Assembly (NCBI GenBank): GCA_014189435.1
Contig: CP050293.1
Location: forward strand, 4,221,001-4,285,000
From: Mesorhizobium loti
GTDB taxonomy: Bacteria; Pseudomonadota; Alphaproteobacteria; Rhizobiales; Rhizobiaceae
Direction of reading: 5' to 3'
DNA: 64,000 nucleotides
In this document: piece by piece, positions 1-64,000 of the stretch
Layout: the number at the start of each line of letters is the position of its first letter
Numbering within the stretch: the first letter of the stretch is position 1
The notes under the pieces: generated by a model
Database searches by the model: none
The model's input: only the letters and a program-made list of their open reading frames with translations
Told to the model about the DNA's origin: nothing
Made by a program: the position numbers and the translations under genes

Positions 1-1079
1 CACATCGGCGTGCCGATCTCGATGGCGCGCCCAGTGTCGGTCAGCATGCCGCTGTCGGCGTCGCGCGCAAAGATAGAGATGCGATCGGCATTCTGGTTGG
101 CCGAGAACAGATGGCCGCCTGACGGCGTCAGCGCCAGGTTGCGCGGCGTCGCACCGCCGCAAGGGACGTAGCCGACGAGGCTCAGCGCACCGGTCTGCTG
201 ATCGACCGCCATGATGACGACGCTGTCATGGCCGCGGTTGGAGCCGTAGACAAAACGGCCATCCGGCGAAATCTGGATGTCGGCGCAGTGGTTGCTGTTG
301 CGCGCCTCGGCCGGCACCGCCGGCCTGGTGTCGATGATGGACAGCTTGCCTGATGCCTCGTCCAGCGCCATCGACACGATGGTCGAATCCAGCTCGTTCA
401 TGACAAAGACGAAGCGTCCGTTCGGATGCAGTGCGAGATGGCGAGGACCAGCGCCCGGCGGCAAAGCGGATTCGGCTAGCTTGGCCAGATTGCCGTCGCG
501 CTCGATGCGGTATGACACCAGCCGGTCGATGCCGAGATCGGCGACGATGGCTGTCCCACCTCCGATGGTTTCGGTGACGCTATGGGCGTGCGAGCGTTCC
601 TGGCGCGCCGCATTCGGGCCGGTGCCGGAATGCGAAACGCTGGCGAGCGGCGCCGAGAGCGCGCCGTTCTTGTCGAAGCCATAGACCGCCACCGCGCGAT
701 CCGGGCCGCCTTCGCCCATGCCGTAGTTGGCGACCAGCAGTTTTGTCCCGTCGCGAGTGATGGTGTTGTGGGCGGTGATGCTGCCAAGCGATGGCTGCTT
801 GTTCAGATAGGTAAGCATACCCGAAGCTCGATCGAAGCCGTAGGCTGAGACAGTGCCCTCGCGCCAGGTGAACACTTCCGAGTTGGCGTAGATCCGCGAG
901 CCGTCTGATGTCACCGACAGAAAGGTCGGATTGTCGACGTCGTTGGTCTCGGCCAGCTTTCGTGTTTCCAGCGTTCTCTCGTCGAAGCTGTAGACGCCGA
1001 GACCGACGCCGCGCGCGCCCTGAAAATACGGCGCCTCGCGGTTCAAGCTGCCGACAAAGACCAGACAATCCTTGCGCAT
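1..1079 (-). CDS. Lactonase family beta-propeller protein (partial, C-terminus outside window)
   Basis: The reading frame opens at an ATG at 1079 and runs off the left edge without a stop, giving about 359 residues. The translation starts MRKDCLVFVGSLNREAP and has repeated blade-like segments (NPTFLSVTSDG, GPRHLALHPNGRFVFVMNE, ATPRNLALTPSGGHLFSANQ). These are typical of the seven-bladed YbhE/Pgl lactonase family (COG2706, 6-phosphogluconolactonase-like). The family hydrolyses sugar lactones, but many members have unknown substrates. There is no signal peptide, so it is probably cytoplasmic. It is divergent from the MaoC/CaiB operon, and only its promoter side is visible. A sugar-lactone substrate fits the neighbourhood; 6-phosphogluconolactone specifically cannot be claimed. 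Confidence 0.85.
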   Translation of the reverse strand, partial: MRKDCLVFVGSLNREAPYFQGARGVGLGVYSFDERTLETRKLAETNDVDNPTFLSVTSDGSRIYANSEVFTWREGTVSAYGFDRASGMLTYLNKQPSLGSITAHNTITRDGTKLLVANYGMGEGGPDRAVAVYGFDKNGALSAPLASVSHSGTGPNAARQERSHAHSVTETIGGGTAIVADLGIDRLVSYRIERDGNLAKLAESALPPGAGPRHLALHPNGRFVFVMNELDSTIVSMALDEASGKLSIIDTRPAVPAEARNSNHCADIQISPDGRFVYGSNRGHDSVVIMAVDQQTGALSLVGYVPCGGATPRNLALTPSGGHLFSANQNADRISIFARDADSGMLTDTGRAIEIGTPM

Positions 1080-1162
1080 GATTTCCTCCCTGACCGCCGG
1101 CGCTTGAGTGCTGTGGGACCGGGCAAGATTTCGCCTGTTCACGCTTGCAACACAACCCCATA

Positions 1163-1181
1163 TGTGAAAATACTATTTACA
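1163..1181. promoter_or_regulatory. Candidate operator in divergent promoter region
   Basis: The 199-bp gap between the divergent lactonase and MaoC-like genes (1080-1278) has one AT-rich stretch. It contains TGTGAAAATACTATTTACA, an imperfect inverted repeat (TGTGAAAA against TGTAAATA on the other strand). Position and symmetry suggest a shared operator or promoter. The regulator is unknown; the IclR gene at 5067-5852 is one candidate. Confidence 0.3.
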
Positions 1182-1278
1182 AAAGAAGATTGACGGGAGG
1201 AAACGTCGTGCAATCAGGCGCTTTGCTGCGTGTTCAAACGGTTGCCCGGAACCTGCCGCAAGATCGCAGGAGCCAGCC

Positions 1279-1830
1279 ATGAACGACTTCGCACCCACCA
1301 TAGGCGTCGCCTCGACGCACCCAAAAAACATGCCCGAGGACCACGCTGCGTTGCCGGTGTGGAACGCTGAAAACTGGTTCTACGAGGATTGGCCGGTCGG
1401 GCAGAAAATCCGCTCGTTGCGGCGCACTATGGCCGAAGGCGACAGCCATTTGTTCAACACGCTGGTGCTCGACATCCACCCCTATGTGCAGGACCAGATG
1501 TTTGCCGAGAGCGAAGGCATTTTCGGCAAGCGGCTGATTGCCGGCGCTTTCGTCTTTTCAGCCGGCCTGGGGCTGGTCGCCACCAACTGCGTGAACGCCT
1601 TTTCCTACGGCTACGATAGACTGCGTTTCATAAAGCCTGTCTTCATTGGCGACACGATCTATTCGATCCGCTCCAACCTCGACAAGAAGCCCCGCTACAA
1701 GGAAATGGGGCTGATCCGCGCCAGCTATGAGGTGTTCAAGGGCGAAGGCGAACTCGTTCTCTACTGCGAGCACCTGCAGACGGTGAAGTACCGCAACCCC
1801 GCCGATTTTGTCGGCAAGACGGAGAAATAG
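1279..1830 (+). CDS. MaoC-like hot-dog protein lacking the catalytic residues
   Basis: This 183-residue protein belongs to the MaoC/(R)-hydratase hot-dog family, whose members hydrate or dehydrate enoyl-CoA-type substrates. It shares the segment [19 protein letters not shown] with the MaoC protein at 12892-13344, so the two are clear paralogues. The hydratase active site (D-x4-H, then H-G) is degraded. The Asp is kept (D65 in LDIHPYV), but the position five residues later is Val70 rather than His, and the HG pair is Ala88-Gly89. It is therefore probably not a conventional hydratase on its own; it may be a structural partner or carry a changed activity. The start has a good AGGAG seven bases upstream. 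Two bases separate its stop from the CaiB start, so they form an operon. Confidence 0.8.
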
Positions 1831-1832
1831 AA

Positions 1833-2993
1833 ATGCCGGCAGCAGCCGAATTGCCGCTCGCCGGTCTTGTCGTCGTCGACATGAGCCAGTTCCTGTCCGG
1901 ACCCTATTGCTCACTCAGGCTGCTCGATCTCGGCGCGCGCGTCATCAAGATCGAGCGTCCCGATGGCGGCGACCTGTCGCGCCGGCTCTACCTCAGCGAC
2001 ACCGAGATCGGCGGCGATTCCACCATCTTCCACGCCATCAACCGGGCCAAGGAAAGTCTCGCCATCGATCTCAAGAACGAGGCAGATCTCACGGCACTGC
2101 GCGGCCTGCTGGCGAAGGCCGACGTGCTGATCCAGAATTTCCGGCCGGGCGTCATCGAGCGGCTCGGCCTGGACTACGAGGCGGTCCGCAAGATCAACCC
2201 GAGGCTCGTCTACGCCTCGATCAGCGGCTATGGCGAGGACGGCCCTTGGGTCAAGCGGCCGGGCCAGGACCTGCTGGCGCAATCGCGCTCCGGCGTGATG
2301 TGGCTGAACGGCGACGAGGACCAGGGGCCGGTGCCGTTCGGCCTCGCCATCGGCGATATGCTGGCGGGTGCTGCCTGCGCGCAAGGCATTCTGGCCGCAC
2401 TGGTGCGGCGTGGCATCACCGGCCAGGGAAGCCATATCGAAACCAGCCTGCTGGAGGCGCTGGTCGACTTCCAGTTCGAGGTGCTGACCACGCATCTCAA
2501 TGACGGTCGCCGCCTGCCCAAACGCTCCAACTTCCGCAGCGCGCATGCCTATCTGTCGGCGCCTTACGGTGTGTATCCAGCCAAGGACGGCTATCTCGCC
2601 ATCGCCATGACGCCGATCCCCAAACTGGCCGACCTGCTGTCGCTCGGCGAACTGGCGCCCTATCGCGACAAACCGGCGTCCTGGTTCACCGCGCGCGACG
2701 ACATCAAGGCGATCATCGCGCAGAGGATCGCCACCAAAAGCATCGACGAGTGGCTTGCCATTCTCGAGCCTGCCGACATCTGGTGCGCCAAGGTGCTGAC
2801 CTGGCCGGAGATGCTGGCAAGCGAAGGCTTCCAGTCGCTCGACATGCTGCAGACAGTGACGCGCGAGGACGACGTCTCGATCCTCACCACCAGTTCGCCG
2901 CTCCGGGTCGATGGCATCAGAGCCAAGGTCGATCGGGCAGCACCGCGCATCGGCGAGCACAGTGCTGCGATCCGCGAGGAGTTCGGCCTGTGA
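1833..2993 (+). CDS. CaiB/BaiF family (class III) CoA-transferase
   Basis: This is a 386-residue class III CoA-transferase, the normal length for the family. The N-terminal Rossmann-like core is visible (LAGLVVVDMSQFLSGPYC, LGARVIKIERPDGGD), followed by GYGEDGPWVKRPGQDLLAQ. Asp146 in GQDL matches the aspartate that forms the acyl-CoA anhydride/thioester intermediate in formyl-CoA transferase. Enzymes of this family move CoA from a donor thioester to a carboxylic acid. It is translated with the MaoC-like protein upstream and overlaps the next gene by four bases (GTGA). Activation of an organic acid derived from a sugar is the natural inference. The acid and the CoA donor cannot be read from sequence. 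Confidence 0.9.
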   Translation: MPAAAELPLAGLVVVDMSQFLSGPYCSLRLLDLGARVIKIERPDGGDLSRRLYLSDTEIGGDSTIFHAINRAKESLAIDLKNEADLTALRGLLAKADVLIQNFRPGVIERLGLDYEAVRKINPRLVYASISGYGEDGPWVKRPGQDLLAQSRSGVMWLNGDEDQGPVPFGLAIGDMLAGAACAQGILAALVRRGITGQGSHIETSLLEALVDFQFEVLTTHLNDGRRLPKRSNFRSAHAYLSAPYGVYPAKDGYLAIAMTPIPKLADLLSLGELAPYRDKPASWFTARDDIKAIIAQRIATKSIDEWLAILEPADIWCAKVLTWPEMLASEGFQSLDMLQTVTREDDVSILTTSSPLRVDGIRAKVDRAAPRIGEHSAAIREEFGL

Positions 2994-4150
2994 GCCTGCC
3001 CACGCTCAAGGGCATGACCTGGAGCCATCCGCGCGGCTACGATCCGATGGTCGCCTGCTCGGCGCTGTGGCAGCAAAAGACCGGTATTGCCATCGAATGG
3101 GACAAGCGCTCGCTGCAAGATTTCGAATCCTTCCCGGTCGAGGAACTGGCCCGCGCCTATGATCTGATCGTCATCGACCATCCGCATGTCGGCCAGATCA
3201 CGGCGGAGCGCTGCCTCGAGCCGCTGGATATCGTCGGCCGCGAGGCAGAGCTTGCCGCACTTGCCTCGGGCAGCGTCGGCCAGTCCTATCCGAGCTACAA
3301 CTGGCAGGGACGGCAATGGGCCTTCCCGATCGATGCGGCAACACAGGTCCAGGCCTGGCGGCCGGACGCGCTCGAAGCACCGCCGGCGCGGTGGAGCGAA
3401 GTGCTGGACCTCGCCCGCCAGGGCCGCGTGCTGTTGCCACTGCGGCCGCCGCATGTGCTGATGGTGTTCTACACACTTGCCGGCAACCTCGGACATTCCT
3501 GTGCAACTGATCCGTCCCAGGACCTCATTGATATCGAGGCCGGCGGCGACGTTTTCGAGACGATGCGTGAGATTGCAGCGCTGGTCGAACCGGCGTGTTT
3601 CGAGATGGATCCGATCGCCGTCTCGGAGCGCATGGCAGAGGCTGATTCCCGGATCGTCTGCGCGCCGCTCATCTATGGCTATGTCTCCTATGCGATGGCC
3701 GGGTTTCGCTCGAACCGCCTGGCCTTTGCCGACATTCCGGTGGTCGGTTCCGGCGGCCCGGTCGGTTCGGCGCTCGGCGGTACCGGCATAGCCGTCTCGG
3801 CCTTTTCCAAAGCCAGAGATGCCGCAACCGATTTCGCCTACTGGGTTGCCAGCGGCGATGTCCAGCGCGGCGCCTATGCCGCTGCCGGCGGTCAGCCCGG
3901 CCATGCCGCGGCCTGGGAGGACCAGACCGTCAATGACGCGACCGGCAATTTCTATCGCGATACTCGCGCGACGCTGGAAGGCGCATGGGTGCGGCCGCGC
4001 CATGACGGCTACATGGCGTTCCAACAGGCGGCGTCCGACCGCATCCTTTCCGGCATGACCTCCCGGCACAAAGCCGCCGCGGTCGTTGCCGATCTCAATC
4101 GCCTGTTTCGGGAACGTTTTCCGGCGCCCGGCGCTGCCGGTAAGGCGTGA
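2990..4150 (+). CDS. Extracellular solute-binding-like protein without a signal peptide
   Basis: The gene starts at a GTG (2990) overlapping the CaiB stop codon (GTGA), giving 386 residues beginning VSLPTLKGMTWSHPRGYDP. The fold is that of family-1 ABC solute-binding proteins: a WxxKTGIAIEWDKRSLQDFE opening, LIVIDHPHVGQI, YNWQGRQWAFPIDAATQVQAWRPD, and a late SAFSKARDAATDFAYWVASG. However, there is no signal peptide or lipobox, and the binding-protein fold begins almost at residue 1. Unless a much longer N-terminus is used, it should stay in the cytoplasm, where it could sense or carry a ligand rather than feed a permease. It is the third gene of the MaoC-CaiB operon and ends 11 bp before a convergent gene. 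An ATG at 3014 is an alternative start and would not add a signal peptide. Confidence 0.75.
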   Translation: MSLPTLKGMTWSHPRGYDPMVACSALWQQKTGIAIEWDKRSLQDFESFPVEELARAYDLIVIDHPHVGQITAERCLEPLDIVGREAELAALASGSVGQSYPSYNWQGRQWAFPIDAATQVQAWRPDALEAPPARWSEVLDLARQGRVLLPLRPPHVLMVFYTLAGNLGHSCATDPSQDLIDIEAGGDVFETMREIAALVEPACFEMDPIAVSERMAEADSRIVCAPLIYGYVSYAMAGFRSNRLAFADIPVVGSGGPVGSALGGTGIAVSAFSKARDAATDFAYWVASGDVQRGAYAAAGGQPGHAAAWEDQTVNDATGNFYRDTRATLEGAWVRPRHDGYMAFQQAASDRILSGMTSRHKAAAVVADLNRLFRERFPAPGAAGKA

Positions 4151-4161
4151 ATGTACCCGGC

Positions 4162-5001
4162 TTAATCGAGCCGCCAGAGCTTGCGGGCATTGCCGGACAA
4201 AAGCCTGTCGCGCTCCGCAGTGCTGCAACCTGAAAGCAGCGCATGGGTCGCCGCCACCCAGGTCGACAGGCCGCCGCCAAGCGTGCAGACCGGCCAGTCG
4301 CTGCCCCAGACGACGCGGTCCCAGCCGAACGCTGCGATTGTGTGCTCAACGTAAGGCCGCAGTGTCCCGACCGTCCAGCTGCCCGCATCGGCATAGGCGA
4401 CGACACCGGAAATCTTGGCCACGACATTCGGGCGCCGCGCGATCTCGCTCATATGCTCGCGCCACGGATGCTCGACGCCGCCCTTGATGTCGGGGACGCC
4501 GCAATGGTCAAGGACGAACGTCACATCGGGCGCCAGGTCGGCCAGCGCGATCGCCCTGGGAATCTGGTGCGGCAGCACGACGAGATCGAAGGTCAGGCCG
4601 GTGCCGCCAAGCCGCTTGATGTTATCGCGAAACAGCGCGCCTTCCGAGAGCTCGTCGGGCATCACATGCAGCACGCGGCGGAAGCCTTTGACGAAAGGGT
4701 TTGCTCGCTGGCGCTCAAGATAGGCGGGAAAATCCGCCTCTTCCGGCCGGCAGGACGCGATCACCCCGGTCAGCATGCTGCCGGATTGTCGCGACAGAAC
4801 TTCGACCCGAGCGGTCTCGGCCTCGATGTCGGCCGGATCGACATCGACCTCCATATGCAGCACGCGCTCGACGCCGACACGCCGCGCCTCCACGGCGTAG
4901 TCCTCATAGGAGAAATCGCGGTTGAGCGCCGGCACGCCGGCGAGCCACGGGTAACGGAGGGTCGAGCGGTCGATGAGATGCAGATGGGTGTCGATGATCA
5001 T
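4162..5001 (-). CDS. Amidohydrolase family 2 protein, sugar-lactone hydrolase type (COG3618)
   Basis: This 279-residue TIM-barrel amidohydrolase has an N-terminal HxH metal motif (DTHLHLID, H6 and H8), an LDHCGVPD segment carrying a further metal-site His, and GSDWPVC with the catalytic Asp near the C-terminus. COG3618 includes L-fuconolactonase, L-rhamnono-lactonase and related lactone hydrolases. With a mutarotase, an enolase-superfamily acid-sugar dehydratase and an oxidoreductase nearby, hydrolysis of an aldonolactone formed by sugar oxidation is the best inference. It lies downstream of the IclR regulator on the same strand, with a 65-bp gap. Confidence 0.8.
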   Translation of the reverse strand: MIIDTHLHLIDRSTLRYPWLAGVPALNRDFSYEDYAVEARRVGVERVLHMEVDVDPADIEAETARVEVLSRQSGSMLTGVIASCRPEEADFPAYLERQRANPFVKGFRRVLHVMPDELSEGALFRDNIKRLGGTGLTFDLVVLPHQIPRAIALADLAPDVTFVLDHCGVPDIKGGVEHPWREHMSEIARRPNVVAKISGVVAYADAGSWTVGTLRPYVEHTIAAFGWDRVVWGSDWPVCTLGGGLSTWVAATHALLSGCSTAERDRLLSGNARKLWRLD

Positions 5002-5044
5002 GGCTGGCTTCCTCCTCGGGCTTTTTCAAATCATCTCACGGAGG

Positions 5045-5067
5045 AATTCTTCATTCAAATAAGAATT
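5045..5067. promoter_or_regulatory. Inverted repeat upstream of the amidohydrolase gene
   Basis: AATTCTT and AAGAATT form a perfect seven-base inverted repeat separated by nine bases. It sits between the IclR stop codon and the amidohydrolase start, in an AT-rich patch. It could be an operator for the lactonase gene; there is no T-tract that would favour a terminator. Confidence 0.35.
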
Positions 5068-5852
5068 TACGCCGATGAGCCGACTGCAGAGCCGGCGAGG
5101 TGCGACAGCTTCTCAGCCGTGACCAGCAGCAGCTCGATCGTCCTTGTGATGTCGGGCGCCGAAGGCGCGTTGACGACGGTGATGTAGGGAATCGACAGCG
5201 CAGCAATCGCCTTGCCATCGGAACTGCGCACCGGGGCCGACAGGTTGAAGACGCCGGCGGTCTGCATCGAGGCCATCATCTCGTAGCCGCGGTCGCGGAT
5301 CTGGTCGAGCCGGGTGAAGAACTCAGCCGATTGCGCCGTCTTGTCGGTGCTGCGGACGTGTTCCGATATCATCATCTGCCGCTCTTCCGGTGAGCGGAAG
5401 GCAAGCAACACATGGCCCGAACCGGTGTCGAACAGGCTGATGTGCGAGCCGACCCGGATCGAGATGCCCCAATAGTTCGGTGCCTCTTGCTGACCGATGA
5501 CGACGGCGGAACCACGATCAAAAACAACGAGTTGGTTGGCCTGCTGTGATGTCTCGGCAAGTTCGCGCATCAGCGGCGTGGCGTAAGAAACCAGCCGCCG
5601 CACCGGCGCATGCAACTGCGCCAGGCCGAACAGCTTGAGCGTTAGCGAATAACGGTCGCCGTCGAGCCTGGTGACGTAGCCGCGCCGCACCAGCCGGTCG
5701 AGCATGCGGTAGAATTCGTTGGGGCTGCGGTCGAGTTTCTTGGCGATTTCGGCCTGCGTCAGACCACCGTCAACGCCCGCTAGCAGTTCGAGGATATCGA
5801 GCCCCTTGTCGAGCGCCGGCGCGCGATAGCGCTCGTCTTCGCTGTCGTCCAT
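5067..5852 (-). CDS. IclR family transcriptional regulator
   Basis: This 261-residue protein has the standard IclR layout. A winged helix-turn-helix occupies about residues 15-75 (ALDKGLDILELLAGVDGGLTQ, RSPNEFYRMLDRLVRRGYV). An IclR effector domain follows, with FNLSAPVRSSDGKAIAALSIP near the end. It is divergent from the ABC-importer operon beginning at 6022 and upstream of the amidohydrolase gene. It is therefore the likely local regulator of both, responding to the imported sugar or a catabolic intermediate. No sequence feature identifies the effector. Confidence 0.92.
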   Translation of the reverse strand: MDDSEDERYRAPALDKGLDILELLAGVDGGLTQAEIAKKLDRSPNEFYRMLDRLVRRGYVTRLDGDRYSLTLKLFGLAQLHAPVRRLVSYATPLMRELAETSQQANQLVVFDRGSAVVIGQQEAPNYWGISIRVGSHISLFDTGSGHVLLAFRSPEERQMMISEHVRSTDKTAQSAEFFTRLDQIRDRGYEMMASMQTAGVFNLSAPVRSSDGKAIAALSIPYITVVNAPSAPDITRTIELLLVTAEKLSHLAGSAVGSSA

Positions 5853-5866
5853 GGCTCATCCCTCCA

Positions 5867-5956
5867 GTGAATTTCACCCTTCATATACGCAGGAACACGC
5901 CTGGCGGAAACAAATTTCGCCTTGACGTATCCGTGAATGTTTTGTTTGTATATGAA
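5867..5956. promoter_or_regulatory. Divergent IclR/ABC-importer control region
   Basis: Two kinds of symmetry lie in this 169-bp gap. GTGAATTTCAC at 5867-5877 is a 5-1-5 palindrome just upstream of the IclR start. TTCATATAC at 5880-5888 is repeated in inverted orientation as GTATATGAA at 5948-5956. A possible -35 (TTGACG, 5922-5927) faces the importer operon. This is the expected place for IclR binding; assignment of individual boxes is tentative. Confidence 0.4.
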
Positions 5957-6021
5957 TGTAGCACTTCTTGTCATCAGACGAGTTGCGGTCGCCGTCGAGG
6001 CGGCACCAAGGGAGGATACCA

Positions 6022-7341
6022 ATGAACAGACTGCTTTCCGGCGTGTCCGCCGGCGTATTGATGCTTGCGTCAGGCGCAGGCGCTGCTCTTGCCGGCGACC
6101 TGCCCGGCAAGTTCGAAGGCGTGACCGTCGACGTGAAGCTGATCGGCGGCCAGCAATATGAAAAACTCTACGAGCGCATTCCCGAATGGGAGAAGGCAAC
6201 CGGGGCCAAGGTCAACATCCTGACCAAGAAGAACGGCTTCGACATCGACAAGGAGCTCAAGTCCGACATCGCCTCGGGCAGCACCAACTGGTGCGTCGGC
6301 TGGAACCATTCGTCCTTCGCGCCGCAATATACGGGCCTCTACACCGACCTCAGCAAATTGCTGCCCAAGGCAGAGATTGACGCCTTCGTGCCGTCCACGA
6401 TCAAGTCTGCAACCATCGACGGCAAGCTGGAGATGCTGCCGCGCGCGCAGTTCGACGTTTCGGCGCTCTACTACCAGAAGAGCCTGTACGAGAACGCCGA
6501 CAACAAGACCAAGTTCAAGGCGAAATACGGCTATGATTTGGTGCCGCCGGACACCTGGAAGGAAGTCACCGACCAGGCCGAGTTCTTCGCCAACCCGCCC
6601 AATTTCTACGGCACGCAGTTCGCCGGCAAGGAAGAGGCCATCAACGGCCGCTTCTACGAAATGGTCGTCGCAGAGGGCGGCGAGTATCTCGACAAGGACG
6701 GCAAGCCGGTCTTCAACTCCGAGGCCGGCATCCGGGCGCTCGACTGGTTCGTCAACCTCTACAAGGCCAAGGCCGTGCCGGCCGGAACCACCAACTATCT
6801 CTGGGACGATCTCGGCCAGGGCTTTGCGTCCGGCACCGTCGCCATCAACCTGGACTGGCCGGGCTGGGCTGGTTTCTTCAACGACCCGAAGTCGTCGAAG
6901 GTCGCCGGCAATGTCGGCGTGAAGGTCGCGCCGAAGGGCTCGTCCGGCAAGCGCACCGGCTGGTCCGGTTTCCATGGCTTCTCGGTGACCGAGAACTGCC
7001 CCAACAAGGAGGCCGCGGCTTCCCTGGTGTGGTGGCTGACCAACGAAGACAGCCAGAAGCTCGAGGCCGCCGCTGGCCCGCTGCCGACCCGCACCGCTGT
7101 GTGGGACTGGGACCTGAAGCAAGCCGAAAACGATCCTTACAAGAAGGAGGTTCTTACCGCCTTCCAGGAAGAAGCCAAGCACGCCTTTGCCGTGCCGCAG
7201 ACGCCTGAATGGATCGAGATCTCGAACGCCGTCTATCCCGAACTGCAGGCGGCGATCCTCGGCGACAAGACCTCGAAGCAGGCACTGGACGAAGCGGCTG
7301 CCAAGGCGACGCAAATCCTCCAGGACGCCGGCAAGCTCTAG
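6022..7341 (+). CDS. Carbohydrate ABC transporter substrate-binding protein (family 1)
   Basis: This 439-residue periplasmic protein is the binding component of the importer encoded by the next three genes. The ATG at 6022 has a strong GGGAGG seven bases upstream, and it gives a classical signal peptide with likely cleavage after residue 24 (GAALA-GDLPG). The mature part is MalE/UgpB-like (KLYERIPEWEKATGAKVNI, WCVGWNHSSFAPQYTGLYTD, ASLVWWLTNEDSQKLEAAAG). A longer in-frame extension to 5968 would mask the signal peptide and is rejected. The cluster suggests a deoxy-sugar or sugar-acid ligand, but the ligand cannot be read from the sequence. Confidence 0.93.
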   Translation: MNRLLSGVSAGVLMLASGAGAALAGDLPGKFEGVTVDVKLIGGQQYEKLYERIPEWEKATGAKVNILTKKNGFDIDKELKSDIASGSTNWCVGWNHSSFAPQYTGLYTDLSKLLPKAEIDAFVPSTIKSATIDGKLEMLPRAQFDVSALYYQKSLYENADNKTKFKAKYGYDLVPPDTWKEVTDQAEFFANPPNFYGTQFAGKEEAINGRFYEMVVAEGGEYLDKDGKPVFNSEAGIRALDWFVNLYKAKAVPAGTTNYLWDDLGQGFASGTVAINLDWPGWAGFFNDPKSSKVAGNVGVKVAPKGSSGKRTGWSGFHGFSVTENCPNKEAAASLVWWLTNEDSQKLEAAAGPLPTRTAVWDWDLKQAENDPYKKEVLTAFQEEAKHAFAVPQTPEWIEISNAVYPELQAAILGDKTSKQALDEAAAKATQILQDAGKL

Positions 7342-7357
7342 CAACGGCTCCCAAGGC

Positions 7358-7386
7358 CGCCTCCCCCATCATGAATGGGGGAGGCG
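7358..7386 (+). terminator. Strong hairpin between binding-protein and permease genes
   Basis: A perfect 12-bp stem (CGCCTCCCCCAT / ATGGGGGAGGCG) encloses a five-base loop 16 bases after the binding-protein stop codon. No T-run follows. It is therefore more likely a partial terminator or mRNA-stabilising structure that keeps binding-protein mRNA in excess over permease mRNA. The rest of the 156-bp gap has no other clear signal. Confidence 0.6.
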
Positions 7387-7497
7387 ATCGCGTCTTTGCC
7401 GGGCAAGAGCGCTGGCCGATCCAATTTGACTCTTCCGTCGCCCGGCCCTCGCCTCGACAGGCTCCGACAACCTAATGCAACGCCTCACAGGATTCTG

Positions 7498-8394
7498 ATG
7501 AAGGGCTTCAAGCCATCCGCGCCATTCCTGCTGCTGCTTCCGGCCATGATTGTCCTGGCGGCGGTTGTCGTCGTGCCGTTGCTGTTGTCCCTTTACTCCA
7601 GCTTCACGCCGTTCCGCCTGACCAAGCCCGAGACATTCTACGTCTTCATCGGCATCCGGAACTATCTTTCGATCCTGTCCAACACTGATTTCTGGTGGGC
7701 GTTCGGCCGTACGGTGCTGCTGCTCACCATAGCGCTCAATCTCGAAATGCTGCTTGGCCTCGGCCTTGCCATGCTGGTCGAGAAGGCAACGCGCGGCCAG
7801 CGAATCCTGCGCACGCTGATGATGTTCCCGATGATGTTCTCGCCGATCCTGGTCGGCTTCCAGTTCAAGTTCATGTTCAACGACAATATCGGCCTGGTGA
7901 ACAATGCCATGCAGTCGCTCGGCATCACGCAGGACGCCATACCGTGGCTGATCGAAGGCCATCTCGCCTTCATCGCCATTTCGATCGCCGAGATCTGGTC
8001 GTCGACGGCGATCTTCGCCATCCTGATCCTCGCCGGCCTGCTCGCCATGCCCAAGGAACCGATCGAGGCGGCGCGGGTCGACGGCTGCACACCGTGGCAG
8101 ACGTTCCGCTATGTGACGTGGCCGTTCGTCATGCCCTTCGCCTACATCGCCATGACCATCCGCTCGCTCGACGTGGCGCGCGCCTATGACATCGTCAAGA
8201 TCATGACCGATGGCGGCCCGGCGGGCCGCACAGAGCTGTTGTGGACGCTGGTGGCGCGCACCGCCTACAGCGACGGCCGCATGGGCATGGCCAACGCCAT
8301 GGCCTATTTCTCGATCCTGCTGTCGATCGCCTTCACCGTCTATTTCTTCAACAAGCTCGCCGCGGCGCGCACGCAGATCGGTGCGGAGTGGTGA
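7498..8394 (+). CDS. Carbohydrate ABC transporter permease (MalF/UgpA type)
   Basis: This 298-residue inner-membrane protein has about six transmembrane segments, starting MKGFKPSAPFLLLLPAMIVLAAVVVV. The cytoplasmic EAA loop that contacts the ATPase is visible (EAARVDGCTPWQTFRYVTWPFV). The ATG at 7498 is preferred over upstream in-frame starts because the first membrane helix follows directly and a CAGGA lies five bases upstream. Two bases separate its stop codon from the second permease start. Confidence 0.93.
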   Translation: MKGFKPSAPFLLLLPAMIVLAAVVVVPLLLSLYSSFTPFRLTKPETFYVFIGIRNYLSILSNTDFWWAFGRTVLLLTIALNLEMLLGLGLAMLVEKATRGQRILRTLMMFPMMFSPILVGFQFKFMFNDNIGLVNNAMQSLGITQDAIPWLIEGHLAFIAISIAEIWSSTAIFAILILAGLLAMPKEPIEAARVDGCTPWQTFRYVTWPFVMPFAYIAMTIRSLDVARAYDIVKIMTDGGPAGRTELLWTLVARTAYSDGRMGMANAMAYFSILLSIAFTVYFFNKLAAARTQIGAEW

Positions 8395-8396
8395 GA

Positions 8397-9263
8397 ATGG
8401 ACGAGAATTCTTCCGCCCGCCTGAAGCGCCGGCTCACGGGCGTCGTCTATCGCATCGGCCTGTTCCTGGCGATGCTGACGATCTGCCTGCCGGGCCTCTG
8501 GATCGTCATCTCGTCGCTGCGGCCGACCGTCGAGATCATGGCCAAGCCGCCGGTGTGGATCCCGCAGGAGATTTCGTTCGACGCCTATGTCGCCATGTTC
8601 TCAGGCATCGGCAAGGGCGGCATCCCTGTCATCGAATATTTCCGCAACTCGCTGATCATCTCGGTGACCTCGACTGTGATTGCGGTGGCCATCGGCATGG
8701 CCGGCGGCTATGCCTTCGCGCGCTACCGCTTCCGCGGCAAATCGAGCGTCTTCCTCGGCCTGATGCTGACGCGCACGGTGCCGGGCATTGCGCTCTCGCT
8801 GCCGCTGTTCTTCCTCTATGTGCGGCTCGGTATCATCGACACGCATTTCGGGCTGATCCTTGCCTATGTCGCGCTCAACGTGCCGTTCACGATCTGGCTG
8901 ATCGACGGCTTCTTCCGTCAGGTGCCCAAGGATCTCGCGGAGGCGGCGCAGATCGACGGCTGCACGCGCTGGCAGGCGTTCTGGCAGGTCGAGTTCCCGC
9001 TTGCCGGGCCGGGCATCGCGTCGGCGGCGATCTTTGCCTTCCTGACCTGCTGGAACGAGTTCGCGCTGGCCTCGCAACTGACCCGTTCGGTGAGCGCCAA
9101 GACGCTGCCGGTCGGACTGCTCGACTACACGGCCGAGTTCACCATCGACTGGCGCGGCATGTGCGCGCTTGCCGTGGTGATGATCATTCCGGCGCTCACC
9201 CTCACCTACATCGTCCAGAAACACCTTGTCGGCGGCCTGACCTCCGGCGCGGTGAAAGGCTGA
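8397..9263 (+). CDS. Carbohydrate ABC transporter permease (MalG/UgpE type)
   Basis: The 288-residue second membrane subunit has a first helix at about residues 20-40 (IGLFLAMLTICLPGLWIVIS) and an EAA loop EAAQIDGCTRWQAFWQVEFPL. Its C-terminus FTIDWRGMCALAVVMIIPALTL is typical of MalG-type subunits. It would pair with the permease at 7498-8394. The start ATG at 8397 is two bases beyond the upstream stop, indicating translational coupling. Confidence 0.93.
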   Translation: MDENSSARLKRRLTGVVYRIGLFLAMLTICLPGLWIVISSLRPTVEIMAKPPVWIPQEISFDAYVAMFSGIGKGGIPVIEYFRNSLIISVTSTVIAVAIGMAGGYAFARYRFRGKSSVFLGLMLTRTVPGIALSLPLFFLYVRLGIIDTHFGLILAYVALNVPFTIWLIDGFFRQVPKDLAEAAQIDGCTRWQAFWQVEFPLAGPGIASAAIFAFLTCWNEFALASQLTRSVSAKTLPVGLLDYTAEFTIDWRGMCALAVVMIIPALTLTYIVQKHLVGGLTSGAVKG

Positions 9264-9267
9264 TACC

Positions 9268-10365
9268 ATGGCAACCGTTACCCTCACCAAGCTGACCAAG
9301 CGATACGGCAACATCGGGATCGTGCACGGCATCGATCTCGACATCGCCGACCGCGAATTCATCGCGCTGGTCGGCCCGTCCGGCTGCGGCAAATCGACGA
9401 CGCTGCGCATGATCGCCGGGCTGGAAGAGATCAGCGCCGGCTCGATCGAGATCGGCGGGCGCGTCGTCAACGACCTGCCGCCACGCTCACGCAACATCTC
9501 GATGGTGTTCCAGTCCTACGCGCTCTACCCACACATGACGGTGCGCGAGAATCTCGGCTTTTCCCTGAAGATCGCAGGTGCCGCTAAGGAAGACATGGAG
9601 CGCCGCGTCGCCGAGGCCTCGGCCATCCTCGGCCTCGACACGCTGCTCGACCGCCGCCCGTCGCAACTGTCGGGCGGCCAGCGCCAGCGCGTTGCCATGG
9701 GCCGCGCCATCGTGCGCGACCCCGATGTGTTCCTGTTCGACGAACCGCTTTCCAACCTCGACGCCAAGCTCAGAACGCAGATGCGCACCGAGATCAAGAA
9801 ACTGCACGCCAAGGTGCAGTCGACGGTGATCTACGTCACCCATGACCAGGTCGAGGCGATGACGCTGGCCGACCGCATCGTCATCATGCGCGACGGCCAT
9901 ATCGAACAGGTCGGCACGCCTGACGAGGTGTTCCGGCGGCCGGTGACGCGCTTCGTCGCCGGCTTCATCGGCTCGCCGCCGATGAATTTGCACGAGGCGA
10001 CGATCGACGATGGCCAGATGGTTTTCGCCAGCGGCGAGAAGTTACCCTTGCCCGGCCAGTTCAAGGCCAATGTCGCGACCGGCGACAAGATCGTGTTCGG
10101 GCTGCGGCCGGACGACATCTATCCGACCGGCCATGGCATCAGCTCCGGGGGTGCTGCCGACGTACACCAGATCGAACTGCCGATCACGGTGACCGAACCG
10201 CTCGGCAACGAGACGCTGGTGTTCGTCGAATTCAACGGCACCGACTGGGTGTCGCGCATGCTGAACCCGAGGCCATTGAGGCCGGGCGAGCGGGTCGCCA
10301 TGAGCCTCGACATGTCGCAGGCGCATCTGTTTGCCACCGAGACCGGAAAGACGTTGCGGAGCTGA
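9268..10365 (+). CDS. Carbohydrate ABC transporter ATPase (UgpC/MalK type)
   Basis: This 365-residue protein carries Walker A GPSGCGKS (36-43), Q-loop FQSYALYPHMTV, signature LSGGQRQRVAMGRA, Walker B VFLFDEPLSNLDAKLR and H-loop YVTHDQVEAMTL. A C-terminal TOBE-like domain runs from about residue 240, including a FGLRPDDIYPTG segment. It is the energy-coupling subunit of the importer. It starts four bases after the second permease and is followed five bases later by the enolase-superfamily gene. Confidence 0.95.
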   Translation: MATVTLTKLTKRYGNIGIVHGIDLDIADREFIALVGPSGCGKSTTLRMIAGLEEISAGSIEIGGRVVNDLPPRSRNISMVFQSYALYPHMTVRENLGFSLKIAGAAKEDMERRVAEASAILGLDTLLDRRPSQLSGGQRQRVAMGRAIVRDPDVFLFDEPLSNLDAKLRTQMRTEIKKLHAKVQSTVIYVTHDQVEAMTLADRIVIMRDGHIEQVGTPDEVFRRPVTRFVAGFIGSPPMNLHEATIDDGQMVFASGEKLPLPGQFKANVATGDKIVFGLRPDDIYPTGHGISSGGAADVHQIELPITVTEPLGNETLVFVEFNGTDWVSRMLNPRPLRPGERVAMSLDMSQAHLFATETGKTLRS

Positions 10366-10370
10366 TCGAC

Positions 10371-11492
10371 ATGGCCAGAATCGAGAAAGTCGAGCTGCGG
10401 ATGGTGGACCTCGTGCCCAAGGTCAAGCGCACCGACGCCATCCAGAGCTTCGTCAGCCAGGAAACGCCGATCGTCACCATCACCGATTCCGACGGCGCGG
10501 TCGGCACCGGCTACAGCTACACGATCGGCACCGGCGGTTCGTCGGTGATGCGGCTGCTCTCGGACCATCTGGTGCCGCGCCTGATCGGCCGCGACCCCGA
10601 TAGGATCGAGGCGATCTGGCACGATCTCGAATTCGCCACCCATGCCACGACGATCGGCGCCATCACCGCCATCGCCATCGCCGCGATCGATACCGCACTG
10701 TGGGACCTGCGGGCGAAGAAGCAGAACCTGCCTTTGTGGAAGCTGGCGGGCGGCGCCAAGGACCGCTGCCCGCTCTACACGACCGAGGGCGGCTGGCTGC
10801 ACATCGAGACGCAGGCGCTGGTCGACGATGCGCTGGCCGCCAAGGCCAAGGGTTTTCGCGGTTCGAAGGTGAAGATCGGCAGGCCGCACGGTTCGGAGGA
10901 TCTTGCCCGCCTGTCGGCGGTGCGCAAGGCGGTCGGCGACGGCTACGAAATCATGACCGACGCCAATCAGGGGTTTTCAGTCGACGAGGCGATCCGGCGC
11001 GCGGCGAGGCTGCGCGAACTCGACCTCGCCTGGATCGAGGAGCCGCTGCCGGCCGACGATATCGACGGGCATGTGCGCCTGTCGAACTCGACGCCGACGC
11101 CGATCGCGATCGGCGAGTCGCTCTATTCCATCCGTCACTTCCGCGAATACATGCAGAAGGGCGCTTGCTCGATCGTGCAGGTCGATGTCGGCCGCATCGG
11201 CGGCATCACGCCCTGGCTCAAGATCGCGCATGCGGCGGAAGCCTTCGACATTCCGGTCTGTCCGCATTTCCTGATGGAGCTGCATGTCAGCCTGACTTGC
11301 GCTGTTCAGAACGGCCGATATGTCGAGTACATTCCGCAGCTCGACCAGTTGACCGGCAAGCGCATGCGCATCGAAGATGGCCAGGCGCTGGCGCCCGACG
11401 AACCGGGCATCGGCATCGACTGGGACTGGGACGCGGTCAAGGCCATGAGCATCGCCGAATTCACCACGGTGATCACGAAACAGGGGAACTGA
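10371..11492 (+). CDS. Mandelate racemase/muconate lactonizing enzyme family acid-sugar dehydratase
   Basis: This 373-residue enolase-superfamily protein (COG4948) has the catalytic set in order: KxK (SKVKIG), the metal ligands in DANQGF, IEEPL and GESL, and a late CPHF histidine. This is the mandelate-racemase subgroup pattern. The family abstracts the proton alpha to a carboxylate and, in sugar operons, usually dehydrates aldonic or aldaric acids to 2-keto-3-deoxy acids. It immediately follows the importer ATPase and is two bases before the mutarotase-like gene. Dehydration of the acid released by a neighbouring lactonase is the preferred inference; the exact sugar acid is unknown. Confidence 0.88.
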   Translation: MARIEKVELRMVDLVPKVKRTDAIQSFVSQETPIVTITDSDGAVGTGYSYTIGTGGSSVMRLLSDHLVPRLIGRDPDRIEAIWHDLEFATHATTIGAITAIAIAAIDTALWDLRAKKQNLPLWKLAGGAKDRCPLYTTEGGWLHIETQALVDDALAAKAKGFRGSKVKIGRPHGSEDLARLSAVRKAVGDGYEIMTDANQGFSVDEAIRRAARLRELDLAWIEEPLPADDIDGHVRLSNSTPTPIAIGESLYSIRHFREYMQKGACSIVQVDVGRIGGITPWLKIAHAAEAFDIPVCPHFLMELHVSLTCAVQNGRYVEYIPQLDQLTGKRMRIEDGQALAPDEPGIGIDWDWDAVKAMSIAEFTTVITKQGN

Positions 11493-11493
11493 T

Positions 11494-11823
11494 ATGCAGC
11501 GGATGGGTATGGTTCTGGGGCTGAAGCCGGAAAAAGTCGAGGAGTATGTCCGCCTCCATGCCACCGTCTGGCCCGACGTGCTGACCATGATCTCGGCCTG
11601 CAACATCAAGAACTACTCGATCTACCTGAAGCGGCCGGAGAACCTGCTGTTCAGCACTTTCGAATACCACGGCACCGACTACCAAGCCGACATGGCCAAG
11701 ATGGCGGCCGACCCGAAGACGCAGGAATGGTGGGCCGTCTGCATGCCTTGCCAGGAGCCGCTGGCGACGCGCAAGGAGGGCGAATGGTGGGCCGAGATGG
11801 ATGAAGTCTTCCATCATGACTGA
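11494..11823 (+). CDS. L-rhamnose mutarotase family protein
   Basis: This 109-residue alpha/beta-barrel protein matches the RhaM family: MQRMGMVLGLKPEKVEEYVRLHATVWPDVL, a central ISACNIKNYSIYL strand, and WWAVCMPCQEPL with the paired tryptophans. These small enzymes interconvert the alpha and beta anomers of deoxy-hexoses such as L-rhamnose or L-fucose. Its presence argues that the imported compound, or an early intermediate, is a free reducing sugar. It is tightly packed between the dehydratase and the Gfo/Idh/MocA gene, overlapping the latter by eight bases. Confidence 0.88.
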   Translation: MQRMGMVLGLKPEKVEEYVRLHATVWPDVLTMISACNIKNYSIYLKRPENLLFSTFEYHGTDYQADMAKMAADPKTQEWWAVCMPCQEPLATRKEGEWWAEMDEVFHHD

Positions 11824-12892
11824 AGGCGGTTTCGACCCTGCCTTGCTCGTCCAGTCCTGGCCCAAGCCCGCGAAACCCAGGCCGATCGTCACCTTCGGCG
11901 CGGGATCGATCGTCGGCGACGCGCATTTCCCCGCCTATAGGAAGGCGGGCTTTCCGGTCGCCGGCCTTTACGATCCGGATCATGCCCGGGCTGAAAAACT
12001 GGCCGGCCAATGGGGTGTGACAGCTTTTCGCTCGGCCGAGGAGGCTGCTGCCGTCGAGGGGGCGATCTTCGACCTTGCCACGCCGCCGTCGCGTCATGCC
12101 GATGTGCTGAAATCCCTGCCCGACGGCGCGGTCGCGCTGATCCAGAAGCCGATGGGCAGCAACCTTGCCGAGGCGACCGCGATCCTCGAGATCTGCCGTG
12201 CCAAAAAGCTCCACGCGGCGGTGAACTTCCAGTTGCGCTTCGCGCCGATGATGCTGGCGCTCAAAGACGCCATCGGCAAGGGCTGGCTCGGCGAGATCGT
12301 CGACTTCGACGCCTGGCTGGCGCTGGCGACGCCGTGGGAGCTTTGGGAGTTCCTGCTCAAGGCGCCGCGCGTCGAGATCGCCATGCATTCGATCCACTAT
12401 CTCGACCTGATCAGGCAATTGCTTGGCGACCCCAGAGGTGTCCACGCCAAGACGCTCGGCCACCCCAATCACAAGGTGGCGCAGACGCGCACCAGCGCCA
12501 TCCTCGACTATGGCGACACCCTGCGTTGCGCCCTGTCGATCAACCACGACCACAAATTCGGCCGCCGGCACCAGGCCTGCGAGTTCCGCATCTGCGGCAC
12601 AGAGGGTGCCGCCTACCTCAAGCTGGGTCTCAATCTCGACTATCCCACAGGCGAACCGGATATTCTGGAAATCTTTCCGAAGGGCGGGACGGATTGGATT
12701 GCTGTACCGCTTGCCGGCGAGTGGTTTCCCGACGCCTTTGTCGGCCGCATGGCCAATGTCCAGCGCTTTGCCGCTGGCGAAGATGCTACGCTGATAAGCC
12801 CCGCCGAGGATGCGTGGGGCACGATGGCGCTGGTCGAGGCGGCGTATCAGTCAAGTGCGGCACCGGCGACGCCGATCGCGGAAAGACCCTGA
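11816..12892 (+). CDS. Gfo/Idh/MocA family oxidoreductase
   Basis: This 358-residue NAD(P)-dependent dehydrogenase is of the glucose-fructose oxidoreductase/inositol dehydrogenase family. The N-terminal Rossmann motif is [16 protein letters not shown], and the family EKP-like motif appears as IQKPMG. The start at 11816 (ATGACTGA) overlaps the mutarotase stop and is preferred to 11801. Such enzymes oxidise a sugar hydroxyl or the anomeric carbon, so this is the best candidate in the cluster for oxidising the mutarotated sugar to its lactone. The start codon of the MaoC gene overlaps its stop codon. Confidence 0.85.
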
Positions 12893-13344
12893 TGGAACAG
12901 ATCCAGTATTTCGAGGACTATGAGATCGGCGCGTCGCGCCTGACCAGCGGCCGCACCATCACCGAGACCGACTTCATCGTCCATGCCGGGCACACCGGCG
13001 ATTTCTTTCCGCACCACATGGACGCCGAATATATGAAGACGACGCCGTTCGGCCAGCGCATCGCGCACGGCACGCTGGTGTTCTCGGTCGGCATCGGGCT
13101 GACGGCAAGCATCGTCAATCCCGTCGCCTTTTCCTATGGTTATGACCGGTTGCGCTTCATCAAGCCGGTGTTCATCGGCGACACGATCCGCACCCGCACC
13201 ACCATCGCGGCCAGGGAGGACGATCCCAAGCGGCCGGGTTCGGGACGGGTGATCGAGCGCTGCGAGGTGATCAACCAGCGCGGCGAAGTGGTGCTCGCGG
13301 CAGACCACATCTACATCGTCGAGCGCAGGCCGGTACAAGGCTGA
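12892..13344 (+). CDS. MaoC family dehydratase
   Basis: This 150-residue hot-dog hydratase has an intact active site: D37 and H42 in [10 protein letters not shown] (D-x4-H) and His59-Gly60 in IAHGTLVFS. Such proteins hydrate or dehydrate (R)-hydroxyacyl/enoyl-CoA-type substrates. It shares a nearly identical central segment ([17 protein letters not shown]) with the degenerate MaoC-like protein at 1279-1830. The pair may act together, or on related substrates. It ends the plus-strand operon, and the convergent phosphonate operon ends 15 bp away. Confidence 0.9.
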
Positions 13345-13359
13345 GACAGGGGCCGTTTC

Positions 13360-14157
13360 CTATGCGCCGGTAGCTCGCTTGGTGATGCGTTCCAGCCCAA
13401 GCAGCAGGGCCAGCGTCGCCACGACCAGGATCATGGTGAGTGCCGCACCGGCAAAGATGTCGCCGCGATCGGTGAGGCTGAAGATCGAGACCGGCAGTGT
13501 CACCCAACCCGGCGGGTAGACCATGACGGTGGCGCCAAGCTCACCCATGGACAGCGCGAAGCTGAGGCCGAAGGCGGCGACGAGATAGGGGGCGAGCAAC
13601 GGCAGCGTGACATGCCAGAGCCGGTAAGCCGGCCGCGCGCCGAGGCTTGACGCCACCTGTTCGAAGTCGGGTGACAGCCGTGCCAGCCCGGCCGAGACAT
13701 TGCCAAAGGTGAAAGCCGAGATCAGCACGAAATGCGCGATCATGACGATCGCGATCGTACCGTTGAGCAGCAGCGGTGGATGGCTGAACGCAACCAGCAA
13801 GCCAAGGCCGACGGACACCGAAGGCACCGCACTTGGGATGAAGAACAAGAGGCCGAGCAAGCGCCGCAAGGCATGACCCTGGAGGCGCAGCGACAGTGCC
13901 GCCCAGGTGCCGCTGACCAGCGCCAGTGCGCTGGCCAGGAAACCGGTGATCAGGCTCGCCTTCACCGCGTTCCACGCCGAACCTCGAACGACGTCGGTAT
14001 AATGCTCTGTCGTCAGGCCGTTGGGCAGCACGCCGTTCCACTGGTCGGCAAGACTGGACAAGAGGATGACCGCGAGCGGCGCCAGGAACAGCACGCCAAA
14101 CAGCAGCGCGAAAAGCACCCACAGGACAAGACGACCGGAGCGCGACCAGACCAGCAT
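13360..14157 (-). CDS. 2-aminoethylphosphonate-type ABC transporter permease, second subunit
   Basis: This 265-residue membrane protein starts MLVWSRSGRLVLWVLFALLFG. It is of the PotC/FbpB single-domain type, with an EAA-like loop (QVASSLGARPAYRLWHVTLPLLAPY). It is the last gene of the phosphonate transport unit, two bases after the first permease. A much longer open frame upstream (to 14961) is an out-of-frame shadow of the first permease. The 2-aminoethylphosphonate assignment (PhnV-like) rests on the adjacent PhnW/PhnY/PhnA genes, not on residues in this protein. Confidence 0.85.
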   Translation of the reverse strand: MLVWSRSGRLVLWVLFALLFGVLFLAPLAVILLSSLADQWNGVLPNGLTTEHYTDVVRGSAWNAVKASLITGFLASALALVSGTWAALSLRLQGHALRRLLGLLFFIPSAVPSVSVGLGLLVAFSHPPLLLNGTIAIVMIAHFVLISAFTFGNVSAGLARLSPDFEQVASSLGARPAYRLWHVTLPLLAPYLVAAFGLSFALSMGELGATVMVYPPGWVTLPVSIFSLTDRGDIFAGAALTMILVVATLALLLGLERITKRATGA

Positions 14158-14159
14158 GG

Positions 14160-15017
14160 CTAGGCTCCCAACCGGCCGGCGGCGAAGCGGTAGAGGCCGA
14201 ACAGGCCGAGCGACAGCGCGATGTTGATCATGGCGATGATGCAGGCGACCTGATAGGCCGATTCCTGGATCGCCTTGCCATAGATCAGCAGCGGCAGGGT
14301 GATGACGCCCTTGGCGCCGATGAACAGCACGATGCCGAATTCGTTGACGGTCAAAAGCAGGCAGAGGCTGCCGCCGGCGATGAGTGCCGGGATTGCCGCC
14401 GGCAGGATGACCTGGCGGACGATGCGAAACGGCCGCGCGCCGAGCACGCTTGCCGCTTCGATCTGACCACGGTCGACCAATGAGAAGGCCGCAAGCAGCG
14501 GCCGCAGGATGAAGGGTGTGTAGACAGTGACCTCGGCCAGGATCACGCCCCACGCCGAATAGAGGAAATCGACGGGCGGCAGCGGCAGCGAAAAGGTCTC
14601 CATCAGCCCGGCATTGAGCATGCCGGCGGAGCCGTAGAGGAAGGTGAAGGCAAGCGTCACCAGGAATGTCGGCAGCGCGATGAAGGTATCGATCAGCCGG
14701 GCGATGAAGCCGCTGCCGGGGAACGGCACGAAGGCCAGGATCAGCGCCAGCACGAGACCGACAATCAGGCATCCGGCTGTCGCCGCGACCGAGATCGACA
14801 CGGTGTTGATCAGCGCGTTGAGGAAGAAGCGCGAATGCAGCACCCGGATCACTTCGGCGAAATTGGCGACGCCGCTGTCGTCGAGGAAGGCTTGGCGGGC
14901 AATCAGCGCCAGCGGGTAGAAGAACAGCAGCGCCAGCAGCGCCGCCGGCGGTACGATCCACAATTTTCCCGACGAGAACTTCATCGTCGGCGCACGGATG
15001 GCGACGGCCTCAGACAC
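14160..15017 (-). CDS. 2-aminoethylphosphonate-type ABC transporter permease, first subunit
   Basis: This 285-residue protein of the PotB/PhnU type has a first membrane segment LWIVPPAALLALLFFYPLALI and an EAA loop EAASVLGARPFRIVRQVILPAA. The GTG at 15017 is chosen because GGAAG lies six bases upstream and it overlaps the ATPase stop codon (GTGTCTGA). The ATG at 14984 has no ribosome-binding site. It should form a heterodimer with the following permease. Confidence 0.83.
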   Translation of the reverse strand: MSEAVAIRAPTMKFSSGKLWIVPPAALLALLFFYPLALIARQAFLDDSGVANFAEVIRVLHSRFFLNALINTVSISVAATAGCLIVGLVLALILAFVPFPGSGFIARLIDTFIALPTFLVTLAFTFLYGSAGMLNAGLMETFSLPLPPVDFLYSAWGVILAEVTVYTPFILRPLLAAFSLVDRGQIEAASVLGARPFRIVRQVILPAAIPALIAGGSLCLLLTVNEFGIVLFIGAKGVITLPLLIYGKAIQESAYQVACIIAMINIALSLGLFGLYRFAAGRLGA

Positions 15018-15369
15018 CGGAATCTTCCGAAAGGAGCGAGGTGTCGGCGGGCGCGAAAAACAGCGGCACCTTGGTGCCGGGTTCGGGCAAGGCGATCGGC
15101 AGCCTGGTCGCCGAGACACGCACAGGCGTGCCGTCGACATCAAGTACGAGGTGGGTCAGTTCGCCCTGCCAGTGCACTTCCCGGAGCGTGCCGACGATGC
15201 GGTTGGTATGGTCGATGTCGGCGGTCAGGCTCAGATGCTGCGGCCTGATGCAGAGCAGGCTCTTGTCGCCGGCCTTCTCGTCGCGGCCCGCGCCGGTGAG
15301 CAGCGCGTCGCCATGCCTTGCCGTGGCAAATCCCTTCGAGCCTACGGCCTCGGCAATCGTTACCGGCAA
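15010..15369 (-). pseudogene. C-terminal TOBE part of the phosphonate ABC ATPase, out of frame with the rest
   Basis: This frame encodes about 120 residues ([54 protein letters not shown]). That is the expected C-terminal regulatory domain of a PotA/PhnT-like ATPase. It continues exactly where the nucleotide-binding domain stops, but in the -1 frame. Re-reading one T in the CCTTTGCC run (about 15369-15374) would join the two as [10 protein letters not shown]. It could be translated separately from a TTG at 15369. More likely it reflects a one-base deletion or a sequence error. Confidence 0.75.
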
Positions 15370-16154
15370 AGGTTGGCGCGACCGAGGAACTCGGCCGTAA
15401 AACGGTTTGGCGGGCGGCGGTAGAGTTCGGTCGTCGGTCCATGCGAGCAGACCCTGCCGTCGCGCATGATGGCGATCTTGTCGGCCAGCGTCAGCGCCTC
15501 GGTCTGGTCATGGGTGACATAGAGGATCGTCAGGCCCGGCAGGCTGTGGTGCAGCCGGGCAATCTCCTCGACCATGTTGCGGCGGATCTGCGCGTCGAGC
15601 GCCGAAAGCGGCTCGTCGAGCAGGAGCACGCGCGGCCGCACCGCCAGAGCGCGTGCAATCGCGACGCGCTGCTGCTGGCCGCCCGAAAGCTCGCGCGGAT
15701 AACGCCTGGCGTAGGCCGACATGCCGACCGTGCCGAGCGCATCCTTGATCCGTTCGCCGATCAGCGCCTTGTCGGCGCCTTGCGCTCTGAGGCCGAAGGC
15801 GACGTTGTCCTCGACCCGCATATGCGGAAACAGTGCGTAGTTCTGCACCACCATGCCGAGGCCGCGTTCATAAGGCGGCAGGTCGGTCACATCGGTGGCG
15901 CCGATGCGGATGCGACCACTTGCAGGCCGCACGAAGCCGGCCACGGCGCGCAGGGCGGTGGTCTTGCCGGAGCCGGACGGGCCGATCATCGCCAGGATTT
16001 CGCCCGGCGCGATATCCAGGGTCAGCGGATGCAGGACGACATGTGCGCCATAGGCGACGCTGACCTTGTCGAAATGGACGTTGGAGCCGGCGCCGCGAAC
16101 CTTCGCGGCGTCGATGTCCATGACACTGGTACCAGTAAAGGCTGCGGCCGACAT
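15360..16154 (-). CDS. 2-aminoethylphosphonate-type ABC transporter ATPase, nucleotide-binding part (frameshifted gene)
   Basis: These 264 residues hold a complete ATPase core: Walker A GPSGSGKT (58-65), Q-loop [11 protein letters not shown], signature [10 protein letters not shown] (156 on), Walker [12 protein letters not shown] (177 on) and H-loop YVTHDQTEA. The reading frame ends prematurely at FLGRANLCR, just where the TOBE domain should begin, while that domain follows in another frame (15010-15369). The ATG at 16154 has GGAGG eight bases upstream. If the deletion is real, the transporter may lack its regulatory domain but could keep ATPase activity. It starts 29 bp after the binding-protein gene. 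Confidence 0.85.
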
Positions 16155-16183
16155 GGCGTGGTCCTCCAGGTTTCCCTTGCGGA

Positions 16184-17215
16184 TCAACTTCCGGTCGCTT
16201 CGTTCCAGCGCTTGACGTAGTCGGGGAGCTTGCTCAGTGCGTCGTCCCAGTTCGGCGACCATATCTTCACGCCCTTCATCGCATCCTGCGCCTTGGCGAA
16301 GTTGGCGTCGGATGGCGTCACGTCCTTGCGCGCCGGCATGCCGAGCGCAACGGAGCTGATGCTCGACTGCGCTTCCTTGGAGAGCAGGAAGTCGATCAGC
16401 TTCTTGCCATTGTCGGCGTTGGGCGCACCGGTGACCAGGCCGATTTCATAGGGCAGCGCGAAGGTGGAGCGCACGCCGTCTGGCCCAGCCGGCCAGAACA
16501 CCTTGATGTTGGGATTGTCGGCCATCTGCGACAGGTTCATCTGCAGATCGCCATTGGCGACATGCAGTTCGCCCTTGTTGACCAGAGCGGTCAGCTTGCC
16601 GGTCGAGGCGGACGGGCCGACATTGTTGTCCTGCAGCTTTTTCATGAAGTCGAAGCCGGCATCCTCGCCGCCAAAGGCGTGGATCACCTGCAGCATGACG
16701 GCGGTGCCGTCACCGGCCTGGCCGGGGGTCGAGTACTGGATCTTGCCCTTGAACTTCGGGTCGAGCAGATCGTTGTAAGCCTTCGGCGCCTCCGACAGGA
16801 CGGCGCTGTTGTAGATGAAATTCATGTAGTTGTTGACCAGCGGCCGGTACTTGTCGGTGCCGCCATCGATCTGGTCCGCCGCTTCCGGCTTGTAATCCTG
16901 CAGCAGCCCGTCAGCGGCGGCGCGCTGCACGAAGGGCGGCAAGGTCACCAGGACGTCGGCCTGCGGGTTCGACTTCTCCTTGGCGACGCGCTCGACGACA
17001 CCGCCCGAGCCTGCCTCGATGTACTGCACGGTGATGCCGGTAGCCTTGGTGAAGGCGGCGAATTCGGTCTCGAACCAGCTGCCATTGCCGTCATGCAGGC
17101 CGTCGGCGGAATAGATGGTGACGACGCCGTCGGCAAGCGCCGGTCCAATAAGAGCCGAGGACGCCAACAGCGACGCGGCGAAGGCCATAGCTACGGTTGC
17201 ATTGCGCGATTTCAT
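16184..17215 (-). CDS. 2-aminoethylphosphonate-type ABC transporter substrate-binding protein
   Basis: This 343-residue periplasmic protein has a signal peptide cleaved after about residue 28 (GPALA-DGVV). The mature part is of the iron/AEP-binding type ([63 protein letters not shown]). The ATG at 17215 has GGGGA upstream. Its position between the phosphonate catabolic genes and the ATPase/permeases supports 2-aminoethylphosphonate or a close relative as the ligand (PhnS-like). A 139-bp gap with its own conserved motif separates it from the upstream dehydrogenase gene, suggesting a separate promoter. Confidence 0.85.
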
Positions 17216-17343
17216 GATCAGTTCCCCTGTGATTGTTGGCACATTCTGCGATGCACTGCGGCGATCTCGACTGTGGGCCGGAGGCTCATGCGGCGCCGTT
17301 CGATCTCGTCGTTGTGGCAACTCTGGGGATTGGCGATCGATAA

Positions 17344-17364
17344 GTAAAATCTATTTATTTTATG
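17344..17364. promoter_or_regulatory. Candidate phosphonate-operon regulatory box upstream of the binding-protein gene
   Basis: GTAAAATCTATTTATTTTAT contains a perfect TAAAAT-N6-ATTTTA inverted repeat. It shares GTAAAATC and TTATTTTA elements with boxes upstream of the PhnW and Na/Pi transporter genes. It lies about 130 bp upstream of the binding-protein start and overlaps the frameshifted tail of the dehydrogenase reading frame. It is possibly a binding site of the LysR regulator at 26094-26963. Confidence 0.4.
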
Positions 17365-18479
17365 AGAGGCAAAGTTCTTCTGATAGTTGTCATGGAATTG
17401 TCGCAACGCTGTCGTGGCTGCGATTCCAGCCTCGCGGAAGGCCGGAAATTGGCGGCAGGGATGGCTATGGTCAGCCGAATGAAACGCCGGATATTTGCGC
17501 CCGCAGCCGCGGATCGGACGAACGAACGGTAACCGGCCGGCCGTCGAGGATTTCGAAGCAGCGCGCGAGCGTCGTCTTCGAGCCGACGCATCGCCTCGCG
17601 CGTGAAGAAGGTGAGATGCGGAAACAGGATGACATTGTCACGACCGAAAAGGGGGCTCATCGGATGGCCCGATTTGGCCAGTGGCTCCACCGAATAGACG
17701 TCGAGCCCGGCACCGCCAATGCGCCCGGCAACGAGCGCTTCGACAAGGGCGGCCTCGTCAATGAGGGCGCCGCGCGAAACATTGACGATGATGGCGGACG
17801 GCTTCAGGCAAGCGAGTTCGGCTTCACCAATCAGGCCGCGCGTCCTGTCGTTCAGCACGCAGTGGAGGGAAACGAAATCGCAGGCTCGCAGCATGGCCTG
17901 GAGATCGTCGACCTTGTCGATGCCGGCGGCCTGCATGGTTGCCGCGTCGACACCTGGGTCGAAGCCGACAACATGCGCGTGAAACCCCTGCCCGGCCATG
18001 CGCGCCATGCTGCGGCCGATCTTGCCGCAGCCGACAAGCCCAAGCGTGGCGCCGGACATGTCGCGTCCCAGCCAGCGCTGCTCGGGCCAGATCCAGCCAT
18101 CTCGCGACACCGCCGCCGTGATCGCCGGTAGCCGCCTGGCCAGCGCGATCATCAGCGCAAAGGCCCCTTCGGCGACGGTCTCCTCGGCATAGTCAGGCAC
18201 GTTAACGACGGGAATGCCGCGCCGCATCGCGGCAAGCAAGTCGATGGCATCGATGCCGACGCCATATTTGACGATGCCCTTCAATTTGGGAGCCGCGTCG
18301 ATCACTCTGGCAGTAATCGGCGTGTAGCACATGAGCAGCAGATCGGCGTCGGCAACGGCCTCCATGAGATCAGCTTCGGCGATGCCATCCGGCAACGCCA
18401 CCAGTTCGACGCCCCTCGCCCGCAAGCCGGCGTCGATGCCTGGACATTCAAGTTCGCGGTCGGTGCGTACGGCCTTCAT
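17355..18479 (-). CDS. D-2-hydroxyacid dehydrogenase with an apparent frameshift near its C-terminus
   Basis: The first ~305 residues are a normal PGDH-type dehydrogenase: Rossmann LGLVGCGKIGRSMARMAGQG, catalytic Arg in VNVSRGALID, Glu in SVEPLAKSG and His in FPHLTFFTREA. After EDDARA near 17566 the open frame becomes an Arg/Pro-rich tail that ends at 17355. Another frame at the same place continues CFEILDGRPVTVRSSDPRLRAQ and ends at 17471, which is the usual C-terminus of such enzymes. An extra base in the GCGCGCG run (17561-17567) explains this. Its stop and start codons overlap neighbouring operon signals (ATGA with the PLP enzyme). Its role in phosphonate metabolism is unknown. Confidence 0.8.
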   Translation of the reverse strand: MKAVRTDRELECPGIDAGLRARGVELVALPDGIAEADLMEAVADADLLLMCYTPITARVIDAAPKLKGIVKYGVGIDAIDLLAAMRRGIPVVNVPDYAEETVAEGAFALMIALARRLPAITAAVSRDGWIWPEQRWLGRDMSGATLGLVGCGKIGRSMARMAGQGFHAHVVGFDPGVDAATMQAAGIDKVDDLQAMLRACDFVSLHCVLNDRTRGLIGEAELACLKPSAIIVNVSRGALIDEAALVEALVAGRIGGAGLDVYSVEPLAKSGHPMSPLFGRDNVILFPHLTFFTREAMRRLEDDARALLRNPRRPAGYRSFVRSAAAGANIRRFIRLTIAIPAANFRPSARLESQPRQRCDNSMTTIRRTLPLIK

Positions 18480-19840
18480 GGTGAGGCCGCCAGCACAGCG
18501 GCCTCGACGCTATCGAGCGCGCGGTCGAGATCGGTTTTCGAGATGACCAGCGGCGGTGACAGCGTCAGCACATTGCCCTGGCTGATCTTGAAGCTCAGCC
18601 CTTGCTCCAGGCAAGCGTAGAAGACGCGCTCGGCGAGATCGCGTGCCGGCTGACGGGTGGCACGGTCCTCGACGAGTTCGACGCCGACCATCAGCCCTCG
18701 GCCCCTGACGTCGCCAACATGAGGCGAGCGCGCCATCAGGTCGTGCATGCGTCCGAGCATATGCTGGCCGAGTTCGGCCGCGCGCTCGACCAGCCCTTCT
18801 TCCAGGATGATATCGATCGTCGTCAGCGCCGCGCGCGTCGTCACCGGGTTTTTTTCATGGGTGTAGTGACCGATGGCGAAGCCGCCGGTGACATCGAGGT
18901 CGCGGCGCGCGATGACGGCGGCGATCGGCAGGATGCCGCCGCCCAGCGACTTACCGAGGACGACGATGTCGGGCCTCACGCCATCATGCTCGTGCGCGAA
19001 GAATTTTCCGGTCTTGCCGAGGCCGGTCGGGATCTCGTCGAAGATCAGCAGCGTGCCGTGCCGGTCGCAGGCCTCGCGCACCCGCTTCCAGAAACCGGGC
19101 GGCGGCGGATTGGGCGTCGCCCGCATCGGTTCTGCGACGACCGCCGCCACGTCCTGCTCGCGGCCAAGGACGTAGGCAATCATGTTGGCGCAGGCGAGGC
19201 CCGATGCTTCCAGGGAATCGTGACCATAGGGGCAGCGATAGCCATCCCAAGGCGCGACGTGCTCGGTGCCGGTCATCATCGGGCCTGATATGTGCGAGCG
19301 GAAGGTCGCCTCGCCGCCGACGCTGGCGGCGCCGAAGCCGGCGCCATGGAACGCATCCCAGAACGAGACCGTCTTGAAGCGGCCGGTGGCGGCGCGGGCG
19401 ATCTTCAGCGCGACCTCGATGGCGTCCGAGCCACCGGTGGTGAACAGCACTTTGCCGAGATCGCCTGGTGCCAGGGTGGCCAGCTTCTCCGCCAGCTCGA
19501 CGGCGGGCTCGCAGGTGAAGCGGCGCGGCGCGAAGCAGAGCTCGTCGAGTTGCTTCTTGATCGCGGCCACCAGCCTCGGGTGGCCGTAGCCGAGGTGATG
19601 CACGCTGTTGCCGTGGAAATCCATGAAGCGGCGGCCGGCGGTATCCTCGATCCAGATGCCTTGCGCCTTCGCGATCGTCGAAAGACAAGGGCTGGACAGG
19701 CTCTGGTGCATGAAGGCGGCGGCGTCGCGATCGAGCAGGCCGCGGATCCGGGGATCGTCCTGCCCGGCATCCCAACGGCCGCGTGCCGCGGTCGTGTTGG
19801 AATCGCCCTCGGTATGCACAAGTTCAGATATCGCGGCCAT
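18476..19840 (-). CDS. pbfA: Class III aminotransferase-fold PLP enzyme, probably (R)-1-hydroxy-2-aminoethylphosphonate ammonia-lyase
   Basis: This 454-residue fold-type-I PLP enzyme of the class III aminotransferase family has the Schiff-base lysine in VVLGKSLGGGILPIA and the cofactor Asp in LLIFDEIPTGLGKTG. Class III enzymes in PhnW-PhnY-PhnA clusters have been described as PbfA, which removes ammonia from (R)-1-hydroxy-2-aminoethylphosphonate to give phosphonoacetaldehyde, the PhnY substrate. That fits a gene set that already has PhnW for plain 2-aminoethylphosphonate. The PbfA name comes from context; a transaminase role is the alternative. The ATG at 19840 (GGAG upstream) is chosen over a longer start at 19903. 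It overlaps the dehydrogenase gene by four bases. Confidence 0.75.
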   Translation of the reverse strand: MAAISELVHTEGDSNTTAARGRWDAGQDDPRIRGLLDRDAAAFMHQSLSSPCLSTIAKAQGIWIEDTAGRRFMDFHGNSVHHLGYGHPRLVAAIKKQLDELCFAPRRFTCEPAVELAEKLATLAPGDLGKVLFTTGGSDAIEVALKIARAATGRFKTVSFWDAFHGAGFGAASVGGEATFRSHISGPMMTGTEHVAPWDGYRCPYGHDSLEASGLACANMIAYVLGREQDVAAVVAEPMRATPNPPPPGFWKRVREACDRHGTLLIFDEIPTGLGKTGKFFAHEHDGVRPDIVVLGKSLGGGILPIAAVIARRDLDVTGGFAIGHYTHEKNPVTTRAALTTIDIILEEGLVERAAELGQHMLGRMHDLMARSPHVGDVRGRGLMVGVELVEDRATRQPARDLAERVFYACLEQGLSFKISQGNVLTLSPPLVISKTDLDRALDSVEAAVLAASP

Positions 19841-19913
19841 CACCGTCTCCGAAACGAGAAGGAGGGAGCGATGAACGCCCCCCTCGATTGCTCTGCTCGC
19901 CAATGCCTCCCGG

Positions 19914-21371
19914 TCAGGACCAGGGCAGCGAAAAAGTCTTCACATTGGTGTAGCTCTTCATCGCCTCGATGACGCCTTCCTTGTAGCCATTGCCACTGTC
20001 CTTGATGCCGCCGAAGGGTGACATCTCGATGCGGTAGCCCGGCACTTCCCAGATGTTGACGGTGCCGACCTCGAGGCCGGCGATGTATTTCTGCATGCGG
20101 CGGAAATCATTGGTGCAGACACCCGACGACAGGCCGAAGGCGGTCGAGTTGGACAGTGCGATCAGCGCCTCGTCATCGTCCGGCGCGCGAACGATCGGGA
20201 TGATCGGCCCGAACGTCTCTTCCATCACCAGTTCGGATGTGTGCGGCACGCGATCCACGACGATCGGCGGCAGCAGCGCGCCCTGGCGACCCGGATTGTA
20301 GAGGATTTCGGCGCCCTGTTCGGCGGCCATGTGGACGCGGGCTTCGAACAATGCCGCTGCCTTTTCATGCACGACGGTACCAAGGTCGGTCGAGCGGTCC
20401 ATCGGGTCGCCGAAGCGGATCTTTTTCGCCCGTTCCAGCACCAGCGGCACGAAACGGTCGGCGACGCTTTCCTGGACCAGGATGCGCTTGACCGCGGTGC
20501 AGCGTTGGCCGGAGTTTTTCGTCGCTCCGGCCACCGCCAGGTCCGCCGCCTTTGCCAGATCGTCGTCCGACAAATCGTTGAGGATGATCAGCGGGTCGTT
20601 GCCGCCCAGCTCCAACACCTGGCGCTTGTAGCCGGCGGTGCGGGCGATCATCTTGCCGACTGGCACGCCGCCGGTGAAGGTGATCAGGTCGATGTTCTCG
20701 TTGGTGATCATCTCATTGCCGATATCGGCCGGCCAGCCGGTCACCACCGACAGCATTTCCGGCGGCAGGCCGGCTTCGTAGAGAATGTCGGCCAGCAGCA
20801 GCGCCGTCATCGGCGTCAATTCGGTCGGCTTGACCACCACGCAATTGTTGGTGGCGATCGCCGGCGCCACCTTGTGCGAGACCATGTTGAGCGGATGGTT
20901 GAACGGCGTGATCGCCGAGATCGCTTTCAGCGGCTCGCGGGTGGTGAAGATCTTGCGCGCCTTGCCGTGCGGGGTGAGATCGCAGGAGAAGATCTGGCCG
21001 TCATCCTGGATGCACATCTGCGCCGACAGCGTGAACACGTCATAGGCGCGGCCGACCTCATAGAGCGAGTCCGCCTTGGAGATGCCGAGCTCCAACGTGA
21101 TGAGATCGGAGATTTCCTCCCGGCGCGACGCCAGCGCTTCGGCGGTGCGAAACAGGATCTGCTGGCGCTCGTAGCGCGTCAGCTTCGACTTGTAGCCTGC
21201 GGCGATCTCGAAGGCTTTTCGCGCATGCTCGGCGCGGCCGGCGGGCACGGTGCCGATAACGGCATCGTTCCAGGGGTAGCGCACCTCGACCACGCCGTCG
21301 GCATCGACCTTCTTGCCGGCGATGCGCATCGGCTCGTGGCGAACCTTGATGGCAGGATCGAGTTTGGTCAT
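19914..21371 (-). CDS. phnY: Phosphonoacetaldehyde dehydrogenase
   Basis: This 485-residue aldehyde dehydrogenase superfamily enzyme has the general-base glutamate in [13 protein letters not shown] and the nucleophilic cysteine in [33 protein letters not shown] segment is typical of the PhnY/lactaldehyde-type subgroup. It oxidises phosphonoacetaldehyde to phosphonoacetate with NAD. It lies between PhnA and the PbfA-like enzyme, the order expected for the PhnW-PhnY-PhnA route. The ATG at 21371 starts the conserved [20 protein letters not shown]; longer in-frame starts lack support. Confidence 0.92.
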
Positions 21372-21444
21372 GTCATTGTTCCCGGTGCTCAGAGAGCAAC
21401 ATTGATCTTTTGTCGGCGAGGCCATCGCATTTCAGCTATGGCTT

Positions 21445-21581
21445 CCCCCACTCCGTCGCCGCTTCGCGGCGCCACCTCTCCCCTCCGGAGGGAGAGGAAG
21501 AGAGCCAAGGCCGGCGAGCTCAGCGCCCTTCCTCTCCCCCGTCGATCGGGGGAGAGGTGGCCCGAAGGGCCGGAGTGGGGG
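21445..21581. repeat. Palindromic intergenic repeat element
   Basis: This 137-bp element in the PhnA-PhnY gap has nested inverted repeats. CCCCCACTCCG at the left end pairs with CGGAGTGGGGG at the right end, and CCACCTCTCCC pairs with GGGAGAGGTGG inside. GC-rich palindromes of this type are scattered through Rhizobiales intergenic regions. As RNA it would fold into a long hairpin inside the phosphonate operon. The rest of the gap shows nothing else. Confidence 0.8.
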
Positions 21582-21633
21582 TCGACCAGCGCCATCATGG
21601 ACGGCGACACGCCCTACCGGCGATCCAACTCAC

Positions 21634-22893
21634 TCAGCCCGCCAGCGCCGCCGCCATGGTGGCGTAGTAGAAGGCGTCGAAATTGCGCAACGTTGGTTCG
21701 TTCGGCAAATCGGGCAGCACGCGGTTGACGATGAACGGCACCTCCTGCTCGGTCAGCCCGCCATGCGAGCGCAGCGGTTCGTTGAGCGCGGCCAGATCAT
21801 GCCTATGCTCGCTGGTGCCGATCGTCTTGTTTTCGGTTGAGATCAGCACGATGTCGCCGATGCGGTCGGCCGGCAGTTCGAAGCGCTCGCAGGCCGTCGG
21901 GCTGTCGACGACCAGCATGATGCCGTCGACCTTGGCCAGCCTCGCCATGATGCCGGCCTGATCGGCGCCATCAGGCAGATAGGCGGTGGCGAAGGAACCA
22001 AGCGCGCCGTGGTGCACGACATAGGGGTCGGTGATCGGCAGGATGACGCGGGCGGCGTCCTTGCCCAGCCACTCGTCGAGCAGGTCCTGGACATAGACGA
22101 CGTCGGGCGAACCGTCCTTTTTGTGCTTGGGCTTCATGCCGTGGTCGGCGGTGACGACGATCGCCGCACCCAGCGCATCAAGCTCGGTCAGGTATTTGTC
22201 GAACATCTCGTAGAAGGCGTTGGCCTGCGGCACACCGGGCGCGTATTTGTGCTGCACATAGTCCGTGGTCGTCAGATACATGATGTCGGGGCGGAACTTC
22301 TTCAGCAGCTGGACGCCGGCGGCGAAGACGAATTCCGACAGCTCGGCCGAGTAGACCTCCGGCACCGGCAGCCCGAAATGCTTCGAGGCGTTGTCGATGC
22401 CGTGCTCGGCCTTGGTGGTGGTGTCCGACTTTTCCGCCGAGAAGCACAGCGCACGGCCCTCGTCGAAAGCAAGCCCCTTGCCAAGTAAGGCGCGCAGCTT
22501 GTCCTTCGCGGTCACCACGGCGACCTTGGCGCCGGCATCGTAGAAGGCCTGGAAGACGGTCGGCGCGCGTAGGAAGCGCGGATCGTTCATCATCACTTCC
22601 TTGCCGGTCTCGCGCTCGTAGAGGTAGTTGCCGCAAATGCCATGCACCGACGGCGGGCGGCCGGTGGCGATCGACAGATTGTTGGGGTTGGTGAAGCTCG
22701 GAATGACCGAGTGCGCAAAACGCACCGTGCCCTTCTGCTTGATCCGGACCAAAGCCGGCATCAGCCCGGCCTTGATCGCTTCGTCGAGATAGGCCGGCTC
22801 GCAGCCGTCAAGGCAGATGGCGATGGCCGGCACACGCGGCCAGGCGTAGGTGCGGCCGTTGACCGCGACGTTGATGGGAGACATCTGGTTCAT
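21634..22893 (-). CDS. phnA: Phosphonoacetate hydrolase
   Basis: This 419-residue alkaline-phosphatase-superfamily metalloenzyme cleaves the C-P bond of phosphonoacetate to acetate and phosphate. Visible motifs are AICLDGCEPAYL (metal Asp), SFTNPNNLSIATG (catalytic Thr) and VVTADHGMKPKHKKDG (Asp/His metal ligands). DYVQHKYAPG carries another metal histidine. The length and motif order match PhnA of the PhnW-PhnY-PhnA pathway. It lies 24 bp downstream of PhnW. Phosphate release here gives a rationale for the Na/Pi transporter at the head of the operon. Confidence 0.95.
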   Translation of the reverse strand: MNQMSPINVAVNGRTYAWPRVPAIAICLDGCEPAYLDEAIKAGLMPALVRIKQKGTVRFAHSVIPSFTNPNNLSIATGRPPSVHGICGNYLYERETGKEVMMNDPRFLRAPTVFQAFYDAGAKVAVVTAKDKLRALLGKGLAFDEGRALCFSAEKSDTTTKAEHGIDNASKHFGLPVPEVYSAELSEFVFAAGVQLLKKFRPDIMYLTTTDYVQHKYAPGVPQANAFYEMFDKYLTELDALGAAIVVTADHGMKPKHKKDGSPDVVYVQDLLDEWLGKDAARVILPITDPYVVHHGALGSFATAYLPDGADQAGIMARLAKVDGIMLVVDSPTACERFELPADRIGDIVLISTENKTIGTSEHRHDLAALNEPLRSHGGLTEQEVPFIVNRVLPDLPNEPTLRNFDAFYYATMAAALAG

Positions 22894-22917
22894 CGAAAAT
22901 CCTCGGAATCTGCCGCT

Positions 22918-24117
22918 TCAGGCGGCGAGTTTGGCGCGCTCGGCGAGTGCCGCGGCGGGTGGGGCGGCGGTGTCGACGCCCATTTCATGAAGCGAGAAGG
23001 CCGCCGCCTCGACGACACGGCGCATGACATGCTCGTCCATCTGGCCAATGCAGCCGACGCGGAAGCTGTCCACGGCGGTCAGCTTGCCCGGATAGATGAT
23101 GAAGCCCTTGTCCTTCATCAGATCGTAGAAGTGCTCGAAAGCGAAATTGGCGTGGGCCGGGTTGAAGAAGGTGACGATGATCGGCGACAGCCAGCGGTCT
23201 TTGAGCAATGTCTCGAAGCCGAGTTCGCGCATGCCGGCGACCATGACGTCGCGGTTCCTAGTATAGCGGGCGCCGCGGCCGGCGACGCCGCCTTCGGCCT
23301 CATGCTGGCGCAGCGCTTCGAGGAAAGCTGCGACGACATGCGTCGGCGGCGTGTAGCGCCATTGGCCGGTCTTGTTGAGGTGTGCCCACTGCGCATGGAC
23401 GTCGAGCGACAGCGAGTGGCTGCGGCCCTTGGCGGCCTCCAGTTCGCTCTTGCGGGCGATGATGAAGCCGAAGCCCGGCACGCCCTCGATGCACTTGTTG
23501 GCGGACGACACCATCGCCTCGTAGCGGATCTCGTTGACGTCGAGCGCGACGGCGCCGAAGGCGCTCATGGAATCGACCAGCAATTTGCGGCCCTTGGCAT
23601 GGACGGCTTGCGCAATCTCGGCGACCGGATTGAGGATGCCGGAGCTGGTCTCGCAGTGGATGGCGATCACATGCGTGATGGCAGGGTCGGCCTCAAGCGC
23701 CGCCGCCACCTCGTCGCCCCGCGGCGGCAGGTAGTCGCCCTTGTCGATCAGCGTGTAGGCGCGACCGAGATACTGCATGGTCTGCGCGGCGCGCAGGCCA
23801 TAGGCGCCGTTGGCCAGCACCAGAACCTTGCCGTCCCTGGGCACGAACGAACCGAGCATCGCTTCGACGCAGAAGGAGCCGCTGCCTTGCATCGGCACGC
23901 AGTCGAACTCGCCTTGCGTGTCACCGGTCAGCGCCAGCAGGCGGCGGCGCATGTCTGATGTCATGGCGCGGAAATCACCGTCCCAGGATCCCCAGTCGCG
24001 CAGCATTGCCTGCTTGACCGAATAGGCCGTGGTCAGCGGTCCCGGGGTCAGCAGATACGGCTCCCCCAGCGCCGGCCTGGCCAGCGGCTCCGCGGCAAAT
24101 TTCGTCTCGGCGAGCAT
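22918..24117 (-). CDS. phnW: 2-aminoethylphosphonate:pyruvate transaminase
   Basis: This 399-residue class V aminotransferase has YLLTPGPLTTAYSVKQAMLRDWGSWD near its start, GSGSFCVEAMLGSF, and the PLP lysine in SSANKCIEGVPGFGF. It moves the amino group of 2-aminoethylphosphonate to pyruvate, giving phosphonoacetaldehyde and alanine. The ATG at 24117 has a strong GGAGG five bases upstream; the N-terminal extension to 24174 is rejected. It starts the catabolic block PhnW-PhnA-PhnY and is preceded by a 118-bp AT-rich gap with a conserved box, so it likely has its own promoter. Confidence 0.95.
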   Translation of the reverse strand: MLAETKFAAEPLARPALGEPYLLTPGPLTTAYSVKQAMLRDWGSWDGDFRAMTSDMRRRLLALTGDTQGEFDCVPMQGSGSFCVEAMLGSFVPRDGKVLVLANGAYGLRAAQTMQYLGRAYTLIDKGDYLPPRGDEVAAALEADPAITHVIAIHCETSSGILNPVAEIAQAVHAKGRKLLVDSMSAFGAVALDVNEIRYEAMVSSANKCIEGVPGFGFIIARKSELEAAKGRSHSLSLDVHAQWAHLNKTGQWRYTPPTHVVAAFLEALRQHEAEGGVAGRGARYTRNRDVMVAGMRELGFETLLKDRWLSPIIVTFFNPAHANFAFEHFYDLMKDKGFIIYPGKLTAVDSFRVGCIGQMDEHVMRRVVEAAAFSLHEMGVDTAAPPAAALAERAKLAA

Positions 24118-24178
24118 ATTGTCCTCCGCTCGATCTGCTTTTCGATGTGGCCTTAGTGTTGGCCTGAATGACATATTT

Positions 24179-24199
24179 GTAAAATCGTTATTTTGTATC
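24179..24199. promoter_or_regulatory. Candidate phosphonate-operon regulatory box upstream of phnW
   Basis: A 21-base element beginning GTAAAATCGTTATTTTGTAT matches the element at 26011-26031 at 17 of 21 positions. It lies 62 bp upstream of the phnW start. It contains TAAAAT-N4-ATTTTG symmetry. This is a plausible site for the divergent LysR regulator or an AT-rich promoter. Confidence 0.5.
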
Positions 24200-24235
24200 G
24201 AAGTATCGATTTAACTGATGCTTCAAACCACCTCG

Positions 24236-25942
24236 TCAGGCGAGCGCGGGAGCTGTCCCGCTAGACGCACGGCCGGCCGTCGCCAGCCGGCTTTCGAGCA
24301 GATCGCCGCTCTGTGTCAGCAAGGGATAAGCGACCGACGCCATCAGCGAGTTGATTTCCTTCAGCGCCCTGACCGCCTCCAGATGGATGTCGCTGGTGTC
24401 GATGCTTTGCGGCATTCCCGATTGCAGGCGCTTGAGGTGACGGTCATGGCTCATGCGTTCCAGCTTGCGCATCCGCTCCTTCTCGATGACGAGTTGGCGC
24501 GCCGACTCGAGATCGCTCGAGACCAGCACGTTGAGTGCAAGCTGCATGTTGGCCATGACACGGTTGTGAAGCCCGGCCAGTTCGCTCCAGCCGTCGCGTG
24601 AAAAGCGCAGGTTCTTGTCACGCAATTCCCCGGTGAGCACGAGCAGGTTCTTGGCGACGATGTCGCCGGCGCGTTCGAGATTGATGGCGAAATCGGTGAG
24701 TTCGATGCCGCGTTGCGCCTCGGCCGCGCTCATGCTGCCGCGATTGACTTCGGCAATGTAGAGTTTGATCTCGGTATGAGCGCGGTTGACCTCCTCATCG
24801 AGTTTTTGGGCCTGGCGGATCTGGTCGCCACTGCCGGCGTCGAAGAAATCCATCACCGGGCGCAGCATCACCTCGACGACTTCACCCATGCGCAGCAGCT
24901 CGCGCGTCGCACTGGCCAGCGCAAGACCGGGCGTGCGCATAACGGTGCGGTCAAGCGCGCTGGTGCGGCGTGACATCAGGTCCACGCCCTCCCCTGCCTT
25001 TGCCGCCGGCCTGTCGGCGATCAGCAAGGTGACCAGTCGCTCCATCATGCCGGTGAACGGCAAGCAGCAGATGACGAGTACCAGATTGAAGGCAAGATGC
25101 AGGTTGACCAGTTGGCGGCCTTCGGTTGCACCGAAAAGATGCGCCGGAAACGCCATGACCTGAAGCACGAACAAGGCGGCGAGCGCGGCCGTCCCCCGAA
25201 AAATCAGATTGCCGAGCGGGATACGGCGCGCCTCGACGGCTTCGCCACGCGTCAGCCACACCGCGATCAGCGCGCCGCCGCAATTGGCGCCGAGGATGAA
25301 GAACAGACCGACCTCGACCGGCAAGACGCCTTGCGCGGCAAGTGTGACGAACAGCAGGATCGCCGCCACGCTGGAGTGGATCAGCCATGTGAACAGCGCC
25401 GCGGCGGCGAAGGCCGTGAAGTAGTCCGCGCGCAGATAGGAAATCACCAGCGGCAGCAAATTGCTCTGCCGCATCGGTGCGGTCGCGTCGCCGATCATGC
25501 GCAGCGACAACAGAACGAACGCGATGCCCATCAGGATGCGCCCGCCTTGCTTGATACCGCGTGCCTCGAATTTCAGGGCCATGGCGCCGCCGACCAGAAT
25601 CAGCGCCGGCACCAGCCAGCTGAGGTCGAACGACAGCACCTGGACGACCAGGGCCGAACCGAAATCGGCGCCAAGCAGGATCGCCAGCCCACCGGCGGTC
25701 GAAACCATGCCGCTGATGGCAAAGCCGGCCGCCAGCATGGCGACGGCGGTGGAGCTCTGCAGCAGCACCGCAAGCACGGTGCCGGCACAGGCTGACCTGA
25801 GCCGTGCGCCCCGCGCCTGCCTCAGGGCATCGCGTAAAGCGGGGCCGCAGGCCCGCTCCACACCCGTGCGCACCATGCGCACAGCCCAGAGCAGCAGCAT
25901 GACCGCACCCGCCAGATGCAGCAGGATGATGGAAAATTGCAT
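24236..25942 (-). CDS. Na/Pi cotransporter family protein with PhoU-like C-terminal domain
   Basis: This 568-residue membrane protein has the duplicated Na_Pi_cotrans core. Each half carries a QSSTA-like motif (VLLQSSTAVAMLAAGFA; WLIHSSVAAILLFVTLA). A cytoplasmic helical PhoU-like region follows from about residue 340 (LRMGEVVEVMLRPVMDF, NLERAGDIVAKNLLV). The family moves phosphate with sodium, sometimes outward. As the first gene of an operon whose product PhnA releases phosphate, it could export excess phosphate or balance its uptake; direction cannot be judged from sequence. It is divergent from the LysR gene. Confidence 0.88.
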   Translation of the reverse strand: MQFSIILLHLAGAVMLLLWAVRMVRTGVERACGPALRDALRQARGARLRSACAGTVLAVLLQSSTAVAMLAAGFAISGMVSTAGGLAILLGADFGSALVVQVLSFDLSWLVPALILVGGAMALKFEARGIKQGGRILMGIAFVLLSLRMIGDATAPMRQSNLLPLVISYLRADYFTAFAAAALFTWLIHSSVAAILLFVTLAAQGVLPVEVGLFFILGANCGGALIAVWLTRGEAVEARRIPLGNLIFRGTAALAALFVLQVMAFPAHLFGATEGRQLVNLHLAFNLVLVICCLPFTGMMERLVTLLIADRPAAKAGEGVDLMSRRTSALDRTVMRTPGLALASATRELLRMGEVVEVMLRPVMDFFDAGSGDQIRQAQKLDEEVNRAHTEIKLYIAEVNRGSMSAAEAQRGIELTDFAINLERAGDIVAKNLLVLTGELRDKNLRFSRDGWSELAGLHNRVMANMQLALNVLVSSDLESARQLVIEKERMRKLERMSHDRHLKRLQSGMPQSIDTSDIHLEAVRALKEINSLMASVAYPLLTQSGDLLESRLATAGRASSGTAPALA

Positions 25943-26010
25943 GACGACCTCCCGGCAACGGCCGGCAGGGACGTCGACCCATGCTCAGGCTGATGGCCAG
26001 CCAGACATAA

Positions 26011-26031
26011 GTCAAATCGTTCATTTCTATC
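26011..26031. promoter_or_regulatory. Candidate regulatory box in the LysR/Na-Pi transporter divergent region
   Basis: An element beginning GTCAAATCGTTCATTTCTAT lies in the 151-bp divergent gap and matches the phnW box at 17 of 21 positions. A second symmetry (GCACC-N9-GGTGC) follows at about 26043-26061. LysR regulators commonly bind such divergent regions, so both are candidate sites for the adjacent regulator. Confidence 0.5.
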
Positions 26032-26093
26032 TTTTAGTTGGCGCACCTTATGATAGGGTGCCGACGATTTCGACATTTTCGGAGGCATGGAAG

Positions 26094-26963
26094 ATGCGCT
26101 ACGTTCAGCTGCGGGCCTTTCACCAGGTGGCCATCTCAGGTGGTTTTTCGCGGGCTGCCGAGGCGCTGTTCCTGACCCAGCCGGCGATATCGGATCAGGT
26201 GCGCAAGCTCGAGGAAGAGTATGATGTGCTGCTGTTCAATCGGAACAAGAAGCAGGTCACGCTGACACATTCGGGCCAGAAGCTGCTCGAGATAACCCAT
26301 CGCATGTTCGACACGGAACAACAGGCGCTCGAGCTTCTGACGGAGTCGCGCGCACTGCGTTCCGGCACGCTGCGCATCGTCGCCGATGCCGCGCATCATC
26401 TGCTGCACATCCTCGGCAGCTTCCGGGCCCGCTACCCCGGCGTGCAGGTTTCGGTGCGCGCCGGCAACACCGAGACGGTGATCAGCAGCCTCTACAGCTA
26501 TGATGCCGACATCGGTGTGCTGGGTGAGGTGCCGACCGGGCGCGATTTCGAGGTGCTGAAACTCAACTCGACGCCGATCATCGCTTTCGCGTCCGTCGAC
26601 CACCCGCTGGCGGCGAAGAAATCTCTGACACTCAAGCAACTCGCACAGGAATCGCTGGTCATGCGCGAGCGCGGCTCAAAGACGCGTCAGAAGCTGGAAG
26701 ACCTGGCCGCTGCTTCGAAGATCGAACTGAGACCCGTGATAGAGGCCGAGGGCCGCGAAGCCGTCCGCGAGATCGTCGCCTCCGGCGCCGGCATCGGCTT
26801 TGTCTCGGCCGCCGAATTCGGCCAGGATTCGCGGCTGGTGCCGATCACCATCGACGCGCCCGAGACGCTGATGGATGAAGCGCTGATCTGCCTGCGCGAA
26901 CGCAGCGGCGGCAAGCTGGTGCGCGCTTTTCTGGATATGGCGCGCTCGATGTCGGTGGATTAG
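26094..26963 (+). CDS. LysR family transcriptional regulator of the phosphonate operon
   Basis: This 289-residue LysR protein has an N-terminal winged HTH (MRYVQLRAFHQVAISGGFSRAAEALFLTQPAISDQVRKLEEEYDV, residues 1-45). A periplasmic-binding-like effector domain follows from about residue 90. The ATG at 26094 has GGAGG eight bases upstream. It is divergent from the Na/Pi transporter and phosphonate genes, the classical arrangement for a local activator, so control by 2-aminoethylphosphonate or an intermediate is inferred. Its 3' end overlaps the convergent flavoprotein gene by four bases. Confidence 0.92.
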   Translation: MRYVQLRAFHQVAISGGFSRAAEALFLTQPAISDQVRKLEEEYDVLLFNRNKKQVTLTHSGQKLLEITHRMFDTEQQALELLTESRALRSGTLRIVADAAHHLLHILGSFRARYPGVQVSVRAGNTETVISSLYSYDADIGVLGEVPTGRDFEVLKLNSTPIIAFASVDHPLAAKKSLTLKQLAQESLVMRERGSKTRQKLEDLAAASKIELRPVIEAEGREAVREIVASGAGIGFVSAAEFGQDSRLVPITIDAPETLMDEALICLRERSGGKLVRAFLDMARSMSVD

Positions 26964-29437
26964 GCCGCCGCCCTCACCTCCACCACATCGGCCTTCACCC
27001 GTTCCGACTTCGGATCGTAGGGGCTGCGCAGATGCGCCGTGGCCGCATGGCGAACACCGGCAAGGTCGATCTCGAAACGGCCACCGGTGAGGAACATCGC
27101 ATCGACGCCGGTCTCGTTCTCGATCAACCCGAGTGCCACCGAGCGGCCAAGCGTGTGGCCGTAGGCCGCTGAGCGGACCTCGCCGGCCGGTTTGCCGTCG
27201 CGCAGGATCAGTTCGCCGCCCCACAGCATGGGTTCGGCGTCGTCGAGCGTGAACAGCACGATGCGCCTGGCCGGTGCTGCCGACGATCTTGCCTCGACGA
27301 GCGCGTCGCGGCCGATGAAACCATCCGGCTTGTCCATCGCGACAGCGAAGCCAAGCCCGGCCTGCCAGGGGTTGATATCGGGCGTCAATTCCCTGCCCCA
27401 GGCGCGAAAACCCTTTTCGATGCGCAAGGCATCGAGCGCGTAATAGCCGGCGTCCAGCAGGCCGAATTCACGGCCGGCGTCATGCAGCGCCTCATAGACG
27501 CCGACGGCGAATTCGGTCGGCACGATCAGCTCCCAGCCGAGCTCGCCGACATAGGTCATGCGGTTGGCATAGGCGGTGGCGTAGCCGATGTCGATCTCGC
27601 GGATGGTGGCAAAGGGAAAGCCAGCATTGGAAAGATCGGCCGAGGAGAGCTTGCCCAGGAGAGCGCGGGAGCGCGGCCCCATCAAGGCCAGCACCGCGTA
27701 GGACGAGGTGACGTCGGTCAGCATCGCATGGGCGTCGGACGGGATGTTTTTGACAATCCAGTCGGCATCGTGGACAGCTTGCGCCGAACCGGTGACGATG
27801 AGGAATTTCTCCGCGCCAAGCCGCATCACGGTGAGGTCGCTCTCGTAGCCGCCACGCGCATTGAGCACGCCCGTGTAAACGGACGTACCGACCGGTACAT
27901 CGACATTGCCGGCGCAGATCCGGTTGAGCACGGCACAGGCATCACGGCCTTGCACGAGAAGCTTGGCGAAGGAAGTCTGATCGAAGATCGCGACGGCTTC
28001 GCGTGTCGCCTTCATTTCGCGGCGAACCGCCTCATGCCAGTTCTGGCGGCCGAAAGCGTAGTCGTTCTCGGCCTTCTCTCCCGGCGCCGCGAACCAGTTG
28101 GCGCGCCCCCAGCCCATCTTGGAGCCGAAGCAGGCGCCTTTGGCGGCGAGCCGATCGTAGAGCGGCGACCGGCGGAACGGCCGTGCGGTGTCCAGCTCGC
28201 GGTTCGGCCACGGCATGGCGTAGTGCAAGCCGAGCGTCTCCTTGACCCGGTCATGCAGCCAACGCGGATTGTTGTTGAACGAGGCGAAGCGCCTGATATC
28301 GACCGGCCACAAATCCATGGTCGGCGCGCTGTTGACGATCCACTCGGCCAGCGCCCTGCCCGCACCGCCGGCGCTGGCGATGCCCATCGAATTGAAGCCG
28401 GCGCCGACATAGAAATTCTTCAACTCCGGCGCCTCGCCGAGGAGAAAATTGTTGTCGGGCGTGAAGCTCTCGGGACCGTTGTAGAATTTCTTGACCTCGG
28501 CCTCAGCCAATTGCGGCACGCGGACAAGCGCGTTTTCCATGAGTATCTCGAACTGGTCCCAATCGTCCGGCAGCAGCGCGAACTCGAAGTTTTCCGGAAT
28601 GCCGTTCATGCCCCACGGCTTGGCATGCGGCTCGAAGCCGCCCATGACCAGGCCGCCGACCTCTTCCTTGAAATAGATGAAGCCGTCGGGGTCGCGCATG
28701 ACAGGCAGGTCCGGATGCACGCCCTCGATCCTGCCGGTGACGATGTACATGTGCTCAGCCGAATGCAGCGGCACCGAGACGCCGCACATCAGCCCGACCT
28801 TGCGCGCCCATTGGCCGGCACAGTTGACGACGATCTCGGCTGATATGTTGCCGCGGTCGGTCTCGACGCCGCAGGCGACGCCGTTCCTGACGCTGATGCC
28901 GGTGACCTTGACCCGCTCGATGATCCTGGCGCCGCGATTGCGTGCGCCCTTGGCCAGCGATTGCGTGAGATCCGTCGGATTGGCCTTGCCGTCGCCCGGC
29001 AGCCAGACGGCACCGACCAGATCGTCGGTCGCCATGACCGGCCACAGATCGGCCGCCTCCTTCGGCGAGATCACATCGATGTCGACGCCTTGAGCGCGCG
29101 CCGACGCGGCGGTGCGTTTCAGCATCGTCATGCGGTCGGCGGTGCGCGCCACCGACAGCGAGCCGCAATTCTTCCAGCCAGTGGCTAGCCCGGTCTCGGC
29201 CTCCAGCTCGCCATAGAGTTGCGTGGAGTATTTGATCAGGCTGGTCATGTTGGAGTGGGCGCGCAACTGCCCGACAAGGCCGGCGGCGTGCCAGGTGGTG
29301 CCGCCGCTGAGCTGGCCTTGCTCGAGCAACACGACATCGGTCCAGCCGAGCCTGGTCAGATGGTAGGCGACGGAGCAGCCGATAATGCCGCCGCCGACGA
29401 TGACGACGCGCGCTTGCGTGGGGAATTCGTTTGCCAT
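26960..29437 (-). CDS. FAD-dependent oxidoreductase fused to GcvT domain (dimethylglycine/sarcosine dehydrogenase-like)
   Basis: This 825-residue two-domain enzyme has an N-terminal DAO-type flavoprotein (VVIVGGGIIGCSVAYHL, dinucleotide-binding; SGGTTWHAAGLVGQLR). From about residue 440 there is a folate-binding aminomethyltransferase-like domain (FDQTSFAKLLVQG, YVGELGWELIVPTEF, ALDALRIEKGFRAWG). The architecture oxidatively removes N-methyl or N-alkyl groups and passes formaldehyde to tetrahydrofolate. Convergent overlap with the LysR gene and DeoR control upstream suggest a separate unit. An N-methylated amino compound is the likely substrate; N-methyl-aminoethylphosphonate is an attractive but unproven idea given the neighbours. 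The ATG at 29437 has AGGA upstream. Confidence 0.88.
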   Translation of the reverse strand: MANEFPTQARVVIVGGGIIGCSVAYHLTRLGWTDVVLLEQGQLSGGTTWHAAGLVGQLRAHSNMTSLIKYSTQLYGELEAETGLATGWKNCGSLSVARTADRMTMLKRTAASARAQGVDIDVISPKEAADLWPVMATDDLVGAVWLPGDGKANPTDLTQSLAKGARNRGARIIERVKVTGISVRNGVACGVETDRGNISAEIVVNCAGQWARKVGLMCGVSVPLHSAEHMYIVTGRIEGVHPDLPVMRDPDGFIYFKEEVGGLVMGGFEPHAKPWGMNGIPENFEFALLPDDWDQFEILMENALVRVPQLAEAEVKKFYNGPESFTPDNNFLLGEAPELKNFYVGAGFNSMGIASAGGAGRALAEWIVNSAPTMDLWPVDIRRFASFNNNPRWLHDRVKETLGLHYAMPWPNRELDTARPFRRSPLYDRLAAKGACFGSKMGWGRANWFAAPGEKAENDYAFGRQNWHEAVRREMKATREAVAIFDQTSFAKLLVQGRDACAVLNRICAGNVDVPVGTSVYTGVLNARGGYESDLTVMRLGAEKFLIVTGSAQAVHDADWIVKNIPSDAHAMLTDVTSSYAVLALMGPRSRALLGKLSSADLSNAGFPFATIREIDIGYATAYANRMTYVGELGWELIVPTEFAVGVYEALHDAGREFGLLDAGYYALDALRIEKGFRAWGRELTPDINPWQAGLGFAVAMDKPDGFIGRDALVEARSSAAPARRIVLFTLDDAEPMLWGGELILRDGKPAGEVRSAAYGHTLGRSVALGLIENETGVDAMFLTGGRFEIDLAGVRHAATAHLRSPYDPKSERVKADVVEVRAAA

Positions 29438-29495
29438 GGGACATCCTGCCGTTTTGACACCGGCTGGATCATAACAGGCGAATCCCAAATATCAA

Positions 29496-29521
29496 CACAA
29501 AATGCCACAAAATATCACATC
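29496..29521. promoter_or_regulatory. DeoR-type direct-repeat operator
   Basis: CACAAAAT occurs at 29496 and again at 29506, and a partial third copy CACATC is at 29516, all exactly ten bases apart. The repeats lie between the DeoR gene and the flavoprotein gene it precedes. Helically phased short direct repeats are typical operators for DeoR/GlpR proteins. Confidence 0.5.
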
Positions 29522-30308
29522 AAGATGCAACCATCAGCTCAGGCCCTTTGCGCGCCATCGCTTCAGCGATGTCGGCCTGCGGCTTGGCATCGACAATCAC
29601 GCCGGCGGCGCGCTGAAAATTCGGGATCCTGAGCGGCGTCAGCTTTGCGAACTTGCTGCTGTCGAGAACGAAGTAGGTTTTGGCGGCAAGTGCGATCATC
29701 CGTCCGCGCTGTTCGGCGCCGGCGCGGGTGAAATCGGTGACCTCGCCGTCAGGCGACAGAGCGCCCCCGCCAAGGAAGGCGATGTCGACGCGAAAGCGCG
29801 ACATGGCTTCCAGCATGTCGATGCCGGAGGCCGCTTCCTCGCCCGGATCGATTTCGCCACCCAGCATATGCACGCGCATGCCTGGAATGTGGCACAGCAG
29901 GAGCGCAATCGGCAGGCTGGCCGTACAGATGGTGAGATCGCGCAGGTCGGTCATGGCTTGCGCCACGGCCAGCGTGGTGGTGCCGGAGTCGAGGAAAACC
30001 ACCATTCCATTGCGGATGAGCCCTGCCGCCGCCCTGCCGATCGCGGCCTTGCCCCAGGCATTTTCCCGGCTGCGCAGGCTCATCGCCGGTTCGCTCGGTT
30101 CGAAACGGGCAGCGCCGCCATGCACGATGCCGAGCTGCCCCTTGTCCGACAGCAGCTTCAGGTCACGGCGGATGGTTTCGCGCGAGACATCGAAGAACCC
30201 GGCCAGTTCGGCTACACTGACAGACCCCTGGGCGCCCAGCCGCCGCAGTATCTCTTCGTGGCGACGCGGGGCAAGGGCACGCGCCGGCAAGCTGCTGTCG
30301 GGGGACAT
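29520..30308 (-). CDS. DeoR/GlpR family transcriptional regulator
   Basis: This 262-residue regulator has an N-terminal DeoR HTH (RRHEEILRRLGAQGSVSVAELAGFFDVSRETIRRDLKLLSDKG, about 15-60). Its sugar-phosphate-sensing domain carries VFLDSGTTTLAVAQAM. The family usually represses catabolic genes and responds to a phosphorylated sugar. It is 82 bp upstream of the flavoprotein gene on the same strand, with phased repeats between them. Control of that gene or of itself is likely, though a sugar-phosphate signal is unexpected for an amine-oxidising enzyme. Confidence 0.92.
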   Translation of the reverse strand: MSPDSSLPARALAPRRHEEILRRLGAQGSVSVAELAGFFDVSRETIRRDLKLLSDKGQLGIVHGGAARFEPSEPAMSLRSRENAWGKAAIGRAAAGLIRNGMVVFLDSGTTTLAVAQAMTDLRDLTICTASLPIALLLCHIPGMRVHMLGGEIDPGEEAASGIDMLEAMSRFRVDIAFLGGGALSPDGEVTDFTRAGAEQRGRMIALAAKTYFVLDSSKFAKLTPLRIPNFQRAAGVIVDAKPQADIAEAMARKGPELMVAS

Positions 30309-30405
30309 GATGATCCTCGGGTCGCGTATCGATGTTGCAATATGTGGCAGTGAACGTGCGCGGAGGCAACCGGCACTGGAACCCGTGCCACGCCGTCAAC
30401 GCGGC

Positions 30406-31104
30406 CTAGGATTTTCGCGACAGGCCATCTTCCCAGATCGCTCTGACCAGCGTCTCGCTTCCTTTGCGAAGATGCTGCCTCAGAATGCTTGTGGCCTTGT
30501 CGCCGTCGCGCCGCCGGCAGGCGGCCAGCAGGTCGCGGTGCTCTGTCTGCGAGCGGTTGCGATAATCCAGGTTCGACAAAAGGATACGCACGTAGCGATC
30601 GGCCGCATTGTGGTGCGCCTCGATCAGGCCGAGCAATCGATGGTTGCCGCAGGCATCGTAGAGAGCCAGATGAAAGGCGCGGTTCAGTGCCCCCCAACGG
30701 CCGACATTGCGCTCCGCGTCGATCTGGTCGAGCACCTGTTCGGCCTCGTCGAGCTTCGAGCCGGAGAGGCTGGGTACCGAGAGCCGGAGCGCCTCGCTTT
30801 CGAGCAATTCACGCAGCGCGTAGATTTCGCTGATCTCGGCGCTGTCCATCCGGGCGACCTGCGCGCCCTTTGTCGGGTGGATGGAAACAATACCCTCGGC
30901 TTCCAGCTGGCGAAGGGCATCACGAATGGGCATCCGGCTGAAGCCGAACTGCTCGGCCAGCTCGTCCTGGCGAAGCGGCGTGCCCGCCTTTATCGTTCCA
31001 TTGGCAATGGCCTCGCGCAGGACATTGGCAACCTGCTCGGCCACGGTCCGCGGCCCCTGCATCACGCTTTCCGCAAATCCTGGCAATCGATGCTCCCGTT
31101 TCAC
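30406..31104 (-). CDS. GntR family transcriptional regulator, FCD subfamily
   Basis: This 232-residue regulator has a winged HTH (AEQVANVLREAIANGTIKAGTPLRQDELAEQFGFSRMPIRDALRQLE) and an all-helical FCD ligand domain. Metal-type histidines are visible in NRAFHLALYDACGNH and EHRDLLAACRRRD. Members usually respond to organic or sugar acids. It is 70 bp downstream of the MFS gene on the same strand, and a GTAT-N6-ATAC repeat precedes it. A start at Met15 (MQGPRTVAEQ) is possible. Confidence 0.92.
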   Translation of the reverse strand: MKREHRLPGFAESVMQGPRTVAEQVANVLREAIANGTIKAGTPLRQDELAEQFGFSRMPIRDALRQLEAEGIVSIHPTKGAQVARMDSAEISEIYALRELLESEALRLSVPSLSGSKLDEAEQVLDQIDAERNVGRWGALNRAFHLALYDACGNHRLLGLIEAHHNAADRYVRILLSNLDYRNRSQTEHRDLLAACRRRDGDKATSILRQHLRKGSETLVRAIWEDGLSRKS

Positions 31105-31145
31105 GCAGCGCTCAGCCTAACGGAAACCCCTCTGTATGGATATAA

Positions 31146-31159
31146 GTATGCCCGTATAC
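31146..31159. promoter_or_regulatory. Candidate GntR operator upstream of the GntR gene
   Basis: GTATGCCCGTATAC contains GTAT-N6-ATAC symmetry about 42 bp upstream of the GntR start and between it and the MFS stop codon. This suggests autoregulation. A GTATAC core also occurs in the operator-like palindrome before the alcohol dehydrogenase gene at 33409-33430. Confidence 0.35.
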
Positions 31160-31173
31160 GCACATGTTCGGCA

Positions 31174-32625
31174 TCATTTGCCAGACTTGCCCGATCGAAC
31201 GTGCCCACTGACCTGCACGCCGTCCTCGGCACGCAGATACAGGAAGCCGGGGATGGACAGCAGCGGGATGACCGAGGTCAGCAGGAACACCTCGTGGAAG
31301 CGTTCCGGTGTCACGATGTGGGTTTCTCCTGCAACCAGACCCAGCACCATGGCGGCGATCGAGACGCCGAGCGATACGCTGAGCTGCTGCAGGACGCCGC
31401 CGAGGCTGGTGGCGCGGCTGAGCTTGTCGGCCGGCAGGTCGGCATAGGACAGCGTGTTGGAGGTCATGAACTGCGCCGAGCGGATGATCCCGAAGACAAA
31501 GACGTAGAAGCCGATCATCCAGTGCGGCGTATCGGCCTCGATGAAGGCAAAGCCCGCCACTGCGGCTGAGCCGACCACCGCGCTGCCGATCAGCACGACA
31601 TTGAAGCCGAAGCGCCGCAACAGCGGCGACAGCAGAGGCCGCATGAGCAAGGCGCCGAAGCTGCCGACGAACGTCAGCGAGCCCGAAGTGACCGGGCTCA
31701 TGCCAAAGCCGACCTGCAGCATCAGCGGCAACAAGAAAGGCACGCCATTGAGGCCGACGCGGCACAGGCCGCCTGCGAGCGTGCCTACCCAGAACGAGCG
31801 AAATCGAAACAGCGTCAGATCGACGGCCGGCGCGACGACGCGGCGCGCATAGCGCCCGAAGGCGAGCAGCAGCAGGATCGCCGCTGCCAGCACCAGCACC
31901 GTCACTGACACGGGGACGATCGGCCGGCCGATGCTCTCCAGTCCGAACTGCAGCAGGGCGACGCCGCAGCCCACCATCAGGAATCCGGCGAAGTCGAAGC
32001 GTTGCACCGCTTCCTCGCGGAAATCGTCGACGAAGCGCAACGCCGCCAGAATGCCAAGGCAGCCGAAAGGCACGTTGACATAGAATATCCAGCGCCACGA
32101 CGCGTAAGTGGTCAACAGGCCGCCGAGCAGCGGCCCGATCACAGGCCCCATGATGGCGGGCAAGGTCATATAGGTCATGGCGGTGATCAGGCCGCTGCGC
32201 GGAAAGCTGCGCAGCAGGATCAGCCGCCCGACCGGCGTCATCATGGCGCCGCCCAGCCCCTGCAAGGCGCGCATCGCCAGCAGCATGCCGAAACTGTTGG
32301 CCATGCCGCACAGCGCCGAGCCAAGGGTGAAGGTGAAAAGCGCCAGAGCGAACACTCTTCGTGCGCCGAACCTGTCGGCGAACCAGCCGCTGACCGGAAT
32401 GAACACGGCCAGGGTCAGAATGTAGGTGGTGATTGCCAGGTTCAGCCTGACCGGCGTCGTGTCGAGGCTGCGCGCGATGGCCGGGATCGCGGTGGTTATG
32501 ATCGTGGAATCGAGCTGCTCCATCAGAAAGGCGATGGCGACGATGATCGGAATAATCAGTCTCAGCCTCGGATCGCGCTCGGTGGCAAATTGAGGCTGTT
32601 CCAATGCTGTGGCCAATTCCGTCAT
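31174..32625 (-). CDS. MFS transporter, DHA2 (EmrB/QacA) type
   Basis: This 483-residue membrane protein has about 14 transmembrane segments. The start is IIPIIVAIAFLMEQLDSTIITTAIPAIARSL, with the DHA2 motif including the D-S/T pair, then FADRFGARRVF (motif A), and later AMRALQGLGGAMMTPVGR and LPAIMGPVIGPLLGGLL (motif C). Such proteins are drug/proton antiporters or exporters of small metabolites. The ATG at 32625 is preferred to an upstream start that only adds a basic non-homologous leader. The substrate is unknown. Confidence 0.9.
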   Translation of the reverse strand: MTELATALEQPQFATERDPRLRLIIPIIVAIAFLMEQLDSTIITTAIPAIARSLDTTPVRLNLAITTYILTLAVFIPVSGWFADRFGARRVFALALFTFTLGSALCGMANSFGMLLAMRALQGLGGAMMTPVGRLILLRSFPRSGLITAMTYMTLPAIMGPVIGPLLGGLLTTYASWRWIFYVNVPFGCLGILAALRFVDDFREEAVQRFDFAGFLMVGCGVALLQFGLESIGRPIVPVSVTVLVLAAAILLLLAFGRYARRVVAPAVDLTLFRFRSFWVGTLAGGLCRVGLNGVPFLLPLMLQVGFGMSPVTSGSLTFVGSFGALLMRPLLSPLLRRFGFNVVLIGSAVVGSAAVAGFAFIEADTPHWMIGFYVFVFGIIRSAQFMTSNTLSYADLPADKLSRATSLGGVLQQLSVSLGVSIAAMVLGLVAGETHIVTPERFHEVFLLTSVIPLLSIPGFLYLRAEDGVQVSGHVRSGKSGK

Positions 32626-32727
32626 GCAGGCGGCTGCTCTATCCCAAAGGCAGGATCGCCTTCTGTGCGGCAAGCCTGCCGCAGCCTGATCACACGGCCT
32701 GCCTTATGGTCCGACAAATAGGCAAGC

Positions 32728-32772
32728 GGTAGTCATTTCCGCTGTGATGGAAGTCAACAAATTTTGACTACC
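32728..32772. promoter_or_regulatory. Nested inverted repeats upstream of the MFS gene
   Basis: GGTAGTCA at 32728-32735 pairs with TGACTACC at 32765-32772. Inside lies AGTCAA-N6-TTGACT at 32752-32769. The patch is the only AT-rich symmetric part of the 320-bp gap between the divergent MFS and small-protein genes, so it is a candidate operator. Nothing else was recognised in that gap apart from the ribosome-binding site at 32934. Confidence 0.4.
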
Positions 32773-32945
32773 AGTCCGGCGCAGAGGAGATCGGCAAAGT
32801 CAGCGGCGATCGACGTCCGAACTGCCGTCGCCTGAAGGTGCATTTGCGCTTACGCGCGTGCCCATCCCGATTTCGTGAAGGAACGTGTCGAGTGAGAGGC
32901 CGTTTTCTTCCCCATCTATGTCTCGCATGTACAGGAGGCATCCTC

Positions 32946-33266
32946 ATGAAAAGGCAAATAGCAATCATCGGTTCCATCGTGCTGGCGTTGGCCACGAGCG
33001 CGATCCCGTTTGCCACACTCGCCGATGCCGCGGTCGTCAGGCACCATATTGTCCACCACGCCGCGGCCCATCACGGCAGCGCGCATCGACACGCTGTGCG
33101 CGGCGGATATGGACACCGTGGCGGTTGGATTGGCGACGATTGGGTTGGCGATGAAGGCTGGATAGACGGCTACTACAATGGTTACGGCAGCTACAACGGC
33201 TACGCCGGCGACTATTGCGGAACCATCCAGTGGACGCTCGACCGCTGCGGCCCCCACGGCCCCTGA
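32946..33266 (+). CDS. Small exported His/Gly-rich protein of unknown function
   Basis: This 106-residue protein has a clear signal peptide (MKRQIAIIGSIVLALATSA, cleavage after about residue 28). A histidine-rich stretch follows (VRHHIVHHAAAHHGSAHRH), then a Gly/Tyr/Asp/Trp-rich section and a C-terminus with two cysteines (DYCGTIQWTLDRCGPHGP). AGGAGG lies six bases upstream of the ATG. Short His/Gly-rich exported proteins are common in rhizobia and lack known roles; metal binding is a possibility from composition only. The 173 bp after it hold only the palindrome at 33409-33430. Confidence 0.75.
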   Translation: MKRQIAIIGSIVLALATSAIPFATLADAAVVRHHIVHHAAAHHGSAHRHAVRGGYGHRGGWIGDDWVGDEGWIDGYYNGYGSYNGYAGDYCGTIQWTLDRCGPHGP

Positions 33267-33408
33267 CACCTGACCCGACCGCGGCCTCCCGACCGCGCCG
33301 GACAGCCGACCCGGCTGTTCGGGCGGCTGCCCTGTCATTCCGCTCCGCGCTGGCCTTCGAACTGCCGCCACACACGCTTGCGGCTTGACGGCGCTGCCAA
33401 GTTCGGTC

Positions 33409-33430
33409 ACTTGTCGACTAGTATACAAGT
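33409..33430. promoter_or_regulatory. Palindromic operator upstream of the alcohol dehydrogenase gene
   Basis: ACTTGT and ACAAGT form a perfect inverted repeat separated by ten bases, with an internal GTATAC. It ends nine bases before the dehydrogenase ATG and overlaps the usual promoter or ribosome-binding area. It is probably a repressor site; the GntR protein at 30406-31104 is a candidate. Confidence 0.45.
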
Positions 33431-33439
33431 GGTGAGCCC

Positions 33440-34456
33440 ATGCTTGAAGTTCTCGTTCGCGCGCCGCAATCGCTGGAAGTCCGGCAGGGCGCCATGCCAG
33501 AGCCCAGCACCGGCGAAGTGGTCGTTCACGTCAGCCGTGCCGGCATCTGCGGCTCCGACATTCACATCCTGCATGGCTCCAATCCGTTCGCCGTCTATCC
33601 GCGCATCATCGGCCATGAATTCGCGGGCACGGTCACCGCGCTCGGACGCGATGTGACCGGCGTTGCCGTGGGAGATCGCGTGGTGGTCGATCCCGTGGTG
33701 TCGTGCGGCCACTGCTATCCCTGCCGGGTCGGCCGCTCCAATGTCTGCGCCAACCTCGAAGTGATGGGCGTTCACCGCGATGGCGGTTTTCGCGCCTTCG
33801 TGGCGGTGCCGGCGGCAAACGCCATACCGGTGCCGGCGAACATGCCGTTTGGACTTGCGGCACTGGCCGAGCCGTTTTCCATCGCCGCCAATGTGCTCGA
33901 TCGTACCGGTTGCGGGCCCGAAGACACGGTGCTGATCTATGGCGCCGGCACGGTTGGCGTCACCGTGCTGCAGGTCGCCAAGCTCAAGGGTGCCCGCTGC
34001 ATCGTGGCCGATATCGATGAAGCCCGCCTCGAGCGGGCGCTGCGCTTCGGTGCCGACAGGGTGATCCACTCTATCCGCGAGCCCGTGCCGGCCGCGGTGC
34101 GCGGCGAAAATGACGGTCTTGGCCCGACGCTGGTCATCGACGGTGCCGGCATTCCGGCACTTCTGGACGAGGCTTGCCGCCTCGCCAGTCCGGCCGGCCG
34201 CATCGGCCTGCTCGGCTTTTCGGATGCCCCGTCCAACCTCAGCCAGCAGGAAGTGGTGCGCAAGGAACTGACCATCGTCGGCTCGCGCCTGAACCGCCGG
34301 CTTTTGCCGCGTGTCGTCGAATGGCTGGCCGACACGCGGCTCGACCCGCAAGGCATGATCACGCAGGTCTTCGCGGCGGCGGAAGCGCGCGCCGCCTTCG
34401 ACCTGATCGAGAAGGAACCTCAGCGAACGCTGAAGGTTCAACTGGACTTTTCTTAA
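33440..34456 (+). CDS. Zinc-dependent alcohol dehydrogenase family protein
   Basis: This 338-residue medium-chain dehydrogenase has catalytic-zinc residues in GICGSDIHIL and GHEFAG. Four structural-zinc cysteines lie in CGHCYPCRVGRSNVC, and the Rossmann motif is GAGTVGVTVLQVAKLKG. The closest described relatives are sugar-acid and polyol dehydrogenases such as L-galactonate or L-threonine dehydrogenase types. Its stop codon interlocks with the convergent cyclase-family gene (TTAA). It is probably a catabolic dehydrogenase for a sugar alcohol or sugar acid; its link to either neighbouring operon is unproven. Confidence 0.88.
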   Translation: MLEVLVRAPQSLEVRQGAMPEPSTGEVVVHVSRAGICGSDIHILHGSNPFAVYPRIIGHEFAGTVTALGRDVTGVAVGDRVVVDPVVSCGHCYPCRVGRSNVCANLEVMGVHRDGGFRAFVAVPAANAIPVPANMPFGLAALAEPFSIAANVLDRTGCGPEDTVLIYGAGTVGVTVLQVAKLKGARCIVADIDEARLERALRFGADRVIHSIREPVPAAVRGENDGLGPTLVIDGAGIPALLDEACRLASPAGRIGLLGFSDAPSNLSQQEVVRKELTIVGSRLNRRLLPRVVEWLADTRLDPQGMITQVFAAAEARAAFDLIEKEPQRTLKVQLDFS

Positions 34457-35163
34457 GGCCCAGGTTCGACCAGCGCGACGGCGCGCAGCGGCGATCCGGT
34501 GCCGCCTTCGATCGCCAGCGGCAAGCTGATCAGGAAGCACAGCGGCGGCAATTCACCAAGCCGGGCGAAATTCTGGCCGATCAGGATGCCGGCTGAAAGC
34601 AGCGTATTGTGCGCCGGGAAATCCTCGCTGCCGAAACAATCGATCGACAGGCAGTCCGAACCGACAATGCGCACGCCGCGCTCGACCAGCAATTCGCTCG
34701 CTTGCCGCGACAGGCCGGGCCAGTCGGCCAGAAACGCTGCCGGATCGTCCCAGAACCGGTCCCAGCCGAAATGGAAGAACACGGCGTCACCCTGCCGTAT
34801 GCGGCCATGTTCGGCCTCGAAGGCGAAAACGTGCTGCGGCTCGACCGCTTGCCGGGGCTGGCAGCCACGCGCATCGATCGTCACCATGCGGCCGAAGAAG
34901 CGTTCGACGGGAATGTCCGAGATGGCGGCGCCGCCGCGGACGAAATGGACCGGCGCGTCGAAATGCGTGCCGGTGTGCTCGCTCATGGCAAGCGCGTGAT
35001 TGCAGGCGACGTCGCCGCGGTCGTAGGATTCCACCATCTCCTGGCAGTAGTGCGGATGCGTCGGCCACACCGGCATGCCTTGCTTCATGGGATGCGTCAG
35101 GTCGACGAAGGAAACCGCCTTTGTTTCGAACAGGCCGGCGAGTGTGTCGGTGGCGGATGTCAT
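34453..35163 (-). CDS. Cyclase family hydrolase (kynurenine formamidase-like fold)
   Basis: This 236-residue metal-dependent hydrolase has the family signature HxGTHxDxPxH as EHTGTHFDAPVHF, and DCLSIDCFGSEDFPAHNTLL near the end. Relatives hydrolyse formyl-kynurenine, isatin and other amides or lactones. The gene is the last of the importer operon and its ATG overlaps the permease stop (ATGA). Opening of a lactone or amide form of the imported compound is a reasonable inference; the substrate is unknown. Confidence 0.85.
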   Translation of the reverse strand: MTSATDTLAGLFETKAVSFVDLTHPMKQGMPVWPTHPHYCQEMVESYDRGDVACNHALAMSEHTGTHFDAPVHFVRGGAAISDIPVERFFGRMVTIDARGCQPRQAVEPQHVFAFEAEHGRIRQGDAVFFHFGWDRFWDDPAAFLADWPGLSRQASELLVERGVRIVGSDCLSIDCFGSEDFPAHNTLLSAGILIGQNFARLGELPPLCFLISLPLAIEGGTGSPLRAVALVEPGP

Positions 35164-36098
35164 CTGACGCGCGGCCTCGGCACCAGAGCGACGATCAGGA
35201 TGATCAGCGCGCCAGTCAGAAGGAAGCGCACGCCGGCTTGGATACCAAAGGTGCTGAGCATGGTGGACATCAGGTTGAAGAACAATGCGGCCCCCCATAT
35301 GCCGATGGCGTTGGCCTGTCCACCGGCGACGCTGGTGCCGCCAAGCACGACCACGGCGATCGATTCCATCAGATAGGCGTCGCCCATGTTGAGTGCCGCA
35401 CCGCCGCTGAAGCCGGCAAGCAGGAAGCCGGCGAGCGCGGCGGCCGTGCCGCACAGCATATAGGCCATCAGCCGCACCCGGGCGACGTCGATGCCGGCAA
35501 GCCGCGCCGCCGGTTCGCTCTGGCCGGTGGCCAGCAATTGCCGGCCCCAGACCGTGCGCTTGAGGGCGAGCATCGCAACCAGCGTCAGCGCCATCACGAC
35601 GATAGGCATGATTTGCGCGCCGCCCAGGCTGAGCGAGGTGAATCGGGAAAGGCCCGCCGGCGGCTTGAGCGTCGCCTGGCCGCCGAGATTGAAGGCAAGC
35701 GACTGGAAGACGAAGCTCCAGGCGAGCGTGGCGATGATCGGCGGCAGCCGCAATGCGACGATGGCAAGGAAGTTCGCGGCCCCCGCGACGGCGCCGACAG
35801 CAAGTGCTGCAGCGAGGCCGGGCAACAGCATGCCGTCTGACCCTTGCATGACCGTCATCGACACATAGGCGGCCAGCGTCAGCACGGACGGCACGGACAG
35901 GTCGATATTGCCCGGCCCGGAGGCGACGACGAACATCTGCCCGGTTCCCACCACGACGCTGAAGGCACCGAAGGCGAGCGCGCCCGAGAGCGTGGCGCCG
36001 GCGCTGCCGATACCGGAATAGGCCGTCGTCGCCACCCACATGGCGAGCGCCACGATGAAGCCGTAGGTCCACGGCGCGAGGCTCAACCTCCGGGTCAT
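35160..36098 (-). CDS. Sugar ABC transporter permease (RbsC/BPD_transp_2 type), second subunit
   Basis: This 312-residue membrane protein of the ribose-type permease family has VASGPGNIDLSVPSVLTLAAY (the family ...GxIDLSVG-like motif), ATGQSEPAARLAGIDVARVRLMAY and VVVLGGTSVAGGQANAIGIW. It overlaps both neighbours by four bases (ATGA). Together with the previous permease it should form a heterodimeric channel, the same arrangement that appears as a single fused protein in the paralogous importer at 45683-47767. Confidence 0.92.
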   Translation of the reverse strand: MTRRLSLAPWTYGFIVALAMWVATTAYSGIGSAGATLSGALAFGAFSVVVGTGQMFVVASGPGNIDLSVPSVLTLAAYVSMTVMQGSDGMLLPGLAAALAVGAVAGAANFLAIVALRLPPIIATLAWSFVFQSLAFNLGGQATLKPPAGLSRFTSLSLGGAQIMPIVVMALTLVAMLALKRTVWGRQLLATGQSEPAARLAGIDVARVRLMAYMLCGTAAALAGFLLAGFSGGAALNMGDAYLMESIAVVVLGGTSVAGGQANAIGIWGAALFFNLMSTMLSTFGIQAGVRFLLTGALIILIVALVPRPRVR

Positions 36099-37066
36099 CG
36101 CGCCCGCTCCGACAAAAGCACGCGCCCGGCCAGCACGAGAAACAGGATGACGCCCTGGGCGCCGATCTGCCATGTCGGCGGCACCTGCAGGAAGGACAGC
36201 AACGAGCCCGCGAGCGACAGCGTCAGCGCACCGATCACTGTGCCGACCGGCGAGACGACGCCGCCGGTAAAGGCGCCGCCGCCGAGGATCACCGCGCCGA
36301 CGCCGAGCAGCGTATAGGCCGGCGCGACATTGGCGTCGCCCGATGTGGTGAGGCCGGTCAGCGTCAGCCCGGCCAGGCAGGCGAGCAGGCCGGCGGCGGC
36401 ATAGACCGCGACGCGGATGCCGATAACGGACCAGCCGGCGCGCTCCACGGCGCGCGGATTGCCACCGGCGCCGCGCAACACCACGCCGTAGGAGGAGCGC
36501 GAGATGACGAGATGGCCGGCGAGCGCCGCCAGTGCCGCCAGCCAGATCGACAGCGGCATCAAAGGCGGCTGCCAGCTCATGAAGGAAGCAAGCCATGCCG
36601 GCGCCGAGCCCCCCGGTGCGGGCAGCAAGATGACGGCGATGCCGAGCCAGATGAAGGACATGCCGAGCGTCACGATGATCGACGGCAGTTGCCGTGAATG
36701 GATAAGCAGGCCGAAGCCGGCATAGGCGGCGATCAGGACCAGGTAGCACAGCGCAGCGAGCGCCGGCGCATCCCTGAGATAAAGCGCGGTGACGCAGGTG
36801 ATCAACCCGACAAAGGCGCCGTTAGACAGGTCGATATCGCCCAGCATGATCACCATCATCTGCGCCAGTGCGGCAAAGACCAGCGGCACCGAGAGCTTGA
36901 ACAACAGGTGGAAGCCGAAATAGCTCATCGCCGCCGGGCGAATGCTGAAGATGATGGCCAGCATGACCAGCAGCGCGATAGCCGGCAGGCCGACCTGCAA
37001 GGCATTGAGCAAGGCCGGGCGCGCATTGGAAGGGGAACGGGGGGCACGGACGGCCGCGTCAGACAT
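36095..37066 (-). CDS. Sugar ABC transporter permease (RbsC type), first subunit
   Basis: This 323-residue RbsC-type membrane protein has MVIMLGDIDLSNGAFVGLITC, VVLRGAGGNPRAVERAGWSVIGIRVAVYA and AVILGGGAFTGGVVSPVGTVIG. The ATG at 37066 overlaps the ATPase stop codon by eight bases; a longer N-terminus to 37156 would lie inside the ATPase gene and is rejected. It is the first of two adjacent permeases in this importer. Confidence 0.92.
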   Translation of the reverse strand: MSDAAVRAPRSPSNARPALLNALQVGLPAIALLVMLAIIFSIRPAAMSYFGFHLLFKLSVPLVFAALAQMMVIMLGDIDLSNGAFVGLITCVTALYLRDAPALAALCYLVLIAAYAGFGLLIHSRQLPSIIVTLGMSFIWLGIAVILLPAPGGSAPAWLASFMSWQPPLMPLSIWLAALAALAGHLVISRSSYGVVLRGAGGNPRAVERAGWSVIGIRVAVYAAAGLLACLAGLTLTGLTTSGDANVAPAYTLLGVGAVILGGGAFTGGVVSPVGTVIGALTLSLAGSLLSFLQVPPTWQIGAQGVILFLVLAGRVLLSERAR

Positions 37067-38549
37067 GCCCGCCTCCGAACGACGCCTGCAGGATATTGCC
37101 GGTCTCGATGGCGTCGCCTTCCAGCCTGGTCGCGGCGCGACCCTCGCGGAAGACATAGATGCGCTCGCAATTGGTCAGCTCTTCGAGCTCGGTCGTGTAC
37201 CAGACGAAGGAGCGCCCGTTCTCGGCCTCGGCGCGGATCAGCCGGTAGACCTCCTGCTTGGTGCCGACATCGACGCCGCGCATCGGATCGTCGAGGAAGA
37301 TCACCTCAGCGTCTGACGCCAGCGCGCGGGCGAACAGCACCTTTTGCTGGTTGCCGCCCGACAGCGACAGGATCGGCGTGTCGATCGAAGGCGCCTTGAC
37401 CTTGAGCCGGTCCGACCAGGTCTCGGCCAGCTTGCGGGCGGCGGCGCTCGAAATCATGCCGCCCCGCGTCAGCGCATTCAGGCTGCGGATGGTCAGATTG
37501 TCGGCGATCGACCACAGCGAGAACACGCCTTCCGAGCCACGGTCGCCGGCGACATAGGCGCCCGGCAAGGCCTCGCGCTGCCGGCGCGCGGCATAAAACA
37601 TCGCGCGCAGCCGCTCGCGCTGGCCGTGGCCGTCGAGCCCGGCGAAGCCGATGATCTCGCCCTTGCCGACTTCGATGGTCAGATCGGTGGTGTCGCGGCC
37701 GGCATGCCGGATCACCGGAGCTTGCACCGAGGCCACCTTGCCGGCGGAGCGGTCGCGCGGCCGTTCGATGCTACCCATCAGCTCGACAAGTGCGGCGCGT
37801 GACAGGCCAGCGGTCGGCCGCTCGGCGACGACCTTGCCGTCGACCATGACGACGGTGCGGTCGCAGACGGCGAGGATCTCGTTCAGGCGATGGGTGATCA
37901 GGATGCAGGCGATGCCGCGCCCTGCCGCGCGGCGGATATGAGCGAGCAATTGTTCCGTCGCCTCGTGGCCGAGCGCCGAGGTCGGCTCGTCGAGAATGAC
38001 GGCGCGCAATTTGATGCCGGTCTGCGTGAAAGCGCGGGCGATCTCGACCATCTGTCGCCCGCCGATCGGCAGGTCGGCGACTTTCCTGTCGAGATCGATG
38101 CCGTGGCCAGGGAAGATCTCGTCCAGCACCGGGCCGATCACCTGGCGCGCGCGCCGGCGCCAGCCCAACCCGCGCAAAGGCCTATGCACGATGCGGGTAT
38201 TTTCCGCCGACGTCAGGTTGGCGCAGAGCGACAGTTCCTGGAAGATGCAGCGCAGTCCGGCCTGCTGGGCGCTGGCCGCACTCCATACGCCGATCTCACA
38301 CCCCCCGAGGCGAAAGCTGCCGCTGCTGCGCTCGACCGTGCCGGCAAGCACGTTCATCAGCGTCGACTTGCCAGCGCCATTGTGGCCGACGAGGCCGACG
38401 ACCTCGCCGGGTTTCAGATGAAAGTCCACGCCGCCCAGGGCATGCACGGCATCATAGTGCTTGCGGACATCGCGTACCTCGATGAGGAGGCTGTCGGCAT
38501 CGCCTGTCTCTGCTACGTCCTTCTTGGGCGGCGTGGGATCGTTCATCAT
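37059..38549 (-). CDS. Sugar ABC transporter ATPase (RbsA type, two nucleotide-binding domains)
   Basis: This 496-residue protein is of the ribose-importer ATPase class. The first domain has Walker A GHNGAGKST, Q-loop FQELSLCANLTS, signature-like LPIGGRQMVEIARA and Walker B VILDEPTSAL. The second has a degenerate Walker A (GLDGHGQRERL), as normal in this family, then LSGGNQQKVLFARAL and VIFLDDPMRGVDVGTK. It powers the two permeases that follow. The start (ATGATG) lies 13 bp after the binding-protein stop codon. Confidence 0.93.
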   Translation of the reverse strand: MMNDPTPPKKDVAETGDADSLLIEVRDVRKHYDAVHALGGVDFHLKPGEVVGLVGHNGAGKSTLMNVLAGTVERSSGSFRLGGCEIGVWSAASAQQAGLRCIFQELSLCANLTSAENTRIVHRPLRGLGWRRRARQVIGPVLDEIFPGHGIDLDRKVADLPIGGRQMVEIARAFTQTGIKLRAVILDEPTSALGHEATEQLLAHIRRAAGRGIACILITHRLNEILAVCDRTVVMVDGKVVAERPTAGLSRAALVELMGSIERPRDRSAGKVASVQAPVIRHAGRDTTDLTIEVGKGEIIGFAGLDGHGQRERLRAMFYAARRQREALPGAYVAGDRGSEGVFSLWSIADNLTIRSLNALTRGGMISSAAARKLAETWSDRLKVKAPSIDTPILSLSGGNQQKVLFARALASDAEVIFLDDPMRGVDVGTKQEVYRLIRAEAENGRSFVWYTTELEELTNCERIYVFREGRAATRLEGDAIETGNILQASFGGGHV

Positions 38550-38562
38550 TCAGCCATGCTGC

Positions 38563-39651
38563 TCATTTCGGCGCGGGAACGCCCGGCAGAGGCTCCTTCT
38601 TTACGTTGGCGTCGATGATCTTGGCCACCAGTTCCTGCGGATATTCGGCATTGACGACGCCGCCTTCGGGAACCGTCTTCAGCCAGGCGTCGAGGTCGGG
38701 CTGGTTGATCTGCAAGAGCGGCACCTCGACGAATTTCGGCACCTGCTTGCCCGCCAGGATCTGCTGCGCAACCCAGAACGCGACCTGCGAGACGCTTGGC
38801 GTCGCGCCCAGCGAGAAGGTCTGGTAGCCGCTGGCGTCATGCTCCTGCTTCCACAGTGCCAATTCGTCCTGGCGATTGCCCATGATGATGATCGGCAGCT
38901 GCCTGTTGGCGGCCTTGAATGCCTGCGCCGCGCCATAGCCATCGCCGCCCTGAGTCAGCACGGCATCGACCTGAGGCAGCGATGGCAGGATGCCCGACAC
39001 TTCCTTTTGCGCCACGGTCGCCGTCCACTGGCCATAGACCTCGCCGACAGCCTTATAGCTGGCGTGCGCCTTCATCGCCTTCTCGACGCCTTCATGCAGG
39101 CGCTTGTCGAAACCATCGCCAGCCATGCCGCGGATTTCGAGGATGTTGGCCGGCTTGTCGCCGAGCTTGCTGGAGATGAAGTCCAGTTCGGCCTTGGCAT
39201 AGGAATCGAGGTTGTAGTCGACGACATAGGCGCAAGGTTCGGTGACGCCGCTGGCGAAGGCGACGACAGTGATGCCGGCATTGCAGGCATCCTTGATGGC
39301 GCCGTTGAGTGCGGTGTCGGAGCCGGCAAGCACGATGATCGCGTCATAGCCCTGGAGGATCAAGTTCTCGATCTGGCTCGCCTGCTCGGTCACCGAATTG
39401 TTCGAGCTGACGACGGCGGTGGCGGCGACCTGCTTGTCGGCCACGGCCTTGGCGCCCATCTCCTCAAAACTCTTGATCATCACCTGGCGGAAGGAATTGC
39501 CGGCGTAGGAATTGCTGAAGGCGATCTTCTTGGCCGACGTGTCGCCCTTGGCGACGCCGTCATCGGCCCGCGCGCCTGTCGTGGCAAGGGTCGTGCAGGA
39601 AAGCAGCGCCGCGATAAGGAAGGCTCTGCCAGCTGTTCTGGTTCTGCTCAT
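38563..39651 (-). CDS. Sugar-type ABC transporter substrate-binding protein
   Basis: This 362-residue periplasmic binding protein (type 1 fold, RbsB-like) has a signal peptide ending TTGARA-DDG at about residue 29. The mature protein has KKIAFSNSYAGNSFRQVMIKSF and GYDAIIVLAGSDTALNGAIKDACNAGITVVAF. An EPCAYVVDYN segment is mirrored as EPCAYNVHID in the binding protein at 49400-50527, so the two are related. The ATG at 39651 has GGAGG upstream. The adjacent glucarate-dehydratase-like enzyme suggests a sugar or sugar-acid ligand. Confidence 0.92.
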   Translation of the reverse strand: MSRTRTAGRAFLIAALLSCTTLATTGARADDGVAKGDTSAKKIAFSNSYAGNSFRQVMIKSFEEMGAKAVADKQVAATAVVSSNNSVTEQASQIENLILQGYDAIIVLAGSDTALNGAIKDACNAGITVVAFASGVTEPCAYVVDYNLDSYAKAELDFISSKLGDKPANILEIRGMAGDGFDKRLHEGVEKAMKAHASYKAVGEVYGQWTATVAQKEVSGILPSLPQVDAVLTQGGDGYGAAQAFKAANRQLPIIIMGNRQDELALWKQEHDASGYQTFSLGATPSVSQVAFWVAQQILAGKQVPKFVEVPLLQINQPDLDAWLKTVPEGGVVNAEYPQELVAKIIDANVKKEPLPGVPAPK

Positions 39652-39712
39652 TTCGTTCTCCTCCTGTTGAAATTCATAGCGTCCTCCCGCCGACCATTTC
39701 GAACGAAAAATT

Positions 39713-40960
39713 TCACCCCAGCCCGAGATCGGGCACGGTGGCGTCTCGATGGTCGGCGAAATTCGTGTTGGGCAGCAGCGGATACCAGCCCGGACGGCCG
39801 GGATCGCGGTCGTAGGCATAGCCGCCCAGCGAGCGGTAGAGCTCGGCATAGGTTGCAAGCTTGTCGCGGTCGAGTTCGACACCGAGGCCCGGCGCCTCCG
39901 GCACCGCGATCGCACCGTTCTCGTAACGCATCTTGCCGCCGACGATGATGTCGTCGGCAAGATGGTGGTAGTGCGCATCGGCAGTGAAGACGAGGTTGGG
40001 CAGCACAGCGCCAAGATGCAGCATGGTGGCGAGCTGGATGCCGAGCTCACCAGAGGAATGCACCGCAATGCCGAGGCCGAACGTGTCGCAGATCTGCGCG
40101 GCGCGCACGCAGGCGCGGATGCCGCCCCAGAAGGTGGTATCGAGCAGGATAACGTCGACGGCAGGGTCGCGCACATTGGTGGCGAGCTGTTCGAAATCGA
40201 TGACGATGGTGTTGGTGGCCAGCGGGATGGAAAGCTTCTCGCGCAAGCGGCGCATGCCGGCCAGGCCCCAGGTCGGGTCCTCGAAATAGTCGTTCCTGAG
40301 GTCCGAGATGGCCTGGCCGAAACGCAGCGCCTCTTCGACCGACAGTGCCGCGTTCGGATCGTAGCGCAGCGTGTCGGCAGGGAATTCCGCGGCGAGCGCC
40401 CTGAAACACTCCAACTCATAGTCGGGATGAAACACACCGGCCTTGAGCTTGTGGGCGCCAAATCCGTGCTCGGCCTTGAGCGCGCGGGCATGGTCGAGCA
40501 ATTGCTCGATGGTGCGGACCTCGCCCTTGCCATTGCGGCGGTCGGCATAACGGAAGAACAGATAGGAGGCGAAGCCGATCCGGTCGCGCACGCGCCCGCC
40601 AAGCAATTGGTAAACCGGCACGCCGAGCTTCTTGCCGATGATGTCGAGGCAAGCGAATTCCAGCGCTGCGTGGAGCTGCGTGCGGTTGTTGTAGAGCGAT
40701 GCCGTCGGATTGCAGATGGCGTAGCGCATGCGGTTGAGATCGAAAGGGTCGTGGCCGACGAGGTAGGGCTTCAATCCGGCGAAGGCCAGTTCGGCGCCCG
40801 CGCCGCCGCCGCCCATTTCGCCGAGGCCGAGAATGCCTTCGTCAGTCTCGACCTCGACCACGGTGCGGACAAAGCGCCCCCAATGCGTGCCGTTGCTGTG
40901 CCGCAATGCTGCTTCCAGCGGAACGGTGACGGTGGTCGCCTTGATGTCCGTGATCTTCAT
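39713..40960 (-). CDS. Enolase superfamily, glucarate-dehydratase-like acid-sugar dehydratase
   Basis: This 415-residue protein has the glucarate-dehydratase subgroup residues in order: KxK ([10 protein letters not shown]), Asp in [10 protein letters not shown], Glu in YFEDPTWG, Asn in [11 protein letters not shown], Asp in [10 protein letters not shown] and His in [13 protein letters not shown]. The family dehydrates aldaric or aldonic acids to 2-keto-3-deoxy products. It is the first gene of the importer operon, 61 bp before the binding-protein gene. The ATG at 40960 has GGGAGAGGAG upstream. No aldolase or keto-acid dehydrogenase follows, so the rest of the pathway must be elsewhere. Confidence 0.88.
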
Positions 40961-40997
40961 GCCGGCTCCTCTCCCCTGGCCGAATGGCGTCATACAC

Positions 40998-41011
40998 ACT
41001 ACCATGGTAGT
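40998..41011. promoter_or_regulatory. Perfect 14-bp palindrome, candidate GntR operator
   Basis: ACTACCATGGTAGT is perfectly self-complementary. It lies 38 bp upstream of the enolase-family start and 99 bp upstream of the divergent GntR gene. The position and symmetry fit a site through which the GntR protein controls both directions. No other copy was seen in the window. Confidence 0.55.
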
Positions 41012-41109
41012 ATGTCAATGATGCCTCGATCTTGCTTGGCGCTTGAGTTGCGGCCTGCGCGGTGTCATGACCTGAGCAGTGCAGTGCCATTCACAGCAAC
41101 GGATTCGTC

Positions 41110-41871
41110 ATGGGAACCAAGCTTTCGGGGGCGACCAGGTTTTCAGGCAATGCTGCCAGGCTGAAGAACGCCGGTCAGCGCGAACCCTCGCGGGTGCTGG
41201 AGCCGGTCAACAACCGCATGCCGATCTCGCCGCAGATCTACGAGCGCCTGCGCCGCGCCATCACGACGCTGGCGATGTTGCCGTCGGAAGCGCTCAGCGA
41301 ACAGGATCTCGCCCAGCAGCTCGGTGTCAGCCGCACGCCGGTGCGCGAGGCGCTGATCCGGCTTGCCGATGAAGGGCTCATCGACATCCTGCCGCAGCGC
41401 GGCAGTTTCGTCGCGCCGATCCGGCTGAGTGACGTCGAGGAAGCACAGTTCATTCGCGAGGCGCTTGAAGTCTCCGTCGTGCAGAGACTGGCCGGCCACG
41501 GCTCGAGCGCGTTCATCGCGGCAGGCAGGGTGAACCTTGCCCAGCAGGCCAAGGCAGTGGCCGAGGGCGACCGCGAGCTGTTCCTCGAGCTAGACGAGGG
41601 CTTCCATCGCAGCCTGTGCGAAGAGGCCGGCCTGCCCAAGAGCTGGCGGGTGATCCAGGTGGTCAAGCTGCAGATGGACCGTGTGCGCTATCTGAGCCTG
41701 CCCGAGCCCGGGCACCTCGAAACGCTGCTCGCCCAGCATGTGGCGATCTTCGAAGCCGTGGAAACCGGCGAGGCAAAACAGGCAGGCGCGCGCATGGCGG
41801 CGCATCTGCGCGAAGTGCTGCGGACGGTGCAACGGCTGAACGTCGCCCGACCGGATCTGTTTGGCCAGTGA
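41110..41871 (+). CDS. GntR family transcriptional regulator, FCD subfamily
   Basis: This 253-residue regulator has a winged HTH (YERLRRAITTLAMLPSEALSEQDLAQQLGVSRTPVREALIRLADEG, about residues 43-90). The FCD effector domain follows, with ELDEGFHRSLCEEAG and LLAQHVAIFEAVETG containing the ligand/metal histidines. It is divergent from the glucarate-dehydratase-like operon and is its likely regulator. A start at Met37 (MPISPQIYERL) would remove a poorly conserved leader. The 148 bp after it carry no recognisable feature. Confidence 0.92.
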   Translation: MGTKLSGATRFSGNAARLKNAGQREPSRVLEPVNNRMPISPQIYERLRRAITTLAMLPSEALSEQDLAQQLGVSRTPVREALIRLADEGLIDILPQRGSFVAPIRLSDVEEAQFIREALEVSVVQRLAGHGSSAFIAAGRVNLAQQAKAVAEGDRELFLELDEGFHRSLCEEAGLPKSWRVIQVVKLQMDRVRYLSLPEPGHLETLLAQHVAIFEAVETGEAKQAGARMAAHLREVLRTVQRLNVARPDLFGQ

Positions 41872-42019
41872 TCCGTTGACCGCCGCTCAAATCGTCATTG
41901 GGTGAGGAGCCGCCCAGATCGGCACGCGTCCGCATGGGCGCCGCCGCACTGACGCCTCTCACACGAGCCACTCATTGTGCTGATCAACCAACTTCAAGAG
42001 CTCGCTCCAATCCTTCGCG

Positions 42020-42898
42020 TCAGCCGCCGAAGCGCGGTTCCGCGACGCCCTTGATGCCAAGGCCGGTGATGGCGAACAGGCTGCCGCGCAAGACGCCGTC
42101 GCCGGGAAAACGCGGCAGCGGCGGCTTGGCCATCGAGGTGACGTACAGGGTGTCGAGCTTCGGCCCGCCGAACATGACGCTGGTGATCTTCTTGACCGGC
42201 ATGTCGATGATGCGGTCGATGCTGCCGTCCGGCGCGTAGCGCACGAGCCTTCCGTCATAGACCAGCGCATTCCACAGATAGCCCTCGGCATCGACGGTCG
42301 AGCCGTCAGCCGCACCGCCCCGGCTGGTGTCGACGCGCACGAAGGTGCGCCGGTTGGTGGCGGCACCGGTGGCGATGTCGTAATCATAGGCCCAGATCTC
42401 GCCGGTCCAGGTGTCGGCGAAATAGAAGGTGCGGTCGTCAGGGCTCCAGCATGGACCGTTGGAGCAGATGATGCCGGAATCGATCCTGGTGACGGAGAAA
42501 TCCGGATCGAGCCTGTAGAGGCCGCCGGACGGCCCCTCTTCCATCGTATCCATGGAGCCGGCGAAGAAGCGGCCGCGCCGGTCGACCTTGCCGTCGTTGA
42601 GCCGGTTCATCGGCCGGTCCGGCTCCGGGTCGTGGATCAGCGTCACATCGCCGGTGACGAAATCGAGCAGATGGAAGCCGCGCTGCAGCGACACTACAGC
42701 GCCGCTGCCGTCCTTGCGCAGCGCCATCGAGCCGATCTTCATCGGCACGTCCCATGACCGGATCTCGCGCCCGTCGGCGGTCGCGCGAAACACGCGCCCG
42801 TCGAAACTGTCGATCCAGTACAGGCGTTCCTGTTCGACGTCCCACAGCGGTCCTTCGCCCAGCGTGGTCTTCACGTCCACAACGACTTCGATCTTCAT
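42020..42898 (-). CDS. SMP-30/gluconolactonase family sugar lactone hydrolase
   Basis: This 292-residue six-bladed beta-propeller has the metal-ligand Glu in LGEGPLWDVEQ, the Asn in PMNRLNDGKVDRRGRFFAGSMD, the Asn in CSNGPCWSPDDRTFYFADT and the Asp in GAADGSTVDAEGYLW. These are characteristic of calcium/zinc-dependent sugar lactonases such as regucalcin. It hydrolyses an aldonolactone to the acid. The start has GAGGAGG upstream. It is the last gene of the importer/BKACE operon, 47 bp after the cleavage-enzyme gene, where it would supply the open-chain acid. Confidence 0.9.
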   Translation of the reverse strand: MKIEVVVDVKTTLGEGPLWDVEQERLYWIDSFDGRVFRATADGREIRSWDVPMKIGSMALRKDGSGAVVSLQRGFHLLDFVTGDVTLIHDPEPDRPMNRLNDGKVDRRGRFFAGSMDTMEEGPSGGLYRLDPDFSVTRIDSGIICSNGPCWSPDDRTFYFADTWTGEIWAYDYDIATGAATNRRTFVRVDTSRGGAADGSTVDAEGYLWNALVYDGRLVRYAPDGSIDRIIDMPVKKITSVMFGGPKLDTLYVTSMAKPPLPRFPGDGVLRGSLFAITGLGIKGVAEPRFGG

Positions 42899-42945
42899 GC
42901 CGTCCTCCTCGGTATTGGCGTCACGCAGCGATTGGTCGGGCCGCG

Positions 42946-43908
42946 TCAGAAAGCGACCTTGTCGCCGCCCTTCAATGACAGTATCTCGCGCGCCTCGTCG
43001 GGCGTCGCCACCTCCATGCCGAGCCCCTCGATGATCTTGCGGGCCAGCAAGACCTGCTCGGCGTTCGATTTGGCAAGCTTGCCCTTGCCCGCCCACAGGC
43101 TGTCCTCCAGCCCGACGCGGATGTTGCCGCCAAGTGCCGCCGACTGCGCGGCGATGCGCAGCTGGCTGGCGCCGGCGCCCAGCACCGACCAGCGGAACTG
43201 GTCGCCGAACAGCCGGTCGGCGGTGCGCTTCATATGGGCGACGTCTTCTGGATGCGTGCCGATGCCGCCGAGCAGCCCGAACACCGACTGCACGAAGAAA
43301 GGCGGCTTCACCAGCCCGCGGTCGGCGAAGTGGGAAAGATTGTAGAGATGAGCGATGTCGTAGCACTCGAACTCGAAGCGCGTGCCATTGTCGTAGCAGG
43401 TCGCCAGAATGTACTCGATGTCCTTGAAGGAGTTGCGGAAGACGAGGTCGCGCGTCGCTTCCAGATGGGGCTTTTCCCAGTCGAACTTGAAGGCCTCGTA
43501 TTTGTCGGCCAGGTGATAGAGCCCGAAATTGATCGAACCCATATTGAGCGAGGCGACTTCCGGCTTGAACTGGGCGGCCGGGCGCACACGCTCCTCGACC
43601 TTCATGTAAGGGCTGCCGCCGGTGGTGATGTTGATGGCGGCGTTGGTGCCTTGCTTGACGCGTGGCAGGAAGCGGGCGAAGGCCTCCGGCGTCTGGTCGG
43701 GTTTGCCGGTTTCCGGGTCGCGGGCGTGCAGATGCAGGATCGCGGCGCCGGCTTCCGCAGCGGCGATCGCCTCCGAGGCGATCTGGTCCGGCGTGATCGG
43801 CAGATAGGGCGACATGGTCGGCGTGTGGATGGCGCCCGTCACCGCGCAGGTGATGATGATCTTGCCCCTAGTCTTCTGGGCGCCGGGCTTGCGGCTCGTT
43901 TCGCTCAT
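42946..43908 (-). CDS. Beta-keto acid cleavage enzyme (BKACE, DUF849 family)
   Basis: This 320-residue TIM-barrel protein of the 3-keto-5-aminohexanoate cleavage family has the zinc histidines in LHLHARD (H59, H61), the opening KIIITCAVTGAIHTP and a late VGLEDSLW carrying the conserved catalytic Glu. The family reacts a beta-keto acid with acetyl-CoA to give acetoacetate (or a substituted acetoacetate) and a new acyl-CoA. Here it overlaps (ATGA) an hydroxyacyl-CoA-dehydrogenase-type gene that could make the 3-keto acid. Known BKACE substrates include lysine-fermentation intermediates, dehydrocarnitine and 2-deoxy-3-keto-ribonate. The sugar importer and lactonase nearby favour a 2-deoxy-sugar acid, as inference. 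Confidence 0.9.
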   Translation of the reverse strand: MSETSRKPGAQKTRGKIIITCAVTGAIHTPTMSPYLPITPDQIASEAIAAAEAGAAILHLHARDPETGKPDQTPEAFARFLPRVKQGTNAAINITTGGSPYMKVEERVRPAAQFKPEVASLNMGSINFGLYHLADKYEAFKFDWEKPHLEATRDLVFRNSFKDIEYILATCYDNGTRFEFECYDIAHLYNLSHFADRGLVKPPFFVQSVFGLLGGIGTHPEDVAHMKRTADRLFGDQFRWSVLGAGASQLRIAAQSAALGGNIRVGLEDSLWAGKGKLAKSNAEQVLLARKIIEGLGMEVATPDEAREILSLKGGDKVAF

Positions 43909-44852
43909 TGTCCGTACTCCTGGTCCGATTTTTTCTTGTGCGCCGCCAGCGCCATCAGCCGGCGATCGCGCCACACCTGCCGCTCGCCGAGGTTTTCGCG
44001 CGGCAAGCGTTCGCGGCGGTCGGCTTCGACTGTTTTCATCACCTCGCCCGCCCAGTCGACCCGGCGCAGCATCTGCGGGAAAATGTTCGAATAGATCGAC
44101 TGATAGCGCTCGACATAGTCACGCACGCCGCCGGGCGCATTGAGGTCGATGGTCTCGAACGGACCCATGAACGACCAGCGCAGCGCCAGTCCGTCGCGGA
44201 TGCCGATATCGACATCCTCGACGCTGGCGTAGCCGTCGGCGACAAGCCGGAAAGCCTCCTCCAGCAATGCGCCTTGCAGGCGGTTCATGATGAAGCCGTC
44301 AAGCTCGCGCTTCATCACCAACGGTGCGTGACCGGCGTCGATGAGGAAGGCGCGGGTCCTTTCCAGCGTGTCAGCAGATGTCCAAGGCGCCGGCACGACC
44401 TCAGCCGCCGGAATGAGATAGGGCGGATTGATCGGATGCACGACCAGACAGCGGTGCCGTCCTTGCAGATGGTCGGTGAATTTGGACGGCAGCAGCGCCG
44501 AGGTGGAACTGGCGATGACTGTCTGCGGGTCGGCAAGACTGTCGATCAGGGAGAACACCTCCCGCTTCACCTCAAGGTTTTCGGGCGTGTTCTCCTGGAT
44601 ATGGACCGCACCAGCCAGCGCCTCCGCCAGCTCGGCGACAATGGCGATCCGGCCGAGCACGGTGTCGACGGACTGACCGCGCAACAGGTCGTTCTGAGCG
44701 AGGTCGCCAAGCACACCCGCAATGTAGTCGCGGGCGCCGCCTGTGGCAGTGGGCGACTGGTCCCACATCCGCACATCATGGCCGGCGCGGGCAAAGCTGA
44801 TCGCCCAGGCCCGCCCGATGAACCCGCTTCCGACGATCGCGACATTGGCCAT
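43905..44852 (-). CDS. 3-hydroxyacyl-CoA dehydrogenase family protein (L-gulonate 3-/carnitine dehydrogenase-like)
   Basis: This 315-residue NAD-dependent dehydrogenase has a Rossmann motif IVGSGFIGRAWAISFARAGHDV (8-13) and the HCDH active site, with His in VVHPINPPYLIPAAEVVP and FIMNRLQGALLEEAFRLV after it. It is of the lambda-crystallin/L-carnitine dehydrogenase type, which oxidises free 3-hydroxy acids rather than CoA esters. It overlaps the BKACE gene by four bases, so it probably makes the beta-keto acid that BKACE cleaves. The ATG at 44852 is preferred to a longer start at 44960. Confidence 0.88.
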   Translation of the reverse strand: MANVAIVGSGFIGRAWAISFARAGHDVRMWDQSPTATGGARDYIAGVLGDLAQNDLLRGQSVDTVLGRIAIVAELAEALAGAVHIQENTPENLEVKREVFSLIDSLADPQTVIASSTSALLPSKFTDHLQGRHRCLVVHPINPPYLIPAAEVVPAPWTSADTLERTRAFLIDAGHAPLVMKRELDGFIMNRLQGALLEEAFRLVADGYASVEDVDIGIRDGLALRWSFMGPFETIDLNAPGGVRDYVERYQSIYSNIFPQMLRRVDWAGEVMKTVEADRRERLPRENLGERQVWRDRRLMALAAHKKKSDQEYGQ

Positions 44853-44862
44853 GGATTGTTCC

Positions 44863-45669
44863 TCAAAGTGTTTCGACGTTGCCGTCGACGCCGAGCGACT
44901 GGCCGGAAATGTTGATGCCCGCATCGGAGAGCAGGAAGGCGACCATCGCGGCGACATCATAGGGGCTGGTCATGCGGCGCAGCGAGATGTTCTGCAGATA
45001 GCGATCCGTCATTTCTTCGTGGCTGATGCCGACCTGCTTGGCGCGCGCCGAGATGACACCTTCGATGCGCGGTCCCTCGATGATGCCGGGCAGGATGGCG
45101 TTGACCCTGATGCCATGCGGCCCGAGCTCCTTGGCGAGACTCTGCGTGAAACCGATGACGCCGAACTTGGCCGCCGAATAGGGCGTGCGGAAGGCGTAGC
45201 CATGGCGGCCGGCGGCCGACGACATCGAGACGATCGAGCCGCCGCCTGCTGCCTTGATCAGCGGCACGGCACGCCGGGCGCACAGGAACTGGCCGGTCAG
45301 GCAGATGTCGATGCAGCGCCGCCAGTCGGCCGGATCGATCTCGTCGACACCGCCGGTCGGCCCGGCAATGCCGGCATTGTTGATCAGCGCATCGAGCCCG
45401 CCGAGTTCTTTCTCGACCGCCTCGAACAGCCGGTCGACGTCATCGTCGCGCGAAACATCCGCCTTCACAGCGGCGACCAAATCGATCTTGCCGGGAGCAG
45501 CGGCCAGCGCCTCGTCGGAAACGTCGCAGACGACGATGCGGGCGCCGAGCCGCGACAGCGTGTCGGCTATGGCAAAACCGATGCCGCCAGCGCCTGCCGT
45601 CACCAGCACGCGCTGGCCTTTCAGCCCAGTCAGAAATTCGTCCGCCGAAACCGGCGCCCTTGTGCTCAT
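44863..45669 (-). CDS. Short-chain dehydrogenase/reductase
   Basis: This 268-residue classical SDR has TAGAGGIG for NAD(P) binding (24-31), NNAG, and the Ser-Tyr-Lys set in SMSSAAGRHGYAFRTPYSAAK. The C-terminal GQSLGVDGNVETL is typical of sugar and polyol dehydrogenases. It lies 13 bp after the fused permease and 10 bp before the hydroxyacid dehydrogenase. Oxidation of the imported sugar to a lactone (then opened by the SMP-30 protein), or of a ring hydroxyl, is the likely role. The order of the two dehydrogenases in the pathway is not set by sequence. Confidence 0.9.
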   Translation of the reverse strand: MSTRAPVSADEFLTGLKGQRVLVTAGAGGIGFAIADTLSRLGARIVVCDVSDEALAAAPGKIDLVAAVKADVSRDDDVDRLFEAVEKELGGLDALINNAGIAGPTGGVDEIDPADWRRCIDICLTGQFLCARRAVPLIKAAGGGSIVSMSSAAGRHGYAFRTPYSAAKFGVIGFTQSLAKELGPHGIRVNAILPGIIEGPRIEGVISARAKQVGISHEEMTDRYLQNISLRRMTSPYDVAAMVAFLLSDAGINISGQSLGVDGNVETL

Positions 45670-45682
45670 GGTCCTGTCCTTC

Positions 45683-47767
45683 TCATTGCAGCCGCCGTTC
45701 ACGCAGCGCCATGACGGCGCCCAGAACGACCAGCCCGTAAAGAATTGCCCTCATGGCGTAGGGAAGCGTGGTGCCGGCCAGCAGCATCTGCAATGCCGTC
45801 AGCAACAACACGCCGCCGAGCATGCCGAGATAGTGGCCACGGCCGCCGGTGATCAGGGCACCGCCGACGACCACCACGGCGATCGACGGCAAGAGATAGT
45901 CGTCGCCCATGCCGAGGCTCGCCTGTCCCGAAAAGCCGGTCAGCATGATGCCGACAACTGCAGCGCAGACGGCCGAGAGCATGTAGACCAGGATCAGCGT
46001 GCGCTCGACGCCGATGCCCGACAGTCGCGCGGCGCGCAGCCCGTTGCCGATACCGTAGACCCGGCGCCCGAACGGCGTGCGCCCCAGCAGCAGCACCGCC
46101 GCCGCGACAAAGACGACCATCAGCAGCACGATCGGTGTCAGCAGGCCGGCGAGCCTGGCCGTCATGACCCAGCGCAGCATCGGTGAGGAAAACCCGGCGG
46201 GTGTTCCCTGCGAGTAGAGCAGCGCGCAGCCTTGCAGGATGCCGTTGGTGGCGAGTGTCATGACGATCGGCGAGATGCCGAGATAGACGATGCCGAAACC
46301 ATTGGCGAAGCCGATGGCGCAGGCCATCACCAGCACGACTGGTAAGGCGTAGAAAAGGGCAGCATCGGAGCCGTTGACCATGCCGGCCAGGATGATGCCG
46401 GAGATGCCGATCGTCCACGGCACGGAGAGATCGAGGCCGCCCGTCAGAATGACGGTTCCCTGCCCTAGCGCCAGGACGGCGAGGAAGGACGACAGCACCA
46501 GCAGCGAATTCCAGTAGCCCGGATTGAGGATGGCGCGGCCGAGCCAGATCTGCGTGACGACCACGATGACCAGCAAGCAGACATAGGCCGGCAGCGCGTA
46601 GCGCAGCGCCTCCGCGTTGCGCAGATGGAAAGCTGGGCGCGGCGATGCCGGACTGCGTTGGCCAGGCGATGGTTCGGTGATCTTGAGACGCCGGTCCACG
46701 CGCTCGAGCTGCGCGGGCAATATGCCGGCGCGCCAGGCGGCAAGCCGGGCGCGCGCGGCGCGCAGTTGCACGGCAAGCACCGATGCGTGGGAAATGGAGC
46801 CGGCAAGCGCCGCCAGCACCAGAATGGTGCCCTCGGCGATGGTCGCATAATAGGCCGACACATTGAGCACCAGCAGGATGTTCACCACGATCATCAGGAT
46901 AAAGGCGCCGAAGACAGAGCCCACCGGGCCGCCCTGCCCGCCGCCGAGACGCGTGCCACCGACGACGACCGCCGCGAACATCGACAAAAGCAGCGGATTG
47001 CCGACCAGCGGATCGCCGCTGCCGGTCTGGGCGCTGATGAACACGCCGGCAAGGCCATAGCAGCCGCCGGCGATCACATAGACGGCAAAGCGGACCAGCA
47101 CGACATTGATGCCGACGGCAAGAGCCGACTCCGCATCGCTGCCGACCGCATAAAGTGCCGTGCCGAAGCGGGTTCCCTTCAGCCAGAACCAGGCGAGCAG
47201 GACGACGCCGATCACCACCAGCGGCATCGGCAGCCAGCCGGCGATCGCGTCGCCGAGATAGAAGGTACCGAGATCGGGCGACACGAAGCCACCAGGCTTG
47301 TCCATCACCAGCAGCGTCACGCCTTGCAGGATGAACATGGTGGACAGCGTCACCACGATGGGCTGCATGCGCAGCACCGCGATGAAGAAGCCGTTGAAGG
47401 CGCCCACGGCCATGCCGACGCCGATGCCGACGGCAGTCCACAAAATGATGCTGGCGCCTGGCGCCATCGGGTCCATGCTCGATGCCAGCACGGCATTGAC
47501 CAGCGATATCACCGCGCCGGCGGACAGGTCGAAGCCGCCCGACAGGATCACGATGGTCTGGCCGATCGCCGCGAGCGCGGAGGTCGCGCCGCCGCTCGAC
47601 AGGAACGACACATCGAAATAGGTCAGTGGCCCGGCGCTGATCCAGTCGACGATGAAAAGCAGGATCGCAAGGACAGCCGCGGCGATCAGTGCGCCGCGAT
47701 TGCGCATCAGCGCGCGCCGCAGACCGAAGCCACTGGGAACAGGGGATGAGGCTGCTGCGCGGCTCAT
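45683..47767 (-). CDS. Fused tandem sugar ABC transporter permease (two RbsC-type domains in one protein)
   Basis: This 694-residue membrane protein contains two complete BPD_transp_2 (RbsC-like) domains. The first spans about residues 20-305 (QTIVILSGGFDLSAGAVISLV, AVGSDAESALAVGINVVLVRFAVYV, VVVGGTRLGGGQGGPVGSVFG). The second spans about 370-690 (GTVILTGGLDLSVPWTIGISG, GIGNGLRAARLSGIGVERTLILVYM, VVVVGGALITGGRGHYLGMLGG). A hydrophilic Arg/Pro-rich linker joins them. The ATG at 47767 overlaps the ATPase stop (ATGA). The reading frame is uninterrupted, so this is a true fusion equivalent to the two separate permeases at 35160-37066. Longer upstream starts lie inside the ATPase gene. Confidence 0.93.
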   Translation of the reverse strand: MSRAAASSPVPSGFGLRRALMRNRGALIAAAVLAILLFIVDWISAGPLTYFDVSFLSSGGATSALAAIGQTIVILSGGFDLSAGAVISLVNAVLASSMDPMAPGASIILWTAVGIGVGMAVGAFNGFFIAVLRMQPIVVTLSTMFILQGVTLLVMDKPGGFVSPDLGTFYLGDAIAGWLPMPLVVIGVVLLAWFWLKGTRFGTALYAVGSDAESALAVGINVVLVRFAVYVIAGGCYGLAGVFISAQTGSGDPLVGNPLLLSMFAAVVVGGTRLGGGQGGPVGSVFGAFILMIVVNILLVLNVSAYYATIAEGTILVLAALAGSISHASVLAVQLRAARARLAAWRAGILPAQLERVDRRLKITEPSPGQRSPASPRPAFHLRNAEALRYALPAYVCLLVIVVVTQIWLGRAILNPGYWNSLLVLSSFLAVLALGQGTVILTGGLDLSVPWTIGISGIILAGMVNGSDAALFYALPVVLVMACAIGFANGFGIVYLGISPIVMTLATNGILQGCALLYSQGTPAGFSSPMLRWVMTARLAGLLTPIVLLMVVFVAAAVLLLGRTPFGRRVYGIGNGLRAARLSGIGVERTLILVYMLSAVCAAVVGIMLTGFSGQASLGMGDDYLLPSIAVVVVGGALITGGRGHYLGMLGGVLLLTALQMLLAGTTLPYAMRAILYGLVVLGAVMALRERRLQ

Positions 47768-49296
47768 GCGGCGGCTTCCCCGGCATGACCAAGGGCCGGG
47801 CGCATGATGGCAGGCTCGGTGATGGCGTCGCCTTCGAGTTCGGCCGCGATACGCCCGTCGTAGAGAACCAGCACCCGGTCGCATTGGTGGACGAGTTCGG
47901 GAATCTCCGTCGAGTGCAGCAGGATCGAACCGCCCGAAGCCACGTAGTTTCGCATCATCACATAAAGCTCGTGCTTGGTGCCGACATCGATGCCTCGGGT
48001 GGGATCGAACAACAGCAGGATGCGGCTCTGCGCCACCAGCCATTTGGCGATGGCGATCTTCTGCTGATTGCCGCCGGAAAACGCACCGGCCCGCGTCCAC
48101 AGCGCGCGGCGGTCGACCTCGACAGTAGCGAATGCCGCCTCGACGGAGCGGGTTTCGGCTTGCGCGTCGACAAGGCCGAGGCGGGTGAAGCGCGATATCA
48201 CGGGAAGCGTGGCGTTCTGGCTGCCCGACAGTTTCAGGAACAGCCCTTCGGATTTGCGATCCTCCGGCACCAGGCCGATCGCCATGTTGGGCAGCAAGGC
48301 ATCGGCGGGCGAACCGAGCCAAACCTTGCGGCCATCGACGAGGATGTGGCCGCGGATGATTTCGGCCATGCCGAAGCAGGCCAGGAACAGATCCTGCTGG
48401 CCCATGCCCTGCAATCCGGCAACGCCGAGGATCTCGCCTTTGCGAAGGTCGAAGCCGGCGCCGTCGAGCTTGCGCCCGACCTTGAGGTCGCGCACGCCTA
48501 GAACCGGCGGCCCGAAGGCCTGGGCGCCGTCTGGCTTGGGCGGGAAGGTCTGCTCGATGCTGCGGCCGATGATCTTTTCGATGACGTCGCCATCCGAGAC
48601 GTCGGCAACCGGCGCGGTAACGATGTGGCGGCCGTTCCTCAGGATCGTCAGCGTGTCGCAGAAGGCGCGGACCTCGCGCATGCGGTGGGTGATGAAGACG
48701 ATGGTGGTGCCTGCTGCCTTCAGCCTGGCGATGATGTCGCCCAGCCAGTCGACGTCGCGGCCGGCGAGCGTCGATGTCGGCTCGTCGAGCAGCAGGATGC
48801 GCGGCTTGCGATAGACGGCCCGCGCGATCTCGATCTTCTGGCGCACCGAAAGCTCGAGCTCGCTCACCTCGGCGTCGAGATCGACGGAAAAACCGAGATC
48901 GTCGATGTGGCGGCGGACAGCCTTGCGGGCGGCACTGCGCCGGATCAGGCCGGAGACGCCCACGGGGGCATAAGGCAGCAGCATGTTGTCGAGCACGGAG
49001 AGATCGCGCACCAGGGTCATCTCCTGGAACGCCGTCTGCACGCCCAGCGCGTGTGCGGCGCGCGGTGCGCCGTAGGCGATCTCCTTGCCGAAGACACGGA
49101 CATGCCCCTCGCTCGGCCGGACCAGCCCGGACAGCAGCTTCACCAGCGTCGACTTGCCGGCTCCGTTTTCACCCAGCAGTGCATGGACGCTGCCAGGCGC
49201 GATCGCGAACGACACGCCGTCCAGTGCGACGGTCGGGCCGAACGCCTTGCTGATGCCGTCGATCTCGATGGCGGGAAGCGCGGTATGTTCTGTCAT
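47764..49296 (-). CDS. Sugar ABC transporter ATPase (RbsA type)
   Basis: This 510-residue double ATPase has a first domain with Walker A GENGAGKST, Q-loop FQEMTLVRDLSV, ELSVRQKIEIARA and Walker B LLLDEPTSTLAG. Its second domain has a degenerate Walker A (GLQGMGQQDLF), EDRKSEGLFLKLS, FSGGNQQKIAIAKWL and LLLFDPTRGIDVGTK. It powers the fused permease. The ATG at 49296 opens directly onto the ATPase fold; a GTG at 49332 would add 12 residues. A 103-bp gap with alternative hairpins separates it from the binding-protein gene. Confidence 0.93.
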   Translation of the reverse strand: MTEHTALPAIEIDGISKAFGPTVALDGVSFAIAPGSVHALLGENGAGKSTLVKLLSGLVRPSEGHVRVFGKEIAYGAPRAAHALGVQTAFQEMTLVRDLSVLDNMLLPYAPVGVSGLIRRSAARKAVRRHIDDLGFSVDLDAEVSELELSVRQKIEIARAVYRKPRILLLDEPTSTLAGRDVDWLGDIIARLKAAGTTIVFITHRMREVRAFCDTLTILRNGRHIVTAPVADVSDGDVIEKIIGRSIEQTFPPKPDGAQAFGPPVLGVRDLKVGRKLDGAGFDLRKGEILGVAGLQGMGQQDLFLACFGMAEIIRGHILVDGRKVWLGSPADALLPNMAIGLVPEDRKSEGLFLKLSGSQNATLPVISRFTRLGLVDAQAETRSVEAAFATVEVDRRALWTRAGAFSGGNQQKIAIAKWLVAQSRILLLFDPTRGIDVGTKHELYVMMRNYVASGGSILLHSTEIPELVHQCDRVLVLYDGRIAAELEGDAITEPAIMRPALGHAGEAAA

Positions 49297-49328
49297 GTCC
49301 TCGATCGCCGGGCTGCACACTTTGGGCG

Positions 49329-49381
49329 CCACGCATTAGCGCGGATCGACGATGCGTGGACAAGACGTCAGCGCATCGTCG
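49329..49381 (-). promoter_or_regulatory. Mutually exclusive hairpins between binding-protein and ATPase genes
   Basis: A perfect 10-bp stem can form between 49347-49356 (CGACGATGCG) and 49372-49381 (CGCATCGTCG). A perfect 8-bp stem can form between 49329-49336 (CCACGCAT) and 49352-49359 (ATGCGTGG). They share bases 49352-49356, so only one can form at a time. There is no T-run. The structures may set the ratio of binding-protein to ATPase/permease mRNA. Confidence 0.5.
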
Positions 49382-49399
49382 CGATTTGGCTTGAGAGGC

Positions 49400-50527
49400 T
49401 CAGTTCTCCGGCTGTCCAACGAGGGCAGCGGCGAGGCCGACCTCGGGTGTCTGGTCCGAGAAGATCGAGGCAAACCAGCCGGGATTGGAGACCAGCGACG
49501 GCTTGAAGGCGTTGCAGCCTGCCTTCATCTCCGCCCATGTGCCTTCGTCGCACAGCTTGATCGTCTCATTGGTGACGACCGGCAGCGGCAGGATGGTGGT
49601 CTTCGGCACGTCCTTGCCTTCGATCGCCTCGACGGCGAGCTTCAGCGCCAGCGCGCCGGAATAGGGCGGGGACGCATAGGAAATGCGTTGCGCGCCCGCC
49701 GGTGCATAGGGCGGCGCCGCGCCTTCGACTTCGGTCCCCTCCGGCAGCATCTGGATGCGGCCGCCATTGGAGCCTTCGCCGGCGCAAGGCAGGAGTTCGC
49801 TGGTCTTCTTGCCGGCCTCGAGCTGCATCGAGTTGGCGGTGAAGCAGCCGACCTGCATCCACAGCCCGTTGATGTCGTCCCAATTGCGGGTGGCCAGGAT
49901 CTTCGAAAGCTCGGTTCGGGCGACCGCCTGGCTCCACATGCCAACAGCCTCGCCGACGATCTTGATGTCAGGATACTTGGCGAAGACTTCCTTGGCGGCC
50001 TTTGTCCGTTGATCATCGACGGATGTTCCCGGAACACCCGTGATGGCGATGATGTTGCCCTTGCCATTGAGCTTCTTGACCAGCCATTCGGCGGTCACCC
50101 TGCCCGCTTCCAGCTGGTCGATGTGGACGTTGTAGGCACAGGGCTCGGTGATCTCGGCGTCGTAGGCAAAGACCTTCACACCCTTGTCGCAGGCATTCTT
50201 GACGACCTGATTGAGCGCGGTCGGCGAGATCGGATACACGACGATCGCCTCGGCGCCGCTTTGCACCATGGCGTTGATCTGCTGAATCTGGCGTTGCGCG
50301 TTGGGGCCGGCGACCTGGACCTGCAGGTCGACCTTGTCGGCCAGGCTCTTGTGCGCGGCCATGGCCTTGACCATGTTGGCCGCCTCCGCCTGCCAGTCAT
50401 TGCCGATGTAGCTCATGCTGAGAAAAATCTTGTGCTTCTCGGCCGCCTGCGCGGCCGACAGCCCAAGGGCGCATACAGCCATGCCGGCCAGCAGCGCGAG
50501 CCGCCGGACTTTCAATCCGATACCCAT
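49400..50527 (-). CDS. Sugar-type ABC transporter substrate-binding protein
   Basis: This 375-residue type 1 periplasmic binding protein has a signal peptide cleaved after about residue 28 (SAAQA-AEKHK). The mature start KIFLSMSYIGNDWQAEAANMVKAMA and EPCAYNVHIDQLEAGRVTAEW show its relation to the binding protein at 38563-39651. It also has an extended C-terminal region with extra cysteines (KLCDEGTWAEMKAGCNAF) not present in that relative. It is the first gene of the BKACE operon. The ligand may be a deoxy-sugar or its acid, inferred from the enzymes downstream. Confidence 0.92.
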   Translation of the reverse strand: MGIGLKVRRLALLAGMAVCALGLSAAQAAEKHKIFLSMSYIGNDWQAEAANMVKAMAAHKSLADKVDLQVQVAGPNAQRQIQQINAMVQSGAEAIVVYPISPTALNQVVKNACDKGVKVFAYDAEITEPCAYNVHIDQLEAGRVTAEWLVKKLNGKGNIIAITGVPGTSVDDQRTKAAKEVFAKYPDIKIVGEAVGMWSQAVARTELSKILATRNWDDINGLWMQVGCFTANSMQLEAGKKTSELLPCAGEGSNGGRIQMLPEGTEVEGAAPPYAPAGAQRISYASPPYSGALALKLAVEAIEGKDVPKTTILPLPVVTNETIKLCDEGTWAEMKAGCNAFKPSLVSNPGWFASIFSDQTPEVGLAAALVGQPEN

Positions 50528-50616
50528 ATGAAACTCCTCCCGATCCGAACGACCGAATGCCTCCCAAGGGCACGAACGTAACCCTTGTCATTCGATGCCG
50601 GCGACCGTAACATGAT

Positions 50617-50653
50617 TTGATCAAAGATCAATGATGAAATCGCTTGATATCAA
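50617..50653. promoter_or_regulatory. Two palindromes in the divergent GntR/importer control region
   Basis: TTGATCAAAGATCAA (50617-50631) is a 6-3-6 palindrome and TTGATATCAA (50644-50653) is perfectly self-complementary. Both share TTGAT half-sites. They lie about 90-125 bp upstream of the binding-protein start on the side facing the divergent GntR gene, as expected for its operators. The rest of the 323-bp gap is filled by the repeat element at 50710-50808. Confidence 0.55.
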
Positions 50654-50709
50654 AACCGGGGAGTCGTGAGCGCTTGACGCGGCACCTTGAACCTTGCATT
50701 CCGGACACC

Positions 50710-50808
50710 AGAGTGGTTCCGCGTCTCTGTGAAACCCGGAACCACTCTGTCTCTTTGCTTTGGCGCAATTCCGGATGGAAAACCGTTTCACACTTTTCCT
50801 GGAATTGC
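50710..50808. repeat. Rhizobiales-type intergenic palindromic element with two hairpins
   Basis: Two inverted repeats sit side by side. AGAGTGGTTCCG (50710-50721) pairs with CGGAACCACTCT (50737-50748), and GCAATTCC (50765-50772) pairs with GGAATTGC (50801-50808). The inter-repeat text (TTCCGGATGGAAAACCG, CACTTTTCCTGGAATTG) resembles a very common Rhizobiales chromosomal repeat. It lies just before the GntR start and may be transcribed in its leader. Confidence 0.7.
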
Positions 50809-50850
50809 TCTGGCGGTAGCGTCGCCCTTGGGCGGGAAGGTTGACGGGAG

Positions 50851-51531
50851 ATGGCTGGGTCGGCGTACAGGAAGCCGGGGGTCGAGATCACACCCCTGTC
50901 CAGGGAAACCCTGCAGGACAGGGTCTATCGCCATGTCACCGAACTGATCCTCGACGGCTCCATCGTGCCGGGCGAGATGGTCACGGTTCAGAGCCTTGCC
51001 GACGCTTTTGGCGTCAGCCCGATGCCGGTCAGGGAAGCGTTGCGGCGCCTGACGGCGGCCAACGCGCTGATGGTGGTTTCAGGCCGGTCGATCGGCATTC
51101 CGGCATTAAGCCGCGCACGCCTCATCGACCTCAGGAATGTCCGGTTCGAGATCGAGGCGATCGCGGCCGCATGGGCGGCGGAGCGTATGGACGACCAGGC
51201 CGTGGCGCAGTTGCGCCAGCATCTGGATGCGCTCGAACAGGCCAATGCCGCCGGCGACGTCAAATCCTACCTGCGCGCCAACTACGCCTTTCATTTCTCG
51301 ATCTATCGGGCGGCCGGTTCCGAGAACATGCTCAACATCATCGAGAACCTGTGGCTGCAGATCAGCCCCTACTTCAACATGCTGCACGATTCGGGAAACT
51401 ACTCGACCGCCAACGAACACCATCAGGAGATGTTCGCGGCATTGAGAAACCGGGACGCGGAGGCCGTCAGGGCCGCGGTCCGCGCTGACATCGACGCCGC
51501 TTTCGACGTGCTGGTCGATCTTTTGAAGTAG
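50851..51531 (+). CDS. GntR family transcriptional regulator, FCD subfamily
   Basis: This 226-residue regulator has a winged HTH (LQDRVYRHVTELILDGSIVPGEMVTVQSLADAFGVSPMPVREALRRLT, about 21-68). The helical FCD domain has NYAFHFSIYRAAGSENM and NEHHQEMFAALRNRDAEAV carrying the ligand histidines. It is divergent from the fused-permease/BKACE operon and probably controls it in response to an acid intermediate. Its start codon lacks a well-spaced ribosome-binding site (GGGAG abuts the ATG), so expression may be weak. Confidence 0.9.
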   Translation: MAGSAYRKPGVEITPLSRETLQDRVYRHVTELILDGSIVPGEMVTVQSLADAFGVSPMPVREALRRLTAANALMVVSGRSIGIPALSRARLIDLRNVRFEIEAIAAAWAAERMDDQAVAQLRQHLDALEQANAAGDVKSYLRANYAFHFSIYRAAGSENMLNIIENLWLQISPYFNMLHDSGNYSTANEHHQEMFAALRNRDAEAVRAAVRADIDAAFDVLVDLLK

Positions 51532-51770
51532 CGCCCGGCCTCCGACGACCGATCACATGCCGGTTTATCTCTGGTGATGGCAGAGCAGCGCCCATGCGCA
51601 CTTAGCGGCCAGTGCGGGCTTCTTCGGGCCGATCTAGAGATCGTATCCCTGAGCGCGCCATCCAAGGTCCTGTTCACGGAGCAATTTGTGCTGGAGCTTG
51701 CCGGGCGGCAGGCGATGACGCGGCGCGCGCTTGACCTGCACCCGCATGGTCATTATCGGATTGCCAAAAT

Positions 51771-51791
51771 CTGGTAGCGTGATTATACCAG
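51771..51791. promoter_or_regulatory. Candidate NanR-like operator upstream of the D-apionate oxidoisomerase gene
   Basis: CTGGTA and TACCAG form an inverted repeat separated by nine bases. The right half is part of ATTATACCAG (51782-51791), repeated upstream of the RuBisCO-like gene and, with one change, upstream of the binding-protein gene. It ends 55 bases before the start codon at 51846. The rest of the 314-bp gap from 51532 shows no convincing gene. Confidence 0.6.
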
Positions 51792-51845
51792 TTGATAAGT
51801 TGACGACGGGCGATACCGTCGGCTGAGATCAGGAGTAGTGACCAG

Positions 51846-52673
51846 ATGACAACGATTGCGCTGTTCGGTGCCGGCGGAAAAATGGGCTACCGCCTATCGA
51901 CCAATTTTCGCGGATCGCCCTACACGATACGCCATGTCGAGGTCAGCGATGCCGGTCGCGAACGGCTGAAGACCGGACTGGGTTTCGATACGGTCAGTGC
52001 CGACGAGGCGCTCAAGGGCGCCGATGTGGTGATCCTGGCGGTTCCGGACACGCATATCGGCAAGGTGGCGACCAGCATCGAGAGCAAGCTGGCGCCGGGC
52101 ACGATGGTGGTGGTGCTCGACGCGGCGGCACCTTTCGCCGGCCATCTGCCGAAGCGGCCGGACCTCACCTATTTCGTCACCCATCCCTGCCATCCGCCGA
52201 TCTTCAATGACGAGACCGACATGGCTGCCAAGAAGGACTATTTCGGCGGCGTCAAGGCCAAGCAGCATATGGTCAGCGCGCTGATGCAGGGACCGGAGGA
52301 GGACTACGCCAAGGGCGAGGCGATCGCGAAAATCATCTGGGCGCCGGTCATGCGCTCGCACCGCGTCACCGTCGACCAGATGGCGCTGCTGGAGCCCGGT
52401 CTGTCGGAGACGGTGTGCGCCTCGCTGCTGGTTATCATGAAGGAAGCTGTCGACGAAGTCGTGGCACGCGGCGTCGACAAGCAGGCGGCGCTCGACTTCC
52501 TGCTCGGCCATATGAACGTGCTCGGCGCCGTCATCTTCGGCGAGACCAAGGGCGTCTTCTCGGACGCCTGCAACAAGGCGATCGAATTCGGCAAGCCGGT
52601 GCTGATGCGTGACGACTGGAAACGCGTGTTCGAGCCGGAAGAGATCGCCGCCAGCATTCAGCGCATCACCTGA
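51846..52673 (+). CDS. apnO: Probable D-apionate oxidoisomerase (phosphogluconate-dehydrogenase-like)
   Basis: This 275-residue NAD-binding protein has an N-terminal GAGGKMG motif (8-14), VVILAVPDTHIGKVA, a distinctive FVTHPCHPPIFNDE segment and an all-helical C-terminal half. It belongs to the 6-phosphogluconate-dehydrogenase-like group that includes ApnO, which converts D-apionate to 3-oxo-isoapionate. The name depends mainly on the companion genes: a DUF1537 kinase, a RuBisCO-like protein and Gfo/Idh/MocA and lactonase-like genes match the described D-apiose/D-apionate route. It has its own operator and promoter region. Confidence 0.75.
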   Translation: MTTIALFGAGGKMGYRLSTNFRGSPYTIRHVEVSDAGRERLKTGLGFDTVSADEALKGADVVILAVPDTHIGKVATSIESKLAPGTMVVVLDAAAPFAGHLPKRPDLTYFVTHPCHPPIFNDETDMAAKKDYFGGVKAKQHMVSALMQGPEEDYAKGEAIAKIIWAPVMRSHRVTVDQMALLEPGLSETVCASLLVIMKEAVDEVVARGVDKQAALDFLLGHMNVLGAVIFGETKGVFSDACNKAIEFGKPVLMRDDWKRVFEPEEIAASIQRIT

Positions 52674-52688
52674 GGGAGGCAGACGCCT

Positions 52689-52912
52689 TTCCCTTCTCCT
52701 CTTGTGGGAGAAGGTGGATTGGCGCGTGGCGCCAAGACGGATGCGGGGTTCCGGAGGAAACACGGCATCAAAAAACCAAACGATTCTAGATGCTTATGTT
52801 CTCGACGTAGCGATCCGTCCAGCGTCCCTTATCCGACCGGGCTTCGCTCGGGCACCCCGGGGCGAGCCACCGGTCTCGCCCGCCCTTCGGGTCCCACAAG
52901 GGGAGAAGGGAA
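52689..52912. repeat. MITE-like repeat with 21-bp terminal inverted repeats
   Basis: The left end TTCCCTTCTCCTCTTGTGGG and the right end, read on the other strand, match at 20 of 21 positions over the terminal 21 bases. The 224-bp interior has no coding frame of note and holds smaller palindromes such as TTGGCGCGTGGCGCCAA. It lies between apnO and the apiose importer genes. No transposase is present. GC-rich elements with similar ends are widespread in Mesorhizobium intergenic DNA. Confidence 0.65.
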
Positions 52913-52943
52913 GACCTCATCAGGTACATATCATCTGAATTTG

Positions 52944-52963
52944 TGGTTGACTCATCATACCAG
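52944..52963. promoter_or_regulatory. Candidate NanR-like operator upstream of the importer operon
   Basis: TGGT-N11-ACCA symmetry ends in ATCATACCAG (52954-52963), the second copy of the ATYATACCAG motif. It lies 216 bp before the binding-protein start at 53179 and 31 bp after the MITE-like repeat. The remaining leader (52964-53178) shows no other clear signal except GGGAGGAC before the ATG. Confidence 0.5.
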
Positions 52964-53022
52964 TTGGCTTAGCTGTTCACTGGCTCGGATCAACAGGTTT
53001 TCGCAGGGAGCTCGAAGCCTGA

Positions 53023-54120
<1,098 letters not shown>

Positions 54121-54138
54121 GCCGGCGTGATTTGAACA

Positions 54139-54177
54139 GCGAGGGGTGAATTTCGGTTCGCCCCTCGTCGCCTTTTT
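54139..54177 (+). terminator. Terminator-like hairpin after the binding-protein gene
   Basis: GCGAGGGG and CCCCTCGTCGC bracket a loop, forming at least a seven-base perfect stem (CGAGGGG/CCCCTCG). A run of five T starts five bases after the stem (54173-54177). It lies 19 bases past the binding-protein stop codon and before the DUF2291, ATPase and permease genes. It is probably a partial terminator that favours binding-protein expression. Confidence 0.65.
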
Positions 54178-54213
54178 CCGTGGGCCGACCACGATGCTGA
54201 ACGACAGGCCACC

Positions 54214-54858
54214 ATGCTGAACACCAAGCCGAACTGGCCGATCCTTGCCGTGATGGTCGGCATCAGCCTGACCGCCTGCAAGATCCTGCCGACGAAATCG
54301 GGAGGTGGCGACAACGCTCCCGCCTTCAATCCGGACAAGATGGTCGAGGAGATTTGGGCGGCGAAGGTCGTGCCCTATCTCCAGCAGAAAGCCGGACCGT
54401 TTCCGGAGGTTCACAGCCTGGCGACGACCGATGCAGCGGCTGCCGGCGCCAAATACGGCAATCCAAACAAGCAGGCGAACTCGCCGTGGACTTTCGCGGT
54501 TCGCCTGGAAGGCAAGATCGTCGCGGCCAACACGCAGTCTCGCGCGGCGACGATCGACGTCGATGTCGACGGCGATGGCAAGGCCGATGCGCGGGTGCAG
54601 ATCGGACCGGCGGTGCGCGGCACCGCGCTGCGCGACAGCCTGGACTTCATCCAGTTCAACGACTTCACCAACCAGATCGACTTCGCCCAGTTCGGCAAGG
54701 CGTTCAACAGCTACGCCGACAAGACGGTGCTGTCCAAGCTGCCGCGCGAGACACTGGAGGGCCACAGCGCCAAGGTGCTGGGCGCCTATACGCTGGGCAG
54801 CGGCCAGGACCTGCCGCTGGTGACGCCGGCGGAGGCCGAGATCGGGCCGAAGCCATGA
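54214..54858 (+). CDS. DUF2291 family periplasmic lipoprotein
   Basis: This 214-residue protein has an N-terminal lipobox (ISLTAC, Cys22) after one hydrophobic segment, so it is a lipoprotein. The mature part FNPDKMVEEIWAAKVVPYLQQKAG and DSLDFIQFNDFTNQIDFAQFGKAFNSYAD matches DUF2291. This family is found next to ribose-type importers in Rhizobiales and has no known function. It overlaps the ATPase gene by four bases (ATGA). A helper role in uptake is suggested only by this association. Confidence 0.85.
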   Translation: MLNTKPNWPILAVMVGISLTACKILPTKSGGGDNAPAFNPDKMVEEIWAAKVVPYLQQKAGPFPEVHSLATTDAAAAGAKYGNPNKQANSPWTFAVRLEGKIVAANTQSRAATIDVDVDGDGKADARVQIGPAVRGTALRDSLDFIQFNDFTNQIDFAQFGKAFNSYADKTVLSKLPRETLEGHSAKVLGAYTLGSGQDLPLVTPAEAEIGPKP

Positions 54859-56411
54859 GCGCTACCGCTAAGCCCGAAATCATCCTGAAGCTGGAGGACG
54901 TGTCCAAGGTCTATTCCGGTACCGTCGCGGTCAAGCGCGCCAATTTCGAGGTGCGCAAGGGCGCGGTCAACGTGCTGGTCGGCGAAAACGGCGCCGGCAA
55001 ATCGACACTGATGAAGATCATCGCCGGTGTCGAACGGCCAACGGCCGGCCGCATCCTGCTGGAGGGCGAAGAGGTTTCCTTCTCCTCGTCCGGCGATGCG
55101 GTGAACCGCGGCATCGGCATGGTGTTCCAGGAGCTGAACCTGTTCGGCAATATGAGCGTCGCCGAGAACATTTTCGCCACCCGGGAGATCACCAACCGCT
55201 TCGGCAAGATCGACCGCAAGGAACAGGAGAACCGCGCGGCGGAATTTCTGGAACGCCTGCAAGCCGGCATACGGCCCGACATGCTGGTCGAGGATCTGCG
55301 CATCGGCCAGCAGCAGCTGGTCGAGATCGCCAAGGCGGTTTCGCTCGACGCGCGCATCCTGATCATGGACGAACCGACATCGGCGCTGAGTGCTGCGGAA
55401 GTCGAGATCCTGTTCAAGGTGATCGCCGACCTCAAGGCGCGCGGCGTGGCCATCGTCTATATCTCGCACCGGCTGGAAGAGCTGATCCGCATCGGCGACT
55501 ACATCACCGTGCTGCGCGACGGCCGCATCACCGGCCAGGAGGAGATGAAAAACGTCGATACGCAATGGATCGTTCGTCAGATGATCGGCTCCGACGCCAA
55601 GGACTTCGCCAAGGCCGACGGCCATCTTCCGGGCGAGGAGATCTTCCGCGCCGAGGACATCTGCCTGCCGCGCGCCACCGGCGGGCTTGCCGTCGACCAT
55701 GTCTCGCTGTCGCTGCGCGCCGGCGAGATCCTCGGTATATACGGCCTGATGGGCGCCGGACGCAGCGAATTGTTCGACTGCATCATGGGCCGCCACGGCC
55801 ATTCGACGGGCGCGATCTTCATTGGCGGCATAAAGATCAAGGAGCGCGACACGACGCGGCGCATCCGGCGCGGCCTGGCACTGATCCCCGAGGACCGCCA
55901 GCGCGAAGGGCTGGTGTCGATCCTTTCGGTCGCAAGCAACCTGACGCTGGCCAGCCTGTCGCGATTTGCCCGCCTGTTCCATATCCGTGGCGCCGACGAA
56001 AGGCAGGCGGTGACACAGATGGTGCGGGAACTGGCGATCAAGGTCGCGGACCCGGCGCAGGAAGTGTCGTCGCTGTCGGGCGGCAACCAGCAGAAAGTGG
56101 TGATCGGCAAGGCGCTGCTCACCGAACCCAAGGTGCTGTTGATGGACGAGCCCAGCCGAGGCATCGACGTCGGCGCCAAGGCAGACGTCTTCCGCACCAT
56201 GCGCAAACTGTCCCGTGACGGTTTGGGGATATTGTTCGCAACCTCCGATCTCGACGAGGTGATGGCGCTGTCCGACCGCATCGCCGTGATGAGCAACGGA
56301 AAACTGACCGGCATGTTCGACCGCACTGACGCGACGGAGGCGATACTCGTCGCGGCATCGGCGCTTGGCCATGGACCGGCCCTACACACGGAGAGCACCG
56401 CCCATGACTGA
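54855..56411 (+). CDS. Sugar ABC transporter ATPase (RbsA type), probably for D-apiose
   Basis: This 518-residue double-domain ATPase has a first domain with Walker A GENGAGKST, FQELNLFGNMSV, RIGQQQLVEIAKA and Walker B LIMDEPTSALSA. The second has the usual degenerate Walker A (GLMGAGRSELF), EDRQREGLVSILS, LSGGNQQKVVIGKAL and LLMDEPSRGIDVGAK. It couples to the permease encoded downstream, with which it overlaps by eight bases. The start overlaps the DUF2291 stop. Confidence 0.94.
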   Translation: MSATAKPEIILKLEDVSKVYSGTVAVKRANFEVRKGAVNVLVGENGAGKSTLMKIIAGVERPTAGRILLEGEEVSFSSSGDAVNRGIGMVFQELNLFGNMSVAENIFATREITNRFGKIDRKEQENRAAEFLERLQAGIRPDMLVEDLRIGQQQLVEIAKAVSLDARILIMDEPTSALSAAEVEILFKVIADLKARGVAIVYISHRLEELIRIGDYITVLRDGRITGQEEMKNVDTQWIVRQMIGSDAKDFAKADGHLPGEEIFRAEDICLPRATGGLAVDHVSLSLRAGEILGIYGLMGAGRSELFDCIMGRHGHSTGAIFIGGIKIKERDTTRRIRRGLALIPEDRQREGLVSILSVASNLTLASLSRFARLFHIRGADERQAVTQMVRELAIKVADPAQEVSSLSGGNQQKVVIGKALLTEPKVLLMDEPSRGIDVGAKADVFRTMRKLSRDGLGILFATSDLDEVMALSDRIAVMSNGKLTGMFDRTDATEAILVAASALGHGPALHTESTAHD

Positions 56412-57468
56412 CATCCCAGCCAAGGCGGCCGCTCCCTCCGCTTCCAGCGGCTCGGTGCTGTTGACGCTGATGAAGCTCAGGACCTTCATCGCGCTGATCG
56501 CCGTGCTGGTCTTCTTCTCGATCGCGGCGCCGAATTTCCTGTCGACCGCCAATCTGATCCTGATGTCGAAGCATGTGGCGCTGAACGCGTTCCTGGCGAT
56601 GGGCATGACCTTCGTCATCATCACGGGCGGCATCGACCTTTCGGTCGGTTCGATCGTCGGCCTGTGCGGCATGGTGGCCGGCTACCTCGTGCTCAACGGC
56701 ATCGACCTGCAGATCGGCTACACCATCTATTTCAACGTCTTCGAGATTGCGCTGATCACATTGGCGGTCGGCATATTGATCGGCGCTGTCAACGGCTTGC
56801 TGATCACCAGGCTGAACGTCGCGCCGTTCATCGCCACGCTCGGCGTGCTCTATGTCGCGCGCGGCCTGGCGCTGCTGTCGTCGGACGGCCGCACCTTCCC
56901 CAACCTCGTCGGCAAGCCGGAGCTGGGCACCACCGGCTTCGGTTTCCTCGGTGCCGGCCGGCTGCTCGGCCTGCCGGTGGCGATCTGGATCCTGATCGTC
57001 GTTGCCCTGGGAGCCGCCTATCTCGCCAAATACACACCGCTCGGCCGCCACATCTTTGCCGTCGGCGGCAACGAACGGGCGTCGCGGATTTCGGGCGTCC
57101 GTGTCAACATGGTGAAGATGTTCGTCTATATGTTCTCCGGTTTCTGCGCGGCGATCGTCGGCCTGATCATCTCGTCCGAGCTGATGGCCTCGCATCCGGC
57201 GACAGGCGAGAGTTTCGAGCTCAACGCGATTGCGGCGGCCGTGCTCGGCGGCACCTCGATGTCGGGCGGCCGCGGCACGATCGGCGGCACCATCGTCGGC
57301 GCCTTCGTCATCGGCATTCTTTCGGACGGGTTGGTGATGATGGGTGTGAGTTCGTTCTGGCAGATGGTGATCAAGGGCCTCGTCATCATCGTCGCCGTCG
57401 TCGTCGACCAGGCGCAGCGCCGGCTTCAGCAACGTGTCACCTTGATGCAGATGGCAAAGGCAGGTTGA
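56404..57468 (+). CDS. Sugar ABC transporter permease (RbsC type), probably for D-apiose
   Basis: This 354-residue membrane protein has GMTFVIITGGIDLSVGSIVGL, GGNERASRISGVRVNMVKMFVYM and AAVLGGTSMSGGRGTIGGTIVG, the standard RbsC motifs. It presumably works as a homodimer, since only one permease gene is present, unlike the two other ribose-type importers in this window. The ATG at 56404 is preferred to a longer start inside the ATPase gene. Confidence 0.93.
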   Translation: MTDIPAKAAAPSASSGSVLLTLMKLRTFIALIAVLVFFSIAAPNFLSTANLILMSKHVALNAFLAMGMTFVIITGGIDLSVGSIVGLCGMVAGYLVLNGIDLQIGYTIYFNVFEIALITLAVGILIGAVNGLLITRLNVAPFIATLGVLYVARGLALLSSDGRTFPNLVGKPELGTTGFGFLGAGRLLGLPVAIWILIVVALGAAYLAKYTPLGRHIFAVGGNERASRISGVRVNMVKMFVYMFSGFCAAIVGLIISSELMASHPATGESFELNAIAAAVLGGTSMSGGRGTIGGTIVGAFVIGILSDGLVMMGVSSFWQMVIKGLVIIVAVVVDQAQRRLQQRVTLMQMAKAG

Positions 57469-57470
57469 CC

Positions 57471-58505
57471 ATGGCTGAGCTGCGAGGAGCGCTGATCGGC
57501 TGCGGCTTCTTTGCCGTCAACCAGATGCATGCCTGGCGCGACGTAGCAGGCGCCTCGATCGTTGCCATCTGCGACCGTGATCCGGAACGGCTCAGGATCG
57601 TCGGCGACCAGTTCGGCATCGCCAAGCGCTATACCGATGCGGCGGAACTTTTTGCCGGCGAGAGCCTCGACTTCGTCGACATCGCCACCACCGCGCCCAG
57701 CCATCGCCCGCTGGTCGAGATGGCGGCCGCTCACCAAGTGCCGGTGATCTGCCAAAAGCCGTTCGCGCCGACGCTGGCCGACGCCAAGGCGATGGTCAGG
57801 GCATGCGCGCAAGCCGGCGTGCCGCTGATGGTGCATGAAAATTTTCGCTGGCAATCGCCGATCCAGGCGGTGCGCGCCGTGCTCGACAGCGGCGAGATCG
57901 GCACGCCTTTCTTCGGGCGCATCTCCTTCCGTTCCGCCTATGACGTGTTTTCCGGCCAGCCCTATCTGGCGACGGGAAAGCGCTTCATCATCGAGGATCT
58001 CGGCATCCACAGCCTCGACATCGCCCGCTTCCTGCTCGGCGACGTGTCTGTCATCACCACGCGAACCGCCCGCATAAATCCCGGTATCGCGGGCGAGGAT
58101 GTGGCGACCATGCTGATGGACCACAAGAGCGGCGCGACCTCGGTGGTCGACTGCAGCTACGCGACGAAGCTCGCCACCGAGCCGTTTCCCGAAACGCTGA
58201 TCGAGATCGACGGCAGCGACGGCACGATCCGGCTGGCGCAGGGGTACCGGCTCACCGTCACCGGCAAGGGCAGCACGGCCGTCACCGACGTTTCGCCGCC
58301 GCTGCTGCCCTGGGCGTCGCGGCCCTGGCACAACATTCAGGAGAGCGTCGTCGCCATCCAGCAGCACTGGGTCGACTGCCTGGCAAAAGGGATCGAACCG
58401 GCGACCTCGGGCGCGGACAATCTCAAGACGTTCGCGCTGGTTGAGGCGGCTTACGCCGGTGCTGCCAGCCGTCAACCGGTGCAACTCGACGTCTTGCTGA
58501 AATGA
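57471..58505 (+). CDS. apsD: Gfo/Idh/MocA oxidoreductase, probable D-apiose dehydrogenase
   Basis: This 344-residue NAD-dependent dehydrogenase has a Rossmann LIGCGFFAVNQMHAW (start of the domain), the family motif as CQKPFA, and DLGIHSLDIARFLLG near the active site (the family D-x3-H type). In the described pathway ApsD oxidises D-apiose to D-apionolactone, and this gene sits between the importer and a lactonase-like gene, as expected. The name is contextual; other sugar dehydrogenase activities are possible. It overlaps the next gene by four bases. Confidence 0.75.
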   Translation: MAELRGALIGCGFFAVNQMHAWRDVAGASIVAICDRDPERLRIVGDQFGIAKRYTDAAELFAGESLDFVDIATTAPSHRPLVEMAAAHQVPVICQKPFAPTLADAKAMVRACAQAGVPLMVHENFRWQSPIQAVRAVLDSGEIGTPFFGRISFRSAYDVFSGQPYLATGKRFIIEDLGIHSLDIARFLLGDVSVITTRTARINPGIAGEDVATMLMDHKSGATSVVDCSYATKLATEPFPETLIEIDGSDGTIRLAQGYRLTVTGKGSTAVTDVSPPLLPWASRPWHNIQESVVAIQQHWVDCLAKGIEPATSGADNLKTFALVEAAYAGAASRQPVQLDVLLK

Positions 58506-60340
58506 CCGCCGACGCCTTCCTCTTCTACGGCACGCGTATGGTCGAGGCCGAACCGGTCAGACTCACCGCGGGCGCGCTTACCGCCGACTTCGTCAACGGC
58601 AATCTGCGCACCATCCGACATGGCGGCACCGAGGTTCTGCGAGCCATCGCCTATATCGTGCGTGACCGCGACTGGGGCACCTATGAGCCAAATTTGACGG
58701 ACCTGATCATCGACCAGGGTGCCGACGCTTTTTCGGTCGGCTATTCGGCAAGCTGCGTGGACCCCGATGGAGGCCGGCTCGGCTTCCGCGCCACCATCAA
58801 TGGCTCAGCCGATGGCCGACTGGTCTTCGACGTCAGCGCCCTGCCCGAAAGCGATTTCGAAACCAACCGCTGCGGCTTCTGCATCCTGCATCCTATCGCC
58901 GGGCTGGCCGGCAGCCCGGTCACGGTCGAGCACACAGACGGCCACGTGGTGGCAACAAAACTTCCCGAGTTGATCGACCCCTGGCAACCTTTCAAGGATA
59001 TCCGCGCCATCACCCATCAGGTTCGGCCTGGCGTCACCGCCGAATGCCGGATGGAAGGCGATACATTCGAGATGGAGGACCAGCGCAACTGGTCGGATGC
59101 CTCCTACAAGACCTATGTGCGGCCGCTGGCGCTGCCATGGCCCTATGTGCTGCCTGCCGGCCAACCCCTGCGCCAGACGATCAGCCTGAGCATCACTGGC
59201 GACGCGAGCGTTGCGGCTGCCCTGACAACCGCCGAGCCAGTCCGTGCCGAACTCGGCGAAGCCGGACCGAGGCTGCCGGATATCGGCGTGGTCATCTATC
59301 CAGAGGATGTCGAGACAGCGCTTGCGAACCTTTCCACGCTGACGACACTCGGCCCACAACAGCTGATCTTCCACTACGACCCAACGCGCGGCCACGGGCT
59401 CGACGCATTGCAGTCCTTTGCAGAACTTGCCGCCGCCTATCCGGTGCAGGCGACCCTCGAATGCGTCGTTGCCTGCGCTGGCGATCTTGACGCCGAGCTG
59501 TCAGGCGTCGCCGACCTGGTACGTCAGGCCGGGCTGAAACTTTCGGCCATTGCCGTGTCGCCCTCGGTCGACCGGCAGTCGACACCGCCGGGCAGCGCGT
59601 GGCCTGAGTGTCCGCCGCTCGAAGAGGTCTATGCCGCGGCGCGGCGCGCCTTCCCCGACATCCGCCTCGGCGGCGGCATGTTCAGCTATTTCACCGAACT
59701 CAACCGCAAGCGCGTGCCGGCGGACCAGCTCGATTTCGTCACCCATTGCACCTGCCCGATCGTGCACGCCGCCGACGATCTCAGCATCATGCAGTCGCTG
59801 GAGGCGCTGCCTTTCATCACCCAATCGGCACGGGCGATCTTCGGGGCAAAGCCCTACCGGATCGGTCCGTCGACGATTGCCATGCGCCAGAACCCCTATG
59901 GCGGCGCGACCAAGCCCAATCCCGGGGGACAGCGCATCGCCATGGCCGACAGCGATCCTCGCCATGCCGGCCTGTTCGCGGCGGCATGGACGATCGGCTA
60001 TGCCGCACGCGTCGCGCCTGCCGGATTGGAACAGCTCACGCTCTCCGGCTTCACAGGGCCTTTCGGCGTGCTGGCATCATCCGGAGAACCTGTCGCGGAA
60101 GGATCACGCCGGCCTCTCTTCCAGGCCATCAGGGGACTTTGCGAACTGGCCGGCCTTGCGCATGTGGAGGCAAGGACGAGCGATGAGACCAAGGTGCTGG
60201 CGTTGGCTGGACGCTCCGCCTCGGGTGAGACTGTCGTGTGGCTGGCGAACCTGACGGCGGACGATGTGCAGGTCGACATTTCGGCTTTTGGCCGAGGCCA
60301 TCTCGTGATGACGCCCTACGCGATCACCCGGTTCGGCTGA
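58502..60340 (+). CDS. apnL: Probable D-apionate lactonase
   Basis: This 612-residue protein has no common lactonase signature. It begins MTADAFLFYGTRMVEAEPVRL and has a beta-rich N-terminal half, a GVVIYPEDVETALANL-to-VDRQSTPPGSAWPECPPLEEVY middle that looks like a TIM-barrel, and GGGMFSYFTELNRKRVP. In the described D-apiose route, a protein of about this size (ApnL) opens D-apionolactone to D-apionate. Translational overlap with the ApsD-like dehydrogenase supports that. There is no signal peptide, so it acts in the cytoplasm. Function is inferred from position and general resemblance. Confidence 0.7.
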   Translation: MTADAFLFYGTRMVEAEPVRLTAGALTADFVNGNLRTIRHGGTEVLRAIAYIVRDRDWGTYEPNLTDLIIDQGADAFSVGYSASCVDPDGGRLGFRATINGSADGRLVFDVSALPESDFETNRCGFCILHPIAGLAGSPVTVEHTDGHVVATKLPELIDPWQPFKDIRAITHQVRPGVTAECRMEGDTFEMEDQRNWSDASYKTYVRPLALPWPYVLPAGQPLRQTISLSITGDASVAAALTTAEPVRAELGEAGPRLPDIGVVIYPEDVETALANLSTLTTLGPQQLIFHYDPTRGHGLDALQSFAELAAAYPVQATLECVVACAGDLDAELSGVADLVRQAGLKLSAIAVSPSVDRQSTPPGSAWPECPPLEEVYAAARRAFPDIRLGGGMFSYFTELNRKRVPADQLDFVTHCTCPIVHAADDLSIMQSLEALPFITQSARAIFGAKPYRIGPSTIAMRQNPYGGATKPNPGGQRIAMADSDPRHAGLFAAAWTIGYAARVAPAGLEQLTLSGFTGPFGVLASSGEPVAEGSRRPLFQAIRGLCELAGLAHVEARTSDETKVLALAGRSASGETVVWLANLTADDVQVDISAFGRGHLVMTPYAITRFG

Positions 60341-60342
60341 AG

Positions 60343-61056
60343 CTACTTTTCGGAGTTCATCACATAGAGCGCGCGCGAGCGCTCGAGATGCTTGATCATC
60401 GCCTTCTCGGCGCCGTCGGCATCCTTCTTCTCGATGCGGCCGATGATCTCTTCGTGTTCGGTCAGTGTGAACTTTTCCTTGCCGGTCCAGATCAGCATTT
60501 CGGTGTGGTATTCCTTCAGCCAGCCCAGCATCGCCTCACTGACGGCGACATAGATCGGGTTGCCGGAGATCGCGGCGATCTGGGTATGGAATTTCATGTC
60601 GGCGGATATGAAGGCTTCGGAGTCGCCACGAAAGCCGCGCTGTTCGGCAACGGTGGCCCTGAGCCGCTGCACGTCCTCGGCTGTGGCCTTTTCGGCTGCT
60701 TCCCGGACCATGCCGCGCTCGAAAAAGATGCGCGCGGTCTTCAGGTGCTCAAGCGTGTCCTTTGAGGACGACAGGATGATCTTGGCGGCGCCATCGACCT
60801 GCTTGATGATCGACTTGGCGGTCAGCTGCAGCACCTTGGCGCGTTCGCCATGCGAGATCGCGACCAGGCCCATATTGCTCAGCGCCTGCATCGCCTCGCG
60901 GATCGCCGGCCTGCCGACCTCGAAGCGCTCCATCAGCTCACGCTCCGACGGCATATCGTCGCCCGGCGTCAGCTCGCCGCTGGTGATCAGCCGCTTCAGC
61001 CGCAAGAAGACCTCGTCGGAAAGCTTGCGCCGGACAATCGGTTCCGAACGGTTCAT
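60343..61056 (-). CDS. GntR family regulator, FadR/NanR-like, of the D-apiose cluster
   Basis: This 237-residue regulator has an N-terminal winged HTH (RRKLSDEVFLRLKRLITSGELTPGDDMPSERELMERFEVGRPAIREAMQALSNMGLV). HGERAKV follows, recalling the NGERA segment of NanR, and then an FCD domain with DMKFHTQIAAISGNPIY and LTEHEEIIGRI. NanR-type proteins bind GGTATA-containing repeats. ATYATACCAG (GGTATRAT on the other strand) occurs before apnO, the binding-protein gene and the RuBisCO-like gene. It is convergent with apnL (two bases apart) and divergent from the RuBisCO-like gene. Confidence 0.9.
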   Translation of the reverse strand: MNRSEPIVRRKLSDEVFLRLKRLITSGELTPGDDMPSERELMERFEVGRPAIREAMQALSNMGLVAISHGERAKVLQLTAKSIIKQVDGAAKIILSSSKDTLEHLKTARIFFERGMVREAAEKATAEDVQRLRATVAEQRGFRGDSEAFISADMKFHTQIAAISGNPIYVAVSEAMLGWLKEYHTEMLIWTGKEKFTLTEHEEIIGRIEKKDADGAEKAMIKHLERSRALYVMNSEK

Positions 61057-61178
61057 CGTCGCGAATCACTCCCTTGACCCGGCCCTATCTAACACTGCCG
61101 CCACATTTCCTGGAAATTGCCATCTGACGACCTGCCTAAAACTTCCAGCCGGATATGCCTTGCAATACTTATGTACTC

Positions 61179-61203
61179 ATTATACCAGATTTAGACCACT
61201 GGT
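61179..61203. promoter_or_regulatory. Candidate NanR-like operator upstream of the RuBisCO-like gene
   Basis: The third copy of ATTATACCAG (61179-61188) begins a perfect ACCAG-N10-CTGGT inverted repeat (61184-61203). Its motif ends 54 bases before the start codon at 61242, almost the same distance as at apnO. It lies in the divergent region shared with the regulator gene, so it could also serve autoregulation. Confidence 0.6.
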
Positions 61204-61241
61204 GAACCTTTTTCGAACGCCTCGGCCTGAGACAGCAGACC

Positions 61242-62492
61242 ATGATCACCCTCACCTATCGCATCGAAACGCCTGCAAGCATCGAAGCGCTGGCGGCCAA
61301 GATCGCCAGCGACCAGTCGACCGGCACCTTCGTCGCGTTGCCTGGCGAGACCGAGGAGTTGAAGGCCCGGGTGGCGGCGCGCGTGCTGGCGATCCGGCCC
61401 CTGCCCGACGCCGAGCGGCCGTCGCTTCCCGATGACGGCAAGGGGCCGTTCAAGCGCGCAGACGTCGACATCGCCTTTCCGTTCGATGCCATCGGCACCG
61501 ACCTTTCGGCGCTGATGACGATCGGCATCGGCGGCACCTATTCGATCAAGGGCCTCACCGGCATCCGCGTCGTCGACATGAAGCTGCCGGAGGATTTTCG
61601 CGGCGCGCATCCCGGCCCACAGTTCGGTGTCGCCGGCAGCCGGCGGCTGACCGGTGTGACGGACCGCCCGATCATCGGCACGATCGTCAAGCCGGCGCTG
61701 GGCTTGAGGCCACATGAGACGGCGGCAATGGTGGCGGAACTGATCGCCGCCGGCGTCGATTTCATCAAGGACGATGAAAAGCTGATGAGCCCGGCCTATT
61801 CGCCGCTGGCCGAGCGGGTGAAGGCGATCATGCCGCTCATCCTCGATCACGAGCAGAAGACCGGCAAGAAGGTCATGTATGCCTTCGGCGTCTCGCATGC
61901 CGATCCGGACGAGATGATGCGCAACCACGATCTGGTGGCGAAGGCCGGCGGCAATTGCGCTGTTATCAACATCAATTCGATCGGGCTCGGCGGCATGGCG
62001 TTCCTGAGAAAACGCTCCAGCCTGGTGCTGCACGCCCATCGCAACGGCTGGGACATCCTCACGCGCCACCCGGGCCTCGGCATGGACTTCAAGGTCTGGC
62101 AGCAGTTCTGGCGGCTGCTCGGCGTCGACCAGTTCCAGATCAACGGCATCGCCTCGAAATACTGGGAACCGGATGACTCATTCGTCGAATCCTTCAAAGC
62201 GGTGACGACACCAATCTTTTCGCCTGAGGACTGCGCCTTGCCGGTCGCCGGCTCCGGCCAGTGGGGCGGCCAGGCACCTGAGACATATGCGCGGACCGGA
62301 CGCACGGTCGATCTTCTCTATCTCTGCGGCGGCGGCATCGTCAGCCACCCGGACGGGCCGGGCGCCGGCGTGCGCGCCGTGCAGCAGGCGTGGCAAGCGG
62401 CGGTCGACGGCATTCCACTTGCCGACTTCGCCCTCAACCATCCCGAACTGGCGCGGTCGATCGAAAAATTCGGCGACGGCAAGGCAGCCTGA
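61242..62492 (+). CDS. oiaX: RuBisCO-like protein, probable 3-oxo-isoapionate-4-phosphate decarboxylase
   Basis: This 416-residue form IV RuBisCO large-subunit-like protein retains the carbamylated-lysine motif as FIKDDEKLMSPAYSPL (K, D and E all present). It also has HAHRNGWDILTRHPGLGMDFKVW and INGIASKYWEPD. RuBisCO-like proteins in D-apiose clusters act on 3-oxo-isoapionate 4-phosphate, either decarboxylating it (OiaX) or using a transcarboxylase/hydrolase reaction (OiaT). The two cannot be separated here by eye; OiaX is preferred because described rhizobial clusters use it. It is four bases upstream of the kinase gene. Confidence 0.72.
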   Translation: MITLTYRIETPASIEALAAKIASDQSTGTFVALPGETEELKARVAARVLAIRPLPDAERPSLPDDGKGPFKRADVDIAFPFDAIGTDLSALMTIGIGGTYSIKGLTGIRVVDMKLPEDFRGAHPGPQFGVAGSRRLTGVTDRPIIGTIVKPALGLRPHETAAMVAELIAAGVDFIKDDEKLMSPAYSPLAERVKAIMPLILDHEQKTGKKVMYAFGVSHADPDEMMRNHDLVAKAGGNCAVININSIGLGGMAFLRKRSSLVLHAHRNGWDILTRHPGLGMDFKVWQQFWRLLGVDQFQINGIASKYWEPDDSFVESFKAVTTPIFSPEDCALPVAGSGQWGGQAPETYARTGRTVDLLYLCGGGIVSHPDGPGAGVRAVQQAWQAAVDGIPLADFALNHPELARSIEKFGDGKAA

Positions 62493-62496
62493 AGCC

Positions 62497-63831
62497 ATGC
62501 AGGACCTGCTTCTCACCTATTATGGCGACGACCTGACCGGCTCGACCGATGTCATGGAGGCGCTCGAACTCGGCGGCGTGCCTACCGTGCTGTTCATGCG
62601 CCAGCCGGACGCGGCCTTGCTGTCGCGCTTCGCGCATTGCCAGGCGATCGGACTGGCCGGCACCAGCCGCAGCGAGACGCCGCAATGGATGGACACGCAT
62701 CTGCGCGATGCCTTCGCCTGGCTGAACACCCGGAAGGCCGCGATCTGCCATTACAAGGTCTGCTCGACCTTCGATTCCAGCCCGACGATCGGCAGCATCG
62801 GCCGGGCGATCGAAATCGGCCGCTCGGTGTTCGCACAAGACAGCGTGCCGCTGCTGGTCGGCGCGCCGCAGCTCAAGCGCTACACCGCCTTCGGCCATCT
62901 GTTCGCCGCCTATCGCGACCACTATTTTCGCATCGACCGCCACCCGGTGATGAGCCGCCACCCGACGACGCCGATGGATGAGTCCGATCTGCTGATCCAC
63001 CTGTCGCGGCAGACGGCGCTAAGCTCCGGACTGGTCGACCTTGCGACGCTGCAGTCCGCGTCCCGGCCAGCGGCGTTCGATCGCCTGATCGGAAACGGCA
63101 CCGCCATCGTGCTCATCGATGTCGACAATCTGGACACGCAGGCTCTGGCCGGCAAGGAGCTGTGGCGCGTCCGCAAGCCTGGCGGTTCCTTTGTCGTCGG
63201 CTCGTCCGGGGTCGAGTATGCGTTGCTGGCCGAATGGGCGTCGAATGGCATCGTCAGCGCCGGACCAGGCTTCACGCCGCCGGGGGCTGCCGAGCGGATA
63301 GCCGTCGTTTCGGGCAGTTGCTCGCCAACCACCGAACGACAGATCCGGCATGCCCTGACCGATGGTTTCGACGGCATCGAGGTCGATCCGGTCGAGCTGG
63401 TTTCGCAGGCCTCACAGCAAGCGATCGCGCGCGCAATGGCAAGCGGCCGCGCCAGTCTGCAAGCCGGGCGCAGCGTCATCCTCTACACCGCGCTTGGTCC
63501 CACTGCCGACAGGGGCGCCGAAATCGACCGGCAGGAAGGCGCGCGCCACAAGCTTGGCCGCGGCCTAGGAGAAATCCTTCGAGCGCTGACGATCGAACAG
63601 AGCCTGCGGCGCGTGGTCATTGCCGGCGGCGACACGTCGAGCCACGCACTCGGCGAGATGGGTGTCGATGCCCTGACAATTCGCATGCCGCTGCCCGCTT
63701 CGCCGGGCTCGCCGCTTTGCGTTGCCCATTCGCGCCTCAAGGCGATCGACGGGCTGGAGGTTGCGCTCAAGGGCGGCCAGGTCGGAACCGATCGCTATTT
63801 CTCAGCCATCCGCGATGGCCTCGGCGGTTGA
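62497..63831 (+). CDS. oiaK: Four-carbon acid sugar kinase family protein (DUF1537), probable 3-oxo-isoapionate kinase
   Basis: This 444-residue protein has the two-domain DUF1537 layout. The N-terminal substrate-binding domain has YYGDDLTGSTDVMEAL and KVCSTFDSSPTIGSIG. The C-terminal nucleotide-binding domain has VVSGSCSPTTERQI, and VVIAGGDTSSHALGEMGVDAL near the end. The family phosphorylates acid sugars with ATP. In the D-apiose route OiaK phosphorylates 3-oxo-isoapionate, the ApnO product, to provide the RuBisCO-like protein's substrate. Adjacency to that gene makes this the most likely role. Confidence 0.8.
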   Translation: MQDLLLTYYGDDLTGSTDVMEALELGGVPTVLFMRQPDAALLSRFAHCQAIGLAGTSRSETPQWMDTHLRDAFAWLNTRKAAICHYKVCSTFDSSPTIGSIGRAIEIGRSVFAQDSVPLLVGAPQLKRYTAFGHLFAAYRDHYFRIDRHPVMSRHPTTPMDESDLLIHLSRQTALSSGLVDLATLQSASRPAAFDRLIGNGTAIVLIDVDNLDTQALAGKELWRVRKPGGSFVVGSSGVEYALLAEWASNGIVSAGPGFTPPGAAERIAVVSGSCSPTTERQIRHALTDGFDGIEVDPVELVSQASQQAIARAMASGRASLQAGRSVILYTALGPTADRGAEIDRQEGARHKLGRGLGEILRALTIEQSLRRVVIAGGDTSSHALGEMGVDALTIRMPLPASPGSPLCVAHSRLKAIDGLEVALKGGQVGTDRYFSAIRDGLGG

Positions 63832-63920
63832 AACAGCCAGTGCCTGCGTCCGGGTGCTGGCCAGCGGGAACACCTCAACGCGCGAAATACGCCTTGCTGG
63901 GTGGAAATCCCGGTAACACC

Positions 63921-63943
63921 CGGTATTATCTGCGAAAATACCG
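63921..63943. promoter_or_regulatory. Inverted-repeat operator upstream of the DhaK-type gene
   Basis: CGGTATT and AATACCG form a perfect seven-base inverted repeat separated by nine bases, 18 bases before the GTG start at 63962. GGTATT/AATACC halves resemble the GGTATA-containing motif of the D-apiose regulon, so the same regulator may act here. The 63832-63920 part of the gap shows nothing else. Confidence 0.5.
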
Positions 63944-63961
63944 AAATCGGGAGGATGCCGG

Positions 63962-64000
63962 GTGCAGACCAAGAAGATCATCAACGACGGCAACCGCGCC
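63962..64000 (+). CDS. Start of a DhaK-type dihydroxyacetone/erythrulose kinase (partial)
   Basis: The last 39 bases open a frame with a GTG start, GGGAGG seven bases upstream, and the sequence VQTKKIINDGNRA. The N-terminus of DhaK-type kinases begins with a similar KKIIND motif, so this looks like the first gene of a dihydroxyacetone or erythrulose kinase. That would fit downstream handling of four-carbon ketose products of the D-apiose route. Only 13 codons are visible, so the call is provisional. An ATG at 63955 in another frame gives no familiar sequence. Confidence 0.5.
   Translation, partial: MQTKKIINDGNRA

Follow-up and report, generated by a model that had tools for sequence, protein, structure and literature searches.

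A conserved operon of Mesorhizobium loti probably serves to take up 2-deoxyribonate, the corresponding lactone or a similar sugar acid and to cleave it in an acetyl-CoA-dependent step. Its gene content and conservation, the intact residues of its enzymes, their clade membership and the genomic linkage make it reasonably likely that this operon represents, in a form equipped with an importer, the oxidative 2-deoxyribonate pathway, which Price et al. (2019, PMC6365646) report, in the part available, for Pseudomonas simiae, Paraburkholderia bryophila and Burkholderia phytofirmans. With similar confidence, we regard 2-deoxypentonates or their lactones as the likeliest substrates. From these lines of evidence we infer every reaction, the substrate and the order of the steps.

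Organization of the operon and its control region

Seven minus-strand genes occupy positions 42020-50527 of the window (the whole stretch of 64,000 nt analysed), all with open frames, ATG starts and spacings of -4 to 103 bp. They encode a CUT2 (RbsB-like) solute-binding protein of 375 aa (49400..50527, Peripla_BP_4), an RbsA-like double ATP-binding protein (47764..49296, ABC_tran in two stretches), a fused double permease (about 45683..47767, two BPD_transp_2 stretches in one protein), an SDR predicted to be a 2-deoxy-aldonate (deoxyribonate) 3-dehydrogenase (44863..45669, SDR family in Pfam), a lambda-crystallin-type free 3-hydroxyacid dehydrogenase, HADH (43905..44852, 3HCDH), a beta-keto acid cleavage enzyme, BKACE (42946..43908), and an SMP-30 lactonase, the predicted deoxyribonolactonase (42020..42898, SGL/SMP-30). 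The initial annotation had described a minus-strand operon for an RbsABC-type importer, an SDR, HADH, BKACE and SMP-30, and the seven genes with their Pfam matches bear this out, with two refinements: the SMP-30 gene is the shorter ORF, and the permease is a single double-domain gene of 694 or 674 aa, depending on a start that we placed presumptively by its overlap with RbsA.

The operon thus has its own importer, as had been proposed, with a complete set of RbsB-, RbsA- and RbsC-type subunits. The binding protein has a sugar-binding fold, its matches include ribose- and xylose-type proteins, and it meets no named NCBIfam cut-off. This fold would suit a neutral sugar, for which no C1 dehydrogenase is evident, and to that extent counts against the deoxyribonate reading. 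A divergent GntR/FCD regulator gene, so assigned by Pfam (50851..51531, plus strand), has a divergent counterpart in related loci and is predicted to control the operon. Between the two lies a predicted operator, TTTGATCAAA (50616..50625, no strand assigned), which occurs once in the window; when the window was shuffled 100 times, 4 of the shuffled sequences contained a copy. It recurs in 32 of the 47 intergenic regions that correspond to this one, and the predicted operators have TTGATCT(T/G)TGATCA in common with L154, a cluster with the order SDR-BKACE-SMP30-MFS-MFS.

Conservation of the cassette

The gene for the binding protein is present in 40 of 80 loci of BKACE relatives, many of the 40 being close Mesorhizobium relatives, and these are accompanied by SDR (40/40), SMP-30 (40/40) and HADH (38/40). 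Because nearly all loci with the binding protein also carry the SDR, the lactonase and HADH, the association of these genes exceeds chance. Such loci also occur in Phyllobacterium, Aureimonas, Jiella, Bordetella, Roseovarius and Vreelandella, and the importer-equipped form extends to other alpha-, beta- and gammaproteobacteria, and within Mesorhizobium the binding protein was found in 50 of 146 genomes. BKACE itself is not diagnostic of the substrate, since at 21 of the 80 loci no SDR, HADH, SMP-30 or binding-protein gene was found nearby (the flanks are full at 9 of these and short at 12).

The SDR and the lactonase

With a Burkholderia SDR as query, the SDR is the sole protein of its genome to match at E<=1e-60 (six candidates scored there), and 25 of 398 genomes have a match. 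It groups in one clade (88/93, tree drawn open) with the SDRs of L138 and L139, which have the Paraburkholderia gene order, and of L154, which probably does not come from Pseudomonas; gene order and content, not sequence, were the basis for equating these clusters with the published ones. BKACE genes (at least 56% identity) lie near a clade SDR in 14 of 20 regions fetched, and residues R161, R201 and T105 are invariant in all 66 rows kept and missing from five outgroup SDRs. Because it shares a clade with the SDRs of clusters of the Price type, deoxyribonate dehydrogenase is a likelier identity for the enzyme than sugar C1-dehydrogenase. In the available part of their paper, Price et al. saw no activity of the P. 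simiae SDR on deoxyribose, and the position that the SDR oxidises could not be determined (PMC6365646). Oxidation of the sugar at C1 by the SDR, which had been suggested earlier, is therefore unsupported, and the imported compound may be an acid or a lactone.

The lactonase (281 bits to Pfam SGL/SMP-30) is 70% identical to that of L154 and 68% identical over 292 aa to that of Klebsiella pneumoniae cluster L165, and it is thus a deoxyribonolactonase homologue. The L165 gene set is that described for the K. michiganensis deoxyribonate cluster in the available text of PMC6365646. This genome has seven matches to the L165 lactonase, the other six reaching 39% at most. Together with the SDR clade, the identity of the lactonase lends support to the route already sketched from the sequence, in which a 2-deoxy aldonate would undergo lactone opening, C3 oxidation and acetyl-CoA-dependent cleavage; BKACE, the lactonase and the SDR clade likewise uphold its kinship with the described 2-deoxyribonate route.

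The two dehydrogenases could instead act in series, the SDR oxidising a 2-deoxy sugar at C1, SMP-30 opening the lactone and HADH oxidising C3 before cleavage by BKACE. The ribose-binding-type fold of the CUT2 importer suits a neutral sugar, both dehydrogenases occur in 38 of 40 importer cassettes, and relatives of HADH oxidise free sugar acids at C3 according to the portion of PMC12435205 available. We nevertheless consider serial oxidation improbable: the P. simiae SDR showed no activity on deoxyribose, HADH is present in some clusters of the SDR clade and missing from others while the invariant arginines stay the same, importer cassettes L029 and L065 lack HADH, and the SDR also accompanies TRAP importers at loci in which SMP-30 was not observed (L092, L101, L140). 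The existence of operons without one or the other dehydrogenase suggests that the SDR and HADH act in parallel, not serially.

HADH and the carnitine alternative

HADH is the additional enzyme and the true novelty of the operon. The dehydrogenase set had been called different from that of the described route, and this holds for HADH, which is extra, but not for the SDR, which belongs to the deoxyribonate-cluster clade and keeps its specific arginines. HADH matches NCBIfam PRK06129 with 493.7 bits (cut-off 347), retains S116/S118, H139, E151 and N190, and resembles its copies elsewhere in the genome by 35% identity at most. Among solved structures, lambda-crystallins come closest to it (339 and 328 bits, against 171 for the next), and lambda-crystallin is an L-gulonate 3-dehydrogenase (PMC12435205, available part).

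In a carnitine-type pathway the same superfamilies would serve as carnitine dehydrogenase (HADH) and dehydrocarnitine cleavage enzyme (BKACE). However, HADH stays below the carnitine dehydrogenase models (186 bits to the carnitine 3-dehydrogenase model, cut-off 592, and 166 to the other, cut-off 414), whereas a separate cluster of the same genome, L107, encodes a dehydrogenase that reaches the former cut-off (597.9 of 592) beside a BKACE 31% identical to that of the operon. As these observations disfavour carnitine as the substrate, and the CUT2 importer and the lactonase do not fit it, such a pathway appears extremely unlikely.

BKACE, the proposed pathway and the downstream steps

BKACE scores 357.5 bits against Pfam PF05853 (DUF849; cut-off 24.8). 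The claim that its zinc and catalytic residues are intact was right: H59, H61 and E268, which we take to be the zinc-ligand positions, are present, as are E181 and R264, whose aligned counterparts in BKACE15 are E171 and R254. In NCBIfam it scores 543.6 bits (cut-off 430) as a 3,5-dioxohexanoate enzyme, a name that the BKACEs of L154 and L104 also receive.

In the pathway that we postulate, the importer would bring in a 2-deoxypentonate or the lactone derived from it, or possibly the sugar itself, SMP-30 would open the lactone, and the SDR would oxidise the free acid at the C3 hydroxyl. BKACE would then split off the two-carbon end of this 3-keto acid and pass it to acetyl-CoA, yielding acetoacetate and glyceryl-CoA, which would be hydrolysed, and the glycerate phosphorylated, by enzymes encoded elsewhere in the genome. 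HADH may be a second 3-hydroxyacid dehydrogenase supplying the same BKACE, and the simplest assumption is that it serves the opposite configuration at C3.

Glycerate kinase and CoA hydrolase genes are absent from the operon itself, the nearest elsewhere in the genome being 67% and 41% identical, respectively. In three settings, genes of the glycerate kinase family join related operons: ahead of a PRK05617-type CoA hydrolase gene (L086, L087, L045), with TRAP, SDR, HADH and BKACE (L140; TIGR00045, 459 bits), and with HADH, BKACE and SMP30 (L043). The kinases of L043 and L140 are of other types than those of the first setting, and those of L086, L087 and L043 score under equivalog cut-offs. The three rhizobial operons with kinase and hydrolase form one clade and therefore count as one event. 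The hydroxyisobutyryl-CoA-hydrolase paralogue added in that clade is a candidate glyceryl-CoA hydrolase, an enzyme called unknown in PMC9007349.

This kinase linkage points to a three-carbon product and, like the closeness of SMP-30 to a deoxyribonate-cluster lactonase, argues against another 2-deoxy or 3-hydroxy acid as substrate, such as 2-deoxygluconate or 3,4-dihydroxybutyrate (or the lactone of the latter), from which glycolyl-CoA or a C4 acyl-CoA would arise. Even though the BKACE clade occurs in several unrelated settings and the binding protein falls under every named NCBIfam cut-off, we give such substrates only a small chance. The ordinary deoxyribose-phosphate route is also conceivable, because the genome has three DeoC-family genes.

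A more specific form of the 2-deoxypentonate pathway is offered tentatively, as possible but doubtful: the SDR and HADH would be stereo-complementary and converge on one beta-keto acid, and the hydrolase paralogue would be the glyceryl-CoA hydrolase. The SDR would act on 2-deoxy-D-erythro-pentonate (2-deoxyribonate), and HADH on its C3 epimer 2-deoxy-D-threo-pentonate or on relatives of the L series. Price et al. (PMC6365646) cite the reaction of 2-keto-3-deoxygluconate with peroxide as a source of deoxyribonate, and analogous chemistry with 2-keto-3-deoxygalactonate would presumably yield the threo acid; in that case a single BKACE would let the operon salvage both of these damage products.

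Comparison with known systems

These results would add to the deoxyribonate pathway a conserved version with its own importer, present in Mesorhizobium and other proteobacteria, and supply a sequence candidate for the glyceryl-CoA hydrolase of PMC9007349. HADH would be an uncharacterised sugar-acid dehydrogenase, whose substrate would reveal which 2-deoxy acids soil bacteria meet.

With the pathway of Price et al. the operon shares an SDR and a BKACE in one cluster (here with HADH between them), an operator with a TGATCA core and, by inference, cleavage of 3-keto-2-deoxypentonate, and with its P. simiae form also the lactonase and the GntR regulator. It differs in the additional lambda-crystallin-type dehydrogenase and in having no molybdenum deoxyribose dehydrogenase in the operon. 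A CUT2 ABC importer with a fused permease replaces the MFS deoxyribonate transporters of P. simiae, and the operon is therefore a variant rather than a plain member of that pathway. The Klebsiella deoxyribonate cluster (K. michiganensis; K. pneumoniae L165) has the closely similar lactonase and, like the pathway here, glycerate as proposed product, but it has neither BKACE nor ABC importer, and conversion of the acid to a CoA ester followed by a thiolase was proposed for K. michiganensis in the available part of PMC6365646. The L-gulonate 3-dehydrogenases have free sugar-acid chemistry in common with HADH, but the operon partner of HADH is BKACE instead of a decarboxylase. Finally, clusters of carnitine dehydrogenase and BKACE share the superfamilies of both enzymes, but here HADH lies under the carnitine cut-offs and is accompanied by a lactonase, an SDR and a sugar-type importer.

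Architecture and predicted enzymes of the operon

The genome holding the window comprises 8.33 Mb in three contigs and includes three DeoC-family genes. On the minus strand, the operon runs in the order binding protein, double ATPase, permease, SDR, HADH, BKACE and SMP-30, separated by gaps of 103, 56, 13, 10, -4 and 47 bp, and a permease start at 47767 would turn the second of these (56 bp) into a 4-bp overlap. A GntR/FCD regulator gene (50851-51531) is divergent from the operon. The permease has two BPD_transp_2 stretches on a single chain, this fused RbsC-type pair being one gene (45683-47767, minus strand); a single permease gene of about 2.1 kb is also present in Agrobacterium, Rhizobium and Caballeronia operons.

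In the alignment, the BKACE active-site residues match up with those of BKACE15. HADH is a member of PRK06129 (493.7 bits, cut-off 347), and its nearest solved structures are those of lambda-crystallin (339 and 328 bits with the family profile, the next scoring 171), identified as L-gulonate 3-dehydrogenase in PMC12435205. Both the family and this kinship point to a free 3-hydroxy sugar acid, rather than a CoA ester, as the HADH substrate class.

Adjoining the operon there is a D-apiose/apionate-type cluster (51846-63831, plus strand), which encodes an ApnL lactonase (950 bits, cut-off 750) and OiaX (784, cut-off 700); a kinase resembling OiaK scores 468, short of the 700 required, and the cluster also includes a Gfo/Idh oxidoreductase, a PGDH_C protein and an importer of CUT2 type. 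A further importer set, CUT2-like in appearance, occupies 33440-40960 together with a Zn-dependent dehydrogenase, a protein resembling arylformamidase (92 of 223) and a member of the enolase superfamily that falls far under the named cut-offs (169 of 829 for the glucarate dehydratase model).

The SDR and HADH as putative parallel routes

At four other loci (L154, L138, L139 and L104) the SDRs share 49-55% identity with the window SDR, and all five group in one clade of a 44-row tree (rows remaining after thinning 73 plus five others). This clade, of 40 rows, has support of 88/93, is drawn open and carries long-branch warnings; it also includes one row from the added five, that of the SDR next to HADH and BKACE at locus L088. 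All 66 SDR rows kept of 73 (short ones were dropped, and many are close relatives) have T105, R161 and R201, which occur in none of five other SDRs. Since R161 lies three residues before the catalytic tyrosine, a role in carboxylate binding is plausible. Price et al. 2019 (PMC6365646) were unable to assign the position at which their SDR oxidises its substrate.

Within the window genome, where 6 of 123 candidates were scored, the window SDR was the only match to a Burkholderia SDR (E<=1e-60). Matches to the latter were sampled across 398 genomes, and 14 of 20 surrounding regions have, close to the SDR, a BKACE with an identity of 56% or higher; four had no BKACE seen near the SDR, that of L153 was only 26% identical, and L155 had no genes called.

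Clusters with and without HADH are interleaved in the SDR tree, and operons with SDR alone and with HADH alone both exist; the two dehydrogenases are therefore read as parallel routes that would lead into a single BKACE. On stereochemical grounds, we presume that the D-like 3-hydroxyl is the target of such SDRs and the L-like one that of HADH.

Conservation of the gene set

Of 594 confirmed stretches in the scan for BKACE relatives, the best 80 were retained, the top 21 named loci all being from Mesorhizobium (BKACE 95-98% identical), and partner genes were scored by tblastn. Among these best 80, the binding protein was present at 40 loci, accompanied by SDR in 40/40, SMP-30 in 40/40 and HADH in 38/40; the two exceptions are L029, where SDR directly adjoins BKACE, and L065. 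At another 11 of the 80 (10 with full flanks, plus L048), SDR and HADH were found but neither the binding protein nor SMP-30. HADH occurs without SDR at L043 and L044 (both full flanks), and SDR without HADH at L077 (full flanks) and L085 (short flanks). With short flanks, SDR, HADH and SMP-30 were found at L013 and L040, and HADH and SMP-30 at L006; SMP-30 was the sole partner found at L066. SDR, HADH, SMP-30 and binding protein all went undetected at 21 of the best 80 loci (9 with full and 12 with short flanks), so BKACE by itself does not define the pathway. Across the genus Mesorhizobium, 50 of 146 genomes have the binding protein (E<=1e-120).

In many importer cassettes (L027, L028, L031 and others) SMP-30 is present as a tandem pair, the second copy sharing about 53-57% identity with the window protein, which suggests two lactone forms. 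HADH relatives of 43-52% identity with no BKACE within 8 kb were also seen (L095, L096, L097, L098 and L099); four of these five loci adjoin CUT2-type importers, and their neighbours vary (MBL lactonases, HisD-type or SDR dehydrogenases).

Predicted operator

The sequence TTTGATCAAA occurs once in the window (50616-50625), between the GntR gene and the operon; it is also present in 32 of the 47 corresponding intergenic regions, many from close Mesorhizobium relatives, with a background expectation near zero. The palindrome proposed for P. simiae by Price et al., GTGATCAC (PMC6365646), was detected in six of the 47 (L154, L047, L049, L050, L051 and L082; 0.27 expected). The extended sites of the window, TTGATCTTTGATCAAA, and of L154, TTGATCTGTGATCACA, are alike; the TGATCA core is absent from seven of the 47 regions.

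Linkage to glycerate kinase and CoA hydrolase genes

There are three contexts in which a gene of the glycerate kinase family is found with a related operon. At L086, L087 and L045, counted once because they form one clade, such a gene is followed by one of the 3-hydroxyisobutyryl-CoA-hydrolase family (426 bits for L086 and 445 for L087, cut-off 274), whose product is a candidate hydrolase for glyceryl-CoA; the nearest hydrolase in the window genome is 41% identical to that of L086. With scores of 258 and 257 of 550, the L086 and L087 kinases do not reach the equivalog cut-offs for glycerate 2-kinase. At L140, two genes separate TRAP-SDR-HADH-BKACE from a downstream glycerate kinase gene (TIGR00045, 459 bits, cut-off 168). 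At L043, a gene of this family (163 of 550; Pfam DUF4147 and MOFRL) accompanies HADH-BKACE-SMP30 and another SDR.

The compact L043 operon (L043:9018-13733) is devoid of the clade SDR and has an ABC importer of a different kind. Between the L087 cassette and its glycerate kinase gene there are LarA, LarC, LarE-like and LarB nickel-racemase genes (L087:14434-18471), possibly for L-glycerate; the LarA-type racemase scores 340 of 460, under the LarA cut-off.

Comparison with published deoxyribonate clusters

No paper on the importer-equipped form was found in the open-access literature, and 'ABC transporter' has zero occurrences in PMC6365646. That paper describes deoxyribonate clusters in three forms, to which loci were matched by gene order and content. 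The P. simiae form comprises GntR, SDR, BKACE, lactonase and two MFS genes; L154 has SDR-BKACE-SMP30-MFS-MFS with a GntR gene adjoining, its two MFS proteins being 66% and 57% identical to those of Klebsiella. The Paraburkholderia form (AraC, BKACE, transporter, beta-hydroxyacyl-CoA dehydrogenase and SDR) corresponds to L138 and L139. The Klebsiella form, ordered by locus numbers as CoA-synthetase, CoA-transferase, dehydrogenase, thiolase, MFS, lactonase, MFS and glycerate kinase, corresponds to L165 of K. pneumoniae, whose lactonase is 68% identical over 292 aa to the window SMP-30, the remaining six matches in the window genome reaching 39% at most.
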